Under the pieces are notes generated by a model, which was not told the origin of the DNA, made no database searches, and worked only from the letters and a program-made list of their open reading frames with translations. Shown piece after piece: positions 1 to 64,000 of a stretch of 64,000 nucleotides of DNA. The stretch is from positions 1,096,001-1,160,000 of the forward strand of contig NZ_CP117835.1 of assembly GCF_029094545.1 (NCBI RefSeq). Reading direction: 5' to 3'. The translations under genes were made by a program, and so were the position numbers. The first letter of the stretch is position 1. Each line of letters opens with the position of its first letter. The stretch is from Alkalihalophilus pseudofirmus. Lineage in GTDB: Bacteria > Bacillota > Bacilli > Bacillales > Bacillaceae_D.

Positions 1-2
1 CA

Positions 3-308
3 AATAACGTAGAAGAAATCACAACAACAGAGTTAAAAGAGCAAATGAAGACTGATCAAACAGCAGTATACATTGATGTTCGTGAGGTTGATGAATTTGA
101 AGACGGACACGTAGAAGGTATGAAAAACATGCCGCTATCAAGCTTTACTGAAACGTATTCAGAACTTCCAAAGGATAAAGAAATTGTTGTCATGTGCCGC
201 AGCGGAAATCGCAGTATGCAAGCTGCAGAGTATCTAGTACAACAAGGGTACAAAAATGTAATAAATGTATCAGGCGGTATGCTTGCTTGGGACGGTCCAG
301 TTAAATAA
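3..308 (+). CDS. Rhodanese-domain protein (5' end outside window)
   Basis: Single-domain rhodanese, a family that carries persulfide sulfur on an active-site cysteine. The reading frame is open to the window edge, and residues before the first internal ATG (position 45) already look like the start of the fold (EEITTTELKEQ), so the true start lies upstream. Visible features are the IDVRE motif, the GHVEGMKNMPL stretch and the active-site loop CRSGNRS, with the Cys codon at 195-197. The six-residue loop is that of sulfurtransferases rather than Cdc25-like phosphatases. No fused domain is seen. A terminator follows directly, so this is the last gene of its unit. The physiological sulfur acceptor cannot be told from sequence. 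Confidence 0.9.
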   Translation, partial: NNVEEITTTELKEQMKTDQTAVYIDVREVDEFEDGHVEGMKNMPLSSFTETYSELPKDKEIVVMCRSGNRSMQAAEYLVQQGYKNVINVSGGMLAWDGPVK

Positions 309-317
309 AGTAATGTA

Positions 318-354
318 AGCCCTAATTACCTATATCAGGTGGTTAGGGTTTTTG
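318..354 (+). terminator. Terminator after rhodanese gene
   Basis: Inverted repeat CCCTAATTACC / GGTGGTTAGGG, imperfect in the middle, followed by TTTTTG. It separates the rhodanese gene from the oxidoreductase. Confidence 0.6.
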
Positions 355-434
355 TTTAAGCATAATCATTTTCTATTAGGTTTTGTTGATTTATAGTGAT
401 AGATAAAGATGCTGTAAAAAAGGAGAGACCCTGT

Positions 435-1421
435 ATGAAATTAAGCATTCTAGACCAATCTCCCATTTCGGTTGGATATACACCAATAGAAGCGTTAGAA
501 GCATCCGTACATTTAGCAAAAAAGGCTGAGGAGCTAGGTTATGAAAGGTACTGGATTGCTGAGCATCATGACTTTCCTGCTCTGGCTTGTCCGGCGCCAG
601 AAGTCATGCTTTCCTACATAGGAGCACAAACGAAAACGATTCGTATAGGAGCAGGTGCGGTCCTATTACCGCATTACAAACCATATAAAGTAGCTGAAAC
701 CTTTCATTTACTTGCTACATTATTTCCGGGGCGTATTGATCTTGGTATCGGCCGTGCACCTGGCGGATCAGCGGAAGCGTCAATGGCTCTATCAGATAAT
801 TATTTAAAAGGGGTGAGGGAGCTGCCTGAAGCACTTGAAGAATTATTGCATTTTATACGGAATGATTTCTCGTCGGATCATCTTTTCCAAAAGGTGACGG
901 CTTCTCCATTCCCGCCAGTTGCACCAGCTCCTTGGCTGCTCGGAACAAGTGAACGGAGTGCCGCCCTCGCAGCTAAAATGGGAATGGCCTATGCATTCGG
1001 TTATTTTATGAGTGATAAAGATGTTAAGAAAAGCATCGCAGCATATCAAGAATTATTCCAGGCATCTCCTGAATTTAAACAACCGAAGACTATTTTAGCT
1101 GTTTCAGTCATATGTGCGGAGACAACCGAGCGCGCAGAAGAGGTCGCTTCAAGCTATCTGCTGTGGAAGCGTCAAGTAGAAGCTGGTGAAGGCAGGCAAG
1201 GAATTCCTTCTATTGAGGAAGCAAAAAAGTATTCATTCAATGCTGAAGAGAAGAAAAGACTAAGTCAAAAAATGATCATTGGTAATCCAGATGAAGTATC
1301 ACAACGTCTGTTAGAATTCAAAGACATGTACAAGGTTGATGAGGTCATGATCGTAACGATTACACACAGCTATCGGGACCGTATAAAGTCTTATGAATTA
1401 GTTGCAGATGCATTCAAATAG
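435..1421 (+). CDS. LLM-class flavin-dependent oxidoreductase (luciferase-like)
   Basis: 328 aa, full length for the bacterial-luciferase-like monooxygenases that use FMNH2 supplied by a separate reductase. N-terminal LSILDQSPIS, WIAEHHD, the GAVLLPHYKPYKVAE segment and DLGIGRAPGG are typical of the MsnO8/YtmO-like group. The frame extends 13 codons further upstream, but ATG 435 is preferred because AGGAGAG lies 8-14 bases before it and the family normally begins MKLSILDQ. It stands alone between two non-coding gaps. The substrate is unknown; flanking genes (rhodanese, DUF2568) give no clue. Confidence 0.88.
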   Translation: MKLSILDQSPISVGYTPIEALEASVHLAKKAEELGYERYWIAEHHDFPALACPAPEVMLSYIGAQTKTIRIGAGAVLLPHYKPYKVAETFHLLATLFPGRIDLGIGRAPGGSAEASMALSDNYLKGVRELPEALEELLHFIRNDFSSDHLFQKVTASPFPPVAPAPWLLGTSERSAALAAKMGMAYAFGYFMSDKDVKKSIAAYQELFQASPEFKQPKTILAVSVICAETTERAEEVASSYLLWKRQVEAGEGRQGIPSIEEAKKYSFNAEEKKRLSQKMIIGNPDEVSQRLLEFKDMYKVDEVMIVTITHSYRDRIKSYELVADAFK

Positions 1422-1487
1422 CTTACTGATCTATTTCTCAAGTAGAAAATATTAAAACTAGGGCATTGATGGAGAAGAGGGATACTT

Positions 1488-1571
1488 ATGCGATTATCGA
1501 GTTCATCTTTAATTTACAATCAGGTTATTGGCTTTATCATATATCCAGATAGATTACAGAGCAAGCTATGA
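1488..1571 (+). CDS. Small upstream ORF, 27 aa, coupled to DUF2568 gene
   Basis: Not a recognised protein. ATG 1488 is preceded by GGAGAAGAGG, a much better ribosome site than anything before the next gene. The 27-residue frame begins MRLSSSSLIYNQ and its TGA overlaps the downstream ATG in an ATGA junction (1568-1571). This is the usual arrangement for translational coupling, so it may be a leader peptide that delivers ribosomes to the DUF2568 gene. A chance ORF, or the remnant of an older frame, is also possible. Confidence 0.35.
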   Translation: MRLSSSSLIYNQVIGFIIYPDRLQSKL

Positions 1572-1903
1572 TTATTATAGCTATCGTCCGTTTTATCCTA
1601 GAAGTAACGGCCTTACTAGCTTTAGGGTATTGGGGTTTTGAAGCAGGGACGGAAGTGTGGCATAAGGTCTTGTTTGGGTTCACTGCTCCGATACTAATGG
1701 CAGCCTTATGGGGTACATTTATTTCTCCTAAAGCACCTAAACGTCTGCATGAAGTACCTCGGCTCATTCTAGAAATTGTCTTGTTTACTCTAGCTGCCAC
1801 AGCTATGTATGTATCAGGGCTCGAATTACTTTCGGTCATCTTTATGTTAACAGCAATAGTGATTAGTATATTAATTCGAGGGTTAAAGATGACAGAATTA
1901 TAG
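1568..1903 (+). CDS. YrdB-like DUF2568 membrane protein
   Basis: 111 aa with about four hydrophobic segments: near residues 3-23 (IAIVRFILEVTALLALGYWG), 33-50, 66-83 and 85-105. The pattern ALGYWGF followed by a central AALWGTFISPKAP matches the DUF2568/YrdB family of small membrane proteins of unknown function. ATG 1568 has no clear ribosome site of its own, and a stop codon at 1550 limits any extension. Translation probably depends on the 27-aa ORF that ends on its start codon. A GC-rich hairpin follows. Confidence 0.75.
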   Translation: MIIIAIVRFILEVTALLALGYWGFEAGTEVWHKVLFGFTAPILMAALWGTFISPKAPKRLHEVPRLILEIVLFTLAATAMYVSGLELLSVIFMLTAIVISILIRGLKMTEL

Positions 1904-1913
1904 GGATCAATTG

Positions 1914-1946
1914 AACCCCAATCCTTATTTAGAAGGGAATGGGGTT
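1914..1946 (+). terminator. Hairpin after DUF2568 gene, weak terminator
   Basis: Arms AACCCCA (1914-1920) and TGGGGTT (1940-1946), with further pairing of TCC with GGA inside. The tail has only scattered Ts (ATTAGG), so termination is likely but not certain. Confidence 0.4.
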
Positions 1947-2073
1947 ATTAGGAAAAAAATAGTTAATGTCACCTAAGATTATAACCACGCTACAATCGCT
2001 TTAACCAAATTCCCGAATTTTTTTTATGATAAGATAAACGAACCTATAGAATTTTAATGGAGGAATGAATGCA

Positions 2074-2415
2074 TTGTCTACTTTACCGAACTGCCCGAAT
2101 TGTAACTCTGAATACACGTATCAAGATGGTAACCTCTTAGTCTGCCCTGAATGTGCACATGAATGGTCACCTCAAGATGAAAATGAAGCTCTAGAAGATG
2201 CGAAGGTTATTCGCGACTCAAATGGCAATACCTTAAAAGATGGGGATACCGTATCTGTAATAAAAGATTTGAAAGTAAAGGGAACGTCGTCGGTTGTAAA
2301 GATCGGGACAAAAGTGAAAAATATTCGTTTGGTTGACGGCGACCATGACATTGATTGCAAAATTGATGGCTTTGGGGCAATGAAGCTGAAATCAGAATTT
2401 GTAAAAAAGATCTAA
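2074..2415 (+). CDS. PhnA/YjdM-family zinc-ribbon protein
   Basis: 113 aa. The N-terminal zinc ribbon (CPNC near residue 7 and CPEC near residue 26, spaced by [13 protein letters not shown]) is followed by an acidic linker and a KOW-like C-terminal domain ([15 protein letters not shown]), as in E. coli YjdM. The old 'phosphonoacetate hydrolase PhnA' label is a historical misnomer for this family; the role is unknown. TTG 2074 is chosen over ATG 2065: GGAGG (2059-2063) lies 1 base from the ATG but 10 from the TTG, and TTG restores the family start [17 protein letters not shown] terminator follows. Confidence 0.85.
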
Positions 2416-2421
2416 CTATGC

Positions 2422-2452
2422 TGGAGCTTAGAATTTTCTAAGCTCTTTTTTG
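2422..2452 (+). terminator. Terminator after YjdM-like gene
   Basis: Perfect arms GAGCTTAGAA and TTCTAAGCTC around a 2-4 nt loop, then TTTTTTG. Confidence 0.85.
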
Positions 2453-2535
2453 TGGAGATATATACCAAATTACAGCTGGTTATGGTAGGTTGATAGTAAG
2501 TATGTTTGCATTAAATAATACATATATGAGGTGTT

Positions 2536-3621
2536 ATGATGGTAGAGAATAAATGGATCAATGCACTCAATGTAAGATATCCGATTATTCAAGCGCCGAT
2601 GGCAGGTGGAATTACCACTACTGAACTGATATGCGAAGCTGCAAATAATGGCTGCTTAGGGATGATAGCTGCTGGCTATTTAACACCTGAGGCCCTAGCT
2701 GCTCAAATAGATGAAGTGAAAGAAGGAACAACACATCCATTTGGGGTAAACGTGTTTGTTCCTTCTGCATTTAGAACATCTCAAAAAGAAATTGATCACA
2801 CCTTGCAGCAGCTAGAGCCGATCTATCAGCAATTAAAAGTCGAGAATAGAGAAGTTACTATACCCGATTATCAGCAGCTTTTTGCTGTTTATAACGAGCA
2901 TATTGAGACCATTATTCAGAAGGACGTGAAAATCTGCTCGTTTACATTTGGGTTACCGGCAAGCGATATCATTCAACGTTTAAAAGAGGAAAATATCATT
3001 CTTATTGCAACGGCTACAACGGTGAAAGAAGCAATCGCAGCTGAGAAAGCAGGAATGGATGCTGTCGTTGTTCAGGGGAGTGAAGCAGGCGGTCATCGAG
3101 GTCATTTTATGGACGGAGTAGAAGAAAGTTCGATCGGTTTAATGTCGCTTCTCCCGCAAGTCGTTGATCAAGTGAGCATCCCTGTAATAGCGGCCGGCGG
3201 AATTATGGATGGCCGCGGCTTAGCAGCAGCTCTATGTCTTGGGGCAGAGGCGGTGCAGATGGGAACGGCTTTTTTAACATGTGTGGAAAGCGGGGCACCT
3301 GCTATTCACAAAGAGGCGATTATGAGTGCAGGTGAAGATGAGGTTATTTTGACTAAGAGCTTTTCTGGCAAATGGGCAAGGGGAATTAGCAATACGTTTA
3401 CACAAGAAATGAAAAAGTATCAAGACAACCTTCCTTCTTTCCCTGTACAAAATGCTCTTACACAACCGATGAGAAAAGCTGCAAGCCAAATGAATAATAA
3501 AGAATACATGTCTTTATGGTCAGGACAAAGTCCGAGATTAACGAAGAATACGACGGTAAAAACATTAATTGAGCTTACAATACAGGAAGCTGGAGAGGTA
3601 GTTTCGAACATAAATGATTAG
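2536..3621 (+). CDS. Nitronate monooxygenase (2-nitropropane dioxygenase family)
   Basis: 361 aa, the usual length for FMN-dependent nitronate monooxygenases that detoxify alkyl nitronates such as propionate-3-nitronate. The TIM-barrel start PIIQAPMAGGITTTEL, the QGSEAGGHRGHF motif with the catalytic-position His, and the phosphate-binding AAGGIMDGRGLAAALCLGAEAVQMGT are all intact. GAGGTG precedes tandem ATGs at 2536 and 2539; either could be used. Monocistronic, followed by a strong hairpin. Some members are instead enoyl-ACP reductases (FabK), but the GSEAGGHRG signature and the length favour the monooxygenase. Confidence 0.88.
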   Translation: MMVENKWINALNVRYPIIQAPMAGGITTTELICEAANNGCLGMIAAGYLTPEALAAQIDEVKEGTTHPFGVNVFVPSAFRTSQKEIDHTLQQLEPIYQQLKVENREVTIPDYQQLFAVYNEHIETIIQKDVKICSFTFGLPASDIIQRLKEENIILIATATTVKEAIAAEKAGMDAVVVQGSEAGGHRGHFMDGVEESSIGLMSLLPQVVDQVSIPVIAAGGIMDGRGLAAALCLGAEAVQMGTAFLTCVESGAPAIHKEAIMSAGEDEVILTKSFSGKWARGISNTFTQEMKKYQDNLPSFPVQNALTQPMRKAASQMNNKEYMSLWSGQSPRLTKNTTVKTLIELTIQEAGEVVSNIND

Positions 3622-3625
3622 TGAA

Positions 3626-3662
3626 GAGAGAGGCGGGCTTACTGAAGCTTGCTTCTCTTTTC
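3626..3662 (+). terminator. Terminator after nitronate monooxygenase gene
   Basis: 13-bp stem 3628-3640 / 3645-3657 with loop ACTG and only G.U wobbles as imperfections, then TTTTCATTT. Confidence 0.7.
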
Positions 3663-3715
3663 ATTTCTTTGTAATTGGAAGCCAGCTTATAGTAATTTTG
3701 TTTCATTATTTATAC

Positions 3716-3755
3716 ATAAAAAGAACCCATAAAAAACGTTTTGTTTTTTATGGGC
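3716..3755 (-). terminator. Terminator of the Na/Pi transporter gene
   Basis: Read on the minus strand: GCCCATAAAAAAC, short loop, GTTTTTTATGGG, then TTCTTTTTATG. It lies about 25 bp past the stop codon at 3778. Confidence 0.85.
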
Positions 3756-3777
3756 TTAACAATTTAAGTGTTAACAT

Positions 3778-4719
3778 TTATTGATAGATTTGACTTTTGG
3801 AATGAATCCACTCGACAAAACGAGCAAATGCTTGAGCAAATGGAAGCAGAATGACAGAGCAGATTGTATTGAAAATGACACTAGAATGAGCCAGCTGCTG
3901 CATTGTGTCATCAGTCATAGACGTCACGACCTGTACCAACAAATCCATCATTGGTAAAAAGATGATAACCCCTAATAGGTTGAGCCATATGTTTGCAAAT
4001 GCCACAAGCTTTGCATGTTTACTAGCCCCGATTGTAGCAAGAAATGCAGTAATACATGTACCGATATTTGCCCCGAGCATAATCGCTATACCAGATTTTA
4101 AGGTTAGGAGATGATCACTCATAAATCCCATCGCAATAGCAGTAGTTGCTGTGCTTGATTGGACAAGACCGGTTAATGCAGCCCCTATTAAAATTCCTGT
4201 AAATGAATGATCATTTGTAAAGTGAAATAACGTGTGGACAGAGGGAAGGTTGCTTAATGGATACGCAAGCGACTCCAACCCATCCATTGCTATAAATATA
4301 CATGCCAAGCCAAAGGTAAGACAACCGATGCTAAATGCTTTTTTCTTTGGAATAAATAAAGCTACAAGACCCGTTAGAAGCAAGGGAATAATAAAGTGAG
4401 AGAGATCAAGGACCAATATTTCTGTTGTAATGGTCGTCCCAATATTCGCTCCAAGAATAATTCCGATCGATTGCCTGAAGGTTAAAAGATTCGCTGCAAC
4501 GAGTCCTACAGTCATCACAAGAACAGCTGAGCTGCTTTGGAGCATGGCGGTAGCCACTGTTCCAATGAGTAAGCCTTTCCATGCTTTATCTGTAAACCGG
4601 TGTACATTTCGTTGAAAAAGTTCTCCTCCAAGTGGAAGCAGCCCTGCTCGCATGATGATCATTCCAAATAGAAACAGAGCAATAAATACGGCAAAAAGAG
4701 AAAATAATTCCTTGAACAA
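3778..4719 (-). CDS. yqeW: Na/Pi cotransporter family protein, YqeW-like
   Basis: 313 aa, all membrane. It carries the duplicated NptA/YjbB signature: two QSSSA/QSSTATT motifs (AMLQSSSAVLVMTVGL and GLVQSSTATTAIAMGF) and two GANIGT motifs, the substrate and sodium path of the SLC34-type fold. There is no C-terminal PhoU domain, as in short Bacillus homologues. Start: AAAGAGGTGATTCACTTG places a near-full Shine-Dalgarno 8 bases before TTG 4719; the GTG at 4728 lies inside the SD. It is transcribed against its neighbours and has its own terminator. In B. subtilis yqeW neighbours rpsU (from memory); here 19 kb separates them. Confidence 0.85.
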   Translation of the reverse strand: MFKELFSLFAVFIALFLFGMIIMRAGLLPLGGELFQRNVHRFTDKAWKGLLIGTVATAMLQSSSAVLVMTVGLVAANLLTFRQSIGIILGANIGTTITTEILVLDLSHFIIPLLLTGLVALFIPKKKAFSIGCLTFGLACIFIAMDGLESLAYPLSNLPSVHTLFHFTNDHSFTGILIGAALTGLVQSSTATTAIAMGFMSDHLLTLKSGIAIMLGANIGTCITAFLATIGASKHAKLVAFANIWLNLLGVIIFLPMMDLLVQVVTSMTDDTMQQLAHSSVIFNTICSVILLPFAQAFARFVEWIHSKSQIYQ

Positions 4720-4789
4720 GTGAATCACCTCTTTACCACTCTATGGACAAACATCAGGAGGCATGACTGAAAAAAAGTTTATTTAATGA

Positions 4790-4866
4790 TTGAATGTTCA
4801 GATATTTTTAGGTATAGTAATAAATGAGATTAACTCTTGTGGATTATAGAGGGGTGGTTCTATACA
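4790..4866 (+). promoter_or_regulatory. Candidate sigma-A promoters of the acyl-CoA dehydrogenase-ligase unit
   Basis: Two candidates: TTGAAT-17-TATAGT (4790-4818) and TTGTGG-18-TATACA (4837-4866). The second starts about 20 bp before the palindromic operator at 4893. Confidence 0.45.
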
Positions 4867-4892
4867 TAGGAGTATATTTTTTTATCTTCAAC

Positions 4893-4910
4893 ATACCGAC
4901 TGGTTAGTAA
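4893..4910 (+). promoter_or_regulatory. TetR-type operator, copy 1
   Basis: ATACCGACTGGTTAGTAA, 14 of 18 positions identical to the perfect palindrome at 10834. It lies 32 bp before the start of the ACAD11-like gene. See the regulon finding. Confidence 0.6.
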
Positions 4911-4941
4911 GTTTGTCGAATAGCAGGGAGAGGTGTTGAAT

Positions 4942-6177
4942 ATGGACTTTTTTTTCAGTGAAAAAGTAAAGCGCTTACAACAAGAATTGACATCATTTAT
5001 GGACGAACATATCTATCCGAATGAATTGTTGTTTGAAGAACAACTAAATCAATTGCCAGATAGATTTTCTGGAAATCCACAGGTTATGGAAGAGTTAAAA
5101 GCAAAAGCGAAAGAAGCTGGATTGTGGAACTTGTTTTTGCCAGACGCAAAAGAAGGAGCAGGGCTGACAAACTTAGAATATGCTCCGCTTTGTGAGATTA
5201 TGGGCCGTTCATTTATCGCACCTGAGGTGTTTAATTGTAACGCCCCTGATACAGGGAATATGGAAGTTCTGGTGAGGTATGGCACAGAACAGCAGAAAGC
5301 TCTCTGGCTGAGGCCTTTGCTTGATGGTGATATCCGTTCTGCATTTGCAATGACAGAGCCTGATGTCGCTTCATCTGATGCAACCAATATTTCGATTGAT
5401 ATTCAATCTGATGGAGATGAATACGTTATAAACGGTCGTAAATGGTGGTCATCTGGAGCGGGAGATCCGCGCTGCAAAGTCCTTATTCTAATGGGTAAAA
5501 CCAATCCCCATGCCGACAGACATAAGCAGCAGTCAATGATCATTGTTCCGATGGACACTAAAGGGGTAAAGATTAAGAGGATGCTGCCGGTCTTTGGGTA
5601 TGACCATGCCCCGCATGGACACGCTGAAATTGAGTTTACAAATGTAAGAGTGCCAAAGTCTAATCTTCTTTTAGGTGAGGGGCGAGGGTTTGAAATTGCT
5701 CAAGGAAGACTAGGGCCTGGGAGGATTCACCATTGTATGAGGACAATTGGTGCAGCTGAACGAGCACTAGAATTAATGTGTGAAAGAGCTGTCAAAAGAA
5801 CTCCTTTTGGCAAGCCTCTAGCAAAGCAAGGTGTCGTGGGAGAATGGATCGCAACCTCTAGGATTGAGATTGAACAGGCGAGGCTTCTGACATTAAAAGC
5901 AGCCTCGATGATGGATACAGTTGGAAATAAAGTAGCGAAAAAAGAAATTGCAATGATTAAAGTGATTGCCCCTCAAATGGCGCTCAGAGTGATTGACCGC
6001 GCCATACAAGCTTTCGGTGCAGCTGGTGTGAGCGAGGATGTTCCGCTCGCCGCGATGTATGCCAATATTCGTACGCTAAGAATTGCAGATGGGCCGGATG
6101 AAGTCCATCTAGCAGCAATTGCTAAGCAAGAGTTAAAATCGTACTTACAATCACCTATTACTGTTGGGGAGGAATAA
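4942..6177 (+). CDS. ACAD11-like acyl-CoA dehydrogenase
   Basis: 411 aa FAD flavoprotein of the acyl-CoA dehydrogenase fold. Long stretches resemble the C-terminal domain of vertebrate ACAD10/11 (from memory): [77 protein letters not shown]. Where ordinary members have a catalytic Glu in an EGT loop, this one has DGPDEVH with Asp383. In the ACAD10/11 and LvaC pathways such enzymes process 4-phosphorylated acyl-CoA into an enoyl- or 3-hydroxyacyl-CoA. ATG 4942 sits about 8 bases after GAGG; GTG 4933 lies inside the SD. It is followed 3 bp later by the CoA ligase. Function in 4-hydroxy acid breakdown is inferred from the kinase gene at 12.5 kb. Confidence 0.85.
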
Positions 6178-6180
6178 GAG

Positions 6181-7824
6181 ATGGATAAACGTTGGCTTGC
6201 TTTATATGAGAATAATTTAGAGGCGAAATCTACCATTGAGAAAAGAACCTTAACTGACTTATTAAACGATACAGCTAACAAACATGGAACGAATACGGCT
6301 ATTACCTTTTACGGGAAAACGTGGTCGTATCAGGAGCTCCAAAAATATAGTGAAGTATTAGCAGGTGCGCTGCATCAAGATCAGTTTGATAAAGGGGATC
6401 GTCTAGCGATCATGCTGCCAAACTGTCCACATTATCTATTCTCATTATTTGGTACATTTCGCGCAGGCGGCGTGGTTGTCCAAGTAAACCCAATGTATGT
6501 TGCCAGGGAGCTTGAGTATATTTTAAATGACTCTGAAGCAACCCATATTGTGATTCTCTCAGATTTATATCCTCTGTTTAAATCAGTCCGCGATAAAGTA
6601 CCAACTAAAAAAGCAGTTGTTGTTGCTCTTAAGCCGGATGCAGAGGTGGAGATTGAGGGTGATGACATCTTGTTTGATTCCTATTTGAAAGGAGCATCTG
6701 CACCGGCGCCACAACACTCTCTTGATCCTGAAGTGGACCTTGCTGTATTGCAATATACAGGGGGAACGACTGGCGTATCAAAAGGGGTTATGCTCACTCA
6801 TATGAACCTCATCTCTAATACAGAGCAAACATATGACTTCATGTTTAGCGGGGATGTTAGCCCTCCTCATAATGCAAAGGTGGTTAATGTTCTGCCATTA
6901 TTTCATATCTTCAGCTTGACCTGCTGTAACTTTGTCACGATCCGTCATGGAGGAAATCAGATACTCATTCCACGTTTTGACATGCCTGAAGTACTAGAGA
7001 CGATTAAACGTGAAAAGCCGTTTCAATTTGGGGGCGTGCCAACGATGTATGTCGGCTTTAACCAAGTTGGGAAGTATAAAGAATTTGGTTTAGATCTAGT
7101 TGAAAGCTATGTCAGCGGGGGATCATCCTTACCAGTAGAAGCACTTGAAGCTTTTGAAGCAGGAACAGGAAGAAAGCTTTGTGAAGGGTACGGGCTCAGT
7201 GAAGCAGCACCGGTTACTCACTTTAATCCTTCGTTCCAAGAAAGAAAAGCAGGTAGTGTCGGTATACCTCTTCCAAACACAGATGCGAAAGTGGTTGCTG
7301 AAACGGATGCAGGATGGGAAGAAGTTGGCGTTGGTGAAGTGGGAGAAATGATTATCAAAGGGCCGCAAGTGATGAAGGGGTACTGGAGAAAGCCTGAAGA
7401 AACGAAGAAAACGCTGAGAGATGGCTGGCTCTTCACTGGTGATTTAGCGAAAATGGATGAAGAAGGATATTTCAGCATAGTCGACCGTAAGAAAGATATG
7501 ATTCTAGCAAGCGGCTATAATGTCTACCCGCGTGAAATTGAAGAAGTCCTCTATGGGCATTCCGGGGTTCAAGAAGTCATAGTACTAGGTCTGCCGGACC
7601 CTTACAGAGGAGAAACAGTGAAAGCCTATATCACTCCTAAGCCTGATAGTACTCTAACAAGCCAGGAGATCATTGAGTTCTGCAGAAAACAAATGGCAGC
7701 ATATAAAGTACCGACAGCAGTTGAATTCCGTGATGAACTGCCAAAATCAGCTGTAGGAAAGCTGTTAAAGCGAAAGCTTCGTGATGAAGAGGTAGCAAAA
7801 GTAAAAGCGGAACAGTCGTCTTAA
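6181..7824 (+). CDS. Long-chain fatty-acid-CoA ligase-like enzyme
   Basis: 547 aa ANL-superfamily acyl-CoA synthetase that activates a carboxylic acid to its CoA thioester via an acyl-AMP. Motifs in order: AMP-binding loop YTGGTTGVSKGV (about residue 198), YGLSEAAPVTHFNP (A5), GDLAKMDEEGYFSIVDRKKDMI (A7-A8 hinge) and the catalytic lysine region PKSAVGKLLKRKLR near the C-terminus. No membrane segment. It overlaps nothing but follows the ACAD11-like gene by 3 bp, so the two are co-transcribed. Chain-length preference cannot be read; given the neighbours, a 4-hydroxy or 4-keto acid is plausible, playing the part of LvaE. Confidence 0.88.
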   Translation: MDKRWLALYENNLEAKSTIEKRTLTDLLNDTANKHGTNTAITFYGKTWSYQELQKYSEVLAGALHQDQFDKGDRLAIMLPNCPHYLFSLFGTFRAGGVVVQVNPMYVARELEYILNDSEATHIVILSDLYPLFKSVRDKVPTKKAVVVALKPDAEVEIEGDDILFDSYLKGASAPAPQHSLDPEVDLAVLQYTGGTTGVSKGVMLTHMNLISNTEQTYDFMFSGDVSPPHNAKVVNVLPLFHIFSLTCCNFVTIRHGGNQILIPRFDMPEVLETIKREKPFQFGGVPTMYVGFNQVGKYKEFGLDLVESYVSGGSSLPVEALEAFEAGTGRKLCEGYGLSEAAPVTHFNPSFQERKAGSVGIPLPNTDAKVVAETDAGWEEVGVGEVGEMIIKGPQVMKGYWRKPEETKKTLRDGWLFTGDLAKMDEEGYFSIVDRKKDMILASGYNVYPREIEEVLYGHSGVQEVIVLGLPDPYRGETVKAYITPKPDSTLTSQEIIEFCRKQMAAYKVPTAVEFRDELPKSAVGKLLKRKLRDEEVAKVKAEQSS

Positions 7825-7898
7825 AACGAAGGTTGAGGCTGGGGCAAAAGTATGTTTACTAATAGGACTACGAACGTTACAGATGCGGCCTATGTATC

Positions 7899-7984
7899 CC
7901 GCTCCTGAAATATGCTTCGCTTTTCGTGTGGAGCTGGTGAGCTTTCTCGGGCTTGGCCTTATAGGATCTCATACTTGCTCTAGT
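7899..7984 (+). repeat. Intergenic repeat, copy A1
   Basis: Starts CCGCTCCTGAAATATGCTTC and ends TTGCTCTAGT. It matches copy A2 over about 85 bp with a handful of substitutions; the central GGGC stem is partly degraded here (GGGCTTGGCCTT). Confidence 0.85.
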
Positions 7985-8027
7985 CAACGAACTGAAAAGC
8001 TTTGATACATTGGTTATAGCTTACTCG

Positions 8028-8114
8028 CCGCTCCTGAAATATGCTTCGCTTTCCGTGTGGAGCTGGTGAGCTTCCTCGGGCTTTTGCCCTGTGGGATCTC
8101 ACCCCTGCTCTAGT
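8028..8114 (+). repeat. Intergenic repeat, copy A2
   Basis: Direct repeat of copy A1. The core CCTCGGGCTTTTGCCCTG can form a GGGC-TTTT-GCCC hairpin and continues GTGGGATCTCAC. Confidence 0.85.
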
Positions 8115-8161
8115 ACACACAGGAGTCTACGCATATTTCATCCGCTAGGTTAGTGCTTTTC

Positions 8162-8185
8162 CAGAAATGTAGTGGAATGATGTAG
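8162..8185 (+). repeat. 24-bp dispersed element, copy 1
   Basis: Begins CAGAAATGTAGTGGAATG. An exact 24-bp copy lies at 63944-63967, same orientation. Confidence 0.85.
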
Positions 8186-8289
8186 GAAGTGAGCTCAGTT
8201 CTAATGATAATTGTGTCAACTGCCGCACGGTATTTAAGGTTTAGAAGCTGCTTATAAAAATGGTAGTACTATACAACATCCTCATCAGT

Positions 8290-8412
8290 TGATTGGAGCG
8301 GAAGACACCGACTCCAGCGGGATGTGCGTGATTAGGGAGACCCCACAGGGCGAAAGCCCGAGGAGGCTTCTGGGCCGCCCGCAGTAAGCGAGTGTCTGCA
8401 GCGGAAATCAAC
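8290..8412 (-). repeat. Intergenic repeat, copy B (inverted relative)
   Basis: On the minus strand it contains CCTCGGGCTTTCGCCCTG then GTGGGGTCTC, the same core as copy A2. Its outer ends are complementary: GGAGCGGAAGACACCGACTC near the left end and GTGTCTGCAGCGGAAATC near the right belong to a repeat type common between genes in Bacillaceae (from memory). Confidence 0.75.
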
Positions 8413-8570
8413 AACTACTGGTGGGGGGACTATTTCAGGGGGGCTCCTTATACCTGCTATAAGATCTACGTATATTTGCTCTTCTAAATTAGTGGTTTGT
8501 TCCAATCCTAAGTTAAACACTTTATTTGTGACCTAGTCTCAGTCAAATTTAACATGAAGGTGTGAAGTGT

Positions 8571-9344
8571 ATGAATGCATTATCTCTATTTGATTTGAAA
8601 GGAAAAACAGCAATTGTAACAGGCGGCGGTCGCGGCCTGGGTAAACAAATGGCTCATGCATTTGCTGATGCAGGAGCAAACCTAGTTTTATGCTCAAGAA
8701 AAGTAGAGGCATGCAATGAAGTGGCAGAAGAATTAAAAGCTAAAGGTGTAAACGCCATTGCCGCTGCATGTGATGTAACAAGTAAAGAAGACGTCGACCG
8801 AGTGATTAAGCAGGCAGTTGATACATTCGGCTCGATCGATATTCTTGTGAATAACAGCGGGGCAACCTGGGGAGCCCCAGCAGATGAAATGCCTCTTGAA
8901 GCGTGGAATAAAGTAATGAATGTGAATGTAACAGGCTCATTTTTAATGGCTCAAGCTGCAGGCAAAGTGATGATTAAACAACAATCAGGCAAAATCATAA
9001 ATATTGCCTCGGTAGCGGGTCTAGGCGGAGCTGATCCTCGTTTTATGGATACAATCGGCTATAACACGAGTAAAGGAGCCGTTATCACTTTTACGAAGGA
9101 TCTTGCAACAAAGTGGGGTCAATACGGCATTAATGTAAATGCTATAGCACCTGGTTTTTTCCCTACAAAAATGTCTAAAGGGCTCTTAGCTAAAGGGGAA
9201 TCCTTTGTTATTGACCGGACTCCGCTAAAACGTCTAGGCGGTGAGCAGGATCTGCAAGGGGCTGCGTTATTTTTAGCTTCAGCAGCTTCAAACTTTGTCA
9301 CTGGTGAAGTGATCGTAGTTGATGGCGGGATGCACGCGATGTAA
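8571..9344 (+). CDS. SDR-family oxidoreductase
   Basis: 257 aa classical short-chain dehydrogenase/reductase. TGGGRGLGK cofactor loop (about residues 15-23), NNSG, a catalytic Ser in the NIASVAG strand, YNTSK catalytic Tyr-Lys, and the C-terminal TGEVIVVDGG. An Arg follows the NLVLCS strand, hinting at NADP(H). Because the cluster contains a 4-hydroxyacyl-type kinase, this enzyme could interconvert 4-keto and 4-hydroxy acyl-CoA, as LvaD does; gluconate 5-dehydrogenase-like polyol enzymes look similar. ATG 8571 follows GAAGGTGTG by about 8 bases; GTG 8562 is in the SD. The next SDR starts 12 bp after its stop. Confidence 0.85.
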   Translation: MNALSLFDLKGKTAIVTGGGRGLGKQMAHAFADAGANLVLCSRKVEACNEVAEELKAKGVNAIAAACDVTSKEDVDRVIKQAVDTFGSIDILVNNSGATWGAPADEMPLEAWNKVMNVNVTGSFLMAQAAGKVMIKQQSGKIINIASVAGLGGADPRFMDTIGYNTSKGAVITFTKDLATKWGQYGINVNAIAPGFFPTKMSKGLLAKGESFVIDRTPLKRLGGEQDLQGAALFLASAASNFVTGEVIVVDGGMHAM

Positions 9345-9356
9345 GGGGTGAAGAGG

Positions 9357-10097
9357 ATGAACAAAGTAGCTTTAGTAACCGGTGGGACAGGAGGAATTGG
9401 GCAAGCAACAGCTCATTGTTTTCTTAACCAAGGAATATCTGTGGTGATCGTTGATATCGATGAGGAAAAAGGAAAGGCAGCTTGTGAGGAACTAAGTGGC
9501 AGCGGGGGAGATGTTACATTTGTTCGTTGTGACGTTTCAAATGAAGAGGAAGTAAAGAATGCATGTCAAAAAGCAGCCGAAACATATGGTCAAATAGATA
9601 TTTTAGTAAACAATGCCGGCATTGGCAATAACGAAACAACCTTAACGGAGATGTCACTTTTTGAATGGCAGAAAGTGATTGATGTGAACTTGACAGGTGT
9701 GTTTCTCGGGATGAAGCACTCGATTCCATTTATGAGGAAAAACGGCGGGGCAATTGTAAATGTTTCTAGTCTGTTAGGTTTTAAAGGGAAGAAATTTGTC
9801 GCGCCATATAATGCGTCTAAAGCTGGTGTCATTACGTTGACGAAGAATGCTGCTCTTGAATATGGAAGAGACCGTATTCGTGTAAATGCTGTTGCTCCTG
9901 GTGTGATTGACACATCTATTGTGGATGGATGGAGAACTCATGAAGAAAAATGGAAAATCATTAGCACAGCAAATGCATTAAAACGCGTAGGGGAAGCACA
10001 AGAGGTTGCACATGCAATTGAGTTTTTAGCTTCTGATAAAGCCTCATATATTACGGGTACAACGTTAATGGTGGATGGCGGAGGGCTGACGTATTAA
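9357..10097 (+). CDS. SDR-family oxidoreductase (second)
   Basis: 246 aa classical SDR: TGGTGGIGQ (about 9-17), a VDID acidic residue after the second strand that favours NAD(H), NNAG, NVSSLLG with the catalytic Ser, YNASK, and TGTTLMVDGG at the end. FabG-like in size, but located in a catabolic cluster, so a 3-hydroxyacyl-CoA or alcohol dehydrogenase role is more likely. ATG 9357 follows GGGGTGAAGAGG. It is in operon with the SDR before it. No clear terminator precedes tetR 140 bp downstream. Confidence 0.85.
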   Translation: MNKVALVTGGTGGIGQATAHCFLNQGISVVIVDIDEEKGKAACEELSGSGGDVTFVRCDVSNEEEVKNACQKAAETYGQIDILVNNAGIGNNETTLTEMSLFEWQKVIDVNLTGVFLGMKHSIPFMRKNGGAIVNVSSLLGFKGKKFVAPYNASKAGVITLTKNAALEYGRDRIRVNAVAPGVIDTSIVDGWRTHEEKWKIISTANALKRVGEAQEVAHAIEFLASDKASYITGTTLMVDGGGLTY

Positions 10098-10196
10098 TCT
10101 AATCTGCTTAAGCCTTCGAAATACTGCCTAAACATAACCGGCGGCCGCTAAATTCAAAGCCAAATGATGCAAAGATTTGGTCTGGATTGTGGTATA

Positions 10197-10214
10197 CTAA
10201 ACGGATCAGTTTAG
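10197..10214 (+). promoter_or_regulatory. Palindrome at the tetR promoter
   Basis: CTAAACGGATCAGTTTAG: 8 of 9 base pairs match across the centre. It overlaps a -10-like TATACT (10193-10198) and begins with the same ATACTAA half-site as the operators at 10834 and 18831, but with a different centre. Suggests autoregulation. Confidence 0.45.
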
Positions 10215-10236
10215 ATAGATAGTGAGGCGTTTATGA

Positions 10237-10803
10237 ATGAAAGAAAAAATTATTGAAGTTAGTATTGATTTGTTTGGCAAAAATGGTTTTACAGAAACCT
10301 CAATCCAGGATATTGTAGATGTTCTTGGTGTAACGAAAGGAACATTCTATTATTATTTTAAGAGCAAAGAAGAACTGCTGATGGAAATTCATTTGCGTTA
10401 TATAGAAGATCTATTAATGAGCCAGCGTGAGATTATTGAAAAAACAAAAACCGCTGAGGCAAGATTATTCGATATGGTCTATATGTTAATGAAACACATC
10501 GAGGGACAGGGACAAAGTGCGCGAGTATTCTTCAGGGAGATGCAGCACTTAAATGAAGAACATTTAAAAGACATCTTCAAAAAACGTGATGCATTCAGAT
10601 TGAATATGAATCAAGTTATTGCAGATGGAGTAGAGTCAGGAGAATTCCGGGAAGACCTTGATGTCAATATTGTCACACTGGCTATCTTAGGTGCGGTTAA
10701 CTGGAGTTATCATTGGTTTGACCCTAAAGGAGCTCTTGATGAGAAAGCTGTTTCTACCATCTATATTGACTTCATGTTAAATGGCTTGAAAAAGGCGTTA
10801 TAG
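10237..10803 (+). CDS. TetR/AcrR-family transcriptional regulator
   Basis: 188 aa. N-terminal helix-turn-helix about residues 5-50 (IDLFGKNGFTETSIQDIVDVLGVTKGTFYYYFKSKEEL), then an all-helical ligand domain with FREMQHLNEEH, of the type seen in KstR2/FadR-like acyl-CoA-responsive repressors. It is not closely similar to B. subtilis FadR as I remember it. ATG 10237 follows GAGG by 9 bases. It sits between the two SDR genes and the main beta-oxidation operon. It probably represses this cluster through the ATACTAAC palindromes and is released by an acyl-CoA; the ligand is inferred. Confidence 0.88.
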   Translation: MKEKIIEVSIDLFGKNGFTETSIQDIVDVLGVTKGTFYYYFKSKEELLMEIHLRYIEDLLMSQREIIEKTKTAEARLFDMVYMLMKHIEGQGQSARVFFREMQHLNEEHLKDIFKKRDAFRLNMNQVIADGVESGEFREDLDVNIVTLAILGAVNWSYHWFDPKGALDEKAVSTIYIDFMLNGLKKAL

Positions 10804-10823
10804 TCCTGTATTAGGACTTTTTA
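10802..10823 (+). terminator. Terminator overlapping tetR stop codon
   Basis: AGTCCT GTATT AGGACT followed by TTTTT. The first arm starts inside the TAG stop codon. Confidence 0.75.
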
Positions 10824-10833
10824 CGAATGTAAC

Positions 10834-10851
10834 ATACTAACTGGTTAGTAT
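10834..10851 (+). promoter_or_regulatory. TetR-type operator, copy 2 (perfect palindrome)
   Basis: ATACTAACTGGTTAGTAT is self-complementary except at the central two bases. It lies just before the ribosome site of the 3-hydroxyacyl-CoA dehydrogenase gene. Confidence 0.7.
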
Positions 10852-10870
10852 TAATGGAGGGGAGTATTAC

Positions 10871-11755
10871 ATGAACAAGTATCAAATTGAACGAATAGCA
10901 GTGATTGGAGCAGGTTCGATGGGACATCAAATTGCCATGTTATCCGCTTTAGGAGGATATGAGACCCATTTGCAGGATATCGAGCAGTCTTCGTTAGACA
11001 AAGCAAAGGAAAGTCTAGAGTTTCAAATGAGTAAATGGGTAACAAAAGATAAGATTGACGAAGCATCGCTTCAAACGGCTTTTAATCGGCTTCATTTCAC
11101 AACAGACTTAAATGCAGCTGTTCGTGAGGCTGATTTTGTGATAGAGGCTGTCGTGGAAAAACTTGATGTGAAAAAAGAGCTCTTTTCAAAGCTAGACGAA
11201 CTAACACCGCAGCATACCATTTTAGCAACGAACTCTTCAACCATTGTTAATTCGAAAATTGCTGAAGCTACCTCACGTCCAGAAAAAGTATGCAATATGC
11301 ACTTTTTCTTCCCGCCTTTAGTGATGGACTGTGTTGAGGTAGTGAAAAGTGATCTAACGTCCGATGAGACAGCTCAGGCTGCGATGGCAGTAAGTGAAAA
11401 AATGAACCGCACGGCTGTACTCCTTCATAAAGAAATCTCAGGTTTTATAGCAAATCGGATTCTCGGTGCCTTAACAAAGGAAGCTGTGGCGTTATATGAA
11501 GAAGGATATGCAAGCTTTGAGGATATTGACCTTATTTGCAAGAAAGCATTGAATCATCCAATAGGGCCTTTTGCTCTAATGGACTTATCAGGAATTGATG
11601 TAGCGTATTTTGTGAACCAGCAACGTTATGCCGAAACGAACAACCCTGAAGATTTACCGGCAAAATGTATTGAAGAAAAAGTAAAAGCAGGAGAATTAGG
11701 AAGAAAGACAGGTAAAGGCTGGTATGACTACTCTAAAAAAGAGGTGAAGAGTTAA
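10871..11755 (+). CDS. 3-hydroxyacyl-CoA dehydrogenase
   Basis: 294 aa, single-function type (PaaH/Hbd-like). Oxidises 3-hydroxyacyl-CoA to 3-ketoacyl-CoA with NAD+. Rossmann motif VIGAGSMGHQIAMLSALGGYE at about residues 11-30 with an acidic residue (DI) after it for NAD, ATNSSTI, the HFFFPP segment carrying the catalytic His, and the C-terminal helical domain (GFIANRILGALTKEAV, GLGRKTGKGWYDY-like end). GGAGGGGAG precedes ATG 10871. First gene of an eight-gene operon; its TAA overlaps the next ATG by one base (TAATG). Confidence 0.9.
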   Translation: MNKYQIERIAVIGAGSMGHQIAMLSALGGYETHLQDIEQSSLDKAKESLEFQMSKWVTKDKIDEASLQTAFNRLHFTTDLNAAVREADFVIEAVVEKLDVKKELFSKLDELTPQHTILATNSSTIVNSKIAEATSRPEKVCNMHFFFPPLVMDCVEVVKSDLTSDETAQAAMAVSEKMNRTAVLLHKEISGFIANRILGALTKEAVALYEEGYASFEDIDLICKKALNHPIGPFALMDLSGIDVAYFVNQQRYAETNNPEDLPAKCIEEKVKAGELGRKTGKGWYDYSKKEVKS

Positions 11756-12534
11756 TGGGAGCTAAAGTGAGCGTAGAAAAAGAAAAAGGATTGGCTATCG
11801 TTACAATTAATAATCCGCCTCTTAATGTGATGGATAAAGATGTGATTGCTAGTTTAAGAGATACGTTTCAACAGCTGTCGCAAGATCCTGAAACAGTCGT
11901 TGTTATTTTAACTGGGGCAGGTGATAAAGCCTTTATGGCAGGGGCAGACATTAAAGAATTTCCTCAGTTAATGGATCACCCGAACATGAAAGAACCGGTA
12001 ATGGGAACACATGCTGTGCTAAATCAAATTGACTTTTTTGAAAAGCCGACCATTGCGGTTTTAAATGGTCTCACGTTTGGCGGCGGTTGTGAGCTTGCAT
12101 TAACCTTTGATATTCGTATTGCAGAAGAGCATACACAAATCGGGCTGCCGGAAATTAAGTTAGGATTATTCCCGGGTGGAGGCGGAACACAGCGTTTGCC
12201 GCGCTTAATTGGAGAAGCGAAGGCGAAGGAGTTAATGTATACAGGAGAACCAATTGATGCAAAGACGGCGCAGCAGATCGGGCTGGTGAACCATGTCACA
12301 AAAAGCGGGGCAGGCTTAGAAAAAGCAGTCCAGATTGCTAAGCAAATTAGACGTCACTCTCTTCCGGCACTCTCATGTATTAAACGTGCGGTAGACGAAG
12401 GGATGGATATGAGCTTCCCGCAAGCGATCGAACATGAGGCCGACCTTTTTACGGAAGTTTTTCAAACGGAAGATATTAGAGAAGGAGTTAGTGCCTTTAT
12501 TGAAAAGAGAAAACCTGAATTCAAGCATCGTTAA
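11755..12534 (+). CDS. Enoyl-CoA hydratase
   Basis: 259 aa crotonase-fold enzyme adding water to 2-enoyl-CoA. Both catalytic glutamates of the hydratases are present: one in GGGCELALTFD and one in PEIKLGLFPGGGGTQRLPR. The oxyanion-hole segment AFMAGADIKEF is intact. This makes it the true hydratase of the cluster, unlike the second crotonase at 16.9 kb. Translationally coupled to the dehydrogenase before it. Confidence 0.9.
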   Translation: MGAKVSVEKEKGLAIVTINNPPLNVMDKDVIASLRDTFQQLSQDPETVVVILTGAGDKAFMAGADIKEFPQLMDHPNMKEPVMGTHAVLNQIDFFEKPTIAVLNGLTFGGGCELALTFDIRIAEEHTQIGLPEIKLGLFPGGGGTQRLPRLIGEAKAKELMYTGEPIDAKTAQQIGLVNHVTKSGAGLEKAVQIAKQIRRHSLPALSCIKRAVDEGMDMSFPQAIEHEADLFTEVFQTEDIREGVSAFIEKRKPEFKHR

Positions 12535-12546
12535 GGGGGGAGTGTG

Positions 12547-13605
12547 ATGGAACAAACGAAAGTGCCTAGGACTGGGGAGGAGCTGAATTCAAGCTCCCTC
12601 TTGGCTTATCTTAAAAAGGAAGTGAAAGATCTGCCTGAAGGGGATCTCGTCATTACTCAATTTCAAGCAGGTCATTCAAACCTCACATACTTACTTCAAA
12701 TAGGTGATTATGAAGCAGTACTTAGAAGACCGCCGATGGGGCCAGTTGCCAAGCGTGCTCATGATATGGCACGTGAATCAACGGTTATGGCAGCACTTGC
12801 TCCACATTTATCAATCATACCAAGACCGCTCCACTTTTGTTCAGACCCATCGATTATAGGTGCCCCGTTCTTTCTGATGGAACGAAAACAGGGCATTGTT
12901 CTTGATACAGAATTTCCTAGTGATCTAGAACCTACAAAAGAATTAGGCCATACCATCTCTACTCAAATGGTCGATCGGCTTGTAGACCTGCATGCTATAG
13001 ATTACAAGAAAACCAAGCTTGTAGATTTTACTAGACCTGAGGGTTTTTTAGAAAGACAGGTTCATGGCTGGATTAAACGCTATCACCAAGCTAAAACCGA
13101 TGATCATAAAGGGTTAGAAGAATTAACAGCTTATCTAGCGGACAGCATTCCAGCTTCAAAAGATACGACTGTGATCCATTACGATTATAAGCTTAACAAC
13201 GCAATGTTCTCAAAAGATGGTCAACAAATGGTAGGATTATTTGATTGGGAAATGACGACCGTCGGGGATCCGCTTTGTGATGTGGGTGTTGCTTTAAGTT
13301 ACTGGATTGAGTCTAATGATCCTGACCTTTTAAAGCGAGGCTTCGGTAAACCTCCTGTTACAGTTAATGATGGATTTTTAACGAGGAGGGACTGGGTTAG
13401 CGAGTATGCAAAAAAGAGCGGAAGAGAAGTAGAGAATATTGAATATTACTTAACATTTGCTTACTTTAAATTGGCTGTAATTGCCCAGCAGATTTACTAT
13501 CGTTATCACAAAGGGCAAACGAATGATAAGCGCTTCCAACACTTTAATCATACGGTGCAAGCTCTTATTCTTCATGGAAGGCATACGGCTAGTACTAAAT
13601 TGTAA
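12547..13605 (+). CDS. APH-fold phosphotransferase, ACAD10/11- and LvaA-like
   Basis: 352 aa aminoglycoside-phosphotransferase-fold kinase. The N-lobe begins with the family signature QAGHSNLTYLLQIGDYEAVLRRPP (about 36-60) and continues AHDMARESTVMAAL and IIGAPFFLMER. The C-lobe has catalytic loop HYDYKLNN (H211, D213, N218) and metal-binding DWE (D233) then GDPLCDVGVAL. This is the subgroup fused in front of the dehydrogenase in vertebrate ACAD10/11 and called LvaA in the levulinate pathway, where it phosphorylates the 4-hydroxyl of 4-hydroxyacyl-CoA. Not an antibiotic-resistance gene. It lies 12 bp after the hydratase; ATG 12547 follows AAGGGGGGAG. Confidence 0.85.
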   Translation: MEQTKVPRTGEELNSSSLLAYLKKEVKDLPEGDLVITQFQAGHSNLTYLLQIGDYEAVLRRPPMGPVAKRAHDMARESTVMAALAPHLSIIPRPLHFCSDPSIIGAPFFLMERKQGIVLDTEFPSDLEPTKELGHTISTQMVDRLVDLHAIDYKKTKLVDFTRPEGFLERQVHGWIKRYHQAKTDDHKGLEELTAYLADSIPASKDTTVIHYDYKLNNAMFSKDGQQMVGLFDWEMTTVGDPLCDVGVALSYWIESNDPDLLKRGFGKPPVTVNDGFLTRRDWVSEYAKKSGREVENIEYYLTFAYFKLAVIAQQIYYRYHKGQTNDKRFQHFNHTVQALILHGRHTASTKL

Positions 13606-13634
13606 TCGGGTTGAATCAGAAGGAGTGTTGATGG

Positions 13635-14390
13635 GTGACACATATACATGTGCTTCTAAAAAAAGAAGAGATTGAACCAGATAAATTAAAAGGAGAGGCA
13701 GTCATCGTTTTAGATGTTCTGCTGGCTACTTCTACAATTGCTTTAGCTTTATCTTACGGGGCCAAAGCTGTCATTCCGGTTTTAAGTGATATAGACGCTC
13801 ATAGACTCTCAGCTCAGTATCACCCAGATGAATTTGTGCTGGTCGGTGAGAAAGAAGGAAGGGTGATTGACGGTTTTCTACCGCCCAATCCATCTCTATT
13901 AAAAAGTTATGTAAAAGATAAAATAGTCATCTTAGCGACGACCAATGGAACGGTTGCATTGAACAGGTCGATTGGAGCAGAAATTATTTACCCGGCTTGC
14001 TTACGGAACGGCGAAGCAGTTACGAGAGACGTTGTTTCACATCTTAAGCCCGGGCAAAAAATTATCATTGTTTGCTCTGGTTCTTCTAATCAATTTTGTC
14101 TTGAAGATTTTTACGGTGCGGGTTACCTCATTTCTTGTTTAAGAGATCAGCTTCGGGGTCCATTCACTATAAATGATGCTGGTCTGGCAGCAGAAGTTTT
14201 ATTCCATAGTAATGCTGGAGCATACGACCTTCTCATCCAATCAGCAGTCGGTGAATTTATTTTAAGTCACGGATTTGAAGAAGATGTGATAGAGGTTGTG
14301 GAACTAGGAGTAGATCATGTTGTACCTATTTATCAGAATAAACAGATTACTAAGAAGGGAGCTGTTCGCAGTGGAACAAACAAAGCGTAA
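13635..14390 (+). CDS. ComB-family phosphatase-like protein (2-phosphosulfolactate phosphatase family)
   Basis: 251 aa. Family marks: VIVLDVLLATSTIALAL (D27), TTNGT at 102-106, CSGSSNQFCLEDFYGAGYL, and DAGLAAEVLF. ComB hydrolyses 2-phosphosulfolactate in coenzyme M synthesis, and its Bacillus relative YitC is tied to spore sulfolactate. Here no ComA partner is present and the gene sits between the acyl-CoA kinase and an acyl-CoA dehydrogenase, so a phosphorylated acyl intermediate is a more likely substrate (inference). The Arg that I recall in the family motif DVLRATSTI is Leu30 here, so activity or specificity may have changed. GTG 13635 follows AAGGAGT by 8 bases; the 3' end overlaps the next gene by 20 bp. 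Confidence 0.8.
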   Translation: MTHIHVLLKKEEIEPDKLKGEAVIVLDVLLATSTIALALSYGAKAVIPVLSDIDAHRLSAQYHPDEFVLVGEKEGRVIDGFLPPNPSLLKSYVKDKIVILATTNGTVALNRSIGAEIIYPACLRNGEAVTRDVVSHLKPGQKIIIVCSGSSNQFCLEDFYGAGYLISCLRDQLRGPFTINDAGLAAEVLFHSNAGAYDLLIQSAVGEFILSHGFEEDVIEVVELGVDHVVPIYQNKQITKKGAVRSGTNKA

Positions 14391-16134
14391 GTTAAAAGGC
14401 GGGCGCTTTTTAGTAGAGAGTATGAAAGTGGAGGATCTTTTTACACCTGAAGATCTAAATGAAGAACAAAAAATGATTGCTGAGACGGCTAGACAATTTA
14501 TTGAAAGAGAAGTAGCACCTTACCGTGAGGAGATTGAAAATCAAGACTTTGAAAAGATTGTCCAGCTTTTGAAAAAAGCAGGATCGCTTGGGCTTCTAGC
14601 ACATAGCATTCCTGAAGCGTACGGAGGGCTTGGTTTAGATAAAGTCAGTAAAGGAATCGTTGGCGAAGAGATCGGCGGGTCAAGCGGCTACGGTGTTGCC
14701 CATTCGAATCATACATGCATTGCTACCCTGCCAATTACCTACTTTGGAAATGAAAGGCAGAAGAATAAGTACTTGCCTAAGCTTGCCTCAGGTGACTATT
14801 TAGGGGCTTATTGTTTAACGGAGCCTTCATCAGGCTCAGACGCTCTCGCAGCCAAAACAACAGCAGTTCTTAATCAGGAAAAAACTCATTATATCTTAAA
14901 CGGAACGAAGCTTTATATAACGAATGCGGTGTTCTCGGATACGTTTATTGTGTATGCAAAAGTAAACGGGGATCAATTTACCGCCTTTATTTTAGAAAAA
15001 GATTTCAAAGGGCTCACCTTAGGTCCAGAAGAGCAAAAGATGGGGATTAAAGGGTCTTCTACTCGAAGCGTCATTTTAGAAGATTGCGAGGTTCCGGTTG
15101 AAAATGTGCTCGGTGAAGTTGGGAAGGGGCACGTGATTGCCTTTAATGTCTTGAACTTAGGGCGGTTTAATTTAGGGTCTGCCTGCATGGGTGCTGCTAA
15201 AGGTGCCCTAAAGCTTGCTATAGAGCATACAAACGAACGCAAGCAATTTAAAAAGCGCATCAGCGAATTTGGAATTACGAAAGAGAAAGTAGCTTTAATG
15301 GCTGCACGAATCTTTGCCGCAGAATCGCTTCAATACCGAACGGCTGACCTGCTAGAAGGCGCATTAGGTGAAATAGATGATACGCATTCTGTCGGTGAAG
15401 TTGGAAAAAGGATGATGGAATACGCGCTCGAATGTGCAATTTGTAAAGTTTATGGCTCAGAAACACTTGATTATGTTGTAGACGAATCTCTTCAGCTGCA
15501 TGGCGGGGCAGGCTTTATAAAAGAATACCCGATTGAGCAGATGTATCGCGACTCTCGTATTAACCGCATCTTTGAAGGGACCAATGAGATTAACCGACTG
15601 CTTGTTCCCGGGCTTTTCTTGAAAAAAGGAACGAAAGGAGAACTGCCTGTTCAACAAGCAATAAATCAGGCGATCGATCGTTTGAAGAAGGGGAAGCAAG
15701 AATCCTATTCAGGAATTTTAAGCAATGAGCGAGGAGTTGTTGATTCCTTGCGTACGGTTTACTTAGCTTTAGCTGGCCTTTCGTATCAGCAATTTGGTAA
15801 AGAGCTTGAGTCTGAGCAGGAAATTTTAATCAAGCTTGCAGACATTGGAATTGAGCTCTATGCCTCTGAATCAGCTGTACTAAGGGCAATTAAAAGTGAA
15901 AATGACCTTCAAGTTCAGCTTGCTACAACAGTACTAGAGTCTTCTGTCAGCCGGGTTAGAACGGCTTGTGATGAATTAGTAAATGGGATGACGGCATCAA
16001 AAGAAGTAGAAGGAATAAGGAAATTAATGAATCAGCTATTTAATGAGATTACATTCCTTGATCGAGTAGCTAGAAATCGTTCTATTGCAAGTTCTGTTAA
16101 TGAAAGTGGACGTTATATTCGTTTAGGATCTTAA
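14371..16134 (+). CDS. Acyl-CoA dehydrogenase, FadE/YusJ type
   Basis: 587 aa, matching the Bacillus FadE (YusJ) length of about 594 rather than the 380-aa class; the extra 180 residues form a C-terminal helical domain as in VLCAD. N-terminal GGRFLVESMKVEDLFTPEDL is typical. FAD/substrate motifs CLTEPSSGSDA and YITNAVFSDT, and the catalytic loop RIFEGTNEINR with Glu402, are complete, so it should do normal alpha,beta-desaturation. GTG 14371 is preferred (AAGGGAG 9 bases before); the upstream ATG at 14317 lies deep within the ComB-family gene. Confidence 0.9.
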   Translation: MEQTKRKLKGGRFLVESMKVEDLFTPEDLNEEQKMIAETARQFIEREVAPYREEIENQDFEKIVQLLKKAGSLGLLAHSIPEAYGGLGLDKVSKGIVGEEIGGSSGYGVAHSNHTCIATLPITYFGNERQKNKYLPKLASGDYLGAYCLTEPSSGSDALAAKTTAVLNQEKTHYILNGTKLYITNAVFSDTFIVYAKVNGDQFTAFILEKDFKGLTLGPEEQKMGIKGSSTRSVILEDCEVPVENVLGEVGKGHVIAFNVLNLGRFNLGSACMGAAKGALKLAIEHTNERKQFKKRISEFGITKEKVALMAARIFAAESLQYRTADLLEGALGEIDDTHSVGEVGKRMMEYALECAICKVYGSETLDYVVDESLQLHGGAGFIKEYPIEQMYRDSRINRIFEGTNEINRLLVPGLFLKKGTKGELPVQQAINQAIDRLKKGKQESYSGILSNERGVVDSLRTVYLALAGLSYQQFGKELESEQEILIKLADIGIELYASESAVLRAIKSENDLQVQLATTVLESSVSRVRTACDELVNGMTASKEVEGIRKLMNQLFNEITFLDRVARNRSIASSVNESGRYIRLGS

Positions 16135-16159
16135 CCCATTACAAAAGGATGTGTGCCGA

Positions 16160-16924
16160 TTGCAGCGTTTTCTAAATCAGATTGTACTCATATCCGGTGC
16201 AGGAAGCGGGATCGGGAAGGCTTCTGCTATTCAACTGGCAAGTGAAGGGGCAGTGGTCATCCTAGTCGGGCGCCGGAGAGAAAAATTAGAAGAGACAGCA
16301 GGTGAGATGAACAATCAACTACGTGAAGGCTGTGCGTATGTATACACTTGTGACGTCACGGTAGAAGAAGAAGTGGAATTATTAGCTGATTATGTGGAAT
16401 CTAATTTTGAGAAACTTGATGTGTTAATCAATAATGCCGGAACCTCTCAAGGCGGGGCGATTCTTTCTCTCGAAGAAGAGGATTGGAATCATGTCCAAAC
16501 AACAAATGTAACAAGTGTGTTCTTGATGTCGAAGCATTTAGGTAAATTAATGATTAAATCAGAATCCGAGAATAAAGCGATCGTTAATATTGCTTCACTT
16601 TCAGGTCATAAAGCAGGGGCAAAGATTCCAAGCTACAGTACTGCCAAGGCTGCCGTTATTCATTTAACAAAATCACTTGCAGGAGAACTTGCGCCGCATA
16701 ATGTGCGTGTCAACTCTGTTTCTCCAGGCTTTGTTGAAACCCCAATGACAGAAGATGGTTTAAAAAATCCGGCGTTTACTCAAGCGATTGAGAGACACAC
16801 GTTGCTTGGTCGTGTCGGCAGGCCCGAGGAAGTCGCCAAAACGATTGCATTTGCAGCGTCAAGTGATGCAAGCTATATCACCGGTACGGATTTATTAATA
16901 GATGGCGGCTGGTTAACCGTTTAA
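16160..16924 (+). CDS. SDR-family oxidoreductase (third)
   Basis: 254 aa. SGAGSGIGKA cofactor loop, GRRREKLEE after the second strand (Arg, NADP-like), NNAGTSQGG, catalytic Ser in NIASLSGH, YSTAK, and TGTDLLIDGGW. TTG 16160 is the likely start: AAAAGGATG precedes it by about 10 bases, while GTG 16151 touches the SD. It is the third SDR of the cluster and the only one within the main operon. Substrate unknown; a hydroxyacyl or 4-keto acyl intermediate is possible. Confidence 0.82.
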   Translation: MQRFLNQIVLISGAGSGIGKASAIQLASEGAVVILVGRRREKLEETAGEMNNQLREGCAYVYTCDVTVEEEVELLADYVESNFEKLDVLINNAGTSQGGAILSLEEEDWNHVQTTNVTSVFLMSKHLGKLMIKSESENKAIVNIASLSGHKAGAKIPSYSTAKAAVIHLTKSLAGELAPHNVRVNSVSPGFVETPMTEDGLKNPAFTQAIERHTLLGRVGRPEEVAKTIAFAASSDASYITGTDLLIDGGWLTV

Positions 16925-16940
16925 TAAAGGAGATGAGGGC

Positions 16941-17747
16941 ATGAGTGTAGAAAGCAAAAAGAGTGTAAAAGAATACAAGGACCTTCTCGTAAAACAAGAA
17001 AGCGGGGTATTGGAGATTACATTAGACCGGCCGAATGCCTTGAATGCATTTAGCCCGGAAATGATTCTAGGCATCGAAGAAGCTCTCCTAAATGCAGAGA
17101 GGGACCAAGAGGTAAAAGTAATCGTGCTGCGCGGAAGTGGCCGTGCTTTTAGTGCTGGCGGTGATGTGAAGACGATGGGAGAGGCAGCACCGGTTGACGT
17201 GTATAACCATATCGGCCATTTAAATGAGCTGATTAAGCAGATGAGATCACTTGAGAAGCCGATTATCGCCGCAGTACATGGTTTTGCTGCCGGAGCTGGA
17301 TTTAATTTGGCTCTTGCCTGCGATTTGATTGTTGCAGCAGAAGATACTTCATTCATCTTAAGCTTTGCACAAGTCGGTCTCGTTTCAGATGGCGGGGGGC
17401 ATTACTTCCTTCCAAAATCTTTATCACCGTATCAAGCGAAAGAGCTCTTGTTTAGGGCCGAACCGCTCAATGCAAAAACAGCCCAGCAATGGGGCTTGGT
17501 TAATCATGTCTATCCTTTGGCTGAAATGGAGGAGAAGGTTCGTGAATATGCACTATCTTTCACGCAGCGTCCTACAAAAGCGATTGGTTTAATGAAAAAG
17601 CTAACCAACCTGGCTGATACGACCTCCTTAACGGATGTACTTGAGGCAGAACGAACAACACAAGCGATGATGGTCACCACACATGACCACCAAGAAGGTG
17701 TTGCAGCTTTTATAGAAAAACGCAGACCCAAATTTAAAGGGAAATAA
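16941..17747 (+). CDS. Enoyl-CoA hydratase/isomerase, PaaG-like
   Basis: 268 aa crotonase-fold protein. Oxyanion segment AFSAGGDVKTM is kept, but the first hydratase Glu is replaced (AGAGFNLALACD, Asn) and the second region reads SFAQVGLVSDGGGHYFLP with Asp in place of the second Glu. This is the PaaG pattern, in which one Asp moves a double bond. It is therefore more likely an enoyl-CoA isomerase than a hydratase, which would suit a route that produces a 3-enoyl-CoA. AAAGGAGATGAG precedes ATG 16941. Confidence 0.82.
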   Translation: MSVESKKSVKEYKDLLVKQESGVLEITLDRPNALNAFSPEMILGIEEALLNAERDQEVKVIVLRGSGRAFSAGGDVKTMGEAAPVDVYNHIGHLNELIKQMRSLEKPIIAAVHGFAAGAGFNLALACDLIVAAEDTSFILSFAQVGLVSDGGGHYFLPKSLSPYQAKELLFRAEPLNAKTAQQWGLVNHVYPLAEMEEKVREYALSFTQRPTKAIGLMKKLTNLADTTSLTDVLEAERTTQAMMVTTHDHQEGVAAFIEKRRPKFKGK

Positions 17748-17757
17748 GGGAGGAAAA

Positions 17758-18744
17758 ATGATGAAAGCTATTCAATTTACAACCTACGGCGGACCAGAAG
17801 TATTAAAGATGGTTGAACTAGATAAGCCTAACCCAGAAGCAAACGAAGTAATCATAAAAATAGAAGCAATTGGTGTGAATTATGCAGACACAGCAAGACG
17901 TGAAGGGCAATATGTGGTACCTACTCCACTCCCGTTCGTTCCCGGTGCAGAGGTCGCTGGTATTGTTGATGAAGTTGGCAGTGATGTCAGTACGGTTAAA
18001 GCAGGAGATCGAGTCGTAACCCTATTGGGATCAAAAAAAGCGACAGGTTATGCTGAATATTCGATTGCGGATGAACGTGGATTAATGCCGATTCCTGAGG
18101 GAGTCAGCTTTGAACAAGCAGTGGCTCTTCCGCTGCAGGGGTTAAGTGCCTACCATATTTTAAAAACTATGGGGCAGCTTGAAGAAGGTGATACGGTGCT
18201 CGTTCATGCAGCAGCCGGCGGTGTAGGAACGATCGCTGTTCAACTTGCAAAGTTAATGGGTGCAGGAAAAGTCATCGCTACAGCCAGCTCGAAAGAAAAA
18301 CTTGAACTTGCTCGTGAGCTTGGAGCAGATGTACTTGTAAATTACACCGAGGATAATTGGTATGAACAAGTCCTTGAGGCTACGAACGGAAGGGGAGTTA
18401 ATGTAGCCCTTGAGATGGCAGGCGGCCGGGTATTTATTGATACCCTTAAATGCTTAGCGACCTTTGGAAGATTAGTTGTCTACGGAGTTGCAAGCGGAGA
18501 GCAAAGTCCTTTTAACCCATCTTCCTTAATGGCCCGTAACCAATCTGTCATTGGCTTTTTCTTACCACAAATTATGAGAAAGCCAAGACTCTTGCAATCA
18601 AGCATGAAAGAGCTATTAGACTATGTAGGAAGCGGACAGTTAAAGCTTCAAATTGGTGGTACGTATGCGCTTGATGAAGCGGCAAAGGTTCACCAGTTAA
18701 TGCAAGGAAGAAAGACGACAGGGAAATTAATCTTAAAGCCATAA
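17758..18744 (+). CDS. Zinc-free quinone oxidoreductase-like MDR protein
   Basis: 328 aa medium-chain dehydrogenase/reductase of the QOR type. N-terminal GroES-like domain (MKAIQFTTYGGPEVLKMVEL), then the Rossmann domain AAAGGVGTIAVQLAKLMGA with ATASSKEKLELARELGADVLVNY, which is the NADPH pattern. Zinc-ligand cysteines are absent. Likely reduces an alpha,beta-unsaturated acyl-CoA, ketone or quinone. Tandem ATGs at 17758/17761 follow GGGAGG. Last gene of the operon; a strong terminator comes 10 bp after the stop. Confidence 0.82.
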   Translation: MMKAIQFTTYGGPEVLKMVELDKPNPEANEVIIKIEAIGVNYADTARREGQYVVPTPLPFVPGAEVAGIVDEVGSDVSTVKAGDRVVTLLGSKKATGYAEYSIADERGLMPIPEGVSFEQAVALPLQGLSAYHILKTMGQLEEGDTVLVHAAAGGVGTIAVQLAKLMGAGKVIATASSKEKLELARELGADVLVNYTEDNWYEQVLEATNGRGVNVALEMAGGRVFIDTLKCLATFGRLVVYGVASGEQSPFNPSSLMARNQSVIGFFLPQIMRKPRLLQSSMKELLDYVGSGQLKLQIGGTYALDEAAKVHQLMQGRKTTGKLILKP

Positions 18745-18753
18745 CATCTTGAG

Positions 18754-18790
18754 AGAGCCAGACGAATGAGAATGAGTCTGGCTTTTTTTT
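18754..18790 (+). terminator. Terminator of the beta-oxidation operon
   Basis: AGCCAGAC (18756-18763) and GTCTGGCT (18776-18783) then a run of eight T. It separates the catabolic operon from the transporter operon. Confidence 0.88.
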
Positions 18791-18801
18791 GGAATAGTTC
18801 T

Positions 18802-18831
18802 TTGGACACAGGCATACATCACTAATATAAA
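18802..18831 (+). promoter_or_regulatory. Candidate sigma-A promoter of the liv-type operon
   Basis: TTGGAC-18-TATAAA. The -10 ends where the palindromic operator begins, an arrangement suited to repression. Confidence 0.55.
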
Positions 18832-18848
18832 TACTATCTAGTCAGTAT
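18831..18848 (+). promoter_or_regulatory. TetR-type operator, copy 3
   Basis: ATACTATCTAGTCAGTAT: same 18-bp frame and same outer ATACT/AGTAT arms as the copy at 10834, 14 of 18 positions identical. It overlaps the transcription start region. Confidence 0.62.
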
Positions 18849-18880
18849 GTTGCGGGCATAGATTATGTTGAGGGGGAGTA

Positions 18881-19747
18881 GTGGTGGATCTTTTTTTTCA
18901 GCAGATTTTAAACGGACTCACTATTGGAAGCGTTTACAGTCTGGTTGCATTAGGATTGACGCTAGTTTTTGGAATATTGCATGTACCTAATTTTGCCCAC
19001 GGCGCACTTTATATGGTAGGAGCCTACATTGCTTTGACCGTCATGACAGCACTTGGGGTGCATTACTGGATTGGTTTAATTATTGCCGTCATTGTGATCG
19101 CTTTGTTATCTGTTTTAATGGAGCGTCTTGTATTTAGTCGTCTGGATTCGAAAGACCCTTTACCAATTATGATTGCTTCCATCGGTATTCTGTTTTTCCT
19201 TGAATCTTTCGCTCAATATATGTGGGGAAGCCAGTACCAGCGAATGGTTACACCGTATGGGGATACGATTCAGATCTTCGGCCTAACTGTTACGATGCAG
19301 CGTTTATTGGTCATCATAGCTGCTGTGGCCCTAATGTATGCTCTCCATCTGTTCTTAACAAAAACGATGACTGGAGCAGCGATTATCGCTATGTCACAAA
19401 GTAAAAATGGTGCTTTTCTTGTTGGAATTAATGCCACACGGGTATCGATGTTAACCTTTGCGATTGCAGGCGGTTTAGCTGCTGCCGCAGCAACTCTTGC
19501 AGCTCCAATTAATCTAGTCTTTCCAAGTATGGGGAACTTGGTGATCATGAAGGCGTTCGTCATTATTATTATTGGCGGAATGGGCAGCATACCAGGCGCA
19601 ATTATTGGAGGTTATATTCTAGGTATGGCCGAGAGTCTCGGGGCAACGTATATATCTGGAGATTACAAAGATTTAATTGCTTTCGTTCTTCTTGTGTTGA
19701 TCTTAACGATGAAGCCAAACGGGTTATTTGCAAAGGGGGTTAAGTGA
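18881..19747 (+). CDS. livH: Branched-chain-type ABC transporter permease, LivH family
   Basis: 288 aa with about eight membrane helices. Family signatures: QQILNGLTIGSVYSLVALGLTLVFGILHVPNFAHGALYM at the N-terminus and the GGMGSIPGAIIGGYILGMAESL loop that contacts the ATPase. Tandem GTGs at 18881/18884 follow AGGGGGAG. First gene of a five-gene importer operon. Liv-type importers move branched-chain amino acids but also amides, aromatic and other carboxylic acids, and the link to acyl-CoA genes favours a carboxylate (inference). Confidence 0.88.
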   Translation: MVDLFFQQILNGLTIGSVYSLVALGLTLVFGILHVPNFAHGALYMVGAYIALTVMTALGVHYWIGLIIAVIVIALLSVLMERLVFSRLDSKDPLPIMIASIGILFFLESFAQYMWGSQYQRMVTPYGDTIQIFGLTVTMQRLLVIIAAVALMYALHLFLTKTMTGAAIIAMSQSKNGAFLVGINATRVSMLTFAIAGGLAAAAATLAAPINLVFPSMGNLVIMKAFVIIIIGGMGSIPGAIIGGYILGMAESLGATYISGDYKDLIAFVLLVLILTMKPNGLFAKGVK

Positions 19748-19748
19748 T

Positions 19749-20750
19749 TTGAAGATGACTAAAAAAACGTATCTCTTGCTTGCCTTGCTCGTGGCTGCTC
19801 TGCTGTTTCCTATTCTAGTACCCAATCAATATTATCTTCAAATTTTAATTCTCGTCTTTATCTGGACGATTGCCGTCTACGGGTTAAATACAATTACCGG
19901 ACTCACGGGCCAGCTCTCTTTAGCACATGCAGGTTTTTTCGCAATTGGTGCCTACAGTCTTGGGTTATTAACGATTAATGCTGGTATTCCCTTTTGGGCA
20001 GCCTTCGTTTTAGCGATTGTCATTACTACAATCATCAGCTTTTTTATCGGGATAGTGGCGCTTAGAACAAAATCACACTTTTTTGCGATTTATACCATGT
20101 CAGTTGGCTTTCTAATTTACTTAATTATTTACAAATCGGAGCTGACTGGCGGGGTTCGCGGGCTGATCGGCATACCGAATCCAGCACCTATTGGACCACT
20201 TACCTTTGAATCCATCCAGTCTTACTACTATTTGATGCTATTCTTCCTTCTATTGACCATTTTCTTTATGTATCGTTTATTCCATTCATTGTTAGGTAAA
20301 ACGTTTATTGCAATCCGTAACAGCGAAGAGCTTGCTGAAACATTAGGGATTTCTGTAATGAAAAATAAGCTTCTTGCTTTTGTCATATCAGCAGGGCTTG
20401 CTAGTTTATCAGGAGCTCTTTATGCCTCTTATGTCAGGTTTTTAGGTCCGCAAATGGCTGATATTCACGTGGCATTTGAGATATTGCTTTATCTCCTGGT
20501 AGGCGGGATAGGGACTCTCGCCGGGCCGCTGATTGGAACTTTTATCGTCGTAGTGCTTACTCAAATGCTTCAATTTTTAGAGGAGTTTCGAATGCTCGTA
20601 TTTGGTCCGATTGTCGTACTCCTAATTTTATTTTATCCACGTGGAATTGTTGGGGGCTATTTAATGTGGCGTGCTAAACGAGCTAAGAAACAAAAGGTGG
20701 CAGAGGCGAGTTCAACGAAAGGAGAGAATGGGAATGCTGTTAACCATTAA
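19749..20750 (+). CDS. livM: Branched-chain-type ABC transporter permease, LivM family
   Basis: 333 aa, about nine membrane helices. LivM signatures: GLNTITGLTGQLSLAHAGFFAIGAYS, RNSEELAETLGI (EAA-like loop) and GGIGTLAGPLIGT. TTG 19749 follows AAGGGGGT by 8 bases and lies 1 bp after the livH stop; ATG 19755 is an alternative. The C-terminus is basic (MWRAKRAKKQK) and overlaps the next gene. Confidence 0.87.
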   Translation: MKMTKKTYLLLALLVAALLFPILVPNQYYLQILILVFIWTIAVYGLNTITGLTGQLSLAHAGFFAIGAYSLGLLTINAGIPFWAAFVLAIVITTIISFFIGIVALRTKSHFFAIYTMSVGFLIYLIIYKSELTGGVRGLIGIPNPAPIGPLTFESIQSYYYLMLFFLLLTIFFMYRLFHSLLGKTFIAIRNSEELAETLGISVMKNKLLAFVISAGLASLSGALYASYVRFLGPQMADIHVAFEILLYLLVGGIGTLAGPLIGTFIVVVLTQMLQFLEEFRMLVFGPIVVLLILFYPRGIVGGYLMWRAKRAKKQKVAEASSTKGENGNAVNH

Positions 20751-21504
20751 TCAGCTTACGAAGCAATTTGGGGGGCTTTCTGCAGTCAATGACGTTAGTG
20801 CTGTAATTGAAGAAAGTAAAATAACAGCCATTATTGGTCCAAATGGAGCTGGGAAATCCACATTCTTCAATTTAATTAGCGGGTTTCACCAACCGACTTC
20901 AGGTAGGGTAGAGCTTTCAGGTCAGGATATTACCAACATGCGAGCTGAACATGTGGCGAGGCTAGGGGTAGGACGGACGTTTCAAACGACCCATCTATTT
21001 GAACAAGCAACCGTATTAGATAATGTAATGATTGGCCATCGGCTCAGAACAAAAGCTGGATTGTTTGATGCAATCTTCAGGACAAAGCGCGAGAGGGATG
21101 AGAAGAAAAAATGTCTCGATAAGGCGCTTGAAGCACTAGAATTTGTTGGCTTAACATCGCTTGCGTACGAACAGGCTCACTCCATTACTCAGGAGCAGCA
21201 AAAGAGAGTTGCCTTTGCACTCGCTCTTGCAACCGATCCAAAACTCGTATTACTAGACGAGCCGGCAGCTGGAGTCAATCCAGACGAGACAGAGGGTCTT
21301 AGTGAAGTGATGAAGAAAATGGTGAAGCATGGAAAGACAGTTTGCTTAATTGAGCATAAAATGCCGATGGTCATGTCCCTTGCTGACCATATCTTAGTTC
21401 TCAATCACGGAGAATTAATCGCAGATGGCACACCAAAAGACATTCAAAAAAATGAGCGTGTGATTGAAGCCTATCTAGGAGGGAATTCGAATGCTAGTGC
21501 TTAA
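20734..21504 (+). CDS. livG: ABC transporter ATP-binding protein, LivG family
   Basis: 256 aa ATPase. Walker A GPNGAGKST, a Q-loop region GRTFQTTHLFEQ, and Walker B LVLLDEPAAGVNPDE with the family-specific AAGVNP. The signature motif before Walker B is atypical: SITQEQQKRVAFALAL in place of LSYGQQRRLEIA. The C-terminal VIEAYLGG tail is typical of LivG. ATG 20734 follows GGAG by 9 bases; ATG 20728 is too close. It overlaps livM by 17 bp and livF by 14 bp. Confidence 0.87.
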   Translation: MLLTINQLTKQFGGLSAVNDVSAVIEESKITAIIGPNGAGKSTFFNLISGFHQPTSGRVELSGQDITNMRAEHVARLGVGRTFQTTHLFEQATVLDNVMIGHRLRTKAGLFDAIFRTKRERDEKKKCLDKALEALEFVGLTSLAYEQAHSITQEQQKRVAFALALATDPKLVLLDEPAAGVNPDETEGLSEVMKKMVKHGKTVCLIEHKMPMVMSLADHILVLNHGELIADGTPKDIQKNERVIEAYLGGNSNASA

Positions 21505-22198
21505 AGACCTTAGCGTTTCACATGGTCAAGAAGACGTTCTTCGTTCAGTGAACCTGACGGTAGAAGAAGGAGAACTCGTCGTTCTGCTTGGGGCGAACGG
21601 CGCTGGAAAAAGCACCCTTTTTCATACGCTCAGCGGATTAGTGAGGCCAACTAGCGGTGAGTTGTCTTTTAAGGGAAATTCATTGAAAGGCCGTTCCCCT
21701 AGTCAAATTGTAAGGGATGGCATTGTCCAGTGTGCCGAAGGACGAATGCTTTTTGCTCAGATGAGTGTCCATGATAATTTGAAAATGGGTGCCTTTACGT
21801 ATAAACGAAATAAAAAAGAGCTAATGAGACAGCTTGATTATGTGTATACTCTTTTCCCTGACTTGGCTGGGAAACGTCATTCTCCTGCGGGCAGTTTATC
21901 AGGAGGGCAGCAGCAAATGGTCGCTATCGGTCGCGCGCTGATGGCTAAACCAAAGCTTCTACTACTAGATGAGCCATCACTAGGTCTTGCTCCTTTAATC
22001 GTTGAACAAATGTTTTCTATTATAAAAGAGATTAACAAAGAAGGTGTCACAGTCCTTCTTGCCGAGCAAAACGCCTATGCTGCACTTTCTGTATCAACAA
22101 GGGGGTACGTGCTAGAAGGCGGCCGCTTAAATGTGGAGGGAACAAAAGAGGAGCTACTTCAAAATGAAGAAATTCGCAAGGCATACATCGGTGCCTAG
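21491..22198 (+). CDS. livF: ABC transporter ATP-binding protein, LivF family
   Basis: 235 aa. Walker A GANGAGKST, VQCAEGRMLFAQMSV (the LivF-type Q region with EGR), signature LSGGQQQMVAIGRALM, Walker B LLLLDEPSLGLAPL, switch region LAEQNAYAAL, and the end IRKAYIGA. AGGAGGG lies 7 bases before ATG 21491. Forms the heterodimeric ATPase with LivG. Confidence 0.89.
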   Translation: MLVLKDLSVSHGQEDVLRSVNLTVEEGELVVLLGANGAGKSTLFHTLSGLVRPTSGELSFKGNSLKGRSPSQIVRDGIVQCAEGRMLFAQMSVHDNLKMGAFTYKRNKKELMRQLDYVYTLFPDLAGKRHSPAGSLSGGQQQMVAIGRALMAKPKLLLLDEPSLGLAPLIVEQMFSIIKEINKEGVTVLLAEQNAYAALSVSTRGYVLEGGRLNVEGTKEELLQNEEIRKAYIGA

Positions 22199-22235
22199 GA
22201 TTTCGATAGATATCAAAAAAATGGGGGAATGAAAA

Positions 22236-23444
22236 ATGAAGAAACAGTGGCTGATCTCAGGTGCAGTGGTGTTGTCTATGCTCTTAGGTGCATGTGCTAG
22301 CGGAACGACAGGAGGAGAAAGCGGGGAGGGCTCAAGTGAAGGGGAAGAACAGGTTCCTGAAGTAAGCGCAGGAGAAGAGATTATTAACATTGGCTACACT
22401 GGTCCTTTAAGCGGGCCTGCTGCCTTTTACGGGGAAAATACGGTAAGCGGAGTAAGGATGGCAGCTGATGAGATCAACGAGGCTGGGGGCTTTGAAGTAG
22501 GCGGGACCACATACAAATTAAATATCGTGACTTATGATGATCAGTACTTACCTAACGAAGCGGCCACAAATGCGAGGCGCCTCGTACAAGAGCATAATAC
22601 TCCGGTTGTTTTCATTCCACATAGCGGCGGAGTTTTTGCAACACAAGTGTTTAATGAACAGGAAGACTTTATGATTGCCGCTTACACAAGCGAGCCTGAA
22701 ATTCTTAATCAAGGGAATGAATTAACGTTGCGTATCCCCCCGGCGTATGATCAGTACCCAGAACCTTTTGTAAAATATCAACAAGAACGTTTTGGAACAA
22801 GGCTTGCACTTCTCCCTACTGCCACACAGTACGGCAAAGATTGGACAGAGGAGCTGGTGCCGGTTTGGGAAGAATTTGGCGGTGAAGTTGTATATGACGG
22901 TGAAGTTGATTTCGGGAAGGATACAGACTTCTTCCCAATAGTTACAAATGCTCTTAATCAAAATCCAGACGTCATTTTTGTCGGCGGGCCATCTGAACCA
23001 ACTGCACTTCTTATGAAGGCAGCACGGGATCTTGGGTTTGAAGGCGGGTTTATGGTGATGGATCAGGCTAAATTTGAAGAAATGGACGGTGTGCTTGGTA
23101 ACTTCGATGACATTGAAGGAGCGATTGGTATGCTTCCAATTATAAGCAGCGATGCCCCTGGAGCTGAAAGTTTTATTACTTCTTTTGAAAATGAGTTAGG
23201 ACGTGTACCTACTGCTGAATCAGCATTTAACTACCAGGCTATGTATGTGCTTGTTGAAGCAATGAAATTAGCTGAGACAGTCGAAGATCCGCAAGCGATC
23301 ATGGCTCAAATGGATGCAGGAGTTAAAGCTTTGTCTGATGATAAATTTGTGTGGCATTTGACGGGTGTAGAAAATAACGGGTTTGATTGGATGGCTTCGA
23401 TTGCGGCTATTGAAGATGGAGAGATTGTGCTGATAGAAGAATAA
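22236..23444 (+). CDS. Liv-type solute-binding lipoprotein
   Basis: 402 aa. Signal peptide with lipobox LLGAC (Cys20), then a flexible acidic linker (about residues 21-45) and a periplasmic-binding type 1 fold starting INIGYTGPLSGPAAFYGENTVSGVRMA. The ligand pocket is not diagnostic: no classical LivK serine/threonine set can be assigned by eye. The protein is strongly acidic, in keeping with an alkaliphile's outer surface. It is unusually last in the operon. The final codons are part of a 17-bp tandem repeat running past the stop. Confidence 0.88.
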   Translation: MKKQWLISGAVVLSMLLGACASGTTGGESGEGSSEGEEQVPEVSAGEEIINIGYTGPLSGPAAFYGENTVSGVRMAADEINEAGGFEVGGTTYKLNIVTYDDQYLPNEAATNARRLVQEHNTPVVFIPHSGGVFATQVFNEQEDFMIAAYTSEPEILNQGNELTLRIPPAYDQYPEPFVKYQQERFGTRLALLPTATQYGKDWTEELVPVWEEFGGEVVYDGEVDFGKDTDFFPIVTNALNQNPDVIFVGGPSEPTALLMKAARDLGFEGGFMVMDQAKFEEMDGVLGNFDDIEGAIGMLPIISSDAPGAESFITSFENELGRVPTAESAFNYQAMYVLVEAMKLAETVEDPQAIMAQMDAGVKALSDDKFVWHLTGVENNGFDWMASIAAIEDGEIVLIEE

Positions 23445-23498
23445 ACCTAATAAAAGAATTAATCTAATAGAAGAATAAATCCGATAGAAATCAATCTG
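23433..23498 (+). repeat. 17-bp tandem repeat across the stop of the binding-protein gene
   Basis: Units at 23433-23449, 23450-23466 and 23467-23483 plus a shortened one at 23484-23498, each like ATAGAAGAATAAATCYR. Units 2 and 3 each match unit 1 at 14 of 17 positions. The first unit contains the TAA stop. Confidence 0.75.
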
Positions 23499-23501
23499 AT
23501 A

Positions 23502-23538
23502 AATAGAACCGACTCCATTTGTGAGGTCGGTTCTATTC
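23502..23538 (+). terminator. Hairpin at the end of the liv-type operon
   Basis: AATAGAACCGAC ... GTCGGTTCTATT, a 12-bp perfect stem. The tail (CATGAAAAAGG) lacks Ts, so it may act as a 3'-end protecting hairpin rather than a classic terminator. Confidence 0.45.
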
Positions 23539-23589
23539 ATGAAAAAGGAGATAAAAGCGGATTTAACGCGGAATTAAGTAATTTTTGGG

Positions 23590-23618
23590 TTGACCAATCT
23601 AAATTGCTATATTATAAT
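23590..23618 (+). promoter_or_regulatory. Sigma-A promoter of rpsU-yqeY
   Basis: TTGACC-17-TATAAT, near consensus. Transcription should start near 23625, about 60 nt before the S21 start. Confidence 0.8.
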
Positions 23619-23685
23619 TTGTAAAGACGTGCACTTCGGATGGATGTGCCGTTTGAGTTGGTTGTTTCGGAGGGAGGGAAATAAA

Positions 23686-23859
23686 ATGGCAGAAACTCGT
23701 GTTCGCAAAAACGAATCGATTGATGCTGCACTTCGTCGCTTCAAGAGATCACTCTCTAAAGAAGGAACGTTGGCTGAGGTTAAAAAGCGTAAGCACTACG
23801 AAAAACCTAGTGTTAAGCGTAAGAAGAAATCTGAAGCAGCAAGAAAACGTAAGTTCTAA
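23686..23859 (+). CDS. rpsU: 30S ribosomal protein S21
   Basis: 57 aa, the standard Bacillus length: [19 protein letters not shown], then a very basic tail with [24 protein letters not shown]. The frame is open further upstream but GGAGGGAGGG lies just before ATG 23686 and the protein starts there in all relatives. Binds the 3' region of 16S rRNA in the small subunit. Followed after 21 bp by yqeY. Confidence 0.97.
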
Positions 23860-23880
23860 AGAAGTGAGAGGGTGTATTCA

Positions 23881-24324
23881 TTGAATCTTCTTGAACGGTT
23901 GAACGTAGATATGAAGAATGCGATGAAGAATAAAGACAAGCAAAAACTCTCTGTCATCCGTATGGTAAAGTCGTCGTTGCAAAACGAGCAAATTAAGCTC
24001 GGACGTGAGTTGACGGACGATGATAGCCTTACGGTGCTGAATCGCGAACTGAAACAACGCAAGGATTCCCTCCATGAGTTTGAACAAGCAAACCGTGAAG
24101 ATTTAGCTTCCAAGCTGCGTGATGAAATCGCTGTGCTTGAGGACTATATGCCAGAACAGCTTTCTGAAGATGAAGTTTCTGAGATCGTTAAAGAGACGAT
24201 TGCAGAAGTGGGTGCTTCCACTAAAGCAGACATGGGTAAGGTCATGGGAGCAATCATGCCTAAGGTTAAAGGAAAAGCTGATGGTGGTCTTGTGAATCGT
24301 CTTGTGCAACAACACTTATCATAA
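23881..24324 (+). CDS. yqeY: GatB/YqeY domain protein
   Basis: 147 aa. Resembles the tail domain of GatB (the tRNA-amidotransferase subunit): an N-terminal helical hairpin ([34 protein letters not shown]) and the C-terminal [21 protein letters not shown]. The exact role is unknown; it may aid tRNA-dependent amidation. TTG 23881 is chosen because GAGAGGGTG ends 7 bases before it and the protein then starts MNLLERLN like B. subtilis YqeY; GTG 23872 is inside the SD. A strong terminator follows. Confidence 0.92.
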
Positions 24325-24331
24325 ATGACAC

Positions 24332-24373
24332 AAATGCCTCGTTTCTATTGTTATAGAAGCGAGGCATTTTTTA
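24332..24373 (+). terminator. Terminator of rpsU-yqeY
   Basis: About 17-bp stem (AAATGCCTCG...CGAGGCATTT with inner TTCTAT/ATAGAA), loop TGTT, then TTTTTT. Confidence 0.9.
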
Positions 24374-24442
24374 ATTGAGCTTGTCCTAAGTGGAACTCCG
24401 TTTATCATTCATGATAAGATAATGATGCATTCTAAAAAAAGT

Positions 24443-24468
24443 TGAAACTTTTATTAATCTACACCGTA
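24443..24468 (+). promoter_or_regulatory. Sigma-W promoter of yqeZ-floA-yqfB
   Basis: TGAAAC (24443-24448), 16-bp spacer starting TTTTAT, CGTA (24465-24468): an exact match to the known sigma-W consensus TGAAAC-N16-CGTA. In B. subtilis this same operon is a sigma-W target induced by cell-envelope stress. Confidence 0.85.
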
Positions 24469-24504
24469 AATCTAAATATGACAAATGAGAAAGGAGGTTA
24501 GATA

Positions 24505-25845
24505 GTGAATAGACTTAGGCTCAACATTTCTCTTCTATTTATTCTTTGTGCACTGCTGCTCATTCCGCTTCAATCCTTTGTTTATAGTGAGACGAATACC
24601 TCAGATGATACCGTAGTTTATTACATACCAGTTGAACAAACCGTCGAGAGAGGATTGGCGGCTTTTATGCAGCGCTCGTTTCAATCGGCAGCTGATGAAG
24701 GGGCAGACTATATTATTTTAGAAATCCATACCCCGGGAGGAGCGGTCGATGCAGCTGGAGAAATTGCTCGGCTGATGCAAAATACTGATATACCGATTAT
24801 CGCTTTTGTAACAAAAGAAGCGATATCAGCAGGTGCGTATATTGCCTTAAATGCTGATGAAATTGTCATGGCCCCAGGAACGACGATGGGAGCTGCAGGA
24901 GTGATAGATGGAGCAGGGAATGCTGCAGAAGAAAAAGCCCAGTCATATTGGCTGGCTGAAATGCGGGCAGCTGCCGAATTAAATGATCGAGATCCTCTTT
25001 ATGCATTAGCCATGGCCGATCGCTCCATTGAAATCCCTGATCTTGGTGTGAGTGATGAAGAGTTTCTAACTCTTACCCCAAGCGAAGCGTTTGAGGTAGG
25101 TTATGCAGAAGCGATTGCTTCTAACCGTGCTGAGTTGATCGAATATCTTGGGCTTGAACAAGTATCAGAGCGTGACATGCAAGTCAGTTTTGCTGAACAG
25201 ATTGCGAGATTTGTGACCCACCCTGTTGTCATTCCGATTTTATTATCAATTGGAAGTCTTGGACTTGTGTTAGAGTTGTATTCTCCAGGCTTTGGGGTGC
25301 CAGGCTTTATGGGACTATTAGCTCTTGGACTGTTCTTTTTTGGTCATTTGTTCGCAGGGTTTGCCGGATGGGAATCGATTTTATTATTCGGCATAGGATT
25401 TCTGCTTATCATGATTGAAATATTTATACCGGGATTTGGAATCTTCGGGGTCCTTGGGATAGGGGCGGTTATAGGAGGAATGCTTTTAGCATCTTTCTCA
25501 ATGTCATCGATGGTTATTTCGATTTTTATTGCTGTAATCTTAACAGCCATTGGAACCGTCTTTATCTTTAGATACTTTGGTAATCGGGGCCCGTGGAAAA
25601 AATTGATCCTCACAGATTCAACGAGCAGTGAAAAAGGATATATCTCAAATCATACACGAGCGGAGCTTCTCGAGATGGAAGGCGAAACATTAACGCCTTT
25701 AAGACCTTCAGGTTCTGCGGTTTTTAGTGGTGAACGCCTTGACGTTGTTTCTGAGGGAGGATATATTGAACAGGGTAGGAAAATCCAGGTTGTCTATACG
25801 TCTGGTTCGCGAATTGTCGTTCGTGAAGTAAAAAAGAACTCATAA
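24505..25845 (+). CDS. yqeZ: NfeD-family membrane protein with ClpP-class domain (YqeZ)
   Basis: 446 aa. Signal-like N-terminal segment (about 8-25), a ClpP/crotonase-fold domain with VDAAGEIARLMQ and TKEAISAGAYIALNADEIVM where Ser-Lys type catalysis would occur, then a set of membrane helices rich in GFGVPGFMG/GIFGVLGIGA repeats (about 235-350), and a C-terminal OB-fold (TPLRPSGSAVFSGERLDVVSEGGYIEQG). NfeD proteins partner with flotillin-type SPFH proteins, encoded next. AAAGGAGG precedes GTG 24505. Part of the membrane-stress operon. Confidence 0.92.
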   Translation: MNRLRLNISLLFILCALLLIPLQSFVYSETNTSDDTVVYYIPVEQTVERGLAAFMQRSFQSAADEGADYIILEIHTPGGAVDAAGEIARLMQNTDIPIIAFVTKEAISAGAYIALNADEIVMAPGTTMGAAGVIDGAGNAAEEKAQSYWLAEMRAAAELNDRDPLYALAMADRSIEIPDLGVSDEEFLTLTPSEAFEVGYAEAIASNRAELIEYLGLEQVSERDMQVSFAEQIARFVTHPVVIPILLSIGSLGLVLELYSPGFGVPGFMGLLALGLFFFGHLFAGFAGWESILLFGIGFLLIMIEIFIPGFGIFGVLGIGAVIGGMLLASFSMSSMVISIFIAVILTAIGTVFIFRYFGNRGPWKKLILTDSTSSEKGYISNHTRAELLEMEGETLTPLRPSGSAVFSGERLDVVSEGGYIEQGRKIQVVYTSGSRIVVREVKKNS

Positions 25846-25863
25846 TTTAAAGGAGGAAACAAA

Positions 25864-26868
25864 ATGGTATTAGATCCAGGTAGTATTGGTTTATTAATTG
25901 GGCTGGGGATTTTAATTATTTTCCTAGCAGTGCTTTTCACATTTGTACCAGTTATGCTGTGGATTTCTGCATTAGCTGCAGGAGTTAAAATCGGCATTTT
26001 TGAATTAGTAGGGATGAGGTTACGTCGAGTTATCCCTGCACGTGTTGTAAACCCGTTAATTAAAGCGGTTAAAGCAGGTCTTGACCTTAGCACTTCTAAA
26101 TTAGAGGGACACTACTTAGCAGGTGGTAATGTTGACCGTGTGGTAAATGCGCTAATTGCTGCTCAACGTGCAAACATTGATCTTAGTTTCGAACGTGCAG
26201 CAGCAATTGATCTTGCAGGTCGTGATGTATTAGAAGCTGTTCAAATGAGCGTTAACCCTAAAGTAATTGAAACGCCATTCATTGCCGGTGTGGCGATGGA
26301 CGGGATTGAAGTTAAAGCTAAAGCGCGTATTACTGTTCGTGCAAATATCGACCGACTTGTCGGTGGTGCTGGTGAAGATACCGTTATCGCACGTGTAGGT
26401 GAAGGGATTGTATCTACGATCGGTTCAGCTACTAACCACAAGAAGGTGCTTGAAAACCCAGATATGATCTCACAAACCGTTTTATCAAAAGGTTTGGATG
26501 CTGGAACAGCATTTGAAATCTTATCTATTGATATCGCGGACATTGATATCGGCAAAAATATTGGTGCTGAATTACAAACCGATCAAGCGGAAGCAGATAA
26601 GAAAATTGCACAAGCGAAAGCCGAAGAGCGTCGTGCAATGGCTGTAGCTCAAGAACAAGAAATGAAAGCACGAGTAGAAGAAATGCGTGCGAAGGTTGTT
26701 GAAGCGGAAGCGGAAGTTCCTATGGCATTATCCGATGCCCTGCGTAAAGGAAATATGGGAGTTATGGATTACATGAACTACCAAAATGTGATGGCTGATA
26801 CAGACATGCGTGGGTCAATCAGTAAAGCAACAGGAGAAGATGACTCAAACGAGAAGCGTGGGCAATAA
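25864..26868 (+). CDS. floA: Flotillin-like protein FloA
   Basis: 334 aa. One N-terminal membrane-embedded segment (about 7-40), then an SPFH domain ([37 protein letters not shown]) and an Ala/Glu-rich coiled coil (about 235-300, [34 protein letters not shown]). Scaffolds functional membrane microdomains and affects fluidity. Ordered after yqeZ as in B. subtilis. AAAGGAGG precedes ATG 25864. Confidence 0.95.
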
Positions 26869-26905
26869 TGCATCTCTCTTCTTGTAACGGAAGGAGGAGA
26901 ACGTA

Positions 26906-27472
26906 GTGGAGTCTCTGTTTGATTTTATTTTCTCAAACCTCTTTTTTGTCGTTTTAGTCATCGGTGGGATTATGAGCTTCTTTAACCGGATGTCTAGTGG
27001 CGGTGAAGAAGGTGAACAACAGAATCGACCAGGAAGGCAGCAACAACCGCCGCCTGGTCAAAGGCAGCAACGTCAAGAAGAACAGGTTGATTGGAGAGAA
27101 ATCTTTAAGCAGGAACAACCGCAAGCTAGGACGGAGCAGGGTCGTCCTGAGCCTCGTTTTGAAGAAAGGCCGGTATCTTTTGAGCCTGTCTCACAACAAA
27201 AAGAAGTAGCTGAAGGGGTCGATCGTCAGCAAGAATTGTACGACCGTTATGAACGCTTAAAAGATAAGAAGCGTGAAGCGGTCAATCAATTTGAACGAAC
27301 AGTACCACAGAAGCCTGCTGAGGGAAGTGAGAAGCGTTCGAAGTTGGATCTAGAGCTTAACCGGCTTTCAAATAAAGAAGCAATGAAAGCAGTTGTTTGG
27401 GCTGAGGTGTTAGGGAAGCCTAGAGGGAAGAATCCTCATCAAACCTTTTCGCAAATAAGACGTCAGAGATAA
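26906..27472 (+). CDS. yqfB: YqfB-like protein, one membrane segment with Q-rich linker
   Basis: 188 aa, function unknown. One N-terminal transmembrane helix (SLFDFIFSNLFFVVLVIGGIMSFF) followed by a Gln/Pro/Arg-rich disordered stretch (about 40-110) and a short conserved C-terminal helix pair (LDLELNRLSNKEAMKAVVWAEVLGKPRGKNPH). Third gene of the sigma-W operon, so probably an accessory of the flotillin membrane domain. AAGGAGGAG precedes GTG 26906. Named by position. Confidence 0.78.
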   Translation: MESLFDFIFSNLFFVVLVIGGIMSFFNRMSSGGEEGEQQNRPGRQQQPPPGQRQQRQEEQVDWREIFKQEQPQARTEQGRPEPRFEERPVSFEPVSQQKEVAEGVDRQQELYDRYERLKDKKREAVNQFERTVPQKPAEGSEKRSKLDLELNRLSNKEAMKAVVWAEVLGKPRGKNPHQTFSQIRRQR

Positions 27473-27475
27473 GAG

Positions 27476-27511
27476 AAACCCGTACAGAATTCATCTGTAC
27501 GGGTTTTTTTG
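27476..27511 (+). terminator. Terminator of the yqeZ operon
   Basis: AAACCCGTACAGA / TCTGTACGGGTTT, 13-bp perfect stem, then TTTT. Confidence 0.92.
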
Positions 27512-27595
27512 TGTGAAAAAATAAATGGAAAAGAGAAATAAAGTGATAACCGGCACAGCTCCTACATAAAAATGAGAGAAGGGGAGGGTCGTGCC

Positions 27596-27880
27596 ATGAA
27601 AAAGATTAGACAGCAGATGAGAGTGTGGATGACGAAAAACATGCAGCTGCCAGCAGATGTCATGATGGATCTGCCTCGAATTACAATGATTGGCCAGCTA
27701 CATATTTATATAGAAAATCATCGAGGGGTCCTCCGATTTTCAAACCAAGAATTAAGGCTCTTGTTAAAACAAGGGCAGCTTCTGATAAAAGGAGATCAAT
27801 TTGTTATTAAAACTATTTTGCCAGAAGAGCTTCTGCTTGAAGGGCGGATTGACCAAGTCATTTATTTAAATGAGCAATAG
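27596..27880 (+). CDS. yqfC: Sporulation protein YqfC (YabP/YqfC family)
   Basis: 94 aa small protein of the YabP-like fold: LPADVMMDLPRITMIGQLHIYIENHRGVLRFSNQELRLLLKQGQLLIKG. In B. subtilis it belongs to the sigma-E (mother-cell) regulon with yqfD. ATG 27596 follows the purine-rich AAGGGGAGGG; the frame opens 8 codons upstream without a better site. It lies 37 bp before yqfD. Confidence 0.9.
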   Translation: MKKIRQQMRVWMTKNMQLPADVMMDLPRITMIGQLHIYIENHRGVLRFSNQELRLLLKQGQLLIKGDQFVIKTILPEELLLEGRIDQVIYLNEQ

Positions 27881-27917
27881 TTAGAAGAACTAACATATGT
27901 AAAAGGGGGGACCGGGC

Positions 27918-29105
27918 ATGCGGAATAATTGGGTGCAGGCATGGAAGGGCTATGTTCGAGTGAGGGTGGATGGTGCATATCCGGAAAGGTTTTTAAACCG
28001 CTGTATTGAAGAAAGGCTCTCCATTTGGAAGATAAAAAGAGTCGGCGATGAGCGTATTGTCTTTTATATGGATATTGAAGATGCTAAGAAAATCAGGCCA
28101 TTGCTTAGAAAAACCGATTGTAAAGTAACGTTTGCTGAAAGAAAAGGGACTCCTGCTGTTCTTCGTAAAGTAAGTTTGCGAGCAGGGTTTGTAGCTGGAC
28201 TGGCTGCTTGCTTGGCAGTAATCATTGTTCTCTCAAATATGGTATGGAAGGTCGAAGTGGAAGGGGCTTCTCCCCATGTTGAACACGAGTTAAGGCAAGT
28301 AGTCGCGGAAATGGGAATTAAACCTTGGACCTTTCAATTTTCGTTGCCAAGTGTAGAACAAATTCAGCGGGATGTGACAGAACAGGTAAGCGGGGCTACG
28401 TGGGTTGGTGTGCGTCAAAAAGGGACTACCTATCAATTTGAAGTAGTTGAACAAAAGTTGCCTGAAGAAGCTGAAAGGGTCAGTCCGAGACACCTGGTGG
28501 CCAAAAAGAAAGCGATCATCCATGATATTTTTGTAGAGCACGGACAAGCGCAAGTGAAACCAAATGATTTTGTGGAAAAAGGAGATATGTTAGTAAGCGG
28601 CGAGATTGGTAAAGAAGGAAAAACGGAGATTGTCGCTGCAGTAGCTGATATTCGTGGTGAAATTTGGTATAAATCGACTGCTTCAATCCCTATAGAAAGG
28701 CTTTTTACAACACTGACAGGAGAATTAAAAAATCGCCATTATCTTTCTATGTTTAATATTAACATTCCTTTTTGGGGTTTTAGATCCCATGAATTTGAGC
28801 AGGTTCAAGAATTTTCCGAACAGAAGGAATTTCACTTTTTTAAATGGACTCTTCCTTTGAAGTATACGCGTAAGGAATTTCGTGAAACCTCATCATATAA
28901 CCGCACGTATACAAAAGAAGAAGCAATTGAAGAGGCTAAGCGTATGGCGCGAGTTGAACTTGTCAGCCGTCTGCCTCAAGATGCGGAAATCATTGGTGAA
29001 AAAGTTTTGCACGAAGCCTTAGAGAATGGTAAAGTTAAATTAAAGATTCACTACCAAGTACTAGAAGATATCACATCGGCACAACCGATCATTCAAGGGG
29101 ATTGA
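27918..29105 (+). CDS. yqfD: Sporulation protein YqfD
   Basis: 395 aa, one N-terminal-third membrane helix (about 88-110, GFVAGLAACLAVIIVLSNMVW) and a large extracytoplasmic C-terminal domain, preceded by a cytoplasmic part. Typical YqfD signatures include VKPNDFVEKGDMLVSGEIG and the YTKEEAIEEAKRMARVEL end. Needed for efficient sporulation at the engulfment stage in B. subtilis. ATG 27918 follows AAAAGGGGGG. TGA overlaps the phoH ATG by one base. Confidence 0.92.
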   Translation: MRNNWVQAWKGYVRVRVDGAYPERFLNRCIEERLSIWKIKRVGDERIVFYMDIEDAKKIRPLLRKTDCKVTFAERKGTPAVLRKVSLRAGFVAGLAACLAVIIVLSNMVWKVEVEGASPHVEHELRQVVAEMGIKPWTFQFSLPSVEQIQRDVTEQVSGATWVGVRQKGTTYQFEVVEQKLPEEAERVSPRHLVAKKKAIIHDIFVEHGQAQVKPNDFVEKGDMLVSGEIGKEGKTEIVAAVADIRGEIWYKSTASIPIERLFTTLTGELKNRHYLSMFNINIPFWGFRSHEFEQVQEFSEQKEFHFFKWTLPLKYTRKEFRETSSYNRTYTKEEAIEEAKRMARVELVSRLPQDAEIIGEKVLHEALENGKVKLKIHYQVLEDITSAQPIIQGD

Positions 29106-30079
29106 TGTTATTGTCAGAGACGAAGTCGATTCAACTAGAAGTTAAAAACACAAATGAGACACAAGCGCTTCTCGGTCCAAATGATCGACATTTAAAGCGT
29201 TTAGAAGACCTTCTTGACGTTTCTATTGTAACAAGAGGTGAAGAAGTGTCTGTTAGTGGAGATTCCACTATGATAGAAGTAGTAGAAAAGGTATTGGCGA
29301 GCTTTGTTAAGCTTATTCGTAAAGGGATTTCTTTGTCTGAGCGAGATGTCGTATATGCCGTTGAACTTGCAAAGCGCGATCAATTAGATGAGCTGCATGA
29401 ATTATACGAGGAAAAAGTAGCAACAAATGCAAAAGGGAAAGTGATCATTGCTAAAACGCTAGGTCAGAGGCATTATGTATCTGCGATCCGTAAGCGCGAT
29501 ATGGTGTTTGGTATTGGTCCTGCAGGTACTGGTAAGACCTATTTAGCAGTGGTTTTAGCAGTAGCTGCTCTAAAAGATGGACATGTTAAACGAATTGTTC
29601 TCACTCGGCCTGCAGTTGAGGCGGGAGAAAGTTTAGGCTTTCTGCCAGGTGATTTAAAGGAAAAAGTTGATCCGTATTTACGGCCGATCTATGACGCCCT
29701 TCACGATGTGTTAGGCGTTGAGACTACGACTAGACTTATGGAGCGCGGAACAATTGAAGTGGCACCGCTTGCATACATGCGTGGGCGAACGTTAGATGAT
29801 GCATTTGTCATTTTAGACGAAGCACAAAATACGACCCAAGAACAGATGAAAATGTTTATTACACGTCTTGGTTTCGGCTCAAAAATGGTTATTAATGGCG
29901 ATTTAACGCAGATTGACTTGCCAAAAGGGAAGAAATCTGGTTTGAAAGTAGCCATAGAATATTTGAAATCAGTAAATGATATTGGTTTTATTTACTTGCA
30001 AGCATCAGATGTTGTCAGACATACGCTCGTACAGAAAATCTTAGATGCGTATGAAAAAGAAACGGGGAAAGTTGAATAG
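29105..30079 (+). CDS. phoH: PhoH-family ATPase
   Basis: 324 aa. N-terminal KH-like RNA-binding part (about 15-80), then a P-loop ATPase: Walker A GIGPAGTGKTYLA, VLTRPAVEAGESLGFLPGD, Walker B AFVILDEAQNTT, and GDLTQIDLP. PhoH proteins act in RNA metabolism next to YbeY; in this region phoH, pgpH and ybeY form the usual cluster. ATG 29105 overlaps the yqfD stop; TTG 29102 and TTG 29111 are possible alternatives after AAGGGG. Confidence 0.93.
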   Translation: MLLSETKSIQLEVKNTNETQALLGPNDRHLKRLEDLLDVSIVTRGEEVSVSGDSTMIEVVEKVLASFVKLIRKGISLSERDVVYAVELAKRDQLDELHELYEEKVATNAKGKVIIAKTLGQRHYVSAIRKRDMVFGIGPAGTGKTYLAVVLAVAALKDGHVKRIVLTRPAVEAGESLGFLPGDLKEKVDPYLRPIYDALHDVLGVETTTRLMERGTIEVAPLAYMRGRTLDDAFVILDEAQNTTQEQMKMFITRLGFGSKMVINGDLTQIDLPKGKKSGLKVAIEYLKSVNDIGFIYLQASDVVRHTLVQKILDAYEKETGKVE

Positions 30080-30116
30080 CAAGCAGTAGTGGTCACACCT
30101 AAGTGAACGCTTCAAT

Positions 30117-30142
30117 AAGACCCTCGCTTGACGAGGGTCTTC
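30117..30142 (+). terminator. Hairpin between phoH and pgpH
   Basis: AAGACCCTCG CTTGA CGAGGGTCTT, 10-bp perfect stem, tail CTCTGTTC has few Ts. Likely attenuates rather than fully stops. Confidence 0.5.
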
Positions 30143-30221
30143 TCTGTTCATTCACCTTGTTTATCAGCCTGCAAAAATGCAATACATACTGCCGATTATT
30201 TATGAGAAGGGGGGAGAGCCC

Positions 30222-32390
30222 TTGAGAAAACGATTTTCAATTGATCAGATCCCTTGGTGGAAACGAGTACGCGATCATAGATACATACGTACCATTTTAT
30301 TTATCATTTTGGCTGTTTTCTTATATACATCAATGATTGGAAATATTATTCCGGAGACCTTAGATATCCGACTTTCACAAATCGCCGATCGTGATATTCG
30401 ATCGCCAATTACGACGGAAAACAAAATCGAAACAGAAGAGAGACGGAGTGAAGCCACGGAGGCTGTCAGTCCTGTATATGAGTTAAAGCGGGAATATGCT
30501 GAAAATCAAGTGGTGAAAGTAAATGATATATTTGAACTAGTCAGGCGTGTTGCCCTTGAAGAAGAGGAACCGGTTGAAGGGGTAGAGGAAGCTGCCACAG
30601 AAGAGGAAAAAAGAGAGGAGCAGCTAGCCTATATTCAAGAAGTTCTCTCGTCTGGGACAAGCAATGATTTATCAGAAGAAACGCTCCTGACTTTAATGGA
30701 GGCAACAGAATCACAGCTCCGTATAGCCCAAGAGGCAACGGCAAATGCTGTATATGAAGCGATGGGTGAGCAGATCTCCATTCGCAACCTCCAAGATGTT
30801 AAACAATCAGTAGATGAACAATTTGCGATTTCAACAGTAAGCAATAGACTACTTGAAGCCATGATTGAAATTGCACAATTTGCTATTATCCCTAACTATA
30901 TTTATGATTTAGAAGCAACAGACAGACAGCGTCAAGAAGCGAGTGACTCCGTAGAACCAGTGATGATCCGCGAAGGTCAGCTCTTAGTTAAAGAGGGAGA
31001 GATTATTGACTACGAGATCTATGAACAGCTGAGGGTTGTTGGATTATTAGATGATTCTTTTAATCCTTATCCATATATCGGGCTGGCGCTTTTAGTTCTT
31101 TTAATCGTAGGAATGCTCGCCTATTATTTAAAGGAAGCGAAAACAACGGTTCAGCATAATAACAGTCACCTTGTTTTGTTTATGTTGATTTTTATTGTGA
31201 CTCTACTATTTATTAAGATGTCCAGCTTGTTAGAAGGCATAGGACTTATCGGTATTGGATTTATTGTTCCTGTAGCACTTGGTGCCATGCTGTTAACTAC
31301 ATTAATTCATCCACGCATTTCATTGTTTTCTAGTGTACTTTTTGCCGTGATTGGAAGTATTTATTTTAATAATGAATCTGTTGGCACGTTTAACTTTACT
31401 TACGGGGCGTATATGCTGTTAAGTTCATTTGCGGCAACCTATTATTTAAGCCAGTCGGCAAGAGTTTCAAGAATCTTACGTGCGGGATTTTTTGTCTCTT
31501 TCATCAATATCTTAGCTATTATTTCACTGCTGTTTATGAGAACAGTTCAAAGCGGTTGGGTTGAGATAGGCCTGCATATTGGTTTTGCTTTTCTATCAGG
31601 GTTTCTTGCTGCAGTCCTTGCTATTGGACTGATGCCGTTTTTTGAAGCGGGATTTGGCATTTTATCCCCGTCGAGGTTAATTGAACTTTCAAGTCCTAAC
31701 CAGCCCCTGCTTAGAAAAATATTGACAGAAACACCTGGGACGTATCATCACAGTGTCGTAGTCGGCAATTTAGCTGAAGCGGCATGTGAAGCAGTTGGAG
31801 AAAACGGCCTGCTTGCCAGAGTCGGAGCCTATTATCATGATTTAGGGAAAACGAAAAGGCCGCAGTATTTTATTGAAAATCAACAAAAGATGGCTAATCC
31901 TCACGATCAGCTTTCACCGCTTGAGAGTGCAAAAATTATTATAGATCACCCATATGATGGAGTGCGTCTTTTACGAGAACATAAAATGCCTAAAGAAATC
32001 ATTGATATAGCTGAACAACATCACGGGACAAGCTTGCTGAAGTTTTTCTACCATAAAGCAAAGCAAGATTCAGAAGAAGAAATAAAAGAATCACAATTTA
32101 GATACCCTGGGCCGAAACCGCAATCGAAAGTGGCCGCTATCGTTATGATTGCAGACAGTGTTGAAGCTGCGGTTAGGTCAATGCAAAATCCTACACCAGA
32201 AGGCATTGAATCATTAGTGAAAAAGATCATAACAGACAAGCTTGAAGATGGGCAGTTCGATGAATCAGATATAACCCTTAGGCAGCTTAGCCAAATTGCG
32301 CAGACGATGTGTGAGACATTAAACGGTACATTCCATCAACGAATTGAGTACCCAGACGAGTCTGCTAAAAAAGGAGAGAAAAAAGAATGA
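30222..32390 (+). CDS. pgpH: Cyclic-di-AMP phosphodiesterase PgpH (7TM-HD)
   Basis: 722 aa. One N-terminal helix (about 24-42), a large extracytoplasmic 7TMR-HDED domain (about 45-275), seven membrane helices (about 285-490), then a cytoplasmic HD domain: YHHSVVVGNLAEAACEAVG, YYHDLGKTKRPQYF, AEQHHGT and VMIADSVEAAVRSM provide the metal ligands. Hydrolyses c-di-AMP to pApA. TTG 30222 follows AAGGGGGGAG by 5-6 bases; the upstream ATGs lack a site. The last codon overlaps ybeY (ATGA). Confidence 0.94.
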   Translation: MRKRFSIDQIPWWKRVRDHRYIRTILFIILAVFLYTSMIGNIIPETLDIRLSQIADRDIRSPITTENKIETEERRSEATEAVSPVYELKREYAENQVVKVNDIFELVRRVALEEEEPVEGVEEAATEEEKREEQLAYIQEVLSSGTSNDLSEETLLTLMEATESQLRIAQEATANAVYEAMGEQISIRNLQDVKQSVDEQFAISTVSNRLLEAMIEIAQFAIIPNYIYDLEATDRQRQEASDSVEPVMIREGQLLVKEGEIIDYEIYEQLRVVGLLDDSFNPYPYIGLALLVLLIVGMLAYYLKEAKTTVQHNNSHLVLFMLIFIVTLLFIKMSSLLEGIGLIGIGFIVPVALGAMLLTTLIHPRISLFSSVLFAVIGSIYFNNESVGTFNFTYGAYMLLSSFAATYYLSQSARVSRILRAGFFVSFINILAIISLLFMRTVQSGWVEIGLHIGFAFLSGFLAAVLAIGLMPFFEAGFGILSPSRLIELSSPNQPLLRKILTETPGTYHHSVVVGNLAEAACEAVGENGLLARVGAYYHDLGKTKRPQYFIENQQKMANPHDQLSPLESAKIIIDHPYDGVRLLREHKMPKEIIDIAEQHHGTSLLKFFYHKAKQDSEEEIKESQFRYPGPKPQSKVAAIVMIADSVEAAVRSMQNPTPEGIESLVKKIITDKLEDGQFDESDITLRQLSQIAQTMCETLNGTFHQRIEYPDESAKKGEKKE

Positions 32391-32857
32391 ATTTGACGAT
32401 TGATCTACATGATGAAACGGGTACACTTAATAGTGAACAAGAAAATATAGTGACGAAATTGATTACAAGTGCCGCAGAATATGAAAGATTAGATGGAGAA
32501 GTAGAACTTTCTATTACGTTTGTTGATGAAAAGAGAATTCAAGAGATTAATGCAGAGTACCGAGGAAAGGATATTCCGACTGATGTGATTTCATTCGCAT
32601 TAAATGATGAAGTGGAAGATGAAGCAGATATGATTATGGAAGGAATGCCTAATGCACTCGGCGATATTATTATTTCTGTTGCTCATATTTCAAGACAGGC
32701 AGAGGAGTATGGACATTCCTTTGAAAGAGAGCTGGGTTTTCTAGTGGTCCATGGTTTCTTGCACCTTCTTGGATACGATCACATGACAGAGCAAGATGAA
32801 AAAGCGATGTTCTCACGTCAAGAGGAGATCTTAAGCGCATATGGGCTTACAAGATAG
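32387..32857 (+). CDS. ybeY: Endoribonuclease YbeY
   Basis: 156 aa. Zinc-site motif HGFLHLLGYDH in the conserved UPF0054 context, plus the family's RGKDIPTDVISFAL. Acts in 16S rRNA 3'-end maturation and ribosome quality control. ATGA overlap with pgpH indicates translational coupling; dgkA starts inside its 3' end. Confidence 0.95.
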   Translation: MNLTIDLHDETGTLNSEQENIVTKLITSAAEYERLDGEVELSITFVDEKRIQEINAEYRGKDIPTDVISFALNDEVEDEADMIMEGMPNALGDIIISVAHISRQAEEYGHSFERELGFLVVHGFLHLLGYDHMTEQDEKAMFSRQEEILSAYGLTR

Positions 32858-33230
32858 GAATAAACGCGGATTTACTCGCCTGTTAAGATCTTTTGGCTAT
32901 GCTTATCAAGGCTTAAGGCATGTGTTTGTAAATGAACAAAATATGCAAGTGCACGTGTCTTTGGCGGCTTTCGTTATCTTGCTGGCTTTCTGGCTGGATT
33001 TAACGCGCTTAGAATGGCTGTTTTTATTAGTAATTATAAGCGGTATATTCGCACTTGAAATAATGAATACAGCGATCGAAAGAACAGTTGATCTAGTGAC
33101 TGAAGAGTATCATCCGATAGCAAAAAGAGCAAAAGATGTTGCTGCATCTGCTGTGTTTGTGTATAGTATTTTTGCTGTCATCATGGGAATCATTCTCTTT
33201 GGCCCGCATCTGCTCGAGAAATTTCTTTGA
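32841..33230 (+). CDS. dgkA: Undecaprenol/diacylglycerol kinase
   Basis: 129 aa, three membrane helices (about 38-55, 58-76, 103-122) after an amphipathic N-terminal part (FTRLLRSFGYAYQGLRHVFVNEQNMQVH). Signature EIMNTAIERTVDLVTEEYHPIAKRAKDVAASAV holds the catalytic acidic residues and metal site. In Gram-positives this family phosphorylates undecaprenol. GAGGAGATC lies about 12 bases before ATG 32841, inside ybeY (17-bp overlap). Confidence 0.93.
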   Translation: MGLQDRNKRGFTRLLRSFGYAYQGLRHVFVNEQNMQVHVSLAAFVILLAFWLDLTRLEWLFLLVIISGIFALEIMNTAIERTVDLVTEEYHPIAKRAKDVAASAVFVYSIFAVIMGIILFGPHLLEKFL

Positions 33231-33292
33231 TGAATCAAATTAAAGCTTTTTAGCATATTCTGCGCGCAATCAGGAGAGGAGATCCTCTTTAA

Positions 33293-34027
33293 ATGTGGAA
33301 GAGATTTCAAAAAAATATTATTGCAGGGATCATTTTTTTACTGCCCGCCATAGCGACCATCTATGTCATCCAATTTCTTTTTACATTAGTAGATTCTTTT
33401 TTAGGTTCATTTATTACTGGTATTTTAAAAGCACTAAATATTATTACTACCGTTGACAGCCGAATTTACTTCTTAGGAGTCTATACACCTTTTTCAGAGC
33501 GGCTGCTTGGAATAGGGTTTGTGCTGACCATTATCCTGCTTACATGGGTAGGTGCGCTTCGACTAAGAGGACGTGGAGTGAAGGTACTTGATTCGATTGA
33601 TCAGACGTTTAGAAAAATACCGATTGCTAACTCTATTTATACATCGGTAGAACAAATTATTCATGCGTTTGCTCAAGAGCGTACATCGTTTCAAAACGTT
33701 GTACTTGTAGAATATCCGAGAAAAGGTTTATACACGGTAGGCTTTCAGACTGGTGAGTCGAAGGGAGAAGTCCAGCGGGTGACTTCTAAAGAGTGTATTA
33801 ATGTATTTTTACCCACTACCCCTAACCCTACGTCTGGATGGCTGCTGCTTGTACCTAAGGAAGATGTTATTAAGCTTGATATGACCGTTGAACAAGGTCT
33901 AAAATTTATTATTTCTGGTGGGGTAGTTGTGCCTCCAGACAGAGAAGTTCAGGATGAACAGACAGAAGCGATTGTGGATAAAGAGAAAATGTTGGTACAA
34001 TTACGCTCAAAACAAGAGGACCATTAG
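33293..34027 (+). CDS. DUF502 family membrane protein
   Basis: 244 aa. Two long hydrophobic segments (about 8-32 and 72-92), then a soluble C-terminal domain with the family motifs KIPIANSIYTSVEQIIHAF, VVLVEYPRKGLYTVGFQTG, VFLPTTPNPTSGWLLLV and KFIISGGVV. DUF502 proteins are also known from plants (COV/LCV) but the biochemical role is not established. Here it lies between dgkA and cdd, which are adjacent in B. subtilis as I recall. AGGAGAGGAG precedes ATG 33293 and sits in a small palindrome (AGAGG/CCTCT). Confidence 0.85.
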   Translation: MWKRFQKNIIAGIIFLLPAIATIYVIQFLFTLVDSFLGSFITGILKALNIITTVDSRIYFLGVYTPFSERLLGIGFVLTIILLTWVGALRLRGRGVKVLDSIDQTFRKIPIANSIYTSVEQIIHAFAQERTSFQNVVLVEYPRKGLYTVGFQTGESKGEVQRVTSKECINVFLPTTPNPTSGWLLLVPKEDVIKLDMTVEQGLKFIISGGVVVPPDREVQDEQTEAIVDKEKMLVQLRSKQEDH

Positions 34028-34041
34028 AAGGGACGAGAACA

Positions 34042-34440
34042 ATGGATAAACAACAATTAATCGAACTAGCTAAAGAGGCACGTGAGAATGCTTATGTACC
34101 CTACTCGAAATTTCAGGTAGGAGCAGCGCTCTTAATGGAAGATGGTACCGTGTTTAAGGGAGCGAATATTGAAAACGCTTCTTACGGTTTAACAAATTGT
34201 GCGGAAAGAACAGCATTATATAAGGCGTACTCGGAGGGCAATAGGAAGGTTGCTGCCATTGCGGTAGTAGCTGATACAGACCGTCCAGTGCCGCCATGCG
34301 GGGCTTGTCGTCAAGTAATGGTGGAATTAATTCCGCCCAATGCGCCCGTTTACTTAACAAATTTAAAAGGAGACATTAATGAAATGTCTGTTTCAGAATT
34401 ATTGCCAGGAGCATTTACAGCGGAGGATATGAATGAATAA
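34042..34440 (+). CDS. cdd: Cytidine deaminase
   Basis: 132 aa, full length for the tetrameric type. Zinc and catalytic motifs: NCAERTAL (Cys, Glu) and [10 protein letters not shown] (two Cys). Deaminates cytidine and deoxycytidine in pyrimidine salvage. It starts 14 bp after the DUF502 gene and its last codons overlap era by 8 bp. Confidence 0.96.
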
Positions 34441-35344
34441 CACACCAAAAGGATTTAAATCAGGATTTGTTTCAATTATTGGAAGACCGAATGTGGGAAA
34501 ATCTACACTCTTAAATTATGTTATAGGCCAGAAGATTGCCATCATGTCAGATAAACCCCAAACAACACGAAATAAAATTCAAGGCGTGTATACAAGCAAT
34601 GAATCACAGGTTGTTTTTATTGATACACCTGGGATTCATAAGCCGAAGCACAAACTAGGCGATTTCATGATGAAAGTGGCTCAAAACACTCTGCGTGAAG
34701 TTGATTTAATTCTTTATGTAGTTGATGCGGGTGAAGCGTTTGGTTCTGGTGAGGAGTTTATTATTGAGCGATTAAAAGAGACAAAAACACCGGTCTTTTT
34801 AGTGATCAATAAAATTGATAAAGTGCAGCCGGATGATTTATTAGGTATTATTGAAACCTATCGTACGAAGTTTGATTTTACAGAAGTGATTCCAGTATCT
34901 GCCCTTCAAGGCAGCAATGTTCCTACGCTGATGGAGCAAATTGTTGACCACCTTGAAGAAGGTCCTCAGTACTATCCGAGTGACCAAGTTACCGATCACC
35001 CTGAGCGTTTTATCGTTGCTGAATTAATCCGTGAAAAAGTATTACATCTTACACGGGAAGAGATCCCTCACTCAGTAGCTGTAGTGATCGAACAAATGAA
35101 GCGCAGGGATAATGATATGATTTATATCGGAGCAACGATCATAGTGGAGCGTACGTCTCAAAAAGGGATTATCATTGGAAAGCAAGGAAGCATGCTTCGT
35201 GAAGTTGGAAAGCGAGCACGAGGAGATATCGAAGCGCTGTTAGGCTCTAAAGTCTTCTTGGAGCTTTGGGTTAAAGTTCAAAAAGACTGGAGAAACAAAT
35301 CAACCCACCTCAGAGACTACGGCTTCAAAGAAGATGAATATTAA
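34433..35344 (+). CDS. era: GTPase Era
   Basis: 303 aa. G1 [10 protein letters not shown]3 DTPGIHKP, G4 NKID, and a C-terminal KH domain ([27 protein letters not shown]) that binds the 3' end of 16S rRNA. Needed for 30S assembly. GGAGG precedes ATG 34433 inside cdd. The stop is followed by dispersed repeats and a terminator. Confidence 0.97.
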
Positions 35345-35345
35345 A

Positions 35346-35377
35346 AAGAAAAGTGGAAGCGACTGGTCTGGCATGCG
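35346..35377 (+). repeat. Dispersed repeat after era, copy 1
   Basis: AAAAGTGGAAGCGACTGGTC followed by TGGCATGCG. Its partner at 35465-35497 differs at three or so positions. Confidence 0.75.
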
Positions 35378-35464
35378 GTAAAATGAGGGGAAGCGATTTG
35401 AAGGCGTTTTTTGACTTCAATTGATGCACCGTTTTTACCCGCAGGACAAGGAGCTGCAGTTGGA

Positions 35465-35497
35465 CAAGAAAAGCGAAAGCGACTAGTCTGGCATGCG
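35465..35497 (+). repeat. Dispersed repeat after era, copy 2
   Basis: AAAAGCGAAAGCGACTAGTC followed by TGGCATGCG, about 120 bp after copy 1. The AAAGCGGAAGCGACT type of motif recurs between genes in many Bacillaceae (from memory). Confidence 0.75.
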
Positions 35498-35564
35498 ACT
35501 TTTGCTTGATTTCAAATAAGCACTCTTCTGCTACAAAGTTGTAACATAAAATCTAAACAACTTT

Positions 35565-35600
35565 CACAATGGCTGGGCGTCTAGCCATTGTGTTTTTGTT
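35565..35600 (+). terminator. Terminator of the era operon
   Basis: CACAATGGCT (35565-35574) and AGCCATTGTG (35583-35592), 10-bp perfect stem, then TTTTTGTTT. The 417-bp gap 35345-35760 otherwise holds only the repeats and an inverted-repeat arm. Confidence 0.9.
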
Positions 35601-35697
35601 TCGAAACGATTATGATGAAGACAAATAGAATTTCAAAAAAATAACAACTCTGTTTGTCAAGGTGTATAAATTAACAATTTTTCTCTAACATGAATTT

Positions 35698-35918
35698 TGC
35701 AAACAAGGTCAACCTAGAGATACAGAGCGTTTAAGTCTTGAGAGAAAGGTGGAAATTGAGATGCTCGATTTTTCCTGGAAGGTTTTTTCAATGACTGGCA
35801 ATTTGGATACGTATTTACTGATTAAAGAACTTGAGCGCGGCCATGAAGATGAAGTGAGCCAAGAAGACGTTGATAATATTGACACGTTAGACGCGCAAAC
35901 TCATTGACCTTGTTTGCA
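35698..35918. repeat. 15-bp perfect inverted repeats flanking yqzL
   Basis: TGCAAACAAGGTCAA at 35698-35712 and its exact complement TTGACCTTGTTTGCA at 35904-35918. The right arm contains most of the yqzL stop codon region. Confidence 0.8.
35761..35907 (+). CDS. yqzL: YqzL-like small protein
   Basis: 48 aa, starting MLDFSWKVFSMTGNLDTYLL, then an acidic tail (ELERGHEDEVSQEDVDNIDT). It matches B. subtilis YqzL in sequence start and in position between era and recO. Function unknown. AAAGGTGG lies 9 bases before ATG 35761. Flanked by 15-bp inverted repeats. Confidence 0.88.
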   Translation: MLDFSWKVFSMTGNLDTYLLIKELERGHEDEVSQEDVDNIDTLDAQTH

Positions 35919-35948
35919 CCTCACAATGTGAATGTGTGGTGATAAGCA

Positions 35949-36707
35949 ATGATGCAAAAAGTAGAAGCTATTGTTATTCGAACGAATGATTACGGCGAAT
36001 CGAATAAAATTGTTACGTTATTTACAAGAGAAAGCGGCAAAGTAGGAGTGATGGCCAGGGGTGCTAAGAAACCTAAAAGCAGGCTGGCTGCCATATCTCA
36101 ATTGTTTATTCATGGACTGTATTTGTTTCAAAAAAGCAACGGTCTCGGGACGTTAAATCAGGCAGAGATGATTCATTCTTATAAAGAAGTAAGGAATGAC
36201 TTATTTTTAGCTTCCTATGCAACGTATGTCGTTGAATTAATTGATAAGCTTACGGAGGAGAAACAGCCTAATGAACCGTTGTTTCATTTATTGCAGCAAA
36301 CGTTGCTTTATTTAGATGAAGGTATTGATCCTGAAGTGTTGCTGCGTATATTTGAAATGAAAATGATGCAAGTGGCTGGAATTACACCTGAGCTTGATCA
36401 ATGTGCGAATTGCGGAAGTACTGAAGTACCATCAGGCTTCTCTATAAAAGAAGCTGGCTTTCTTTGCAAAAAATGCATCCATAAAGATGAGCATGCCTTT
36501 AAGATCACTCCTCATACAGCTAGACTGCTGAGGTTGTTTTATTACATTGATTTGAGTCGTTTAGGGGAAATATCCTTAAAAGATGAGACTAAAAAAGAGT
36601 TGAAATTAATTATTTCGGCTTATTATGATGAATATTCTGGTGTAACACTGCGTTCAAAACGATTTCTCGATCAGCTTGAACGCATGGGTGATTTTAAACC
36701 TTATTGA
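35949..36707 (+). CDS. recO: DNA repair protein RecO
   Basis: 252 aa. N-terminal OB fold (KVEAIVIRTNDYGESNKIVTLFTRESGKVGVMARGAKK), helical middle and a zinc site CANCGSTEV...CKKC (about 150-175). Anneals SSB-coated single strands and loads RecA with RecF and RecR. Tandem ATGs at 35949/35952 follow GGTGATAAG. Its stop overlaps the -35 of the glyQS promoter. Confidence 0.95.
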   Translation: MMQKVEAIVIRTNDYGESNKIVTLFTRESGKVGVMARGAKKPKSRLAAISQLFIHGLYLFQKSNGLGTLNQAEMIHSYKEVRNDLFLASYATYVVELIDKLTEEKQPNEPLFHLLQQTLLYLDEGIDPEVLLRIFEMKMMQVAGITPELDQCANCGSTEVPSGFSIKEAGFLCKKCIHKDEHAFKITPHTARLLRLFYYIDLSRLGEISLKDETKKELKLIISAYYDEYSGVTLRSKRFLDQLERMGDFKPY

Positions 36708-36732
36708 CACAACAACTGAAATTCAGTATGAT
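36704..36732 (+). promoter_or_regulatory. Sigma-A promoter of glyQS
   Basis: TTGACA-17-TATGAT. The -35 overlaps the recO stop codon; transcription should begin near 36739. Confidence 0.85.
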
Positions 36733-36738
36733 GCTAGT

Positions 36739-36956
36739 ATTATATGGTGCATTGACGGAAAGAAGTACAATTAAGTCCTGTTGAAAGCGAACCTAGGGTG
36801 GTGAGAGCTAGGGCAGCAGTTTAATTGGAAGGCGTTCCTGAGCATAACGGTGAAAGTGATTCACTTCGTTTTTCTGAGTGAATAAATAGGGTGGAACCGC
36901 GGGAGAAACTCTCGTCCCTATGTCGATAAGTCGACATAAGGACGAGAGTTTTTTTC
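36739..36956 (+). promoter_or_regulatory. T-box riboswitch (glycine) before glyQS
   Basis: T-box sequence AGGGTGGAACCGCG at 36888-36901, an AGTA-containing stem I segment near 36763-36768, and a terminator 36908-36949 (ACTCTCGTCC...GGACGAGAGT with TATGTCGA/TCGACATA) ending in seven Ts. A GGC triplet at 36831-36833 is the likely specifier codon, matching glycine, although its place in stem I was not folded. Uncharged tRNA-Gly should stabilise the antiterminator and allow glyQS transcription. Confidence 0.92.
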
Positions 36957-36980
36957 TTTCATCCTACCTCGTTTCTTTCA

Positions 36981-37016
36981 CCTTGAAATGAACCTTGAAA
37001 TGAACCTTAAAATTAG
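36981..37016 (+). repeat. 12-bp tandem repeat in the glyQ leader
   Basis: CCTTGAAATGAA twice exactly (36981-36992, 36993-37004), then a degenerate CCTTAAAATTAG. It lies between the T-box terminator and the glyQ ribosome site. Confidence 0.8.
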
Positions 37017-37045
37017 GTTTTACGAACTATTAAGGAGGAATTAGT

Positions 37046-37933
37046 ATGAATGTCCAAACAATGATTTTGACATTACAAGAATTTTGGTCAAAGCAAAACT
37101 GTATGATCATGCAAGCGTATGACACTGAAAAAGGGGCTGGTACGATGAGTCCGTTTACGCTTCTTCGTACAATTGGTCCTGAGCCTTGGAATGTAGCTTA
37201 TGTGGAACCATCACGTCGTCCTGCAGATGGTCGTTACGGAGAGAATCCTAACCGTCTTTATCAACACCATCAATTTCAAGTTATTATGAAGCCATCTCCA
37301 ACTAATATTCAAGAGCTGTACCTTGACAGCTTAAAGGCACTAGGGATCGACCCGCTAAAACATGATATTCGTTTTGTTGAAGATAATTGGGAAAATCCGA
37401 CTTTAGGATGTGCGGGCCTTGGATGGGAAGTTTGGTTAGACGGCATGGAAATTACACAGTTTACGTATTTCCAACAAGTAGGGGGTATTGAAGCAAACCC
37501 AGTTTCTGCTGAAATTACATATGGTTTAGAACGTTTAGCCTCCTATATTCAAGATAAAGAAAATGTGTTTGACCTTGAGTGGGTAGAAGGATTCACGTAT
37601 GGTGACATTTTTAAACAGCCTGAATATGAGCATTCAAAATATACATTTGAAGTATCTGACAGCCAGATGCTCTTCTCCTTGTTTGGAACATATGAACAAG
37701 AGGCAAAACGCGCACTAGATGAGAACCTAGTATTCCCAGCCTATGATTATATTTTAAAATGTTCTCACACGTTCAACTTATTAGATGCTAGAGGTGCGAT
37801 TTCTGTAACAGAGCGAACAGGATATATCGGTCGAGTCAGAAATTTAGCCCGTACTGCAGCGAAGCTTTATTATGATGAGCGTGAGCGTCTAGGGTTTCCA
37901 ATGTTAAAAAAGGGGGATGCAGAGAATGAGTAA
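37046..37933 (+). CDS. glyQ: Glycyl-tRNA synthetase alpha chain
   Basis: 295 aa, standard length of the class II catalytic alpha subunit of the (alpha-beta)2 bacterial enzyme. Begins [20 protein letters not shown], with [46 protein letters not shown] and the C-terminal [20 protein letters not shown] precedes ATG 37046. Overlaps glyS by 8 bp. Confidence 0.98.
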
Positions 37934-40007
37934 ACGTGATTTTTTATTTGAACTTGGCCTTGAAGAACTGCCAGCCCGCTTTGTCACAGATTCAATGAAT
38001 CAATTAAAGAATAAAGTGAGTGATTGGTTAAAAGAAGAGCGTCTTGATTTTGATGCAATTGAAGCTTTCTCAACACCGCGTCGTTTAGCCATTTATATAA
38101 CAGGATTAGCAGAGAAGCAGCCAGATGTAGAAGCAGAAGCAAAGGGTCCTGCTAAGAAAATTGCTCAAGATGAGGAAGGGAACTGGTCAAAAGCTGCTCT
38201 AGGTTTTGCAAGAGGTCAAGGTGTAACAGCAGATGATCTGTTTTTTAAAGAGCTCAAGGGTGTAGAGTATGTGTATGCTAAGACGTTTACAGCAGGCAAG
38301 AAAACGGTTGAGTTATTACCAGCCTTAAAATCAATTGTCACTTCTATGCATTTTCCTAAAAACATGCGCTGGAATCAATATGACCTGCGTTTTGCGCGTC
38401 CAATTCAATGGATGGTTGCCCTATATGGGGAAGAAATTATCCCATTTGAAATAACAGATGTCAAAACAAGCAATACAACAAGAGGTCACCGTTTCCTAGG
38501 GGAGGAAGTGAAGTTAGATACTCCTGCTGACTATGAAACAGCTTTATTAGGCCAGTATGTTATCGCTAGACCAGAAGAGCGCAAACGCGCGATTCGCAAC
38601 CAGATTGAATCAATGACAGAAGGAAACGGCTGGGTTATTCCGATTGATGAAGACTTATTAGAAGAAGTAACGAATCTTGTTGAATATCCTACTGCTTTAT
38701 CAGGTACGTATGACGATGCATTCTTAGAGATTCCTAAAGAAGTGCTTATAACCTCAATGCGTGAGCATCAACGTTACTTCCCAGTGGAAGATACAGAAGG
38801 GAAACTTTTGCCTCACTTCGTAACGGTGCGTAATGGTGATCATCAGCATCTTGAAAATGTCGCAAAAGGGAATGAAAAAGTTCTGCGTGCACGTCTTTCT
38901 GATGCGGCTTTCTTCTATGCAGAAGATCAAAAGCTCAAGATTGAAGATGCGTTAGGACGTCTTGAAAACATTGTATACCACGAGGATCTGGGATCGATTG
39001 CTGATAAGGTTCGCCGTGTTCGTAAAGGCGTCACTTCTATCAGTAAGCTTGTTGCTCTTGATTCTAACGAGCAAGAAGTGGCAGATCGTATTGCTGAAAT
39101 TGCAAAATTTGACCTTGTCACTCAAATGGTCTATGAATTTCCTGAGCTTCAAGGACGTATGGGTGAAGTATACGCTGGGCTGATCGGTGAGCCCGTTGAG
39201 GTTACAGTAGGCATTAAAGAGCATTATATGCCTAAATTTGCTGGAGATAAGAGCCCTTCGACAAAAGCATGTACTGTTGTAAGTTTGGCTGATAAGCTAG
39301 ATACCATCGTCACATGCTTTGCGATTGGTCTTATTCCGACAGGTTCACAAGATCCTTATGCTCTGAGAAGACAAGCAGCAGGAATTGTACAAATGATTTC
39401 TGATTATGATTTTGATGTAAAAATCGATAATTTAGTATCGGCAAGTCTTGATGTTGCTGAGGAGCGCGGTTTATTGAAGCGGGACCGAGAAGATATTACA
39501 AAAGAGGTTATGGACTTCTTCTCACTTCGTATAAAAAATGCATTGCAAGAAAAAGGAATCCGTTATGATGTTACCGATGCTGTTTTAACGAGTGAAGCGA
39601 TTCATGTACCAACAACCGTAAAAAAAGCAGAACTATTAATGGGACAAGTATCCCAACCAGCATTTAAGAAAACCGTAGAAGCGCTAAGCCGTGTAACGAA
39701 TATCGCTAAAAAAGCAGAAACGGCTGTAGAAATTAAGCCTGAACTATTTGAAAAAGAAGAAGAGAAAGAACTATATAGACAGTATGAGTCAGCTCAAAAA
39801 GAAGTGCAGATTGCTCTGGCAAAAGGGGATGCATCTCGTGCATTTAAGAGCCTGCAATCGATTGAGCCAAGTATTCATGCTTACTTTGATCATATTATGG
39901 TTATGGCAGAAGATGAAAAAGTGAAACGTAATCGTTTAGCGCAAATGCTTGAATTATCGGCTGTAATCCGTGCCTTTGCTAACTTCCAATCTATTGTGTT
40001 TAGCTAA
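37926..40007 (+). CDS. glyS: Glycyl-tRNA synthetase beta chain
   Basis: 693 aa. Tetrameric-type beta subunit: [13 protein letters not shown] start, [60 protein letters not shown] (HD-like), and a C-terminal anticodon-binding helical domain. ATG 37926 is used because AGGGGGA lies about 9 bases before it; ATG 37917 overlaps that site. Confidence 0.97.
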
Positions 40008-40034
40008 CCAATGTAAAACCAGCTAAGTACTTGA

Positions 40035-40063
40035 GCGTTTTTTGTGTAAAAAGCTGACTATAT
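40035..40063 (+). promoter_or_regulatory. Candidate promoter of ccpN-yqfL
   Basis: TGTAAA-17-TATAAT, good -10 with a weak -35, 38 bp before the first possible ccpN start. Confidence 0.45.
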
Positions 40064-40100
40064 AGTATATAATATTGGGGATAAAGCATAACACATTTGT

Positions 40101-40757
40101 GTGTTGAAGGCGGTGGAAACAATCGAACTCACAAATCGGCAAGAACATATTGTAGACATTGTGAAGCAAAATGGGCCTATTACAGGTGAACAAATCGCAG
40201 AGCGTCTTTCCTTAACGAGAGCAACTTTGCGTCCGGATTTAGCAATTTTAACGATGGCTGGTTATTTAGATGCCAGACCGCGAGTAGGATATTTTTATAC
40301 CGGTAAAACAGGTACAGAGTTACTTGGAGAAAAAGTTAAAAATATCACCGTAAGGCATTATCAATCACGCCCAATTGTGGTGCAGGAGTCATCCTCTGTA
40401 TATGATGCTATTTGTACAATGTTCCTAGAGGATGTTGGGACATTGTTTGTCACAGATAAACAAACAACGCTCGTTGGTGTGCTGTCTAGAAAAGATTTAT
40501 TGCGTGCAAGTCTAGGAAAACAAGCATTAGAATCAATTCCAGTTAGTATTATTATGACAAGAATGCCAAATATAACAGTTTGTAAAGAAGACGATCTCAT
40601 TATTGAAGTAGCAAAGAAGTTAATTAATAAACAAATTGATGGACTGCCTATCGTTCAAGACGTCGATTATGGTTCTGGCTACGAGGTCATTGGCCGAATC
40701 ACTAAAACAAATATAACTTCGCTGCTCGTAGATTTAGCAAACGAAGAAACGATCTAG
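40101..40757 (+). CDS. ccpN: Transcriptional repressor CcpN (HTH + CBS)
   Basis: 218 aa or slightly shorter. N-terminal winged HTH ([56 protein letters not shown]) and two CBS domains (about 80-200) that sense adenine nucleotides. Represses gluconeogenic genes such as gapB and pckA on glycolytic carbon. Start unclear: GTG 40101, TTG 40104 or GTG 40113; the last gives [10 protein letters not shown], closest to B. subtilis, but its SD spacing is short. yqfL follows 23 bp later, the usual partner. Confidence 0.93.
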
Positions 40758-40780
40758 GGAAGCACGGATGTAAGGAGGTC

Positions 40781-41599
40781 ATGATGGTAGAAATGAAGCA
40801 ACGTCCTGTTGTATATGTCGTCTCTGATTCTGTAGGCGAAACTGCAGAACTAGTGGTTAAAGCTGCTGCGAGCCAATTTAATGGTGCGGGTGTAGAAGTT
40901 CGCCGGATTCCATATGTAGAAGATACGGGAACCATTGATGAAATTATTTATTTAGCCTCACAGGCAAATGCTTTAATTGCATTTACGCTCGTTGTACCTG
41001 AAATCAAGAATTATTTGATTGAACGTGCTGCAGCTAAAAATGTAGAGACAGTAGACATCATAGGACCTATGTTGAATAAAATTGAAACGTTAACAGGCAA
41101 AGAACCAAGATATGAGCCTGGTCTTGTATACCGTCTTGATGAAGATTACTTTAGAAAAGTAGAAGCAATTGAATTTGCTGTAAAGTATGATGACGGGCGT
41201 GACCCAAGGGGAATTATGAGAGCAGATGTGGTGTTAATCGGGGTGTCGCGCACATCTAAAACGCCGCTTTCGCAATACCTCGCTCATAAGCGTTTGAAAG
41301 TAGCTAATGTTCCTCTAGTCCCTGAGGTGGAACCGCCGCAAGAACTCTTTAAGATCTCTGCTAAGAAATGTATCGGATTAAAAATTTCACCTGAGAAATT
41401 AAACGATATCCGTGCAGAACGCTTAAAAGCGCTAGGGTTAAAAGCTCAAGCTAATTATGCGAATATCGAGAGAATCAAAGAGGAACTTGTCTATGCTGAA
41501 GATGTAATGAATCGAATTGGATGTCCGGTCATTGATGTCTCGAATAAAGCAGTAGAAGAAACTGCAAATCTTATTTCAAGTATGTTTCAACGTAAGTAA
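40781..41599 (+). CDS. yqfL: PPDK regulatory protein family, YqfL
   Basis: 272 aa DUF299 bifunctional Ser/Thr kinase-phosphorylase family. Signature [18 protein letters not shown] at the start, P-loop [15 protein letters not shown] (about 152-166) and the C-terminal [12 protein letters not shown]. In plants and many bacteria it inactivates pyruvate phosphate dikinase; in B. subtilis YqfL counteracts CcpN, in whose operon it lies. AAGGAGGT precedes tandem ATGs 40781/40784. Confidence 0.94.
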
Positions 41600-41606
41600 G
41601 TACCAA

Positions 41607-41640
41607 GAAAGGCACCTTTAGGTAAAAGGTGCCTTTCCTT
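41607..41640 (+). terminator. Terminator of ccpN-yqfL
   Basis: GAAAGGCACCTTT / AAAGGTGCCTTTC, 13-bp perfect stem with loop AGGTA, tail CTTTG. Confidence 0.8.
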
Positions 41641-41950
41641 TGTACGCTCTTATGTAAAATGATCTTATTTGTAATGTTTATTAAATACCACTAGTCAAAT
41701 GATTCAAAGTTCCGTATAATAAAGAATTGTGTTCTTATTTGTATAAGAAAGAATGGATTATAGAAAAAAAGAACGATTATTTTTAAAAAGTCAAGACTTT
41801 TTCTTGTTTTTTTGGTAATGATAGTAAAGAAGAATGTGTATAAATAGCTTATTGATAAAAAAAACATGACAATTCATATCATTCGACAAGAAACAGCGAA
41901 ATTCTTTAAAATGTTTGCAGGAATCTAAAAGAGGATGTTGAATTGAAGTT
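41641..41950 (+). other. 310-bp AT-rich gap before yqxD
   Basis: No gene. It holds a TATAAT (41715-41720) without a good -35, a TTCTTAT/ATAAGAA hairpin (41732-41748) and a terminator-like AAAAAGT/ACTTTTT hairpin with T-run (41785-41813). Together these could bound a short leader or small RNA, but the promoter is weak. Confidence 0.35.
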
Positions 41951-42412
41951 ATGAGCGAACTTATTGTTAAGGTATTTGTAGATGCAGATTCATGTCCTGT
42001 AAAAAAGGAAATTGTGTCGATCTGTCAGAAGTTTAACCAATCAGCTGTTTTTGTTTCCTCGATTGCACATGAAATGAATGTGCCTGATGGGTTTACGCAT
42101 GTATCGGTTGATTCAGATAAAGAGGCTGCAGACATGTATATACTTAATCAATCGAAGCGTGGAGATTGCTGTGTTACGCAAGATCATGCATTAGCTTCTA
42201 TTCTTTTGTCAAAAGGGGTCGATGTATTATCACCCAGAGGGTATGTATATCGTGAAGAAACCATTATGCAGATGCTTGATGCCCGTTATCTTTCACAAAA
42301 AGAAAGGCGTAAAGGCGGTAAAACAAAAGGGCCTCGTGCTTTTACAGAAGAAGATCGCTCACTTTTTTGTCATCAATTTACAAGGATTTTATCAAAAAAA
42401 GCAGGAAAATAG
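41951..42412 (+). CDS. yqxD: UPF0178 protein YqxD (DUF188)
   Basis: 153 aa. DUF188 fold related to PIN nucleases: VFVDADSCPVKKEIV with two Asp, VSVDSDKEAADMYILNQSKRGDCCVTQDHALASILLSKG with further acidic residues, and a basic GGKTKGPRAF end. Presumed nuclease, not proven. ATG 41951 has only a weak ribosome site. Located directly before dnaG as in B. subtilis. Confidence 0.9.
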   Translation: MSELIVKVFVDADSCPVKKEIVSICQKFNQSAVFVSSIAHEMNVPDGFTHVSVDSDKEAADMYILNQSKRGDCCVTQDHALASILLSKGVDVLSPRGYVYREETIMQMLDARYLSQKERRKGGKTKGPRAFTEEDRSLFCHQFTRILSKKAGK

Positions 42413-42469
42413 CAAAAAAGCTCGAACATATATTACACTCATCAGGAAAGAAATATGGTGATGCTTAAT

Positions 42470-44263
42470 ATGAGTGGTCGAATACCCGAAGAGTTAATTG
42501 AACAGATTCGCAAATCTACTGATATTGTAGAGGTTATCAGTGACTATGTTCAACTCAAGAAGCAAGGCCGTCAATATATAGGCTTATGTCCTTTTCATGG
42601 TGAGAAGTCACCATCATTCTCTGTGTCTCAAGATAAACAACTCTACCATTGTTTTGGCTGCGGGGCAGGCGGAAACGTTTTTTCCTTTTTGATGGAACAT
42701 GAGGGGTATACTTTTGTAGATGCTGCAAAAGACCTGGCAGGAAGAGCAAATATTGATCTTCCCGTTCAAAGTCAAGGGGAAACAAACCGTCATTCGCCTA
42801 CAAAAATGATGATCGATGGTCACGAGCTTGCATCTAAACTGTACCACCATGTTCTTACATTAACAGAAGAAGGTGCAGGCGGCAGAGAATATGCTAAAAC
42901 AAGAAAATTCACAAAAGAACAGCTTGAACACTTTCAAATAGGCTTTGCCCCAAACAGGTGGGATTCTCTTAAAATCATCTTAGATAAGAGAGGCTTTTCA
43001 CTTGAGATGATGGCTAAAGCTGGATTGCTTGGAATTAGGGAATCTGATAACGGTTATTATGATAGATTTAGAAATCGGCTCATGTTTCCGATATGGGATA
43101 ACCAAGGAAAAGTCATTGCGTTTGGCGGCAGGAGTATTGGTTCGGATAAGCCCAAATACTTAAATAGTGCGGAAACCCCTATTTTCCACAAAAGCAATAC
43201 GTTGTATGCCCTTCATTTAGCGAGACCTTACATTCGTAAGGAAAATGCTGCCATCCTTTTTGAAGGGTATGTGGATGTAGTAGCAGCGTGGGGGGCAGGT
43301 ATAACTAATGGAGTAGCGACACTTGGAACCTCTTTAACTCAAGAGCAGGCCAAAGTATTACGCCGTAATGCAGAAAATATAACCATTTGTTATGACTCTG
43401 ACCGAGCCGGGGTTGATGCTGCATTCAGGTCAGCTACAATTCTTGAAGAAGCAGGCTGTCACGTGAAAATTGCACTGATGCCTGAAGGACTTGATCCCGA
43501 TGACTTCATCCGAGAATTTGGAGCAGAGCGCTTTAAAACGGATGTAATAGGGGCAAGCTTATCATTAATGGCATTTAAGATGCGGTTTTTAAGAAAAGGA
43601 AGAAATCTGCAGGATGAAGGAGAACGTCTGCGCTATATCGAAGAGGTTCTTCGGGAGATTTCGTCTTTGAAGAGGGCTGTAGAACGAGATCACTATTTAA
43701 GGCAGCTTGCAGATGAATTTTCTCTTTCTTTAGAAGCATTAAAACAAGAGCAGTTTCAACTTTATCGTGCAAAAAAACAGCAGCAGGCAGGAAAAAGTGA
43801 ACAGCCGATTAAACGGCATGCGACAAAAGCTCTTAATCAAAAAAAACTTCTCCCTGCATACAAAAATGCAGAAAGGCTGCTTCTTGCTCATATGATGCGG
43901 GATATAGAAATTGCAGAACAAGTGCAGGAGCGGATTGGCGGAGCGTTTAACGTTGATGAGCATCATGCCATTGCAGCTTATCTTTTTGCCTATTACGGTG
44001 AAGGTAATGAAGCTGACCCGAGTCAATTTGTGAATCGTCTAGAAGATCCAGATCTTATGAGGGTTGCCTCAGAGCTTGCTATGTTGTCGGTTAATGAAGA
44101 ATGTTCGGAACAAGAGTTAATCGATTATATGAAACAGATTGAAAATTACCCAAAGTGGGTAGATATACAACAGAAAGAAATACTTATGAAGCAGGAACAT
44201 GATCCCGTTGCAGCTGCAAAGTTAAAAATGGAGATTATTCAAATGAAAAAACAACTTCATTAA
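42470..44263 (+). CDS. dnaG: DNA primase
   Basis: 597 aa. Zinc-binding domain C40-P-F-H43...C61-F-G-C64, the RNA-polymerase core with TOPRIM motifs (FEGYVDV and CYDSDRAG), and a C-terminal helicase-interaction domain. Makes RNA primers at the replication fork. ATG 42470 is chosen: GGTGATG ends about 5 bases before it and the protein then begins MSGRIPEELIEQI, the family start. sigA follows 57 bp later (macromolecular synthesis operon). Confidence 0.97.
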   Translation: MSGRIPEELIEQIRKSTDIVEVISDYVQLKKQGRQYIGLCPFHGEKSPSFSVSQDKQLYHCFGCGAGGNVFSFLMEHEGYTFVDAAKDLAGRANIDLPVQSQGETNRHSPTKMMIDGHELASKLYHHVLTLTEEGAGGREYAKTRKFTKEQLEHFQIGFAPNRWDSLKIILDKRGFSLEMMAKAGLLGIRESDNGYYDRFRNRLMFPIWDNQGKVIAFGGRSIGSDKPKYLNSAETPIFHKSNTLYALHLARPYIRKENAAILFEGYVDVVAAWGAGITNGVATLGTSLTQEQAKVLRRNAENITICYDSDRAGVDAAFRSATILEEAGCHVKIALMPEGLDPDDFIREFGAERFKTDVIGASLSLMAFKMRFLRKGRNLQDEGERLRYIEEVLREISSLKRAVERDHYLRQLADEFSLSLEALKQEQFQLYRAKKQQQAGKSEQPIKRHATKALNQKKLLPAYKNAERLLLAHMMRDIEIAEQVQERIGGAFNVDEHHAIAAYLFAYYGEGNEADPSQFVNRLEDPDLMRVASELAMLSVNEECSEQELIDYMKQIENYPKWVDIQQKEILMKQEHDPVAAAKLKMEIIQMKKQLH

Positions 44264-44320
44264 CTCGTTGTAATGAGGATTATGCCTAATGGGTTGTGAA
44301 CAATGGAAGGAGGGGATCGA

Positions 44321-45439
44321 ATGGCAGAGAAACCATTACGCCCGCTAGCGGAAGGTGAATTGTCCATCGATCAAGTAAAAGAACAATTAGTTGAGGTAGG
44401 GAAAAAGAGAGGGGTCTTAACCTATACAGAAATTACAGAGAAATTAGCTGTATTTGACCAAGATTCTGATCAAATGGATGAATTCTTCGAATACCTTGGA
44501 GAGCAAGGTGTAGAGATCCTGAATGAGTCTGATGATGTTCCTAATCTTCAGCAAGCGGCAAAAGAAGAAGAAGAGTTTGATTTAAATGATTTGAGTGTAC
44601 CCCCGGGTATTAAAATAAATGACCCTGTACGTATGTACTTAAAAGAAATTGGTCGTGTTCCCCTTCTTTCTGCTCAAGAAGAAATTGAGCTGGCAAAACG
44701 TATTGAGCAAGGAGACGAAGAGGCGAAGCGTCGTCTAGCAGAAGCTAACTTACGTCTTGTTGTATCGATTGCTAAACGTTACGTAGGGCGTGGAATGCTG
44801 TTCCTTGACTTAATTCAAGAAGGAAATATGGGATTAATTAAGGCTGTTGAGAAGTTCGATTATGAGAAAGGATACAAGTTCAGTACGTATGCTACTTGGT
44901 GGATTCGTCAAGCTATCACACGTGCGATTGCTGACCAAGCAAGAACCATTCGTATCCCAGTACACATGGTTGAAACGATTAATAAGTTAATCCGTGTTCA
45001 ACGTCAATTACTGCAAGATTTTGGCCGCGAACCAACACCTGAAGAAGTAGCTGAAGAGATGGAGCTTACGCCTGAGAAAGTACGTGAGATCCTGAAAATC
45101 GCTCAAGAGCCTGTGTCGCTTGAAACACCTATTGGTGAAGAAGATGATTCTCACTTAGGAGATTTCATTGAAGACCAAGAAGCACTTGCACCATCTGATG
45201 CTGCTGCTTACGAATTATTAAAAGAACAGCTTGAAGATGTGTTAGATACATTGACTGATCGTGAAGAGAATGTATTACGTCTACGCTTTGGTCTTGACGA
45301 TGGTCGTACGAGAACATTAGAAGAGGTAGGAAAAGTCTTCGGTGTTACTCGTGAACGTATTCGTCAAATTGAAGCAAAAGCACTTCGTAAACTTCGTCAT
45401 CCAAGCCGAAGCAAGCGTCTAAAAGACTTCTTAGAATAG
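44321..45439 (+). CDS. sigA: RNA polymerase primary sigma factor SigA
   Basis: 372 aa (B. subtilis 371). Region 1.1 (about 10-80), region 2 with [26 protein letters not shown] and [17 protein letters not shown], region 3, and region 4 with [29 protein letters not shown] lies 5 bases before ATG 44321; the frame's earlier ATG (44303) overlaps that site. Confidence 0.98.
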
Positions 45440-45449
45440 AACGGTTACG

Positions 45450-45486
45450 ATGGTTTGCTCGCCTTATGCGGGCGAACCATTTTTTC
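45450..45486 (+). terminator. Terminator after sigA
   Basis: ATGGTTTGCTCGCC / GGGCGAACCAT then TTTTTTCC. Confidence 0.88.
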
Positions 45487-45514
45487 CATCACGCTGCATA
45501 TAAGGAGAAACACG

Positions 45515-46054
45515 ATGGATGAAAAAAGAAAAGCGATTATTATAAATGAAATTAAGTACTGGCGCGAATCAAAGCTGCTTCCCTCCCAGTATTGTGATTT
45601 CTTATTAACGCTTTATTCAGAAGGAGAGGACCTAGAGACAGCCGACTCAGGAAAGCGCTTCCGAAACATTCGGACAATCTATTCGTTTATTATTGTTCAG
45701 CTTTCATTTGTCTTTACTGCTCTTGTCATTTATTTTACTGATTTTTCAAATGGATTGCAAATGCTTATTGGTTTGACTTTTTCGATTATTGTGTTAATTA
45801 TAGCAAAACGGACTAGGCCAGATGCCTTTTTTCTTAAACAATTTTACTATTTTATAGGGGCTCTGATCCTCTTTTTACTAACGATTGAATGGGTAGTTCA
45901 CTACAACAGTACTAATAACCTTTTATTATCAGCAACAATCATTTTACATTGCGTTTTTTGGCTCTTTGCAGGGCTGAAATGGAAAATGCGATTTTTTACG
46001 ATATCTGCTATACTAGGACTAGTAGTGTTAGGAATTTTTTGGCTGGGGCGTTAA
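45515..46054 (+). CDS. Membrane protein of unknown function
   Basis: 179 aa, not recognised. The first 50 residues are soluble and charged (MDEKRKAIIINEIKYWRESKLLPSQYCDFLLTLYSEGED), a pattern like the N-terminal domain of several Bacillus membrane proteins that start 'EI..W+.S.LLP..YCDFLL.LYSEGE'. Then about five hydrophobic helices follow (55-75, 80-93, 102-120, 130-148, 155-177). AAGGAG precedes ATG 45515; the longer frame runs into the sigA terminator and is rejected. Monocistronic between sigA and cccA. Confidence 0.75.
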   Translation: MDEKRKAIIINEIKYWRESKLLPSQYCDFLLTLYSEGEDLETADSGKRFRNIRTIYSFIIVQLSFVFTALVIYFTDFSNGLQMLIGLTFSIIVLIIAKRTRPDAFFLKQFYYFIGALILFLLTIEWVVHYNSTNNLLLSATIILHCVFWLFAGLKWKMRFFTISAILGLVVLGIFWLGR

Positions 46055-46186
46055 AAGAGTGACAAAAAACGCAATTATGCCGACACTACTTTTCACCAGA
46101 GACATTTTCGAGTAAAATGGAGAAGGTAATCTTTATCGTCTACATAATTGACGTGAAAGTATTTACATGCAAAGGAGGGTATTAGC

Positions 46187-46558
46187 ATGAAAGGAAGACC
46201 ACTTTTACCATTTGCGATCATAGCAATTGTCGGGATTGTTGTTATGATTTCGCTTTCATTTATTGGGTTAAACCAGCGTGAAGCGATGCAGGCAGATGAA
46301 GAAGGAGAAGAAGAAGTAACTGAAATTGAAGATCCGGTAGCAGCTGGAGAAGAATTAGTGCAAACTTCTTGTATCGGTTGTCACGGTGGCGATTTAAGCG
46401 GTGGTGCAGGTCCTGCCCTAACGTCTCTTGAAGGTCAATACACTCAAGAAGAAATTACAGATATTGTTGTTAATGGGATTGGATCAATGCCGTCAGTTAA
46501 CGATAACGAAGTAGAAGCAGACGCAATTGCACAGTATTTACTATCTATTTCAGAATAA
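46187..46558 (+). CDS. cccA: Membrane-anchored cytochrome c-550
   Basis: 123 aa. One N-terminal helix (about 7-27) anchors a small c-type domain with haem site C62-I-G-C65-H66 and a likely Met ligand in GIGSMPSV. The linker 37-49 has nine acidic residues out of thirteen, unusually negative. Works in electron transfer on the outer face of the membrane. AAAGGAGG precedes ATG 46187. Position between sigA and trmK matches cccA of B. subtilis. Confidence 0.92.
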   Translation: MKGRPLLPFAIIAIVGIVVMISLSFIGLNQREAMQADEEGEEEVTEIEDPVAAGEELVQTSCIGCHGGDLSGGAGPALTSLEGQYTQEEITDIVVNGIGSMPSVNDNEVEADAIAQYLLSISE

Positions 46559-46564
46559 CAGGAG

Positions 46565-46596
46565 AAGCGGGAGTTATGACAACTCTCGCTTTTTTA
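46565..46596 (+). terminator. Terminator after cccA
   Basis: AAGCGGGAGTT / AACTCTCGCTT, one G.U pair, then TTTTT. Confidence 0.82.
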
Positions 46597-46687
46597 TGCA
46601 GTAAAAGCCTTGTCTAGTTGCGAAATGAGGCTAATATCGTTAAGATGAGAGACAGAAAAGATATTGAAATGACAGGTGTGTTTAAAA

Positions 46688-47398
46688 ATGAATGATAGAC
46701 AATTGTCCAAACGATTACAACGAGTGGCGGCTTACGTCCCTAAGGGCTCAAAAACAGCTGATATTGGCTCTGATCATGCCTATCTTCCATGCTATTTATG
46801 TCTAGAAGACCAAACGGCAAAAGCAATTGCTGGAGAGGTCAATGAAGGGCCGTATTTGTCGGCTGTTTCACAGGTGAGACAATCTGGGTTAACAGACAGA
46901 ATTTCCGTGCGTATGGGAAATGGTTTAGAAGTCATTGAACATGCGGACCAAGTGGATGTGATTACGATTGCAGGAATGGGTGGAGCTTTAATCACTTCGA
47001 TCTTAGAGGAAGGTAAAGGCAAATTAAGAGAGGTAGACAGGCTTATCCTGCAGCCTAATGTTTCTGCCGTTACAATTAGAGAGTGGCTTGATAGGGAAGG
47101 ATGGAGTCTTACTTCTGAAGAAATTATTGAAGAAGACCACAAGATCTATGAGATTTTAGTAGCTGACCGCGGTGAAAATGTAATGTTGTATGAAGAAGAT
47201 CGCAAAAAAAAGATGCTGCTTGGACCTTATTTAATAAATGAAATGAATGAAGCATTTCAAAAGAAATGGACCTATGAAATGAAAAATTGGGAGAGAATTT
47301 TAACCCAATTTGAGAGAGCAACAGAAACGCCAGAATTGAGCGCGAAGAAAGATGAGTTGAAACACAAGATTGAGATGGTACAGGAGGTATTGAGATGA
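46688..47398 (+). CDS. trmK: tRNA (adenine22-N1)-methyltransferase TrmK
   Basis: 236 aa. Class I SAM-dependent fold: SKTADIGSDHAYLPCYL (motif I), GEVNEGPYLSA, and TIAGMGGALITSILEEG with LILQPNVSAVTIREWL, typical of TrmK (YqfN). A coiled C-terminal part (about 170-236) is also typical. Methylates A22 in tRNA. ATG 46688 follows AGGTG; GTG 46676 overlaps it. ATGA overlap with yqfO. Confidence 0.95.
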   Translation: MNDRQLSKRLQRVAAYVPKGSKTADIGSDHAYLPCYLCLEDQTAKAIAGEVNEGPYLSAVSQVRQSGLTDRISVRMGNGLEVIEHADQVDVITIAGMGGALITSILEEGKGKLREVDRLILQPNVSAVTIREWLDREGWSLTSEEIIEEDHKIYEILVADRGENVMLYEEDRKKKMLLGPYLINEMNEAFQKKWTYEMKNWERILTQFERATETPELSAKKDELKHKIEMVQEVLR

Positions 47399-48516
47399 CT
47401 AAACTTGTAAATGGTCAAGCACTTATTCAACATTTTGAGAGCTGGTCACCTAAATCCTATGCTGTAGAAGGCGACCGTAATGGTGTCATGATTGGCACGT
47501 TAAATAAGCCGATAAAAAAAGTAATGGTAGCTCTTGATGTGTTAGAAGAGGTCATTGATGAAGCAGTTAGAGAAAATGTAGACCTAATTGTGGCGCACCA
47601 CCCGCTGCTGTTCCGTCCTTTAAAGAAAATTGATACAAACACCGCGCACGGACGAATAGTAGAAAAGGCGATTAAACATGACATTACTATTTATGCCGCC
47701 CATACCAATCTTGATATTGCTAAAGGCGGAGTGAATGATATGATGGCTGATGCGCTGGGCCTTAGTCACACAGAAGTGCTCTCTCCAACACAGACAACAG
47801 CATTAAAAAAGGTTGTTGTATTTGTACCGGAAACTCATGCAGCTGCTGTGCGTGAGGCATTGGGGCAGGCTGGAGCAGGCCATATCGGCAATTATAGTCA
47901 CTGTACATTCAATTCAAATGGTATAGGTACATTTTTACCTGGTGAGGGAACAAATCCTCATATTGGAGAAGCTCATACACTTGAGAGGGTGGAAGAGATA
48001 AAGGTAGAGACTATTATCCCTGCCCATCTTCAAAATCGTGTAATACAAGCACTTATGAAAGCTCACCCTTATGAAGAGCCTGCCTACGATATTTACCCGT
48101 TAGAGAATAAAGGGGAAACACTAGGTCTTGGACGAATCGGACAGCTTCCTGAAGAAATGACGTTGCGTGATTTTGCTGAGCATGTAAAACAGGCTTTTGA
48201 TGTAGAAGGAGCAAGAGTTGTTGGTGATCTATCGGCAAAAGTGAAAAAAGTAGCTGTGCTTGGCGGCGACGGAAATAAGTATATGATGCAAGCGAAATTT
48301 AAAGGTGCTGATGTGATGGTTACAGGAGATGTTTATTATCATGTTGCGCATGATGTGATGATGGAAGGGCTGCATATCGTAGACCCGGGTCATAACGTTG
48401 AAAAGATAATGAAAGAGGGCGTGAAGCGCTTCTTTGAAGAGTTTATGCAAAATAAAGGCTATACCACAGAAGTTATTGCCTCAAAGCCAAATACAGATCC
48501 ATTCCAATTTGTTTAA
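47395..48516 (+). CDS. yqfO: Nif3-like dinuclear metal-centre protein YqfO
   Basis: 373 aa, the long form with a PII-like domain (about 130-230) inserted in the Nif3 fold. Metal ligands: VAHHPLLFRPLKK and YAAHTNLD, and near the end TGDVYYHVAHDVMMEGLHIVDPGHNVE. Function unresolved; homologues bind GTP cyclohydrolase or metals. GGAGG precedes ATG 47395, which overlaps the trmK stop. Confidence 0.94.
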   Translation: MTKLVNGQALIQHFESWSPKSYAVEGDRNGVMIGTLNKPIKKVMVALDVLEEVIDEAVRENVDLIVAHHPLLFRPLKKIDTNTAHGRIVEKAIKHDITIYAAHTNLDIAKGGVNDMMADALGLSHTEVLSPTQTTALKKVVVFVPETHAAAVREALGQAGAGHIGNYSHCTFNSNGIGTFLPGEGTNPHIGEAHTLERVEEIKVETIIPAHLQNRVIQALMKAHPYEEPAYDIYPLENKGETLGLGRIGQLPEEMTLRDFAEHVKQAFDVEGARVVGDLSAKVKKVAVLGGDGNKYMMQAKFKGADVMVTGDVYYHVAHDVMMEGLHIVDPGHNVEKIMKEGVKRFFEEFMQNKGYTTEVIASKPNTDPFQFV

Positions 48517-48542
48517 TCATATCGATCTTAATCAATAGGACA

Positions 48543-48577
48543 TAAAAAATCCGTCACAACACTGTGACGGATTTTTA
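48543..48577. terminator. Bidirectional terminator between yqfO and ispH
   Basis: AAATCCGTCACA / TGTGACGGATTT with loop ACAC, A-run on one side and T-run on the other, serving both converging genes. Confidence 0.92.
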
Positions 48578-49522
48578 CTATTTCTTCGCTTTAACCTTAG
48601 GAAGAATTTTCTGCAAGGCTACTTTACGTTCTAATGTCCATGTAGATTCATCTTCAGGGTCGTAGTTTTCAAGAAATGTAATGACCTCTTTAGTAATAGG
48701 TGTCGGAGTTGAAGCTCCTGAGGTTACACCTACGAGATTTACACCTTTAAGCCATTCAAGCTGAAGCTCAGAGATGTCACCGATGCGATATGCTTTAGTT
48801 CCGGCAATCTGTTCAGATACTTGAGCCAAACGATTAGAGTTATTACTCTTAGGGTCACCGACTACAATGACAAGGTCACATTCCTTTGCTTGTTCAGCTA
48901 CAGCTTCTTGTCTCACTTGCGTAGCTAAGCAAATTTCATTATGAACTTCAGCAGAAGGATAAATCTCCATCGCTTTTTTCATAATGTCAGATACATCCCA
49001 TTGGCTCATTGTTGTTTGATTCGTAATAATGAGTTTATCTGTTCCTGCTTTAAGGTTAGAAACATCTTCTACAGATTCAACGAGATGCACAGCTTCCGGA
49101 GCTACCCCAATTGCTCCTTCAGGTTCAGGATGCCCCTTTTTGCCGACGTAGATGAACTCATATCCTTCAGCAGCTTTTTCGCGGATAAGGTCATGTGTAC
49201 GCGTCACATCCGGGCATGTAGCATCGACTACAGTTAACCCTTTTTCCTTTGCGAGCTTGCGAACTTCAGGGGATACACCGTGAGCCGTAAAAATAACGGT
49301 CCCTTTTTCTACTTGCTTTAAGATCTCAACACGGTTTGGACCATCTAAAGAAAAAATCCCATCTTCTTCAAATGCTTCTGTTACATGCTGATTGTGGACA
49401 ATCATACCAAGAATATAGATCGGTCTTGGCAAGTCCAAGTTTTGTGCTGCTTGTCTAGCTAATACCATCGCATCTACTACACCGTAACAGTATCCGCGAG
49501 GTGAAATTTTCATCACATTCAT
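48578..49522 (-). CDS. ispH: 4-hydroxy-3-methylbut-2-enyl diphosphate reductase
   Basis: 314 aa. Last enzyme of the MEP isoprenoid route, a [4Fe-4S] protein. Cluster cysteines in [12 protein letters not shown] (Cys12), [12 protein letters not shown] and [13 protein letters not shown]; His in HGVSPEV and [17 protein letters not shown] precedes ATG at 49522; the longer frame to 49618 has no start site and is unlike relatives. Transcribed opposite to yqfO. Confidence 0.96.
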
Positions 49523-49627
49523 GACAGGCCTCCTAAAATGAGAGCTCCTGTCCTCACATATGGAGAACAGGATTGTCGATTCGTCATATATTATAAAGGA
49601 GAAAAATAGATGTGACAATCATTTCGC

Positions 49628-50116
49628 TTAGTTAAGCTCAAGTAGGGCACTATCTATAAATTCATACGCTTGTTCTTCGGTCATATCATTCATTAGTACA
49701 AGCTCACTAGCTATCATCTGGCGAGCTTTTTGCAGATGGTTACGATCTTGAATATGCAGTCCATTTGCTCGTTCTGATTGTTTTTTTGAAAGGGATGAAA
49801 TCAGGTGAGCCGCGTCAATAATATTGCCGCTTTTAAGCAGGTTTTCAGTTTCACGTGAGAAATGACTAGTAGATGGTGGTGTTTCAGGTCCGTTTTGAAG
49901 GGCTTCCACTAAAACTTCTAGTTCTTGCTGATCAATAACTTTTCGAAGTCCCGATTGATCAATACGGTTTTCAGGCAGCATCAGTTTGACATCAACGAGC
50001 GGGAAGTGAAGGATATAATAGGAATGAGTTTCACCTAAAACGTCTTTCTCTTCAATATCTTGAATCGTACCAGCACCGTGATATGGGTATACGACGTGAT
50101 CACCAACTTTAAACAT
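49628..50116 (-). CDS. CarD-family transcriptional regulator
   Basis: 162 aa. N-terminal CarD/CdnL RNA-polymerase-interacting domain (MFKVGDHVVYPYHGAGTIQDIEEKDVLG ... YYILHFPLVDVKLMLPENR) and a helical C-terminal DNA-binding part. Family members stabilise open promoter complexes. ATG 50116 lies 8 bases after GGAGG; ATG 50122 touches it. It lies 105 bp upstream of ispH on the same strand, so the two may be co-transcribed. Confidence 0.9.
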   Translation of the reverse strand: MFKVGDHVVYPYHGAGTIQDIEEKDVLGETHSYYILHFPLVDVKLMLPENRIDQSGLRKVIDQQELEVLVEALQNGPETPPSTSHFSRETENLLKSGNIIDAAHLISSLSKKQSERANGLHIQDRNHLQKARQMIASELVLMNDMTEEQAYEFIDSALLELN

Positions 50117-50145
50117 GAGCATTCCTCCATTCGAGTAATACTAAT

Positions 50146-50154
50146 AGTATAACA
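50146..50154 (-). promoter_or_regulatory. Extended -10 promoter of carD-like gene
   Basis: On the minus strand TGTTATACT (TGn-TATACT), 30 bp before the CarD-like start. Confidence 0.45.
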
Positions 50155-50220
50155 CAAAATGAGGTAAATTTAAAATTTTACTATCACCAGCAGAATGTTG
50201 TCAACAAAAAAATGCTGTCA

Positions 50221-50841
50221 TTAGATATAAAGTTTGGGAGCAGGCAAGCCTTGAGCAGTGTGATTGATTGGTCTTGGCCTTCTGACCCTTTTAATTGAAG
50301 CTGTGGTTACATTTGGACCAGAAGAATTTACTGGCAGGGTTCCTGCTGTTTGTGCTGTAGAGGGAATCGTTTGAGGGGCGATGTTTGTTGGTACGCCTGC
50401 TGCTTGCGGGGCAGCTGTACTAGGCGTATCATTGCTCCTCATGATTCTCCATATGGCTGGCATATTTCTTATTAAAGGTCCGTATTGCTGAACCATAGGC
50501 ACGACCTGTTGTGTTAATCCGAGGACGCGTTGAGTATTTTGCAGAATCGTTGTAAAGTTCATCGTTCCGCTTGCCCCTGCAGCTGCCCGGCCGATCCCTC
50601 CTGCTCCTCCGAGCGCTTGTGTAGCACTTCCGCCAAATAATCTAGCTAATAATCCACCTCCGCGCCCTGCAGCAGATAAGCCTCCTATTCCTCTGGCAAT
50701 ACCGCCTGCCTGAGGTGCATAAGGAGCAAATGAGCTGGCTGCTCCACTGAGCATGGGGGCTTGCTGCATAAAGTTCGCTGCTGAATACATCGCTGGCTGC
50801 AAGGGAACCGGACCAAGGGGTGGCCCCATAAAACGTTGCAT
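50221..50841 (-). CDS. yqfQ: YqfQ-like (VrrA-type) low-complexity protein
   Basis: 206 aa. Gly/Ala/Pro-rich N-terminal half (MQRFMGPPLGPVPLQPAMY, GGIARGIGGLSAAGRGGG), a short structured middle (NTQRVLGLTQQVVPMVQQYGPLIRNMPAIWRIM) and a Thr/Pro/Ala-rich tail. Position between ispH and cshB matches yqfQ, annotated as a VrrA-like or coat-associated protein. AAAGGAGG precedes ATG 50841. Function unproven. Confidence 0.8.
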   Translation of the reverse strand: MQRFMGPPLGPVPLQPAMYSAANFMQQAPMLSGAASSFAPYAPQAGGIARGIGGLSAAGRGGGLLARLFGGSATQALGGAGGIGRAAAGASGTMNFTTILQNTQRVLGLTQQVVPMVQQYGPLIRNMPAIWRIMRSNDTPSTAAPQAAGVPTNIAPQTIPSTAQTAGTLPVNSSGPNVTTASIKRVRRPRPINHTAQGLPAPKLYI

Positions 50842-51113
50842 AATAATGCCTCCTTTCACGTACATTCAATCTCCTTATAAATAGGTATATGCCGCCAGAG
50901 GAAAAAAGGTGAAATAAAGGATATGATAAAAGTAAAGTAGCAACAATACTATAAACTGTGATAAAATGAACTATTGCATTGAACGTTTACAGAAATGAAA
51001 TCATTATGATTTAGTACAATGAATGAAGGACAATGACATTAAATAGACTAACAAATGAGCATACGATTAAATCGGACGAGCATTACTAGTCTCGGATAAG
51101 GGTGAGAATGATT

Positions 51114-52478
51114 ATGGAAGCAAGCAATTTTAAAAGATTCGAATTAAAACCATTTCTAATAGAGGCGTTATCAGGACAACGTTTTTCATTACCAACGGAA
51201 ATTCAAGAGCGACTAATCCCTGCGATTAAAAATGGCAAAGATGTCATCGGTCAATCACAAACAGGGACAGGGAAAACACTATCCTTCTTACTGCCGATCT
51301 TGGATAAAATAGATCCAGCGAAAGAAGAGGTACAAGCAATTATCACAGCACCGACTAGGGAGCTGGCATCTCAATTATTTGATGAATTAAAGAAATTATT
51401 AGAACATTGCCCAGAAGAAGAAATGATTCATGCGAAGTTATTAGTTGGCGGAACCGACCGAAACCGTGCGATTGAAGGATTAAAGACTCAGCCGCATATT
51501 GTAGTAGGAACGGCTGGACGTATCGGGGACTTAATGGATGACAAAGCATTGCTTGTTTATACAGCGGCTATGCTTGTTGTTGATGAGGCTGATCAAATGC
51601 TTGATATGGGTTTTATTGCCGATGTGGATAAAGTAGCATCACGTATGGCAGAAGACCTTCAAATGATGATATTCTCAGCAACGATCCCAGAGAAGCTTCA
51701 GCCATTTTTGAAGAAGTACATGAATGATCCGCGTCATGTTCAAGTTGAGCCAAAGCATGTTACGGCTTCAAAAATTGAGCATCGAATTGTGCCTCTTCGC
51801 AACCGTGATAAATTAACATTCACAGTAGAACTTGCAAAGTCTATTAATCCGTACTTTGCTATTGTATTTACAAATACAAAAGAGCAGGCAGATGAAGTAA
51901 CTGCTGCAATGCAAGAAGCAGGATTGAATGTGGAGTGTTTACACGGAGGTCTACAGCCGCGCCAACGTAAACAGATTATGAAGCAAGTGAAAGAAGTGAA
52001 AATGCAATATCTTGTCGCAACAGACCTTGCTGCACGTGGAATTGATGTAAAAGGTGTTACTCATATTATCAATTTTGGTCTGCCTAAAGACTTAGACTTT
52101 TATGTACATCGTGTAGGTCGTACAGCACGCGCAGGAGCGGACGGAGTTGCTTATACGATCTTTGAGCAAAATGATCAGCTTGCGGTAGAAAAGCTGTTAA
52201 AGCGCGGGATTACATTTACGTATTATGATTTCAAGCGAGGAGAGTGGCAGAAGCTAGACAAACCACCTCTAGGGGTACCAGGTAAGCGCCCTAAATCAGC
52301 ATCAGCTAAGCAAGAAACAGTGAAATCTGGTTCATCTAAAGAAGTTGTGAATACCGGCAGTGGAAAAGCAAAAGCAAAGCCTAAAAAAGTAAAGCCTGGC
52401 TATAAGAAAAAAGCTCGTTTTAAACAAGCGAAAGAAGCACAAAGAGAGCGTCGCATTTCATCACGCAAAAAGAAATAA
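51114..52478 (+). CDS. cshB: DEAD-box RNA helicase CshB
   Basis: 454 aa. Q motif FLIEALSGQRFSLPTEIQERLIPA, motif I SQTGTGKT, Ia PTRELASQ, II VDEADQML, III SAT, V ATDLAARGID, VI HRVGRTARAG, then a long basic tail (about 390-454) for RNA binding. Cold-linked RNA remodelling and decay. AAGGGTGAG lies 8 bases before ATG 51114. The 272-bp gap to yqfQ shows no convincing promoter pair. Confidence 0.95.
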   Translation: MEASNFKRFELKPFLIEALSGQRFSLPTEIQERLIPAIKNGKDVIGQSQTGTGKTLSFLLPILDKIDPAKEEVQAIITAPTRELASQLFDELKKLLEHCPEEEMIHAKLLVGGTDRNRAIEGLKTQPHIVVGTAGRIGDLMDDKALLVYTAAMLVVDEADQMLDMGFIADVDKVASRMAEDLQMMIFSATIPEKLQPFLKKYMNDPRHVQVEPKHVTASKIEHRIVPLRNRDKLTFTVELAKSINPYFAIVFTNTKEQADEVTAAMQEAGLNVECLHGGLQPRQRKQIMKQVKEVKMQYLVATDLAARGIDVKGVTHIINFGLPKDLDFYVHRVGRTARAGADGVAYTIFEQNDQLAVEKLLKRGITFTYYDFKRGEWQKLDKPPLGVPGKRPKSASAKQETVKSGSSKEVVNTGSGKAKAKPKKVKPGYKKKARFKQAKEAQRERRISSRKKK

Positions 52479-52493
52479 CGGGGGATTTGGAGA

Positions 52494-53387
52494 ATGACCT
52501 TAAAACTTGGTTCACATGTATCAATGAATGGAAAGAAGATGCTTTTAGGAGCTAGTGAAGAAGCAGCATCCTATGATGCAAATACATTTATGATCTATAC
52601 AGGCGCCCCTCAAAACACGCGTCGTAAACCAATTGAGGACTTAAATATTGAAGCTGGACTCGCTCATATGAAAGAGCATAATATGGTTGATATTGTTGTG
52701 CATGCACCTTACATCATCAATATTGCAAATACAACAAAACCAGAGACATTTGAGCTTGGAGTTAATTTCCTGCGATCAGAGATTGAACGCACAGAAGCAT
52801 TAGGGTCAAAGCAGATTGTTCTGCATCCTGGTGCTCATGTAGGGGCAGGAGCGGAAGCTGGGATAGCTAAGATTATTGAAGGTCTAAATGAAGTGTTAGA
52901 AACAAAAAATGATGTTCAAATTGCCTTAGAAACAATGGCAGGTAAAGGAACTGAATGCGGCCGTTCATTTGAAGAATTGGCTGAAATTATAAACGGCGTC
53001 ACACATAATGAGCGTTTATCAGTATGCTTTGACACGTGTCACACGCATGATGCTGGCTATGATATTGTTGAAGACTTTGATGGTGTACTTGATGAATTTG
53101 ACCGCATCATTGGGGTAGAACGCTTAAAAGTACTTCATATTAATGACAGCAAAAATATCCGCGGGGCTAGAAAAGACCGTCATGAAAATATTGGTTTCGG
53201 TCATATTGGTTACAGTGCGCTGCATAAGATTGTACATCATCCGCAGCTTAAAGACGTTCCTAAGATCTTAGAAACACCATTTGTAGGTGAAGATAAGAAG
53301 AATAAAAAGCCGCCTTATAAACATGAAATAGACATGCTTAAAGCCGGAGAATTTGACGAACATATCCTAGGTAAAATCATGGAATAA
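52494..53387 (+). CDS. nfo: Endonuclease IV (AP endonuclease)
   Basis: 297 aa TIM-barrel, full length. Zinc ligands in [64 protein letters not shown] and LETP are all present. Cuts at abasic sites; also active in spores in B. subtilis. Starts 15 bp after cshB. Confidence 0.97.
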
Positions 53388-53404
53388 ATGATGTAAGATA
53401 GAGT

Positions 53405-53457
53405 AGAGCCGTCCTTATTAGTTTGATTGAAGCTAATAAGAACGGCTCTTTCTTTTT
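53405..53457 (+). terminator. Terminator of cshB-nfo
   Basis: 17-bp arms AGAGCCGTCCTTATTAG / CTAATAAGAACGGCTCT with one mismatch, then TTCTTTTT. Confidence 0.92.
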
Positions 53458-53518
53458 GGAAAAAAGACTCAACCTTAGCGAAAAGACATAAAGTAAGTAT
53501 GGTTTTTTTTAATTAAAA

Positions 53519-53782
53519 TTATAAAAAATGGCCAAATTGTTGTAGTAATTGCGTTACAATAGAGGAAACATGTGGATCGACTTCTGTTTGTAATTTTTGA
53601 ATGATTTTATTGACTTGGTCTGCATTACCAACATCAATTTGTTCTTCTCGCAGGACATTTATGACACCTTCTGCTTGTTCTTTTGTAAGTGGAATTTGAT
53701 ATTGCGAACTTAATTGCATTAATTCTCCTGCGGTGAGTGAATTTACCTTTTGATTAACAAGCTGCTGCATAATTGAATTCAT
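53519..53782 (-). CDS. yqfT: YqfT-like DUF2624 protein
   Basis: 87 aa, mostly helical: MNSIMQQLVNQKVNSLTAGELMQLSSQYQIPLTKEQAEGVINVLREEQIDV. Fits DUF2624, a small family in Bacillaceae located after nfo. Function unknown. AAAGGGGTG precedes ATG 53782; the TTG at 53785 is an alternative. The 255-bp gap to the kinase gene shows nothing firm. Confidence 0.85.
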   Translation of the reverse strand: MNSIMQQLVNQKVNSLTAGELMQLSSQYQIPLTKEQAEGVINVLREEQIDVGNADQVNKIIQKLQTEVDPHVSSIVTQLLQQFGHFL

Positions 53783-54037
53783 CAAAGCACCCCTTTATCA
53801 TGTGATTAATGCGAATCGAACAAAAGCGAATGAAACAATCTGATTAAATATATGTTCCTAAACCGAAAAATGTGCAGAAAAAAAAGGGGATTTTATCCTT
53901 CTTATCGAATATTTAGAAACGTGACCTAAAATGTTGTTAATTTATTCCAACATTAAACCTCTGAATTTCAGAAAATACGTTCTCGTCTATTTGGAAACTA
54001 GAACGGTTTTATGCATGCAAAGAAGGAGAGGGGCAAA

Positions 54038-55174
54038 ATGAAAAAGCATCCATTCTACAAACTGGCCCCTAAAGGGAGAAATCATATGTACACTCAACCT
54101 AAAACCTCAACGCTACATTCAAATGATCGTAATGAACCTATACTCAATCCAAGTCAACAATCAGAATCAAGGAATTATATCAATGAACTTGGAATTCCTT
54201 ATATAAAGGTGAACCCCTATACAGATATTATTGATTGGAATTATTTATTTATAGAGCTTACTGATATGCGCTCAACGTATTTGAACGGTTCTTCTCTCGA
54301 GGAATTATCTACTCACGATGATTTAATGTCCTTATCCTTTCAGCTTGTAGTGAAGGTACTTGAAAATAAGGAGGGGGCTGAAGCCGATTTTGAAGAAGGA
54401 GAGATGCTTGTTCGAGTGCGAGCATTATCACCTTGTGAAAATGGTGATGTCTATCTGACCTTTGAAGATAGATCACTTCAAAAGCAGTTTGAGCACCTTT
54501 TAACTTTCCACCACCAAATGGAAGCCGTATCTCATATTGCGGCAGGAGTTGCGCATGAACTCCGGAATCCGTTATCAGTTATAAAAGGGTTCATGCAATT
54601 AGCAAAATTGACGGGTGATCACGAGAAGTATTACGATACCGTTATTTCTGAATTAAATAGAATGAATAGTATTATAGAAGACTTTTTGTCTGTTTCTAGA
54701 AAGAAAATTGATCGAAAAAAACAATCGCCGGCTCATATTATGGAATCTTTAATTGAGATTATGAAAGCGGAATGTTTGCTTCACGATGTTGAATTAACCC
54801 TGAACATTGAAGAAGCTGACAGGCATGTCTATGCAAATGAATCAATGGTAAAGCAGGTCATGTTGAACTTATTGCGCAATTCGATTGAAGCCTACGGCGG
54901 GTCAAATACCGCAAGAAAGTTTAGTATTCATGCCGCAGCATGTGACTCGGTCTATCGAGTCATTATTAGTGATAACGGAAAAGGCATGCCAGATGAAGTG
55001 TTAGAACAGCTAGGAAAGCCGTTTTTCACAACAAAAGAAAGCGGAACAGGCATAGGTATTCCCTTATGTAAAAAGATTATTGAAGATCACGGCGGTGAAT
55101 TTATTATAGAAAGTAAATTAAGTGTAGGTACGACGGTCTCCCTCACCTTACCGTTTATTCCACCTAGCAACTAA
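54038..55174 (+). CDS. Sporulation-kinase-like histidine kinase
   Basis: 378 aa, soluble, no membrane helix. N-terminal sensor region without a recognised PAS signature but ending FEDRSLQKQFEH as PAS-linked kinases do; HisKA with MEAVSHIAAGVAHELRNPLSVIKGFMQLA (His173); HATPase with NLLRNSIEAYGG (N box), SDNGKGMPDEV (G1), FFTTKESGTGIGIPLCKKI (F/G2) and VGTTVSLTLPF. The H-box resembles Kin-type phosphorelay kinases (KinA-E). No response regulator gene is adjacent, also typical of them. GGAGAGGGG precedes ATG 54038. Confidence 0.87.
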   Translation: MKKHPFYKLAPKGRNHMYTQPKTSTLHSNDRNEPILNPSQQSESRNYINELGIPYIKVNPYTDIIDWNYLFIELTDMRSTYLNGSSLEELSTHDDLMSLSFQLVVKVLENKEGAEADFEEGEMLVRVRALSPCENGDVYLTFEDRSLQKQFEHLLTFHHQMEAVSHIAAGVAHELRNPLSVIKGFMQLAKLTGDHEKYYDTVISELNRMNSIIEDFLSVSRKKIDRKKQSPAHIMESLIEIMKAECLLHDVELTLNIEEADRHVYANESMVKQVMLNLLRNSIEAYGGSNTARKFSIHAAACDSVYRVIISDNGKGMPDEVLEQLGKPFFTTKESGTGIGIPLCKKIIEDHGGEFIIESKLSVGTTVSLTLPFIPPSN

Positions 55175-55206
55175 GCGCTCCCATTCACTATAGGAGTGCT
55201 TTTTTG
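55174..55206 (+). terminator. Terminator after histidine kinase gene
   Basis: GCGCTCC / GGAGTGC with an 11-nt loop, then TTTTTTG; the arm starts within the stop codon area. Confidence 0.7.
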
Positions 55207-55223
55207 TGTGTTGAAAAGCAACC

Positions 55224-55252
55224 TTTACAACTGACGAAATTGTCACTATAAT
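55224..55252 (+). promoter_or_regulatory. Sigma-A promoter of the Mn-type ABC operon
   Basis: TTTACA-17-TATAAT; start expected near 55259. Confidence 0.7.
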
Positions 55253-55260
55253 TGTATTCA

Positions 55261-55294
55261 GGAACAAAAGTTTCCTTAGGTAAACTTTTGTTCC
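55261..55294 (+). promoter_or_regulatory. MntR-like operator palindrome
   Basis: Arms GGAACAAAAGTTT (55261-55273) and AAACTTTTGTTCC (55282-55294), perfect over 13 bp. The centre GTTTCCTTAGGTAAAC resembles the B. subtilis MntR box (TTTGCCTTAAGGAAAC, from memory, on either strand). It covers +1 to +35 of the promoter above. Confidence 0.6.
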
Positions 55295-55393
55295 TTAAAC
55301 TAATCTGCACATTTAGTGATAAGTGACCATATACTTAAGAAAGAATAGAATAACGGGTTATGTAGGTATGTTGCTATAGGAGGGGGAGCGGAG

Positions 55394-56149
55394 ATGAAAG
55401 AAGTTATAGAAGTAAGTAATCTTTCGGTATATTACGAGAACAATGAAGCGATAAAAAATATAAGTTTTAAAGCAGGTCAGGGCCAGTTAATTGGAATTGT
55501 AGGACCGAATGGTGCGGGTAAATCCACTCTCATGAAAGCTGTACTTGGGCTAGAGAAGTATAGAGGGAATGTATCTATTCTAGGTAAGAGAGTACAAGAG
55601 GTCAGAAAACAAATTTCTTATGTGCCGCAGCGTAATCAAATTGACTGGGACTTCCCTGTGCTTGTCGAAGATGTGGTCATGATGGGACGTGCAGCACATA
55701 TTGCATGGTATAAGCGGCCGGGAAAAAGGGATAAAGAAATCGTTCAAGAGTGTCTAGATAAAGTCGGTATGACTAAATTCTCGAAGCGGCAAATAGGAGA
55801 ACTATCAGGTGGACAGCAGCAAAGAGTATTTATTGCTCGTTCACTTGCTCAACAAGCTGATATTTTCTTTTTAGATGAACCTTTTGTTGGAATTGATGTG
55901 ACGAGTGAGGAAATTATTATTGATCTTTTAAGAGAGTTAAAACGACAACAGAAGACGGTATTTGTGGTACACCATGACTTAAGCAAGGTGCAGGATTATT
56001 TTGATCAGCTGCTGCTTATTAACAAGGAATTAATTCAATTTGGTGCAGTAGAGAAAGTCTACACTCCAGAGATTCTTCAACAGACCTATAAGGGCAGTCT
56101 TGCCTTATTTGGTACAGATGATCATAAGATGGTGGTGACTCCTCAATGA
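55394..56149 (+). CDS. mntB: Metal ABC transporter ATP-binding protein, Mn type
   Basis: 251 aa. Walker A GPNGAGKST, Q-loop region ISYVPQRNQIDWDFPVLVEDVVMMGR (the DWDFP motif is typical of Mn/Zn importers), signature LSGGQQQRVFIARSLAQ, Walker B IFFLDEPFVGID, switch VVHHD. Mn is preferred over Zn because of the MntR-like palindrome. AGGAGGGGGAG precedes ATG 55394. Overlaps the permease gene by 4 bp (ATGA). No binding-protein gene adjoins. Confidence 0.82.
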   Translation: MKEVIEVSNLSVYYENNEAIKNISFKAGQGQLIGIVGPNGAGKSTLMKAVLGLEKYRGNVSILGKRVQEVRKQISYVPQRNQIDWDFPVLVEDVVMMGRAAHIAWYKRPGKRDKEIVQECLDKVGMTKFSKRQIGELSGGQQQRVFIARSLAQQADIFFLDEPFVGIDVTSEEIIIDLLRELKRQQKTVFVVHHDLSKVQDYFDQLLLINKELIQFGAVEKVYTPEILQQTYKGSLALFGTDDHKMVVTPQ

Positions 56150-57024
56150 CTAATATCTCTTTTTTCATTGACCAAGTGATGCGCTATCCATATTTGCAGC
56201 AAGCATTGTTAGCAGCTGTTCTTGTAGGAATTATTTGCGGTGTGATTGGCTGTTTTATTATCTTAAGGGGCATGGCTCTTATGGGAGATGCCATTTCTCA
56301 TGCAGTACTTCCAGGTGTGGTGGTTTCCTATATGATAGGCATTAATTTTTTCTTCGGTGCTGTATTGACCGGTGTGTTAACAGCTCTTGCAATCGGCTAT
56401 GTTTCACAGAACAGCCGGATCAAAGATGATTCTGCGATAGGGATTCTTTTTACGGCCGCTTTTGCCCTTGGTATTGTCATGATCACAGGCTTAAGAGGAA
56501 CTGGTATTGATTTATGGCACATCTTATTTGGTAATGTTCTGGCAGTATCCCGAACAGATTTATGGGTAACCGCCGGAATTGGATTTTTTGTTATTTTATT
56601 AATCGTTATTTTTTACCGTCCATTATTAATCAGTACATTTGATCCTGTCATGGCAAAGGCCACAGGAATTCCAGTACGGTTTATCCATTATTTACTGATG
56701 CTGCTGTTGTCTCTAGTAACGGTCGCATCCTTAAAATCAGTAGGGATCGTTTTAGTGGTTGCGATGCTGATTACACCGGGTGCAACGGCTTACTTGCTCA
56801 CAGACCGGCTGCCGGTGATGCTAAGTCTATCTGCTGTTTTTGGCGTGATTTCAGCTATTGTAGGAATATATTTCTCCGTTATTTATGATGTAGCCAGTGG
56901 TGCATCGATTGTATTAGCTGCTTCTGTTTTGTTTGGATTAGCCTTTTTCTTTGCTCCAAAGCAAGGGATTGTAACGAAGTATATTAAACAGAGAAGGTAT
57001 AAAGAAGCAAGTCGAGCTTCGTAA
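56146..57024 (+). CDS. mntC: Metal ABC transporter permease, Mn type
   Basis: 292 aa ABC-3 family permease with about eight helices: RGMALMGDAISHAVLPGVVVSYMIG (coupling region with the metal-path His/Asp), FGNVLAVSRTDLW, ATGIPVRFIHYLLM, and VGIVLVVAMLITPGATAYLLT. Only one permease gene, so a homodimer, or a second subunit elsewhere, is expected. The final codons (ASRAS) and stop are the first unit of a 17-bp tandem repeat. Confidence 0.84.
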   Translation: MTNISFFIDQVMRYPYLQQALLAAVLVGIICGVIGCFIILRGMALMGDAISHAVLPGVVVSYMIGINFFFGAVLTGVLTALAIGYVSQNSRIKDDSAIGILFTAAFALGIVMITGLRGTGIDLWHILFGNVLAVSRTDLWVTAGIGFFVILLIVIFYRPLLISTFDPVMAKATGIPVRFIHYLLMLLLSLVTVASLKSVGIVLVVAMLITPGATAYLLTDRLPVMLSLSAVFGVISAIVGIYFSVIYDVASGASIVLAASVLFGLAFFFAPKQGIVTKYIKQRRYKEASRAS

Positions 57025-57075
57025 TAAGTCGAGCTTCATATTAAATCGAACTTCATATTTAAATGAGCTTCATAC
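57009..57075 (+). repeat. 17-bp tandem repeat across the mntC stop
   Basis: Units 57009-57025, 57026-57042 and 57043-57059 (each like AAGTCGAGCTTCATATT, neighbours identical at 15 of 17), then a degenerate fourth. The first unit includes the TAA. Confidence 0.85.
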
Positions 57076-57079
57076 ATGT

Positions 57080-57128
57080 AGACTCCTAATCATTGATTAC
57101 ACTTCATTAATGATTAGGAGTCTTTATT
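57080..57128 (+). terminator. Terminator after mntC
   Basis: 15-bp perfect arms AGACTCCTAATCATT / AATGATTAGGAGTCT, then TTATT. Confidence 0.82.
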
Positions 57129-57207
57129 ATGCAATGCTTACCAATTGATCTGAAATCATTTCCTGTGCTTCTAAATATCTTCCTGCAAAAAAGTTGAGAA
57201 ATCAAGC

Positions 57208-57402
57208 ATGAGTGAAGAAATGGACTCAAACTATATGGGAATAACGTCGCTGTATCAGGAGAAGCGGTTTAAGACAGGCATTTCTCAAATTAACCTCTTT
57301 TATCAAAGTTGTCTTAGAAGCTATAATTCTGTAGGATTAAAAGCACTGCAGAGCAAGCAGGACAAATGCAGGATGAAGATTTTAGTAAATTTATTTAATT
57401 AA
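57208..57402 (+). CDS. Possible small ORF, 64 aa
   Basis: Unrecognised: MSEEMDSNYMGITSLYQEKR, mixed-charge, no membrane helix. The ribosome site is poor (TTGAGAAATC) and codon pattern gives no support. It lies in an otherwise empty 290-bp stretch before the transglycosylase gene. More likely non-coding leader than protein. Confidence 0.2.
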   Translation: MSEEMDSNYMGITSLYQEKRFKTGISQINLFYQSCLRSYNSVGLKALQSKQDKCRMKILVNLFN

Positions 57403-57421
57403 AACATAGAGGAGATACAGG

Positions 57422-58132
57422 ATGAAAAAACAATATTTTTGGTTACTTGCTGTACTAACTCTTGCTATAGGTGTAGGGTACTATTTTTATCAAACGATTC
57501 AGCTGCAAGAAGCTGTAGAAAAATCTGAAGAAAAAATTGAAGAGCTTCAAACAGCTGTTGAAGTGAAAGAAATGGAACTATACTATGCCGGAGAAGGTAG
57601 TAAGCTAGAGAAGGACACTGGTTATGATTCATGGATGAGGTCTGTGCAGTTAGCAGAAGATCTATATGAAGATAGTGAAGGGCGATTCAAGAAAGAATGG
57701 GGAATTTTCTTAGGAGAAATAGCTGAACAGCATGATATAGACCCTCTTATTGTCTATGAAATGTTACGCACCGAAACGGGTGGTAAGTTTGATCCGACTT
57801 TAGTTGGTCCAGAAACACGTTATGGACATGCTTACGGTATGGCGCAGTTTATGAAAAATACGGCTCCTTGGATTGCTGAAAAAGCTGGGCTTGAATATTC
57901 TGATGAACTTTTATATGATCCCATTTATTCCATTGAGCTGGCTATTGAGTATTTAGGCTTTTTGTACGATCGCTATGAAGACTGGGATCACGCTTTAACA
58001 GCTTATCATCGCGGGATGTATGGCCTTGAGAAATACATTGATGAAAACGGACATGCTGCAAGCTGGTATGCAGTAGAAATTCAAGAAAATGCTGAGTCGC
58101 TTGAAGGCTTTGCATATTTAAATCAGAGGTAA
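57422..58132 (+). CDS. Membrane-anchored lytic transglycosylase (SLT domain)
   Basis: 236 aa. N-terminal signal/anchor helix (about 5-23), a coiled-coil stretch (about 28-52, EAVEKSEEKIEELQTAVEVKEMEL), then an SLT (goose-lysozyme-like) domain: MLRTETGGKFDP with catalytic Glu118, YGHAYGMAQFM, and LTAYHRGMYG in place of the common AYN-G motif. Cleaves peptidoglycan outside the membrane. GAGGAGAT precedes ATG 57422. Monocistronic. Confidence 0.85.
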   Translation: MKKQYFWLLAVLTLAIGVGYYFYQTIQLQEAVEKSEEKIEELQTAVEVKEMELYYAGEGSKLEKDTGYDSWMRSVQLAEDLYEDSEGRFKKEWGIFLGEIAEQHDIDPLIVYEMLRTETGGKFDPTLVGPETRYGHAYGMAQFMKNTAPWIAEKAGLEYSDELLYDPIYSIELAIEYLGFLYDRYEDWDHALTAYHRGMYGLEKYIDENGHAASWYAVEIQENAESLEGFAYLNQR

Positions 58133-58180
58133 CACTAAAGGCAGTCATCTCATAAAGACGTGGTTGCTACAAAAATAAGA

Positions 58181-58212
58181 GGAACACTCGCACATGAGTG
58201 TTCCTTTTTTTT
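58181..58212. terminator. Bidirectional terminator between transglycosylase and ppk
   Basis: GGAACACTC (58181-58189) / GAGTGTTCC (58196-58204) then eight Ts; the T-run overlaps the ppk stop. On the minus strand the tail TCTTATTTTTG serves ppk. Confidence 0.88.
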
Positions 58213-60322
58213 ATTCATCGAAGGTTTCTGCATGTTTAAGAGCTTCTTCATAGAACGTAAGCTGTGATTGAATAAATGCTTCATCTTCTTTCTTTTTAAC
58301 GTAATGATAGGTTCCTTTTTTCGTTTGCTCGCGGGCTTTTGTATTATCGAGCAAGGTGAGATTCAGGATCTCTTTGATTCGCTTTTTTATCGGCGGTGAT
58401 AGAATTGGAAAAAGGATCTCAATTCGCTTTTCCATATTTCTAGTCATCCAATCAGCAGAGGAAAGGTATACTTTATTTTCGCCATTATGGTGGAAATAAA
58501 AAATTCTGCTATGTTCTAAAAAGCGATCCACGATACTTCTAACTCTAATGTTTTCGCTCACATTTTTAATTCCAGGCCGTAAACAGCATATTCCTCGAAC
58601 GATTAAATCAATTTTCACTCCGGCATTTGACGCCTCATACAGCTTCAAAATAATCGGTTTATCTGTAAGAGAATTCATCTTCGCAATGATACGACCGTTT
58701 CCAAACTTCTTCTGGCAGGTTATTTCTTGATCAATCAAACGGAGAAACGAATCACGAATTTCAAACGGGGCAGTAGATAGATGGTGCCATTCAGGCTTTT
58801 CACGATAGCCGCTTAAATAATTAAAAAAATTTGTCGCGTCTATCCCCGTTTTTTCATTCGCTGTTAAAAGACCCATATCTGTATAAAGCTTGGCAGTTGA
58901 ATCATTATAATTGCCTGTTCCTAAATGAACGAAGCGCTGAATTTCATTTTTCTCGTGCCTTACGACTAGAGTTATTTTACTGTGTGTCTTTAAGGATGTA
59001 ATTCCATAGATCACATGGACGCCGGCTTTCTCTAACTTTTTAGCCCATTGTATATTGTTCTCTTCATCGAATCGCGCTTTTAATTCAACAAGAACGGTTA
59101 CCTGCTTACCGTTCTCAGCTGCTCTTTCTAAAGCTTGAATAATAGGTGAATCTCCGCTGACGCGATAAAGCGTTTGTTTAATGGCAAGTACATTTGGATC
59201 ATCTGCAGCTTGAGCAATAAAGTCAATTACCGGTTGAAATGATTCGTATGGATGATGGAGAAAAATATCCCTCTTTCTGATTGCCTCAAATATATTTTCT
59301 TCTCCTATTAAGTCAGCTGGAGGCTGCGGGATCAGTGTTTCATTAGCCAAATGTTCATGTTCGTGAGCTAGTTGTTTATAGAACTTAAATAAAAACGCAA
59401 GATCAAGAGGCCCCTTAAATGAGTACACGTCCCCTTTGTGTACTTCAAGAACATCTAGTAATAGATTTAAAATCGTTGGGTGCATCGTTCCATCTTGGAT
59501 CTCAAGGCGAACCGCTGCTCCCCATTTACGTTTTTTAAGTTCTTTTTCAATTTCACGGAGTAAATCCCGGGCTCCTTCTTCGTGAATAGTCATATCCGCA
59601 TTACGAGTAATGCGAAATGGTGAAACGGAGACAACCTCATAACCAAGAAATAACTCTCCGATAAAATAGCTGATGACATCTTCAAGCATAATAAAAGTTT
59701 CTTTTTTGGTAGAAGAAGGGAGGCTGATCACTCGATTTAAGACAGATGGTACTTGAACGATTGCGAGCTGGTTGGTCTTTGACTCCTCATTTTTTAATAG
59801 GACAGCTAAATTTAAGGATTTGTTTAATAGCATCGGAAATGGTCTGTACGCATCAATAGCCATAGGCGTAAGAACAGGATAAATATAATGTTGAAATCGT
59901 TTGTTCAGATAATCGAGCTGACTCGCGTCTAATTCACTTACATTTAGAAACTGAAATCCCTCGTGATAAAGCATAGGAACAAGAGTCTCAGTAAACACAC
60001 TATCTTGAAGCTTCACCAGCCGATGATTCACAGCAGAGATTTCTTTTAATTGCTGCTTTGGTGTGAGCCCTGCTTTATTTTCAGGACGGTTAAATCCAGC
60101 TTTCACTTGATCTTTTAGGCCTGCTACACGAACCATAAAAAATTCATCTAAGTTAGAACTAAAGATGGCCAGGAATTTAAGGCGCTCGAGTAATGGATTT
60201 CGTTCGTCGATCGCCTCTTCAAGAACACGCTCGTTAAAAGCGAGCCAGCTTAATTCACGGTTATTATAGTAATTAGGATTATTTAAATTAATCTCTTTAC
60301 GAGGGGTCAACTCTTTTGGCAT
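58211..60322 (-). CDS. ppk: Polyphosphate kinase 1
   Basis: 703 aa. Full four-domain PPK1: start NNRELSWLAFNERVLEEA, FMVRVAGLKDQVKAG, the first HKD-like half HHPYESFQPVIDFIAQAA with KQTLYRVSGDSPII and FVHLGTGNYND, and the second half RGICCLRPGIKNVSENIRVRSIVDRFLEHSRIFYF carrying the autophosphorylated His region. Makes polyP from ATP at the membrane. ATG 60322 follows AAAGGGTGA; GTG 60331 is inside the SD. It lies 100 bp after ppx on the same strand. Confidence 0.96.
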   Translation of the reverse strand: MPKELTPRKEINLNNPNYYNNRELSWLAFNERVLEEAIDERNPLLERLKFLAIFSSNLDEFFMVRVAGLKDQVKAGFNRPENKAGLTPKQQLKEISAVNHRLVKLQDSVFTETLVPMLYHEGFQFLNVSELDASQLDYLNKRFQHYIYPVLTPMAIDAYRPFPMLLNKSLNLAVLLKNEESKTNQLAIVQVPSVLNRVISLPSSTKKETFIMLEDVISYFIGELFLGYEVVSVSPFRITRNADMTIHEEGARDLLREIEKELKKRKWGAAVRLEIQDGTMHPTILNLLLDVLEVHKGDVYSFKGPLDLAFLFKFYKQLAHEHEHLANETLIPQPPADLIGEENIFEAIRKRDIFLHHPYESFQPVIDFIAQAADDPNVLAIKQTLYRVSGDSPIIQALERAAENGKQVTVLVELKARFDEENNIQWAKKLEKAGVHVIYGITSLKTHSKITLVVRHEKNEIQRFVHLGTGNYNDSTAKLYTDMGLLTANEKTGIDATNFFNYLSGYREKPEWHHLSTAPFEIRDSFLRLIDQEITCQKKFGNGRIIAKMNSLTDKPIILKLYEASNAGVKIDLIVRGICCLRPGIKNVSENIRVRSIVDRFLEHSRIFYFHHNGENKVYLSSADWMTRNMEKRIEILFPILSPPIKKRIKEILNLTLLDNTKAREQTKKGTYHYVKKKEDEAFIQSQLTFYEEALKHAETFDE

Positions 60323-60392
60323 AAGCGTCACCCTTTCTGTGAATAGGATGTTGGATCGTTCTGCACTGTCCTCTTACAGTTTATCAGCTGAA

Positions 60393-60409
60393 TGTAAATA
60401 GTATGTTAA
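60393..60409 (-). promoter_or_regulatory. Possible PhoP box before ppk
   Basis: Minus strand TTAACA-N5-TTTACA, the spacing and sequence of a two-repeat Pho box. No further repeats are seen on either side, so this is weak. Confidence 0.3.
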
Positions 60410-60421
60410 GATTAGCCGTGT

Positions 60422-61966
60422 CTAAAGCTCAAAGGGTACAAATTCGAGCTTAATATTCTCATTAATTACACGTTCAAGATGTTTCTTATGCTTAAGGGCA
60501 TATTCCTGCTCAAATGAACAATCATGTTTGTAATAAATGGTCAACTCATAAGACGAGCTGTCTTTTTTCAGCTCACCTAATTCACATATTAAGTGACGGC
60601 CTGTTTTGTTTAGACTGTATGCCAGCTTCATTAATGACCCTAAAAACTCATAGCTCTTTAATTGTTTTTTTGTTACAAGTTTTTTGTATGGATGAGTGTA
60701 CCGTGTGAGTGCTGACTTAGATTTAAAAGAGGAAATACAGGCAGTTGCCAAACGCTCTTTGTGGCTTAACCCGTCAACCGTCATATTCGTCAACAAATAA
60801 AAGGTATTCTGGCTGCTAGCTTCCTTATTAATAAACTCCCCAATATATAATACCTTCGCACTGTATTTCAATAATGTAAGTGCTTCTGATTCTTCAAGAT
60901 CAACTGGGCAAAAGTCTTTAAAAAGATGATATAGTTTGGATGCTAAAGTAGTGATATACGTAACATGAAATAAATTAATGTCATAATCGTGGCTTAATTG
61001 ATGAAAGCTCTCCTCTACAACAATTGGAAATCGGTCAGTTTCCATCGGACGAAGCATTTCTTCATACAGCAGTCCATCTCGTAAACCGCGCCGGCTCATT
61101 ACAAAGGTTTCTGCCTCTGTATACTCTAAAAAAGTAGTAATCGCAATGGCTGCAGGGACGATAATGTCTGCGCGGTCTTTTGACAGGCCATCAAGAGATT
61201 GACGCTCGCTAAGAGACAGATGTGATAGGAGTGCTTCGGTATCTTGTAATTCTTCGGCACTCATCTCGTATTGATGTAAGCCGCCAAGAGGGTATTCATG
61301 CTGATGTTGATGGACAAGTGATACGTTTCTTGCGCTGCCCCCTATCCCAATCACATGCTGACTTTTGCAATCCTTTAGCCAAGGGAGCTCTCTAAACTGT
61401 CCAAGAACATATTCTTTAATTGATTCAAGCTCGTCTTTTGAGGCTTCTTCACCTTTAATAAATTCAGATTGAAGAGTGATCGCTCCAAAAGGAAAACTGT
61501 GGTAATGCTTCAACTCTCTGTTTTCAAAGTAAGTCACTTCCGTACTGCCTCCGCCGATATCAATGGTGAATCCAGTTTCAATCGCGGTTGAATTGACAAC
61601 GGCTAAATAACCATAATACGCTTCTTCATATTCAGACAAGATGCGGATATCTATACCGAGCATATCAGATATTAATTCGACAATTGCCTGCTGATTTTCA
61701 GCTTGACGTAAGGCTTGTGTACCTACCGTAGCTATTTGAGCAACCTCGTGAAAATTCATCATTTCCTTAAAGCTTAACAAGATTTCAATTAGACGATTTA
61801 TACCGGTCTCAGTCAGTTCATCAGCCTCATTAAGGTGAGTGCTTAACCTTGCTACTTTCTTTACATTATGTAACTCTTTAAAGCGGCCTTGCGAATCTAA
61901 TTCTGTTATAACAAGCCGGATGGAGTTAGAACCAATATCGATAATGGCAAAACGTTTCATATTCAT
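60422..61966 (-). CDS. ppx: Exopolyphosphatase, Ppx/GppA family
   Basis: 514 aa. Actin-like ATPase fold: AIIDIGSNSIRLVI (P1), ATVGTQALRQAEN, YLAVVNSTAIETGFTIDIGGGSTEV (P2), GIGGSARN, then a C-terminal HD-like helical domain (about 310-514). Degrades polyP or pppGpp. AAAGGATG precedes ATG 61966; ATG 61960 gives MKRFAIID and is an alternative. Upstream gene of the ppx-ppk operon, divergent from the zinc-type ABC genes. Confidence 0.93.
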   Translation of the reverse strand: MNMKRFAIIDIGSNSIRLVITELDSQGRFKELHNVKKVARLSTHLNEADELTETGINRLIEILLSFKEMMNFHEVAQIATVGTQALRQAENQQAIVELISDMLGIDIRILSEYEEAYYGYLAVVNSTAIETGFTIDIGGGSTEVTYFENRELKHYHSFPFGAITLQSEFIKGEEASKDELESIKEYVLGQFRELPWLKDCKSQHVIGIGGSARNVSLVHQHQHEYPLGGLHQYEMSAEELQDTEALLSHLSLSERQSLDGLSKDRADIIVPAAIAITTFLEYTEAETFVMSRRGLRDGLLYEEMLRPMETDRFPIVVEESFHQLSHDYDINLFHVTYITTLASKLYHLFKDFCPVDLEESEALTLLKYSAKVLYIGEFINKEASSQNTFYLLTNMTVDGLSHKERLATACISSFKSKSALTRYTHPYKKLVTKKQLKSYEFLGSLMKLAYSLNKTGRHLICELGELKKDSSSYELTIYYKHDCSFEQEYALKHKKHLERVINENIKLEFVPFEL

Positions 61967-62127
61967 GTATCTCATCCTTTCAGATAGTGACATTAAACAC
62001 CAAATGCCATTGAATAAGTAAAATTCCTTTAATAAAAACAGAGGATAAAATTGGATTATTTCTATTATATCAGATCGAATCCATACGGACGTCTATCTCT
62101 AATCAAGTACACCCGCAGGCAAAAGGG

Positions 62128-62155
62128 TAGACAGATCTTTATTTTGCTTTATAAT
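62128..62155 (+). promoter_or_regulatory. Candidate promoter of the Zn-type ABC operon
   Basis: TAGACA-16-TATAAT; start expected near 62162. Confidence 0.5.
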
Positions 62156-62172
62156 GAGAAAAGATTGCTTAT

Positions 62173-62208
62173 AAATCGGAACGGTTCTGACTATTTAATG
62201 AACCGATT
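62173..62208 (+). promoter_or_regulatory. Possible Zur operator / inverted repeat
   Basis: AAATCGGAACGGTTCTGA (62173-62190) keeps several positions of the Zur box (AAATCGTAATNATTACGATTT, from memory), and GAACCGATT (62200-62208) mirrors AATCGG-GGTTC. Located about +12 to +47. The match is partial. Confidence 0.35.
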
Positions 62209-62252
62209 ATGGATAAACTGGTAATAGTACTTTTAAAGTGGGAGGGAGAACA

Positions 62253-63050
62253 ATGCCTGCAACGACACTTACAAAATCAGAGACACAAGTTCAGACGATC
62301 GTTGAAATTAAGGATGTGTCTTTCCGTTATGGTAACCGAGTGGTCTTAGAAAATATTACACTTCCTATAAAAAAGGGAGCATTTTTAGGGTTGGTTGGTC
62401 CAAATGGTTCCGGAAAATCAACCTTAATTAAAACGATATTAGGGCTGAAAAAACCTCAAAGCGGAGAAGTGTATTTATTTGGGGAGCGTGTAGATAAGTT
62501 TAAGAAATGGGATAAGATCGGCTTTGTATCTCAGAAAGCAAACAGTTTTAATTCAGGTTTCCCCGCAACCGTATTTGAAGTTGTTTCTATGGGGTTATAC
62601 GGAAAAGTAGGCTTATTCCGTTTTCTAAATCGTAATCATAAAGAAAAAGTTCGTCAAGCGATTGAAAGTGTAGGGATGACTGAATATTTGAACCAAAATA
62701 TAGGAGAGTTGTCAGGTGGGCAGCAGCAGCGCGTATTTATTGCACGTGCACTTGTAAGTGATCCAGAACTTCTCATTCTTGATGAGCCTACAGTCGGGGT
62801 AGATGCGAAAAGCGTCAAATCTTTTTATGATATGTTGAGTCATTTAAATCGTGAAAAAGGGATCACCCTTTTAATGGTTACTCATGATATTGGTGCAATG
62901 ACAGATCATGTTACAAATGTAGCTTGCTTAAATAAAAACTTGCATTTTCATGGCGGACCTAAAGAATTTGAAGAAAATCAAGATCTTTCTGCTATCTACG
63001 GCCATGATGTTCATTTGTTGACACATAATCATAGTCATGGAGGTCATTAA
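62253..63050 (+). CDS. znuC: Metal ABC transporter ATP-binding protein, Zn type
   Basis: 265 aa. Walker A GPNGSGKST, Q-loop IGFVSQKANSFNSGFPATVFEVVSMG, signature LSGGQQQRVFIARALV, Walker B LLILDEPTVGVD, switch MVTHDIG, and a His-rich C-terminus (HDVHLLTHNHSHGGH) able to bind zinc. ATG 62253 follows GGGAGGGAG; the GTG at 62238 is inside it. Followed 3 bp later by the permease. No substrate-binding gene adjoins in the window. Confidence 0.87.
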   Translation: MPATTLTKSETQVQTIVEIKDVSFRYGNRVVLENITLPIKKGAFLGLVGPNGSGKSTLIKTILGLKKPQSGEVYLFGERVDKFKKWDKIGFVSQKANSFNSGFPATVFEVVSMGLYGKVGLFRFLNRNHKEKVRQAIESVGMTEYLNQNIGELSGGQQQRVFIARALVSDPELLILDEPTVGVDAKSVKSFYDMLSHLNREKGITLLMVTHDIGAMTDHVTNVACLNKNLHFHGGPKEFEENQDLSAIYGHDVHLLTHNHSHGGH

Positions 63051-63053
63051 TCA

Positions 63054-63923
63054 ATGCTTGAGGCGTTTTTTCGGTATGAATTTTTACAGAACGCTTTCTT
63101 TACTGGAGTGATGATAGGGCTCTTAGCACCCATGCTAGGTGTTTTTTTGGTTGTTAGAAGATTATCACTGATCGCTGATGCCCTGAGCCATATTACTCTT
63201 TCCGGTATTGCAGCGAGTTTGTTGCTCGGAAAGCATGTTGTGTTCTTTCAAGGGCTAAACCCTCTTTACATGGGAATGGTTTTCTCAGTTGGGGGAGCTT
63301 TGTTAATCGAGCAATTAAGAAGCGTTTATCAATATTATAAAGAAATTGCTATTCCTATTATTTTATCTGGAGGGATTGGGTTAGGGGTAGTGTTTATTTC
63401 GCTTGCAGATGGGTTTAATAATGATTTATTTAATTACCTGTTTGGGAGTGTTATTGCTGTTACTCGTTCTGATTTGTGGACGATTTTAGGTGTGACTATT
63501 GTTGTTTTAGTTGTGTTAACACTATTTTATAAGGAATTATTTTTCTTGTCCTTTGATGAAGAACAAGCTGTCGTATCTGGTTTGAACCGGAAGCTGGTTC
63601 ATTTTATTTTTATTGTCATGGTTGCACTTGTGATCGCTGCATCTATGAGAATTGTTGGAATTTTGCTTGTCTCCTCCTTAATGACTCTTCCGGTGGCCGC
63701 TGCTATGCGTTTTGCCAAAGGGTTTAAGCAGATGTTCGTTTATTCGATTTTATTTGGGCAAATCTCTGTCATTGGCGGCTTAATTTTAGCTTATCAGCTA
63801 GACTTAGCGCCAGGCGGTACGATCGTTATATTAGCTGTCCTGATTTTAATCGGCTCAATAGCAGTTGATAAGATGATGGGAGGACGCCAGATTAATTGGA
63901 AGCGAGCGTATGGGAAGAAATAA
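63054..63923 (+). CDS. znuB: Metal ABC transporter permease, Zn type
   Basis: 289 aa ABC-3 permease: RRLSLIADALSHITLSGIAASLLLGKH, GSVIAVTRSDLW, SGLNRKLVHFIFIVMVALVIAASMRIVGILLVSSLMTLPVAAAMR, about eight helices. GGAGG lies 10 bases before ATG 63054. In related genomes a Fur-family zur gene follows (from memory), which would lie just past this window. Confidence 0.87.
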   Translation: MLEAFFRYEFLQNAFFTGVMIGLLAPMLGVFLVVRRLSLIADALSHITLSGIAASLLLGKHVVFFQGLNPLYMGMVFSVGGALLIEQLRSVYQYYKEIAIPIILSGGIGLGVVFISLADGFNNDLFNYLFGSVIAVTRSDLWTILGVTIVVLVVLTLFYKELFFLSFDEEQAVVSGLNRKLVHFIFIVMVALVIAASMRIVGILLVSSLMTLPVAAAMRFAKGFKQMFVYSILFGQISVIGGLILAYQLDLAPGGTIVILAVLILIGSIAVDKMMGGRQINWKRAYGKK

Positions 63924-63943
63924 AGCTGGGTTATAGCTTCTTT

Positions 63944-63967
63944 CAGAAATGTAGTGGAATGATGTAG
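63944..63967 (+). repeat. 24-bp dispersed element, copy 2
   Basis: Exact copy of 8162-8185, 21 bp after the znuB-like stop. Confidence 0.85.
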
Positions 63968-64000
63968 TAATAAATTCAAAACTAAACTCTTCAAACATGG

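Follow-up and report, generated by a model that had tools for sequence, protein, structure and literature searches.

A ComB-like protein genomically linked to a predicted 4-hydroxyacyl-CoA kinase in a putative 4-hydroxy acid degradation cluster of Alkalihalophilus pseudofirmus

We analyzed a stretch of 64,000 nucleotides from the genome of Alkalihalophilus pseudofirmus (contig NZ_CP117835.1, positions 1,096,001 to 1,160,000; hereafter the window). It carries a gene cluster, entirely on the forward strand, in which a kinase gene of the ACAD10/11 type is directly followed by a gene (13635-14390, PF04029) that would by family encode a 2-phosphosulfolactate phosphatase (ComB). The protein belongs to a subfamily, here called ComB-L, that is genomically linked to the kinase, is predicted to have the ComB fold, bears a hydrophobic residue in place of a conserved Arg and stands apart from ComA. 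On balance, we lean towards the view that the cluster serves the catabolism of carboxylic acids from outside the cell, namely 4-hydroxy acids and possibly also 4-keto or lactone-derived ones. ComB-L would be a new part of the locus, a dedicated partner of the kinase that most likely acts as a phosphatase on 4-phospho intermediates. The initial annotation had missed this gene, a Liv-type importer and a paralogous cluster that the genome carries at another place.

The dehydrogenase reported there as ACAD11-like (4942-6177) was confirmed in both position and family. Among solved structures its top matches are ACAD11 (8v3u, E = 1.5e-149; 2wbi, 1.7e-148), followed by 4hr3 (5.4e-140), and the next relatives are ordinary short-chain acyl-CoA dehydrogenases (ACADs) at about 1e-41. 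In the alignment, R256, R261, H264, C265, M266, R267 and D383 correspond to R626, R631, H634-R637 (HCMR) and D753 of mouse ACAD11; residue numbers and roles, including that of the catalytic D753, follow the section of PMC12440821 that deals with them, and the chain numbers of the structure run one below, an inferred offset. The diagnostic set is complete: the HCMR motif (5731-5742), the upstream Arg equivalent to R626, and a catalytic Asp equivalent to D753 (codon 6088-6090) where other ACADs have Glu. Of 64 ACAD candidates at 80 related loci, 60 contain HCMR and 60 contain DGPD[EQ]VH. Moreover, an ACAD11-type gene lies within 15 kb of 21 of the 25 strong kinase genes found in 60 genomes. Family membership and active-site residues make it a well-supported prediction that this enzyme turns 4-phosphoacyl-CoA into 2-enoyl-CoA, which it would do with no need for an electron acceptor.

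The second gene of the pair, an APH-fold kinase (12547-13605, PF01636), had likewise been assigned correctly to the ACAD10/11 type. Its nearest solved entry is a bacterial protein (9o56, E = 7.2e-129) listed with no function, followed by the ACAD11 kinase domain (5.2e-41) and 3dxp (1.5e-34); below these, matches fall to 2.6e-10, with antibiotic kinases at 7e-4 or worse. The initial annotation had named grouping with choline or sugar kinases as one result that would speak against it. To the extent that solved structures searched by sequence can show it, such grouping does not occur: neither type is among the ten matches listed (E up to 1), the nearest characterized protein is the ACAD11 kinase domain rather than a choline, sugar or aminoglycoside kinase, and we rejected a choline- or sugar-kinase identity. 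NCBIfam gave weak APH(3'), homoserine kinase and thiamine kinase matches (19-26 bits), far under their cut-offs. R76, R170, D213 (codon 13183-13185) and N218 correspond to the catalytic and CoA-binding residues R86, R176, D220 and N225 of ACAD11, and are invariant across 22 aligned kinases. Phosphorylation of the 4-hydroxyl of an acyl-CoA is therefore, by family and active-site residues, a well-supported prediction for this protein. In a phylum-wide search, kinase positives were found in only 4 of 149 genomes, the present one included.

The neighboring genes are also as first described, namely a ligase, SDRs, a 3-hydroxyacyl-CoA dehydrogenase and crotonases, together with a TetR gene and a VLCAD-type FadE. 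An AMP-forming acyl-CoA ligase (6181-7824, PF00501/PF13193), which would make the 4-hydroxyacyl-CoA, scores under the cut-off of all 25 NCBIfam ligase models listed. SDR1 (8562-9344, PF13561) is a candidate 4-keto/4-hydroxy oxidoreductase in an LvaD-like position; homologs with at least 50% identity occur in 55 of the 80 related loci, and it is 51% identical to an SDR of the D. radiodurans cluster and 40% to that of the Caballeronia cluster. Its NCBIfam name, gluconate 5-dehydrogenase (NF006070, 397 bits against a cut-off of 279), is of subfamily level and argues against, or at least not for, an LvaD role. SDR2 (9348-10097, PF13561) and a TetR-family regulator (10237-10803, PF00440, PF17932) follow. 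The FadR model scores under its cut-off on the regulator, and a FadR-type operator was rejected, as a search with a FadR-box consensus gave no matches. Next are a 3-hydroxyacyl-CoA dehydrogenase (10871-11755, PF02737/PF00725) and an enoyl-CoA hydratase/isomerase (11755-12534, PF00378). Downstream of ComB-L are FadE (14422-16134; NF058590, 793 bits against a cut-off of 600; start chosen by eye in an ORF opening at 14317), SDR3 (16151-16924, PF13561), a second enoyl-CoA hydratase/isomerase (16941-17747, PF00378), a zinc-type, quinone-oxidoreductase-like dehydrogenase (17758-18744, PF00107/PF08240) and the Liv-type ABC importer (18881-23444), with two permeases (PF02653), two ATPases (PF00005) and a binding protein (PF13458). 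LivH and LivK homologs with at least 50% identity are present in 8 of the 80 loci. Rfam gave no matches in the window.

The linkage between ComB-L and the kinase is evident across 219 genomes of the order, where ComB-L was assigned by score (at least 137 bits; next match 88) rather than by motif. Of the 100 genomes with the kinase, 85 have it, against 1 of the 119 that lack the kinase; these counts are raw, and the only phylogenetic control is a count of one genome per family, which gave 12 of 14 with the kinase and 0 of 10 without. Of the 91 ComB-L genes, two of which are fragments with internal stops, 81 have a kinase gene within 10 kb and 72 have one within 200 bp. Both clusters of the present genome contain one, and A. 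pseudofirmus OF4 carries nearly identical copies of the window's kinase and ComB-like protein. On the other hand, ComB-L is missing in 15 of the 100 kinase genomes and is not seen in the sequence examined at 40 of 80 kinase loci, some of them on short contigs, so it is not essential. The predicted fold matches solved ComB proteins (1vr0, 2yyv, 2z0j) with TM scores of 0.78-0.88 by query length, the highest being that to 1vr0. D27, E72, T103-N104-G105, N125 and D158, conserved both in ComB-L and in the other PF04029 proteins, are retained almost throughout the sequences. The Arg of the DxLRATS motif, present in the three solved relatives, is Leu30 in the window protein (codon 13722-13724), and this column is Leu, Phe, Met or Ile in 61 of 72 distinct PF04029-type sequences. 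While 8 of 11 other PF04029 genes adjoin ComA and none of the 11 is near a kinase gene, 0 of 21 ComB-L genes adjoin ComA and 19 have a kinase gene within 10 kb. ComA is absent from the present genome and from 15 of 19 ComB-L genomes.

The split into separate kinase and ACAD genes, which the initial annotation had stressed, is real, yet it is not new: separate genes are the published bacterial state, as with lvaA/lvaC of P. putida and the Burkholderia orthologs described in the relevant part of PMC11342911. Vertebrate ACAD10 and ACAD11, in which the domains are fused, share the active-site residues of both enzymes and probably catalyze the same two reactions. ACAD10 has in addition a domain of the phosphatase superfamily (HAD) beside its kinase, whereas the window encodes a separate protein of a different fold that keeps the residues conserved in its own family, one Arg excepted. 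In the lva operon (LvaA-LvaE) of P. putida, as here, kinase, ACAD, SDR and ligase are each encoded by a gene of their own; the window differs in having the ComB-like gene, a TetR regulator, an ABC importer and beta-oxidation genes, and no LvaB-like gene by ORF size. A hidden LvaB-sized gene was rejected in the gap at 7825-8561, which carries a dispersed repeat and no internal ORF above 62 amino acids, a comparison by ORF size.

The following pathway is proposed from these assignments. The importer would bring in the acid, the ligase would convert it to the acyl-CoA, and SDR1 might interconvert 4-keto and 4-hydroxy forms. The kinase would then form 4-phosphoacyl-CoA, from which the ACAD11-type enzyme would eliminate phosphate to give 2-enoyl-CoA. 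This would pass to the hydratase and then to the 3-hydroxyacyl-CoA dehydrogenase, and FadE would serve additional rounds. ComB-L would most likely hydrolyze backed-up 4-phosphoacyl-CoA, or the dead-end free 4-phosphoacid left after thioester loss, returning 4-hydroxy acid and limiting the phosphate-bearing intermediate. Against this role, phosphate is already released when the ACAD carries out its elimination, so that ATP would be lost to any phosphatase working on the main intermediate. According to the pertinent sections of PMC11342911, free 4-phosphohexanoate forms in cells and the ACAD10 HAD domain holds the phospho-intermediate low. Of the breakdown of 4-hydroxy or 4-keto acids or gamma-lactones suggested earlier, the chemistry stands well, given the families and active-site residues; the substrate class, 4-keto acids and lactones included, is what we infer from homology.

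Two side observations concern genes that accompany the kinase at some related loci. When the 80 loci were screened for further conserved neighbors, the one good addition was a 4HBT_2 thioesterase gene (PF13279), found in 26-28 of them, mostly directly upstream of the kinase gene. Nine of 26 such loci show no ComB-L in the sequence examined and the window's cluster has no thioesterase gene, so a thioesterase-phosphatase unit is no more than suggestive. In one genome ComB-L is followed by an Abhydrolase_3 gene, in a second the two are fused, and in D. aetherius one with 39% identity sits after a histidine phosphatase gene; since such genes (at least 35% identity) occur in only 4 of 80 loci, we do not build a lactone claim on them.

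The substrate may instead be something other than a simple 4-hydroxy acid. FadE-type beta-oxidation could shorten a longer acid, hydroxylated or cyclic, until the hydroxyl reaches C4, whereupon the kinase and the ACAD11-type enzyme would clear the block. The VLCAD-type FadE, two crotonases and several SDRs in the operon fit this course, and ricinoleic acid giving a 4-hydroxy C10 acid in microorganisms is mentioned in the discussion of PMC12440821. However, FadE (at least 50% identity) is found in only 24 of the 80 related loci and is absent among the ORFs of the paralogous cluster. We regard such a substrate as a reasonable possibility, if a somewhat doubtful one.

The main rival to a phosphatase role is that ComB-L serves the kinase as a non-catalytic subunit or a brake, like LvaB or the ACAD10 HAD domain, rather than acting as a phosphatase in this pathway. 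In P. putida, LvaB is a required protein that binds LvaA, and in the levulinate cluster of P. citronellolis LA18T, for which the part of PMC6692424 describing both systems records no lvaB, a phosphatase-family gene adjoins the lvaA homolog, as in the window. The HAD domain of ACAD10 restrains its kinase and has negligible phosphatase activity, as stated in the corresponding part of PMC11342911, which favors a regulatory role, and the replacement of the ComB Arg by a hydrophobic residue points the same way. Nevertheless, near-complete retention of the conserved ComB residues would be unusual for a pure scaffold, catalysis is the simplest explanation of unrelated phosphatase folds in one slot, and in one genome ComB-L lies 3 kb from an ACAD11-type gene on a contig with no kinase match. 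We consider such a non-catalytic role unlikely.

Two further readings fare worse. It is very improbable that the phosphatase performs a productive main-route step by dephosphorylating 4-phosphoacyl-CoA, as suggested, though experimentally untested, for P. citronellolis in that section of PMC6692424: hydrolysis gives back 4-hydroxyacyl-CoA, the ACAD itself eliminates phosphate (PMC12440821, PMC11342911, in the parts on its mechanism), and Burkholderia kinase and ACAD orthologs each replaced the matching ACAD10 domain in vitro (PMC11342911, in its part on these orthologs). That a conventional ComB gene for sulfolactate has come to lie here by chance, as family name and fold might suggest, is hardly credible and was rejected, given the absence of ComA, the lack of ComA adjacency and the kinase linkage across the 219 genomes.

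Outside Bacillota, the position beside the kinase can be occupied by a phosphatase of another family, the histidine phosphatases. The phosphatase of the putative levulinate cluster of P. citronellolis is of this kind (PMC6692424, in its part on that cluster) and is unrelated to the ComB-like protein of the window. Among 247 plasmid records with a kinase relative at E <= 1e-20, many of these kinases being distant, only 41 have a histidine phosphatase match (one query, E <= 1e-10). We examined 37 plasmid records that carry a related histidine phosphatase, and in 30 of them its gene lies within 1 kb of the kinase gene. The pairing is thus far from general among the records searched, and we speak of recurrent rather than obligate recruitment. 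It is plausible, with a little less than an even chance in our estimate, that 4-hydroxyacyl-CoA kinases have recurrently acquired a phosphatase partner, on three or more occasions and from unrelated folds, as a built-in repair cycle. In Bacillota and Rubrobacter the proposed partner is the ComB-like protein, whose substrate pocket would have changed; in Pseudomonadota, Deinococcota and Streptomyces it is the histidine phosphatase, and in vertebrates the HAD domain fused in ACAD10, which would now be a brake. Such a cycle would prevent CoA and phosphate from being locked up in 4-phosphoacyl-CoA and 4-phosphoacids.

The animal enzymes that clear 4-hydroxy fatty acids were reportedly described only in 2024-2025. 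Since the bacterial phosphatase-like protein is separate and can be purified, what limits the phospho-intermediate becomes directly testable. If the proposed activity is correct, ComB-L would be, to our knowledge, the first enzyme of the PF04029 family to act on a lipid-type substrate. The kinase-linked genes may serve as markers for the degradation of 4-hydroxy acids, levulinate or lactones in Bacillota, with a use for biomass-derived levulinate, and ComB-L likely represents a new function for a subfamily of a family named after 2-phosphosulfolactate phosphatase.

In the solved-structure comparison, the ACAD11-type (LvaC-like) dehydrogenase encoded at 4942-6177 of the window matched ACAD11 with 501 bits, whereas its scores to ordinary ACADs did not exceed 146 bits. 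Its residues R256, R261, H264-R267 (HCMR) and D383 are counterparts of mouse ACAD11 R626, R631, H634-R637 and D753, which are diagnostic according to the accessible text of PMC12440821. The kinase (12547-13605) matched the solved bacterial structure 9o56 with 433 bits, the ACAD11 kinase domain with 144 bits and 3dxp with 123 bits, and all other entries among the matches listed scored below 45 bits. Its catalytic and CoA-binding residues (roles as given in the same accessible text) are invariant across 22 aligned relatives. Moreover, 21 of 60 related genomes have a strong kinase match (E < 1e-80); 20 of these also carry an ACAD11-type gene (E <= 1e-90), which none of the remaining 39 has. Because bit scores, matched residues and co-presence agree, the two genes are indeed what the initial annotation took them to be from their family motifs, and two-step chemistry, by the kinase and then the ACAD11-type enzyme, is the natural reading for the pair. 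The split arrangement that it highlighted is real but not new, as separate kinase and ACAD genes are the known norm in bacteria: lvaA and lvaC are likewise separate in the lva operon, and separate Burkholderia proteins each substituted for the matching ACAD10 domain (PMC11342911, accessible portion).

The window spans G000:C1:1096001-1160000 of the 4.24 Mb genome. The genes of the cluster, all on the same strand, encode, in order, the ACAD11-type dehydrogenase, a ligase, two SDRs, a TetR regulator, a 3-hydroxyacyl-CoA dehydrogenase, a crotonase, the APH-fold kinase, a PF04029 (ComB-like) protein, a VLCAD-type FadE, an SDR, a second crotonase, a zinc-type dehydrogenase and a Liv-type ABC importer. 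The closeness of the kinase to its counterparts in Alkalihalophilus pseudofirmus OF4 (99% identity) and A. marmarensis (96%) places the window's source in that genus or very close to it. The SDR in the candidate LvaD role is a less sure counterpart, since NCBIfam names its subfamily gluconate 5-dehydrogenase. Two copies of a dispersed intergenic repeat of ~110 bases occupy 7895-8120, between the ligase and first SDR genes; this stretch has 52 genome matches (itself included), mostly 83-96% identical. Liv-type components recur beside such clusters in several genera (L037, L051, L060, L086, L101, L105, L217 and L218; for Sulfitobacter, L228, L232, L233 and L238), which may hint at a specific transported substrate.

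A second cluster of the same genome (G000:C1:2144001-2164000, locus L006, cluster span 2717-17598) encodes a TetR regulator, ligase, ACAD11-type enzyme, TRAP transporter, kinase, MaoC hydratases and thiolase, some assigned by eye. Its kinase and ACAD11-type gene are 43% and 67% identical to those of the window, its ComB-like gene is one gene removed from its kinase, and it has the TRAP transporter in place of the ABC importer of the window cluster. Similar TRAP-bearing clusters occur in Planococcus and Indiicoccus (L100, L102 and L110). The ACAD11-type paralogue (L006 14191-15396) reads DGPDKVH, and DGPDEVH or DGPDQVH is found in 60 of 64 candidates from 80 related kinase loci.

The ComB-like gene (13635-14390), which the initial annotation passed over, starts 30 bases past the last base of the kinase. 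In an order-wide survey of 219 genomes (kinase, E <= 1e-60; ComB-like subfamily by alignment score, cut at 137 bits, next match 88 bits), 85 genomes had both genes, 15 the kinase only, one the ComB-like gene only and 118 neither, counts that kinship among genomes inflates. A ComB-like neighbour lay within 200 bp of 72 of the 122 kinase genes and within 10 kb of 81; the same numbers apply to kinases near the 91 ComB-like genes. Only one of 28 below-cut matches was near a kinase, and it is a remnant of the kinase-linked type (56-residue match). When each family was represented by a single genome (24 in all), the ComB-like gene was present in 12 of 14 with the kinase and 0 of 10 without (p 7e-5); in the family to which the window belongs, the figures were 7/7 and 0/29. 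Because the ComB-like label, whose state "none" takes in loci on short contigs, needs at least 10 changes over supported branches of a 91-kinase tree, the pair seems to have arisen or disappeared repeatedly. It also occurs outside the phylum, in Rubrobacter (L093 and L094). No report linking PF04029 to a 4-hydroxyacyl-CoA pathway was found in the open-licence literature, where some queries were blunted by the word "comb".

The solved ComB (2-phosphosulfolactate phosphatase) proteins 1vr0, 2yyv and 2z0j carry the motif D-x-[LI]-R-A-T-[ST]. Among 72 distinct PF04029-type sequences from kinase loci and the 60 related genomes, the Arg column holds Leu/Phe/Met/Ile in 61, Arg in nine and Ser in two; all 61 derive from kinase loci, apart from the sequences of G051 and G041, where the kinase sits on a different contig. 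ComB's Arg might, at a guess, contact the sulfonate. D27, E72, T103-G105, N125 and D158 are retained by nearly all members of both groups, and the predicted ComB-like structure (mean pLDDT 91.6) aligns with 1vr0 with TM scores of 0.88 by query and 0.94 by target. Leaving aside a remnant in G037, 19 of the 21 kinase-type PF04029 genes in the 60 genomes have a kinase within 10 kb and none adjoins ComA (phosphosulfolactate synthase); for the 11 others the counts are 0 and 8, respectively. A sulfolactate role was rejected: the types part cleanly, and the window's gene does not look sulfolactate-like because it is kinase-linked, none of its type adjoins ComA and no ComA was found in its genome. Eight of the nine Arg-type genes adjoin ComA (G007, G010, G012, G015, G027, G029, G035 and G039), probably as true sulfolactate pairs; the ninth, in G054, does not.

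Elsewhere, the slot 3' of the kinase holds a histidine phosphatase, as in D. radiodurans and Azospirillum. A tblastn search with this protein matched 41 plasmid records, 37 of which were examined, and in 30 (20/22 by coordinates, 10/15 by fetched loci) it lay within 1 kb of a kinase, across Alpha-, Beta- and Gammaproteobacteria, Deinococcota and Streptomyces. Six did not show this: D. aetherius (24 kb), Haematobacter (5.7 kb), and Actibacterium, C. campinensis and C. metallidurans (twice), with no kinase within the fetched 3 kb; in one uninformative record the gene stands at the very start. The converse is weaker: kinase relatives are widespread, and since 247 plasmid records alone hold one (E <= 1e-20) against 41 with a histidine phosphatase match, most of these kinases showed no such neighbour at the search sensitivity used. 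The 80 related kinase loci, mostly Bacillota, gave no histidine phosphatase match. According to the available text of PMC6692424, the P. citronellolis cluster has no lvaB and a histidine phosphatase adjoins its lvaA homologue; its authors suggested that the enzyme might strip phosphate from 4-phosphovaleryl-CoA. In vertebrate ACAD10, a HAD domain is fused to the kinase. It was first supposed to dephosphorylate, but negligible activity was found, and the authors concluded that it limits build-up of the phospho-intermediate (PMC11342911, as far as its text is accessible). It is striking that one kinase type stands beside three unrelated phosphatase folds (ComB-like, histidine phosphatase and HAD).

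A 4HBT_2 thioesterase gene occurs in 26 of the 80 related loci (e.g., L053 9520-9936), mostly immediately 5' of the kinase; none was seen in the window cluster. L217 8953-10680 encodes a 575-aa fusion of ComB-like and Abhydrolase_3 (HSL-type) domains, which are adjoining genes in a related genome (L218). In D. aetherius (L235 2986-4688), an alpha/beta hydrolase with 39% identity to the L218 hydrolase directly follows the distant histidine phosphatase.

At the ACAD step the phosphate would leave by elimination, and because the ACAD itself performs this, a phosphatase would be dispensable for the forward route. A non-catalytic brake is a live alternative for the ComB-like protein because of the precedent of ACAD10 and LvaB. 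As a phosphatase, its putative targets would be a dead-end free 4-phosphoacid, backed-up 4-phosphoacyl-CoA or 4-phosphoacyl-CoA of the wrong configuration; free 4-phosphohexanoate does arise in cells, likely by CoA ester hydrolysis in its authors' view (PMC11342911, accessible part). Dephosphorylation would then send the 4-hydroxy acid back to the ligase, and the thioesterase gene and the hydrolase fused to a ComB-like domain are weakly suggestive of such recycling and of a lactone or ester source.
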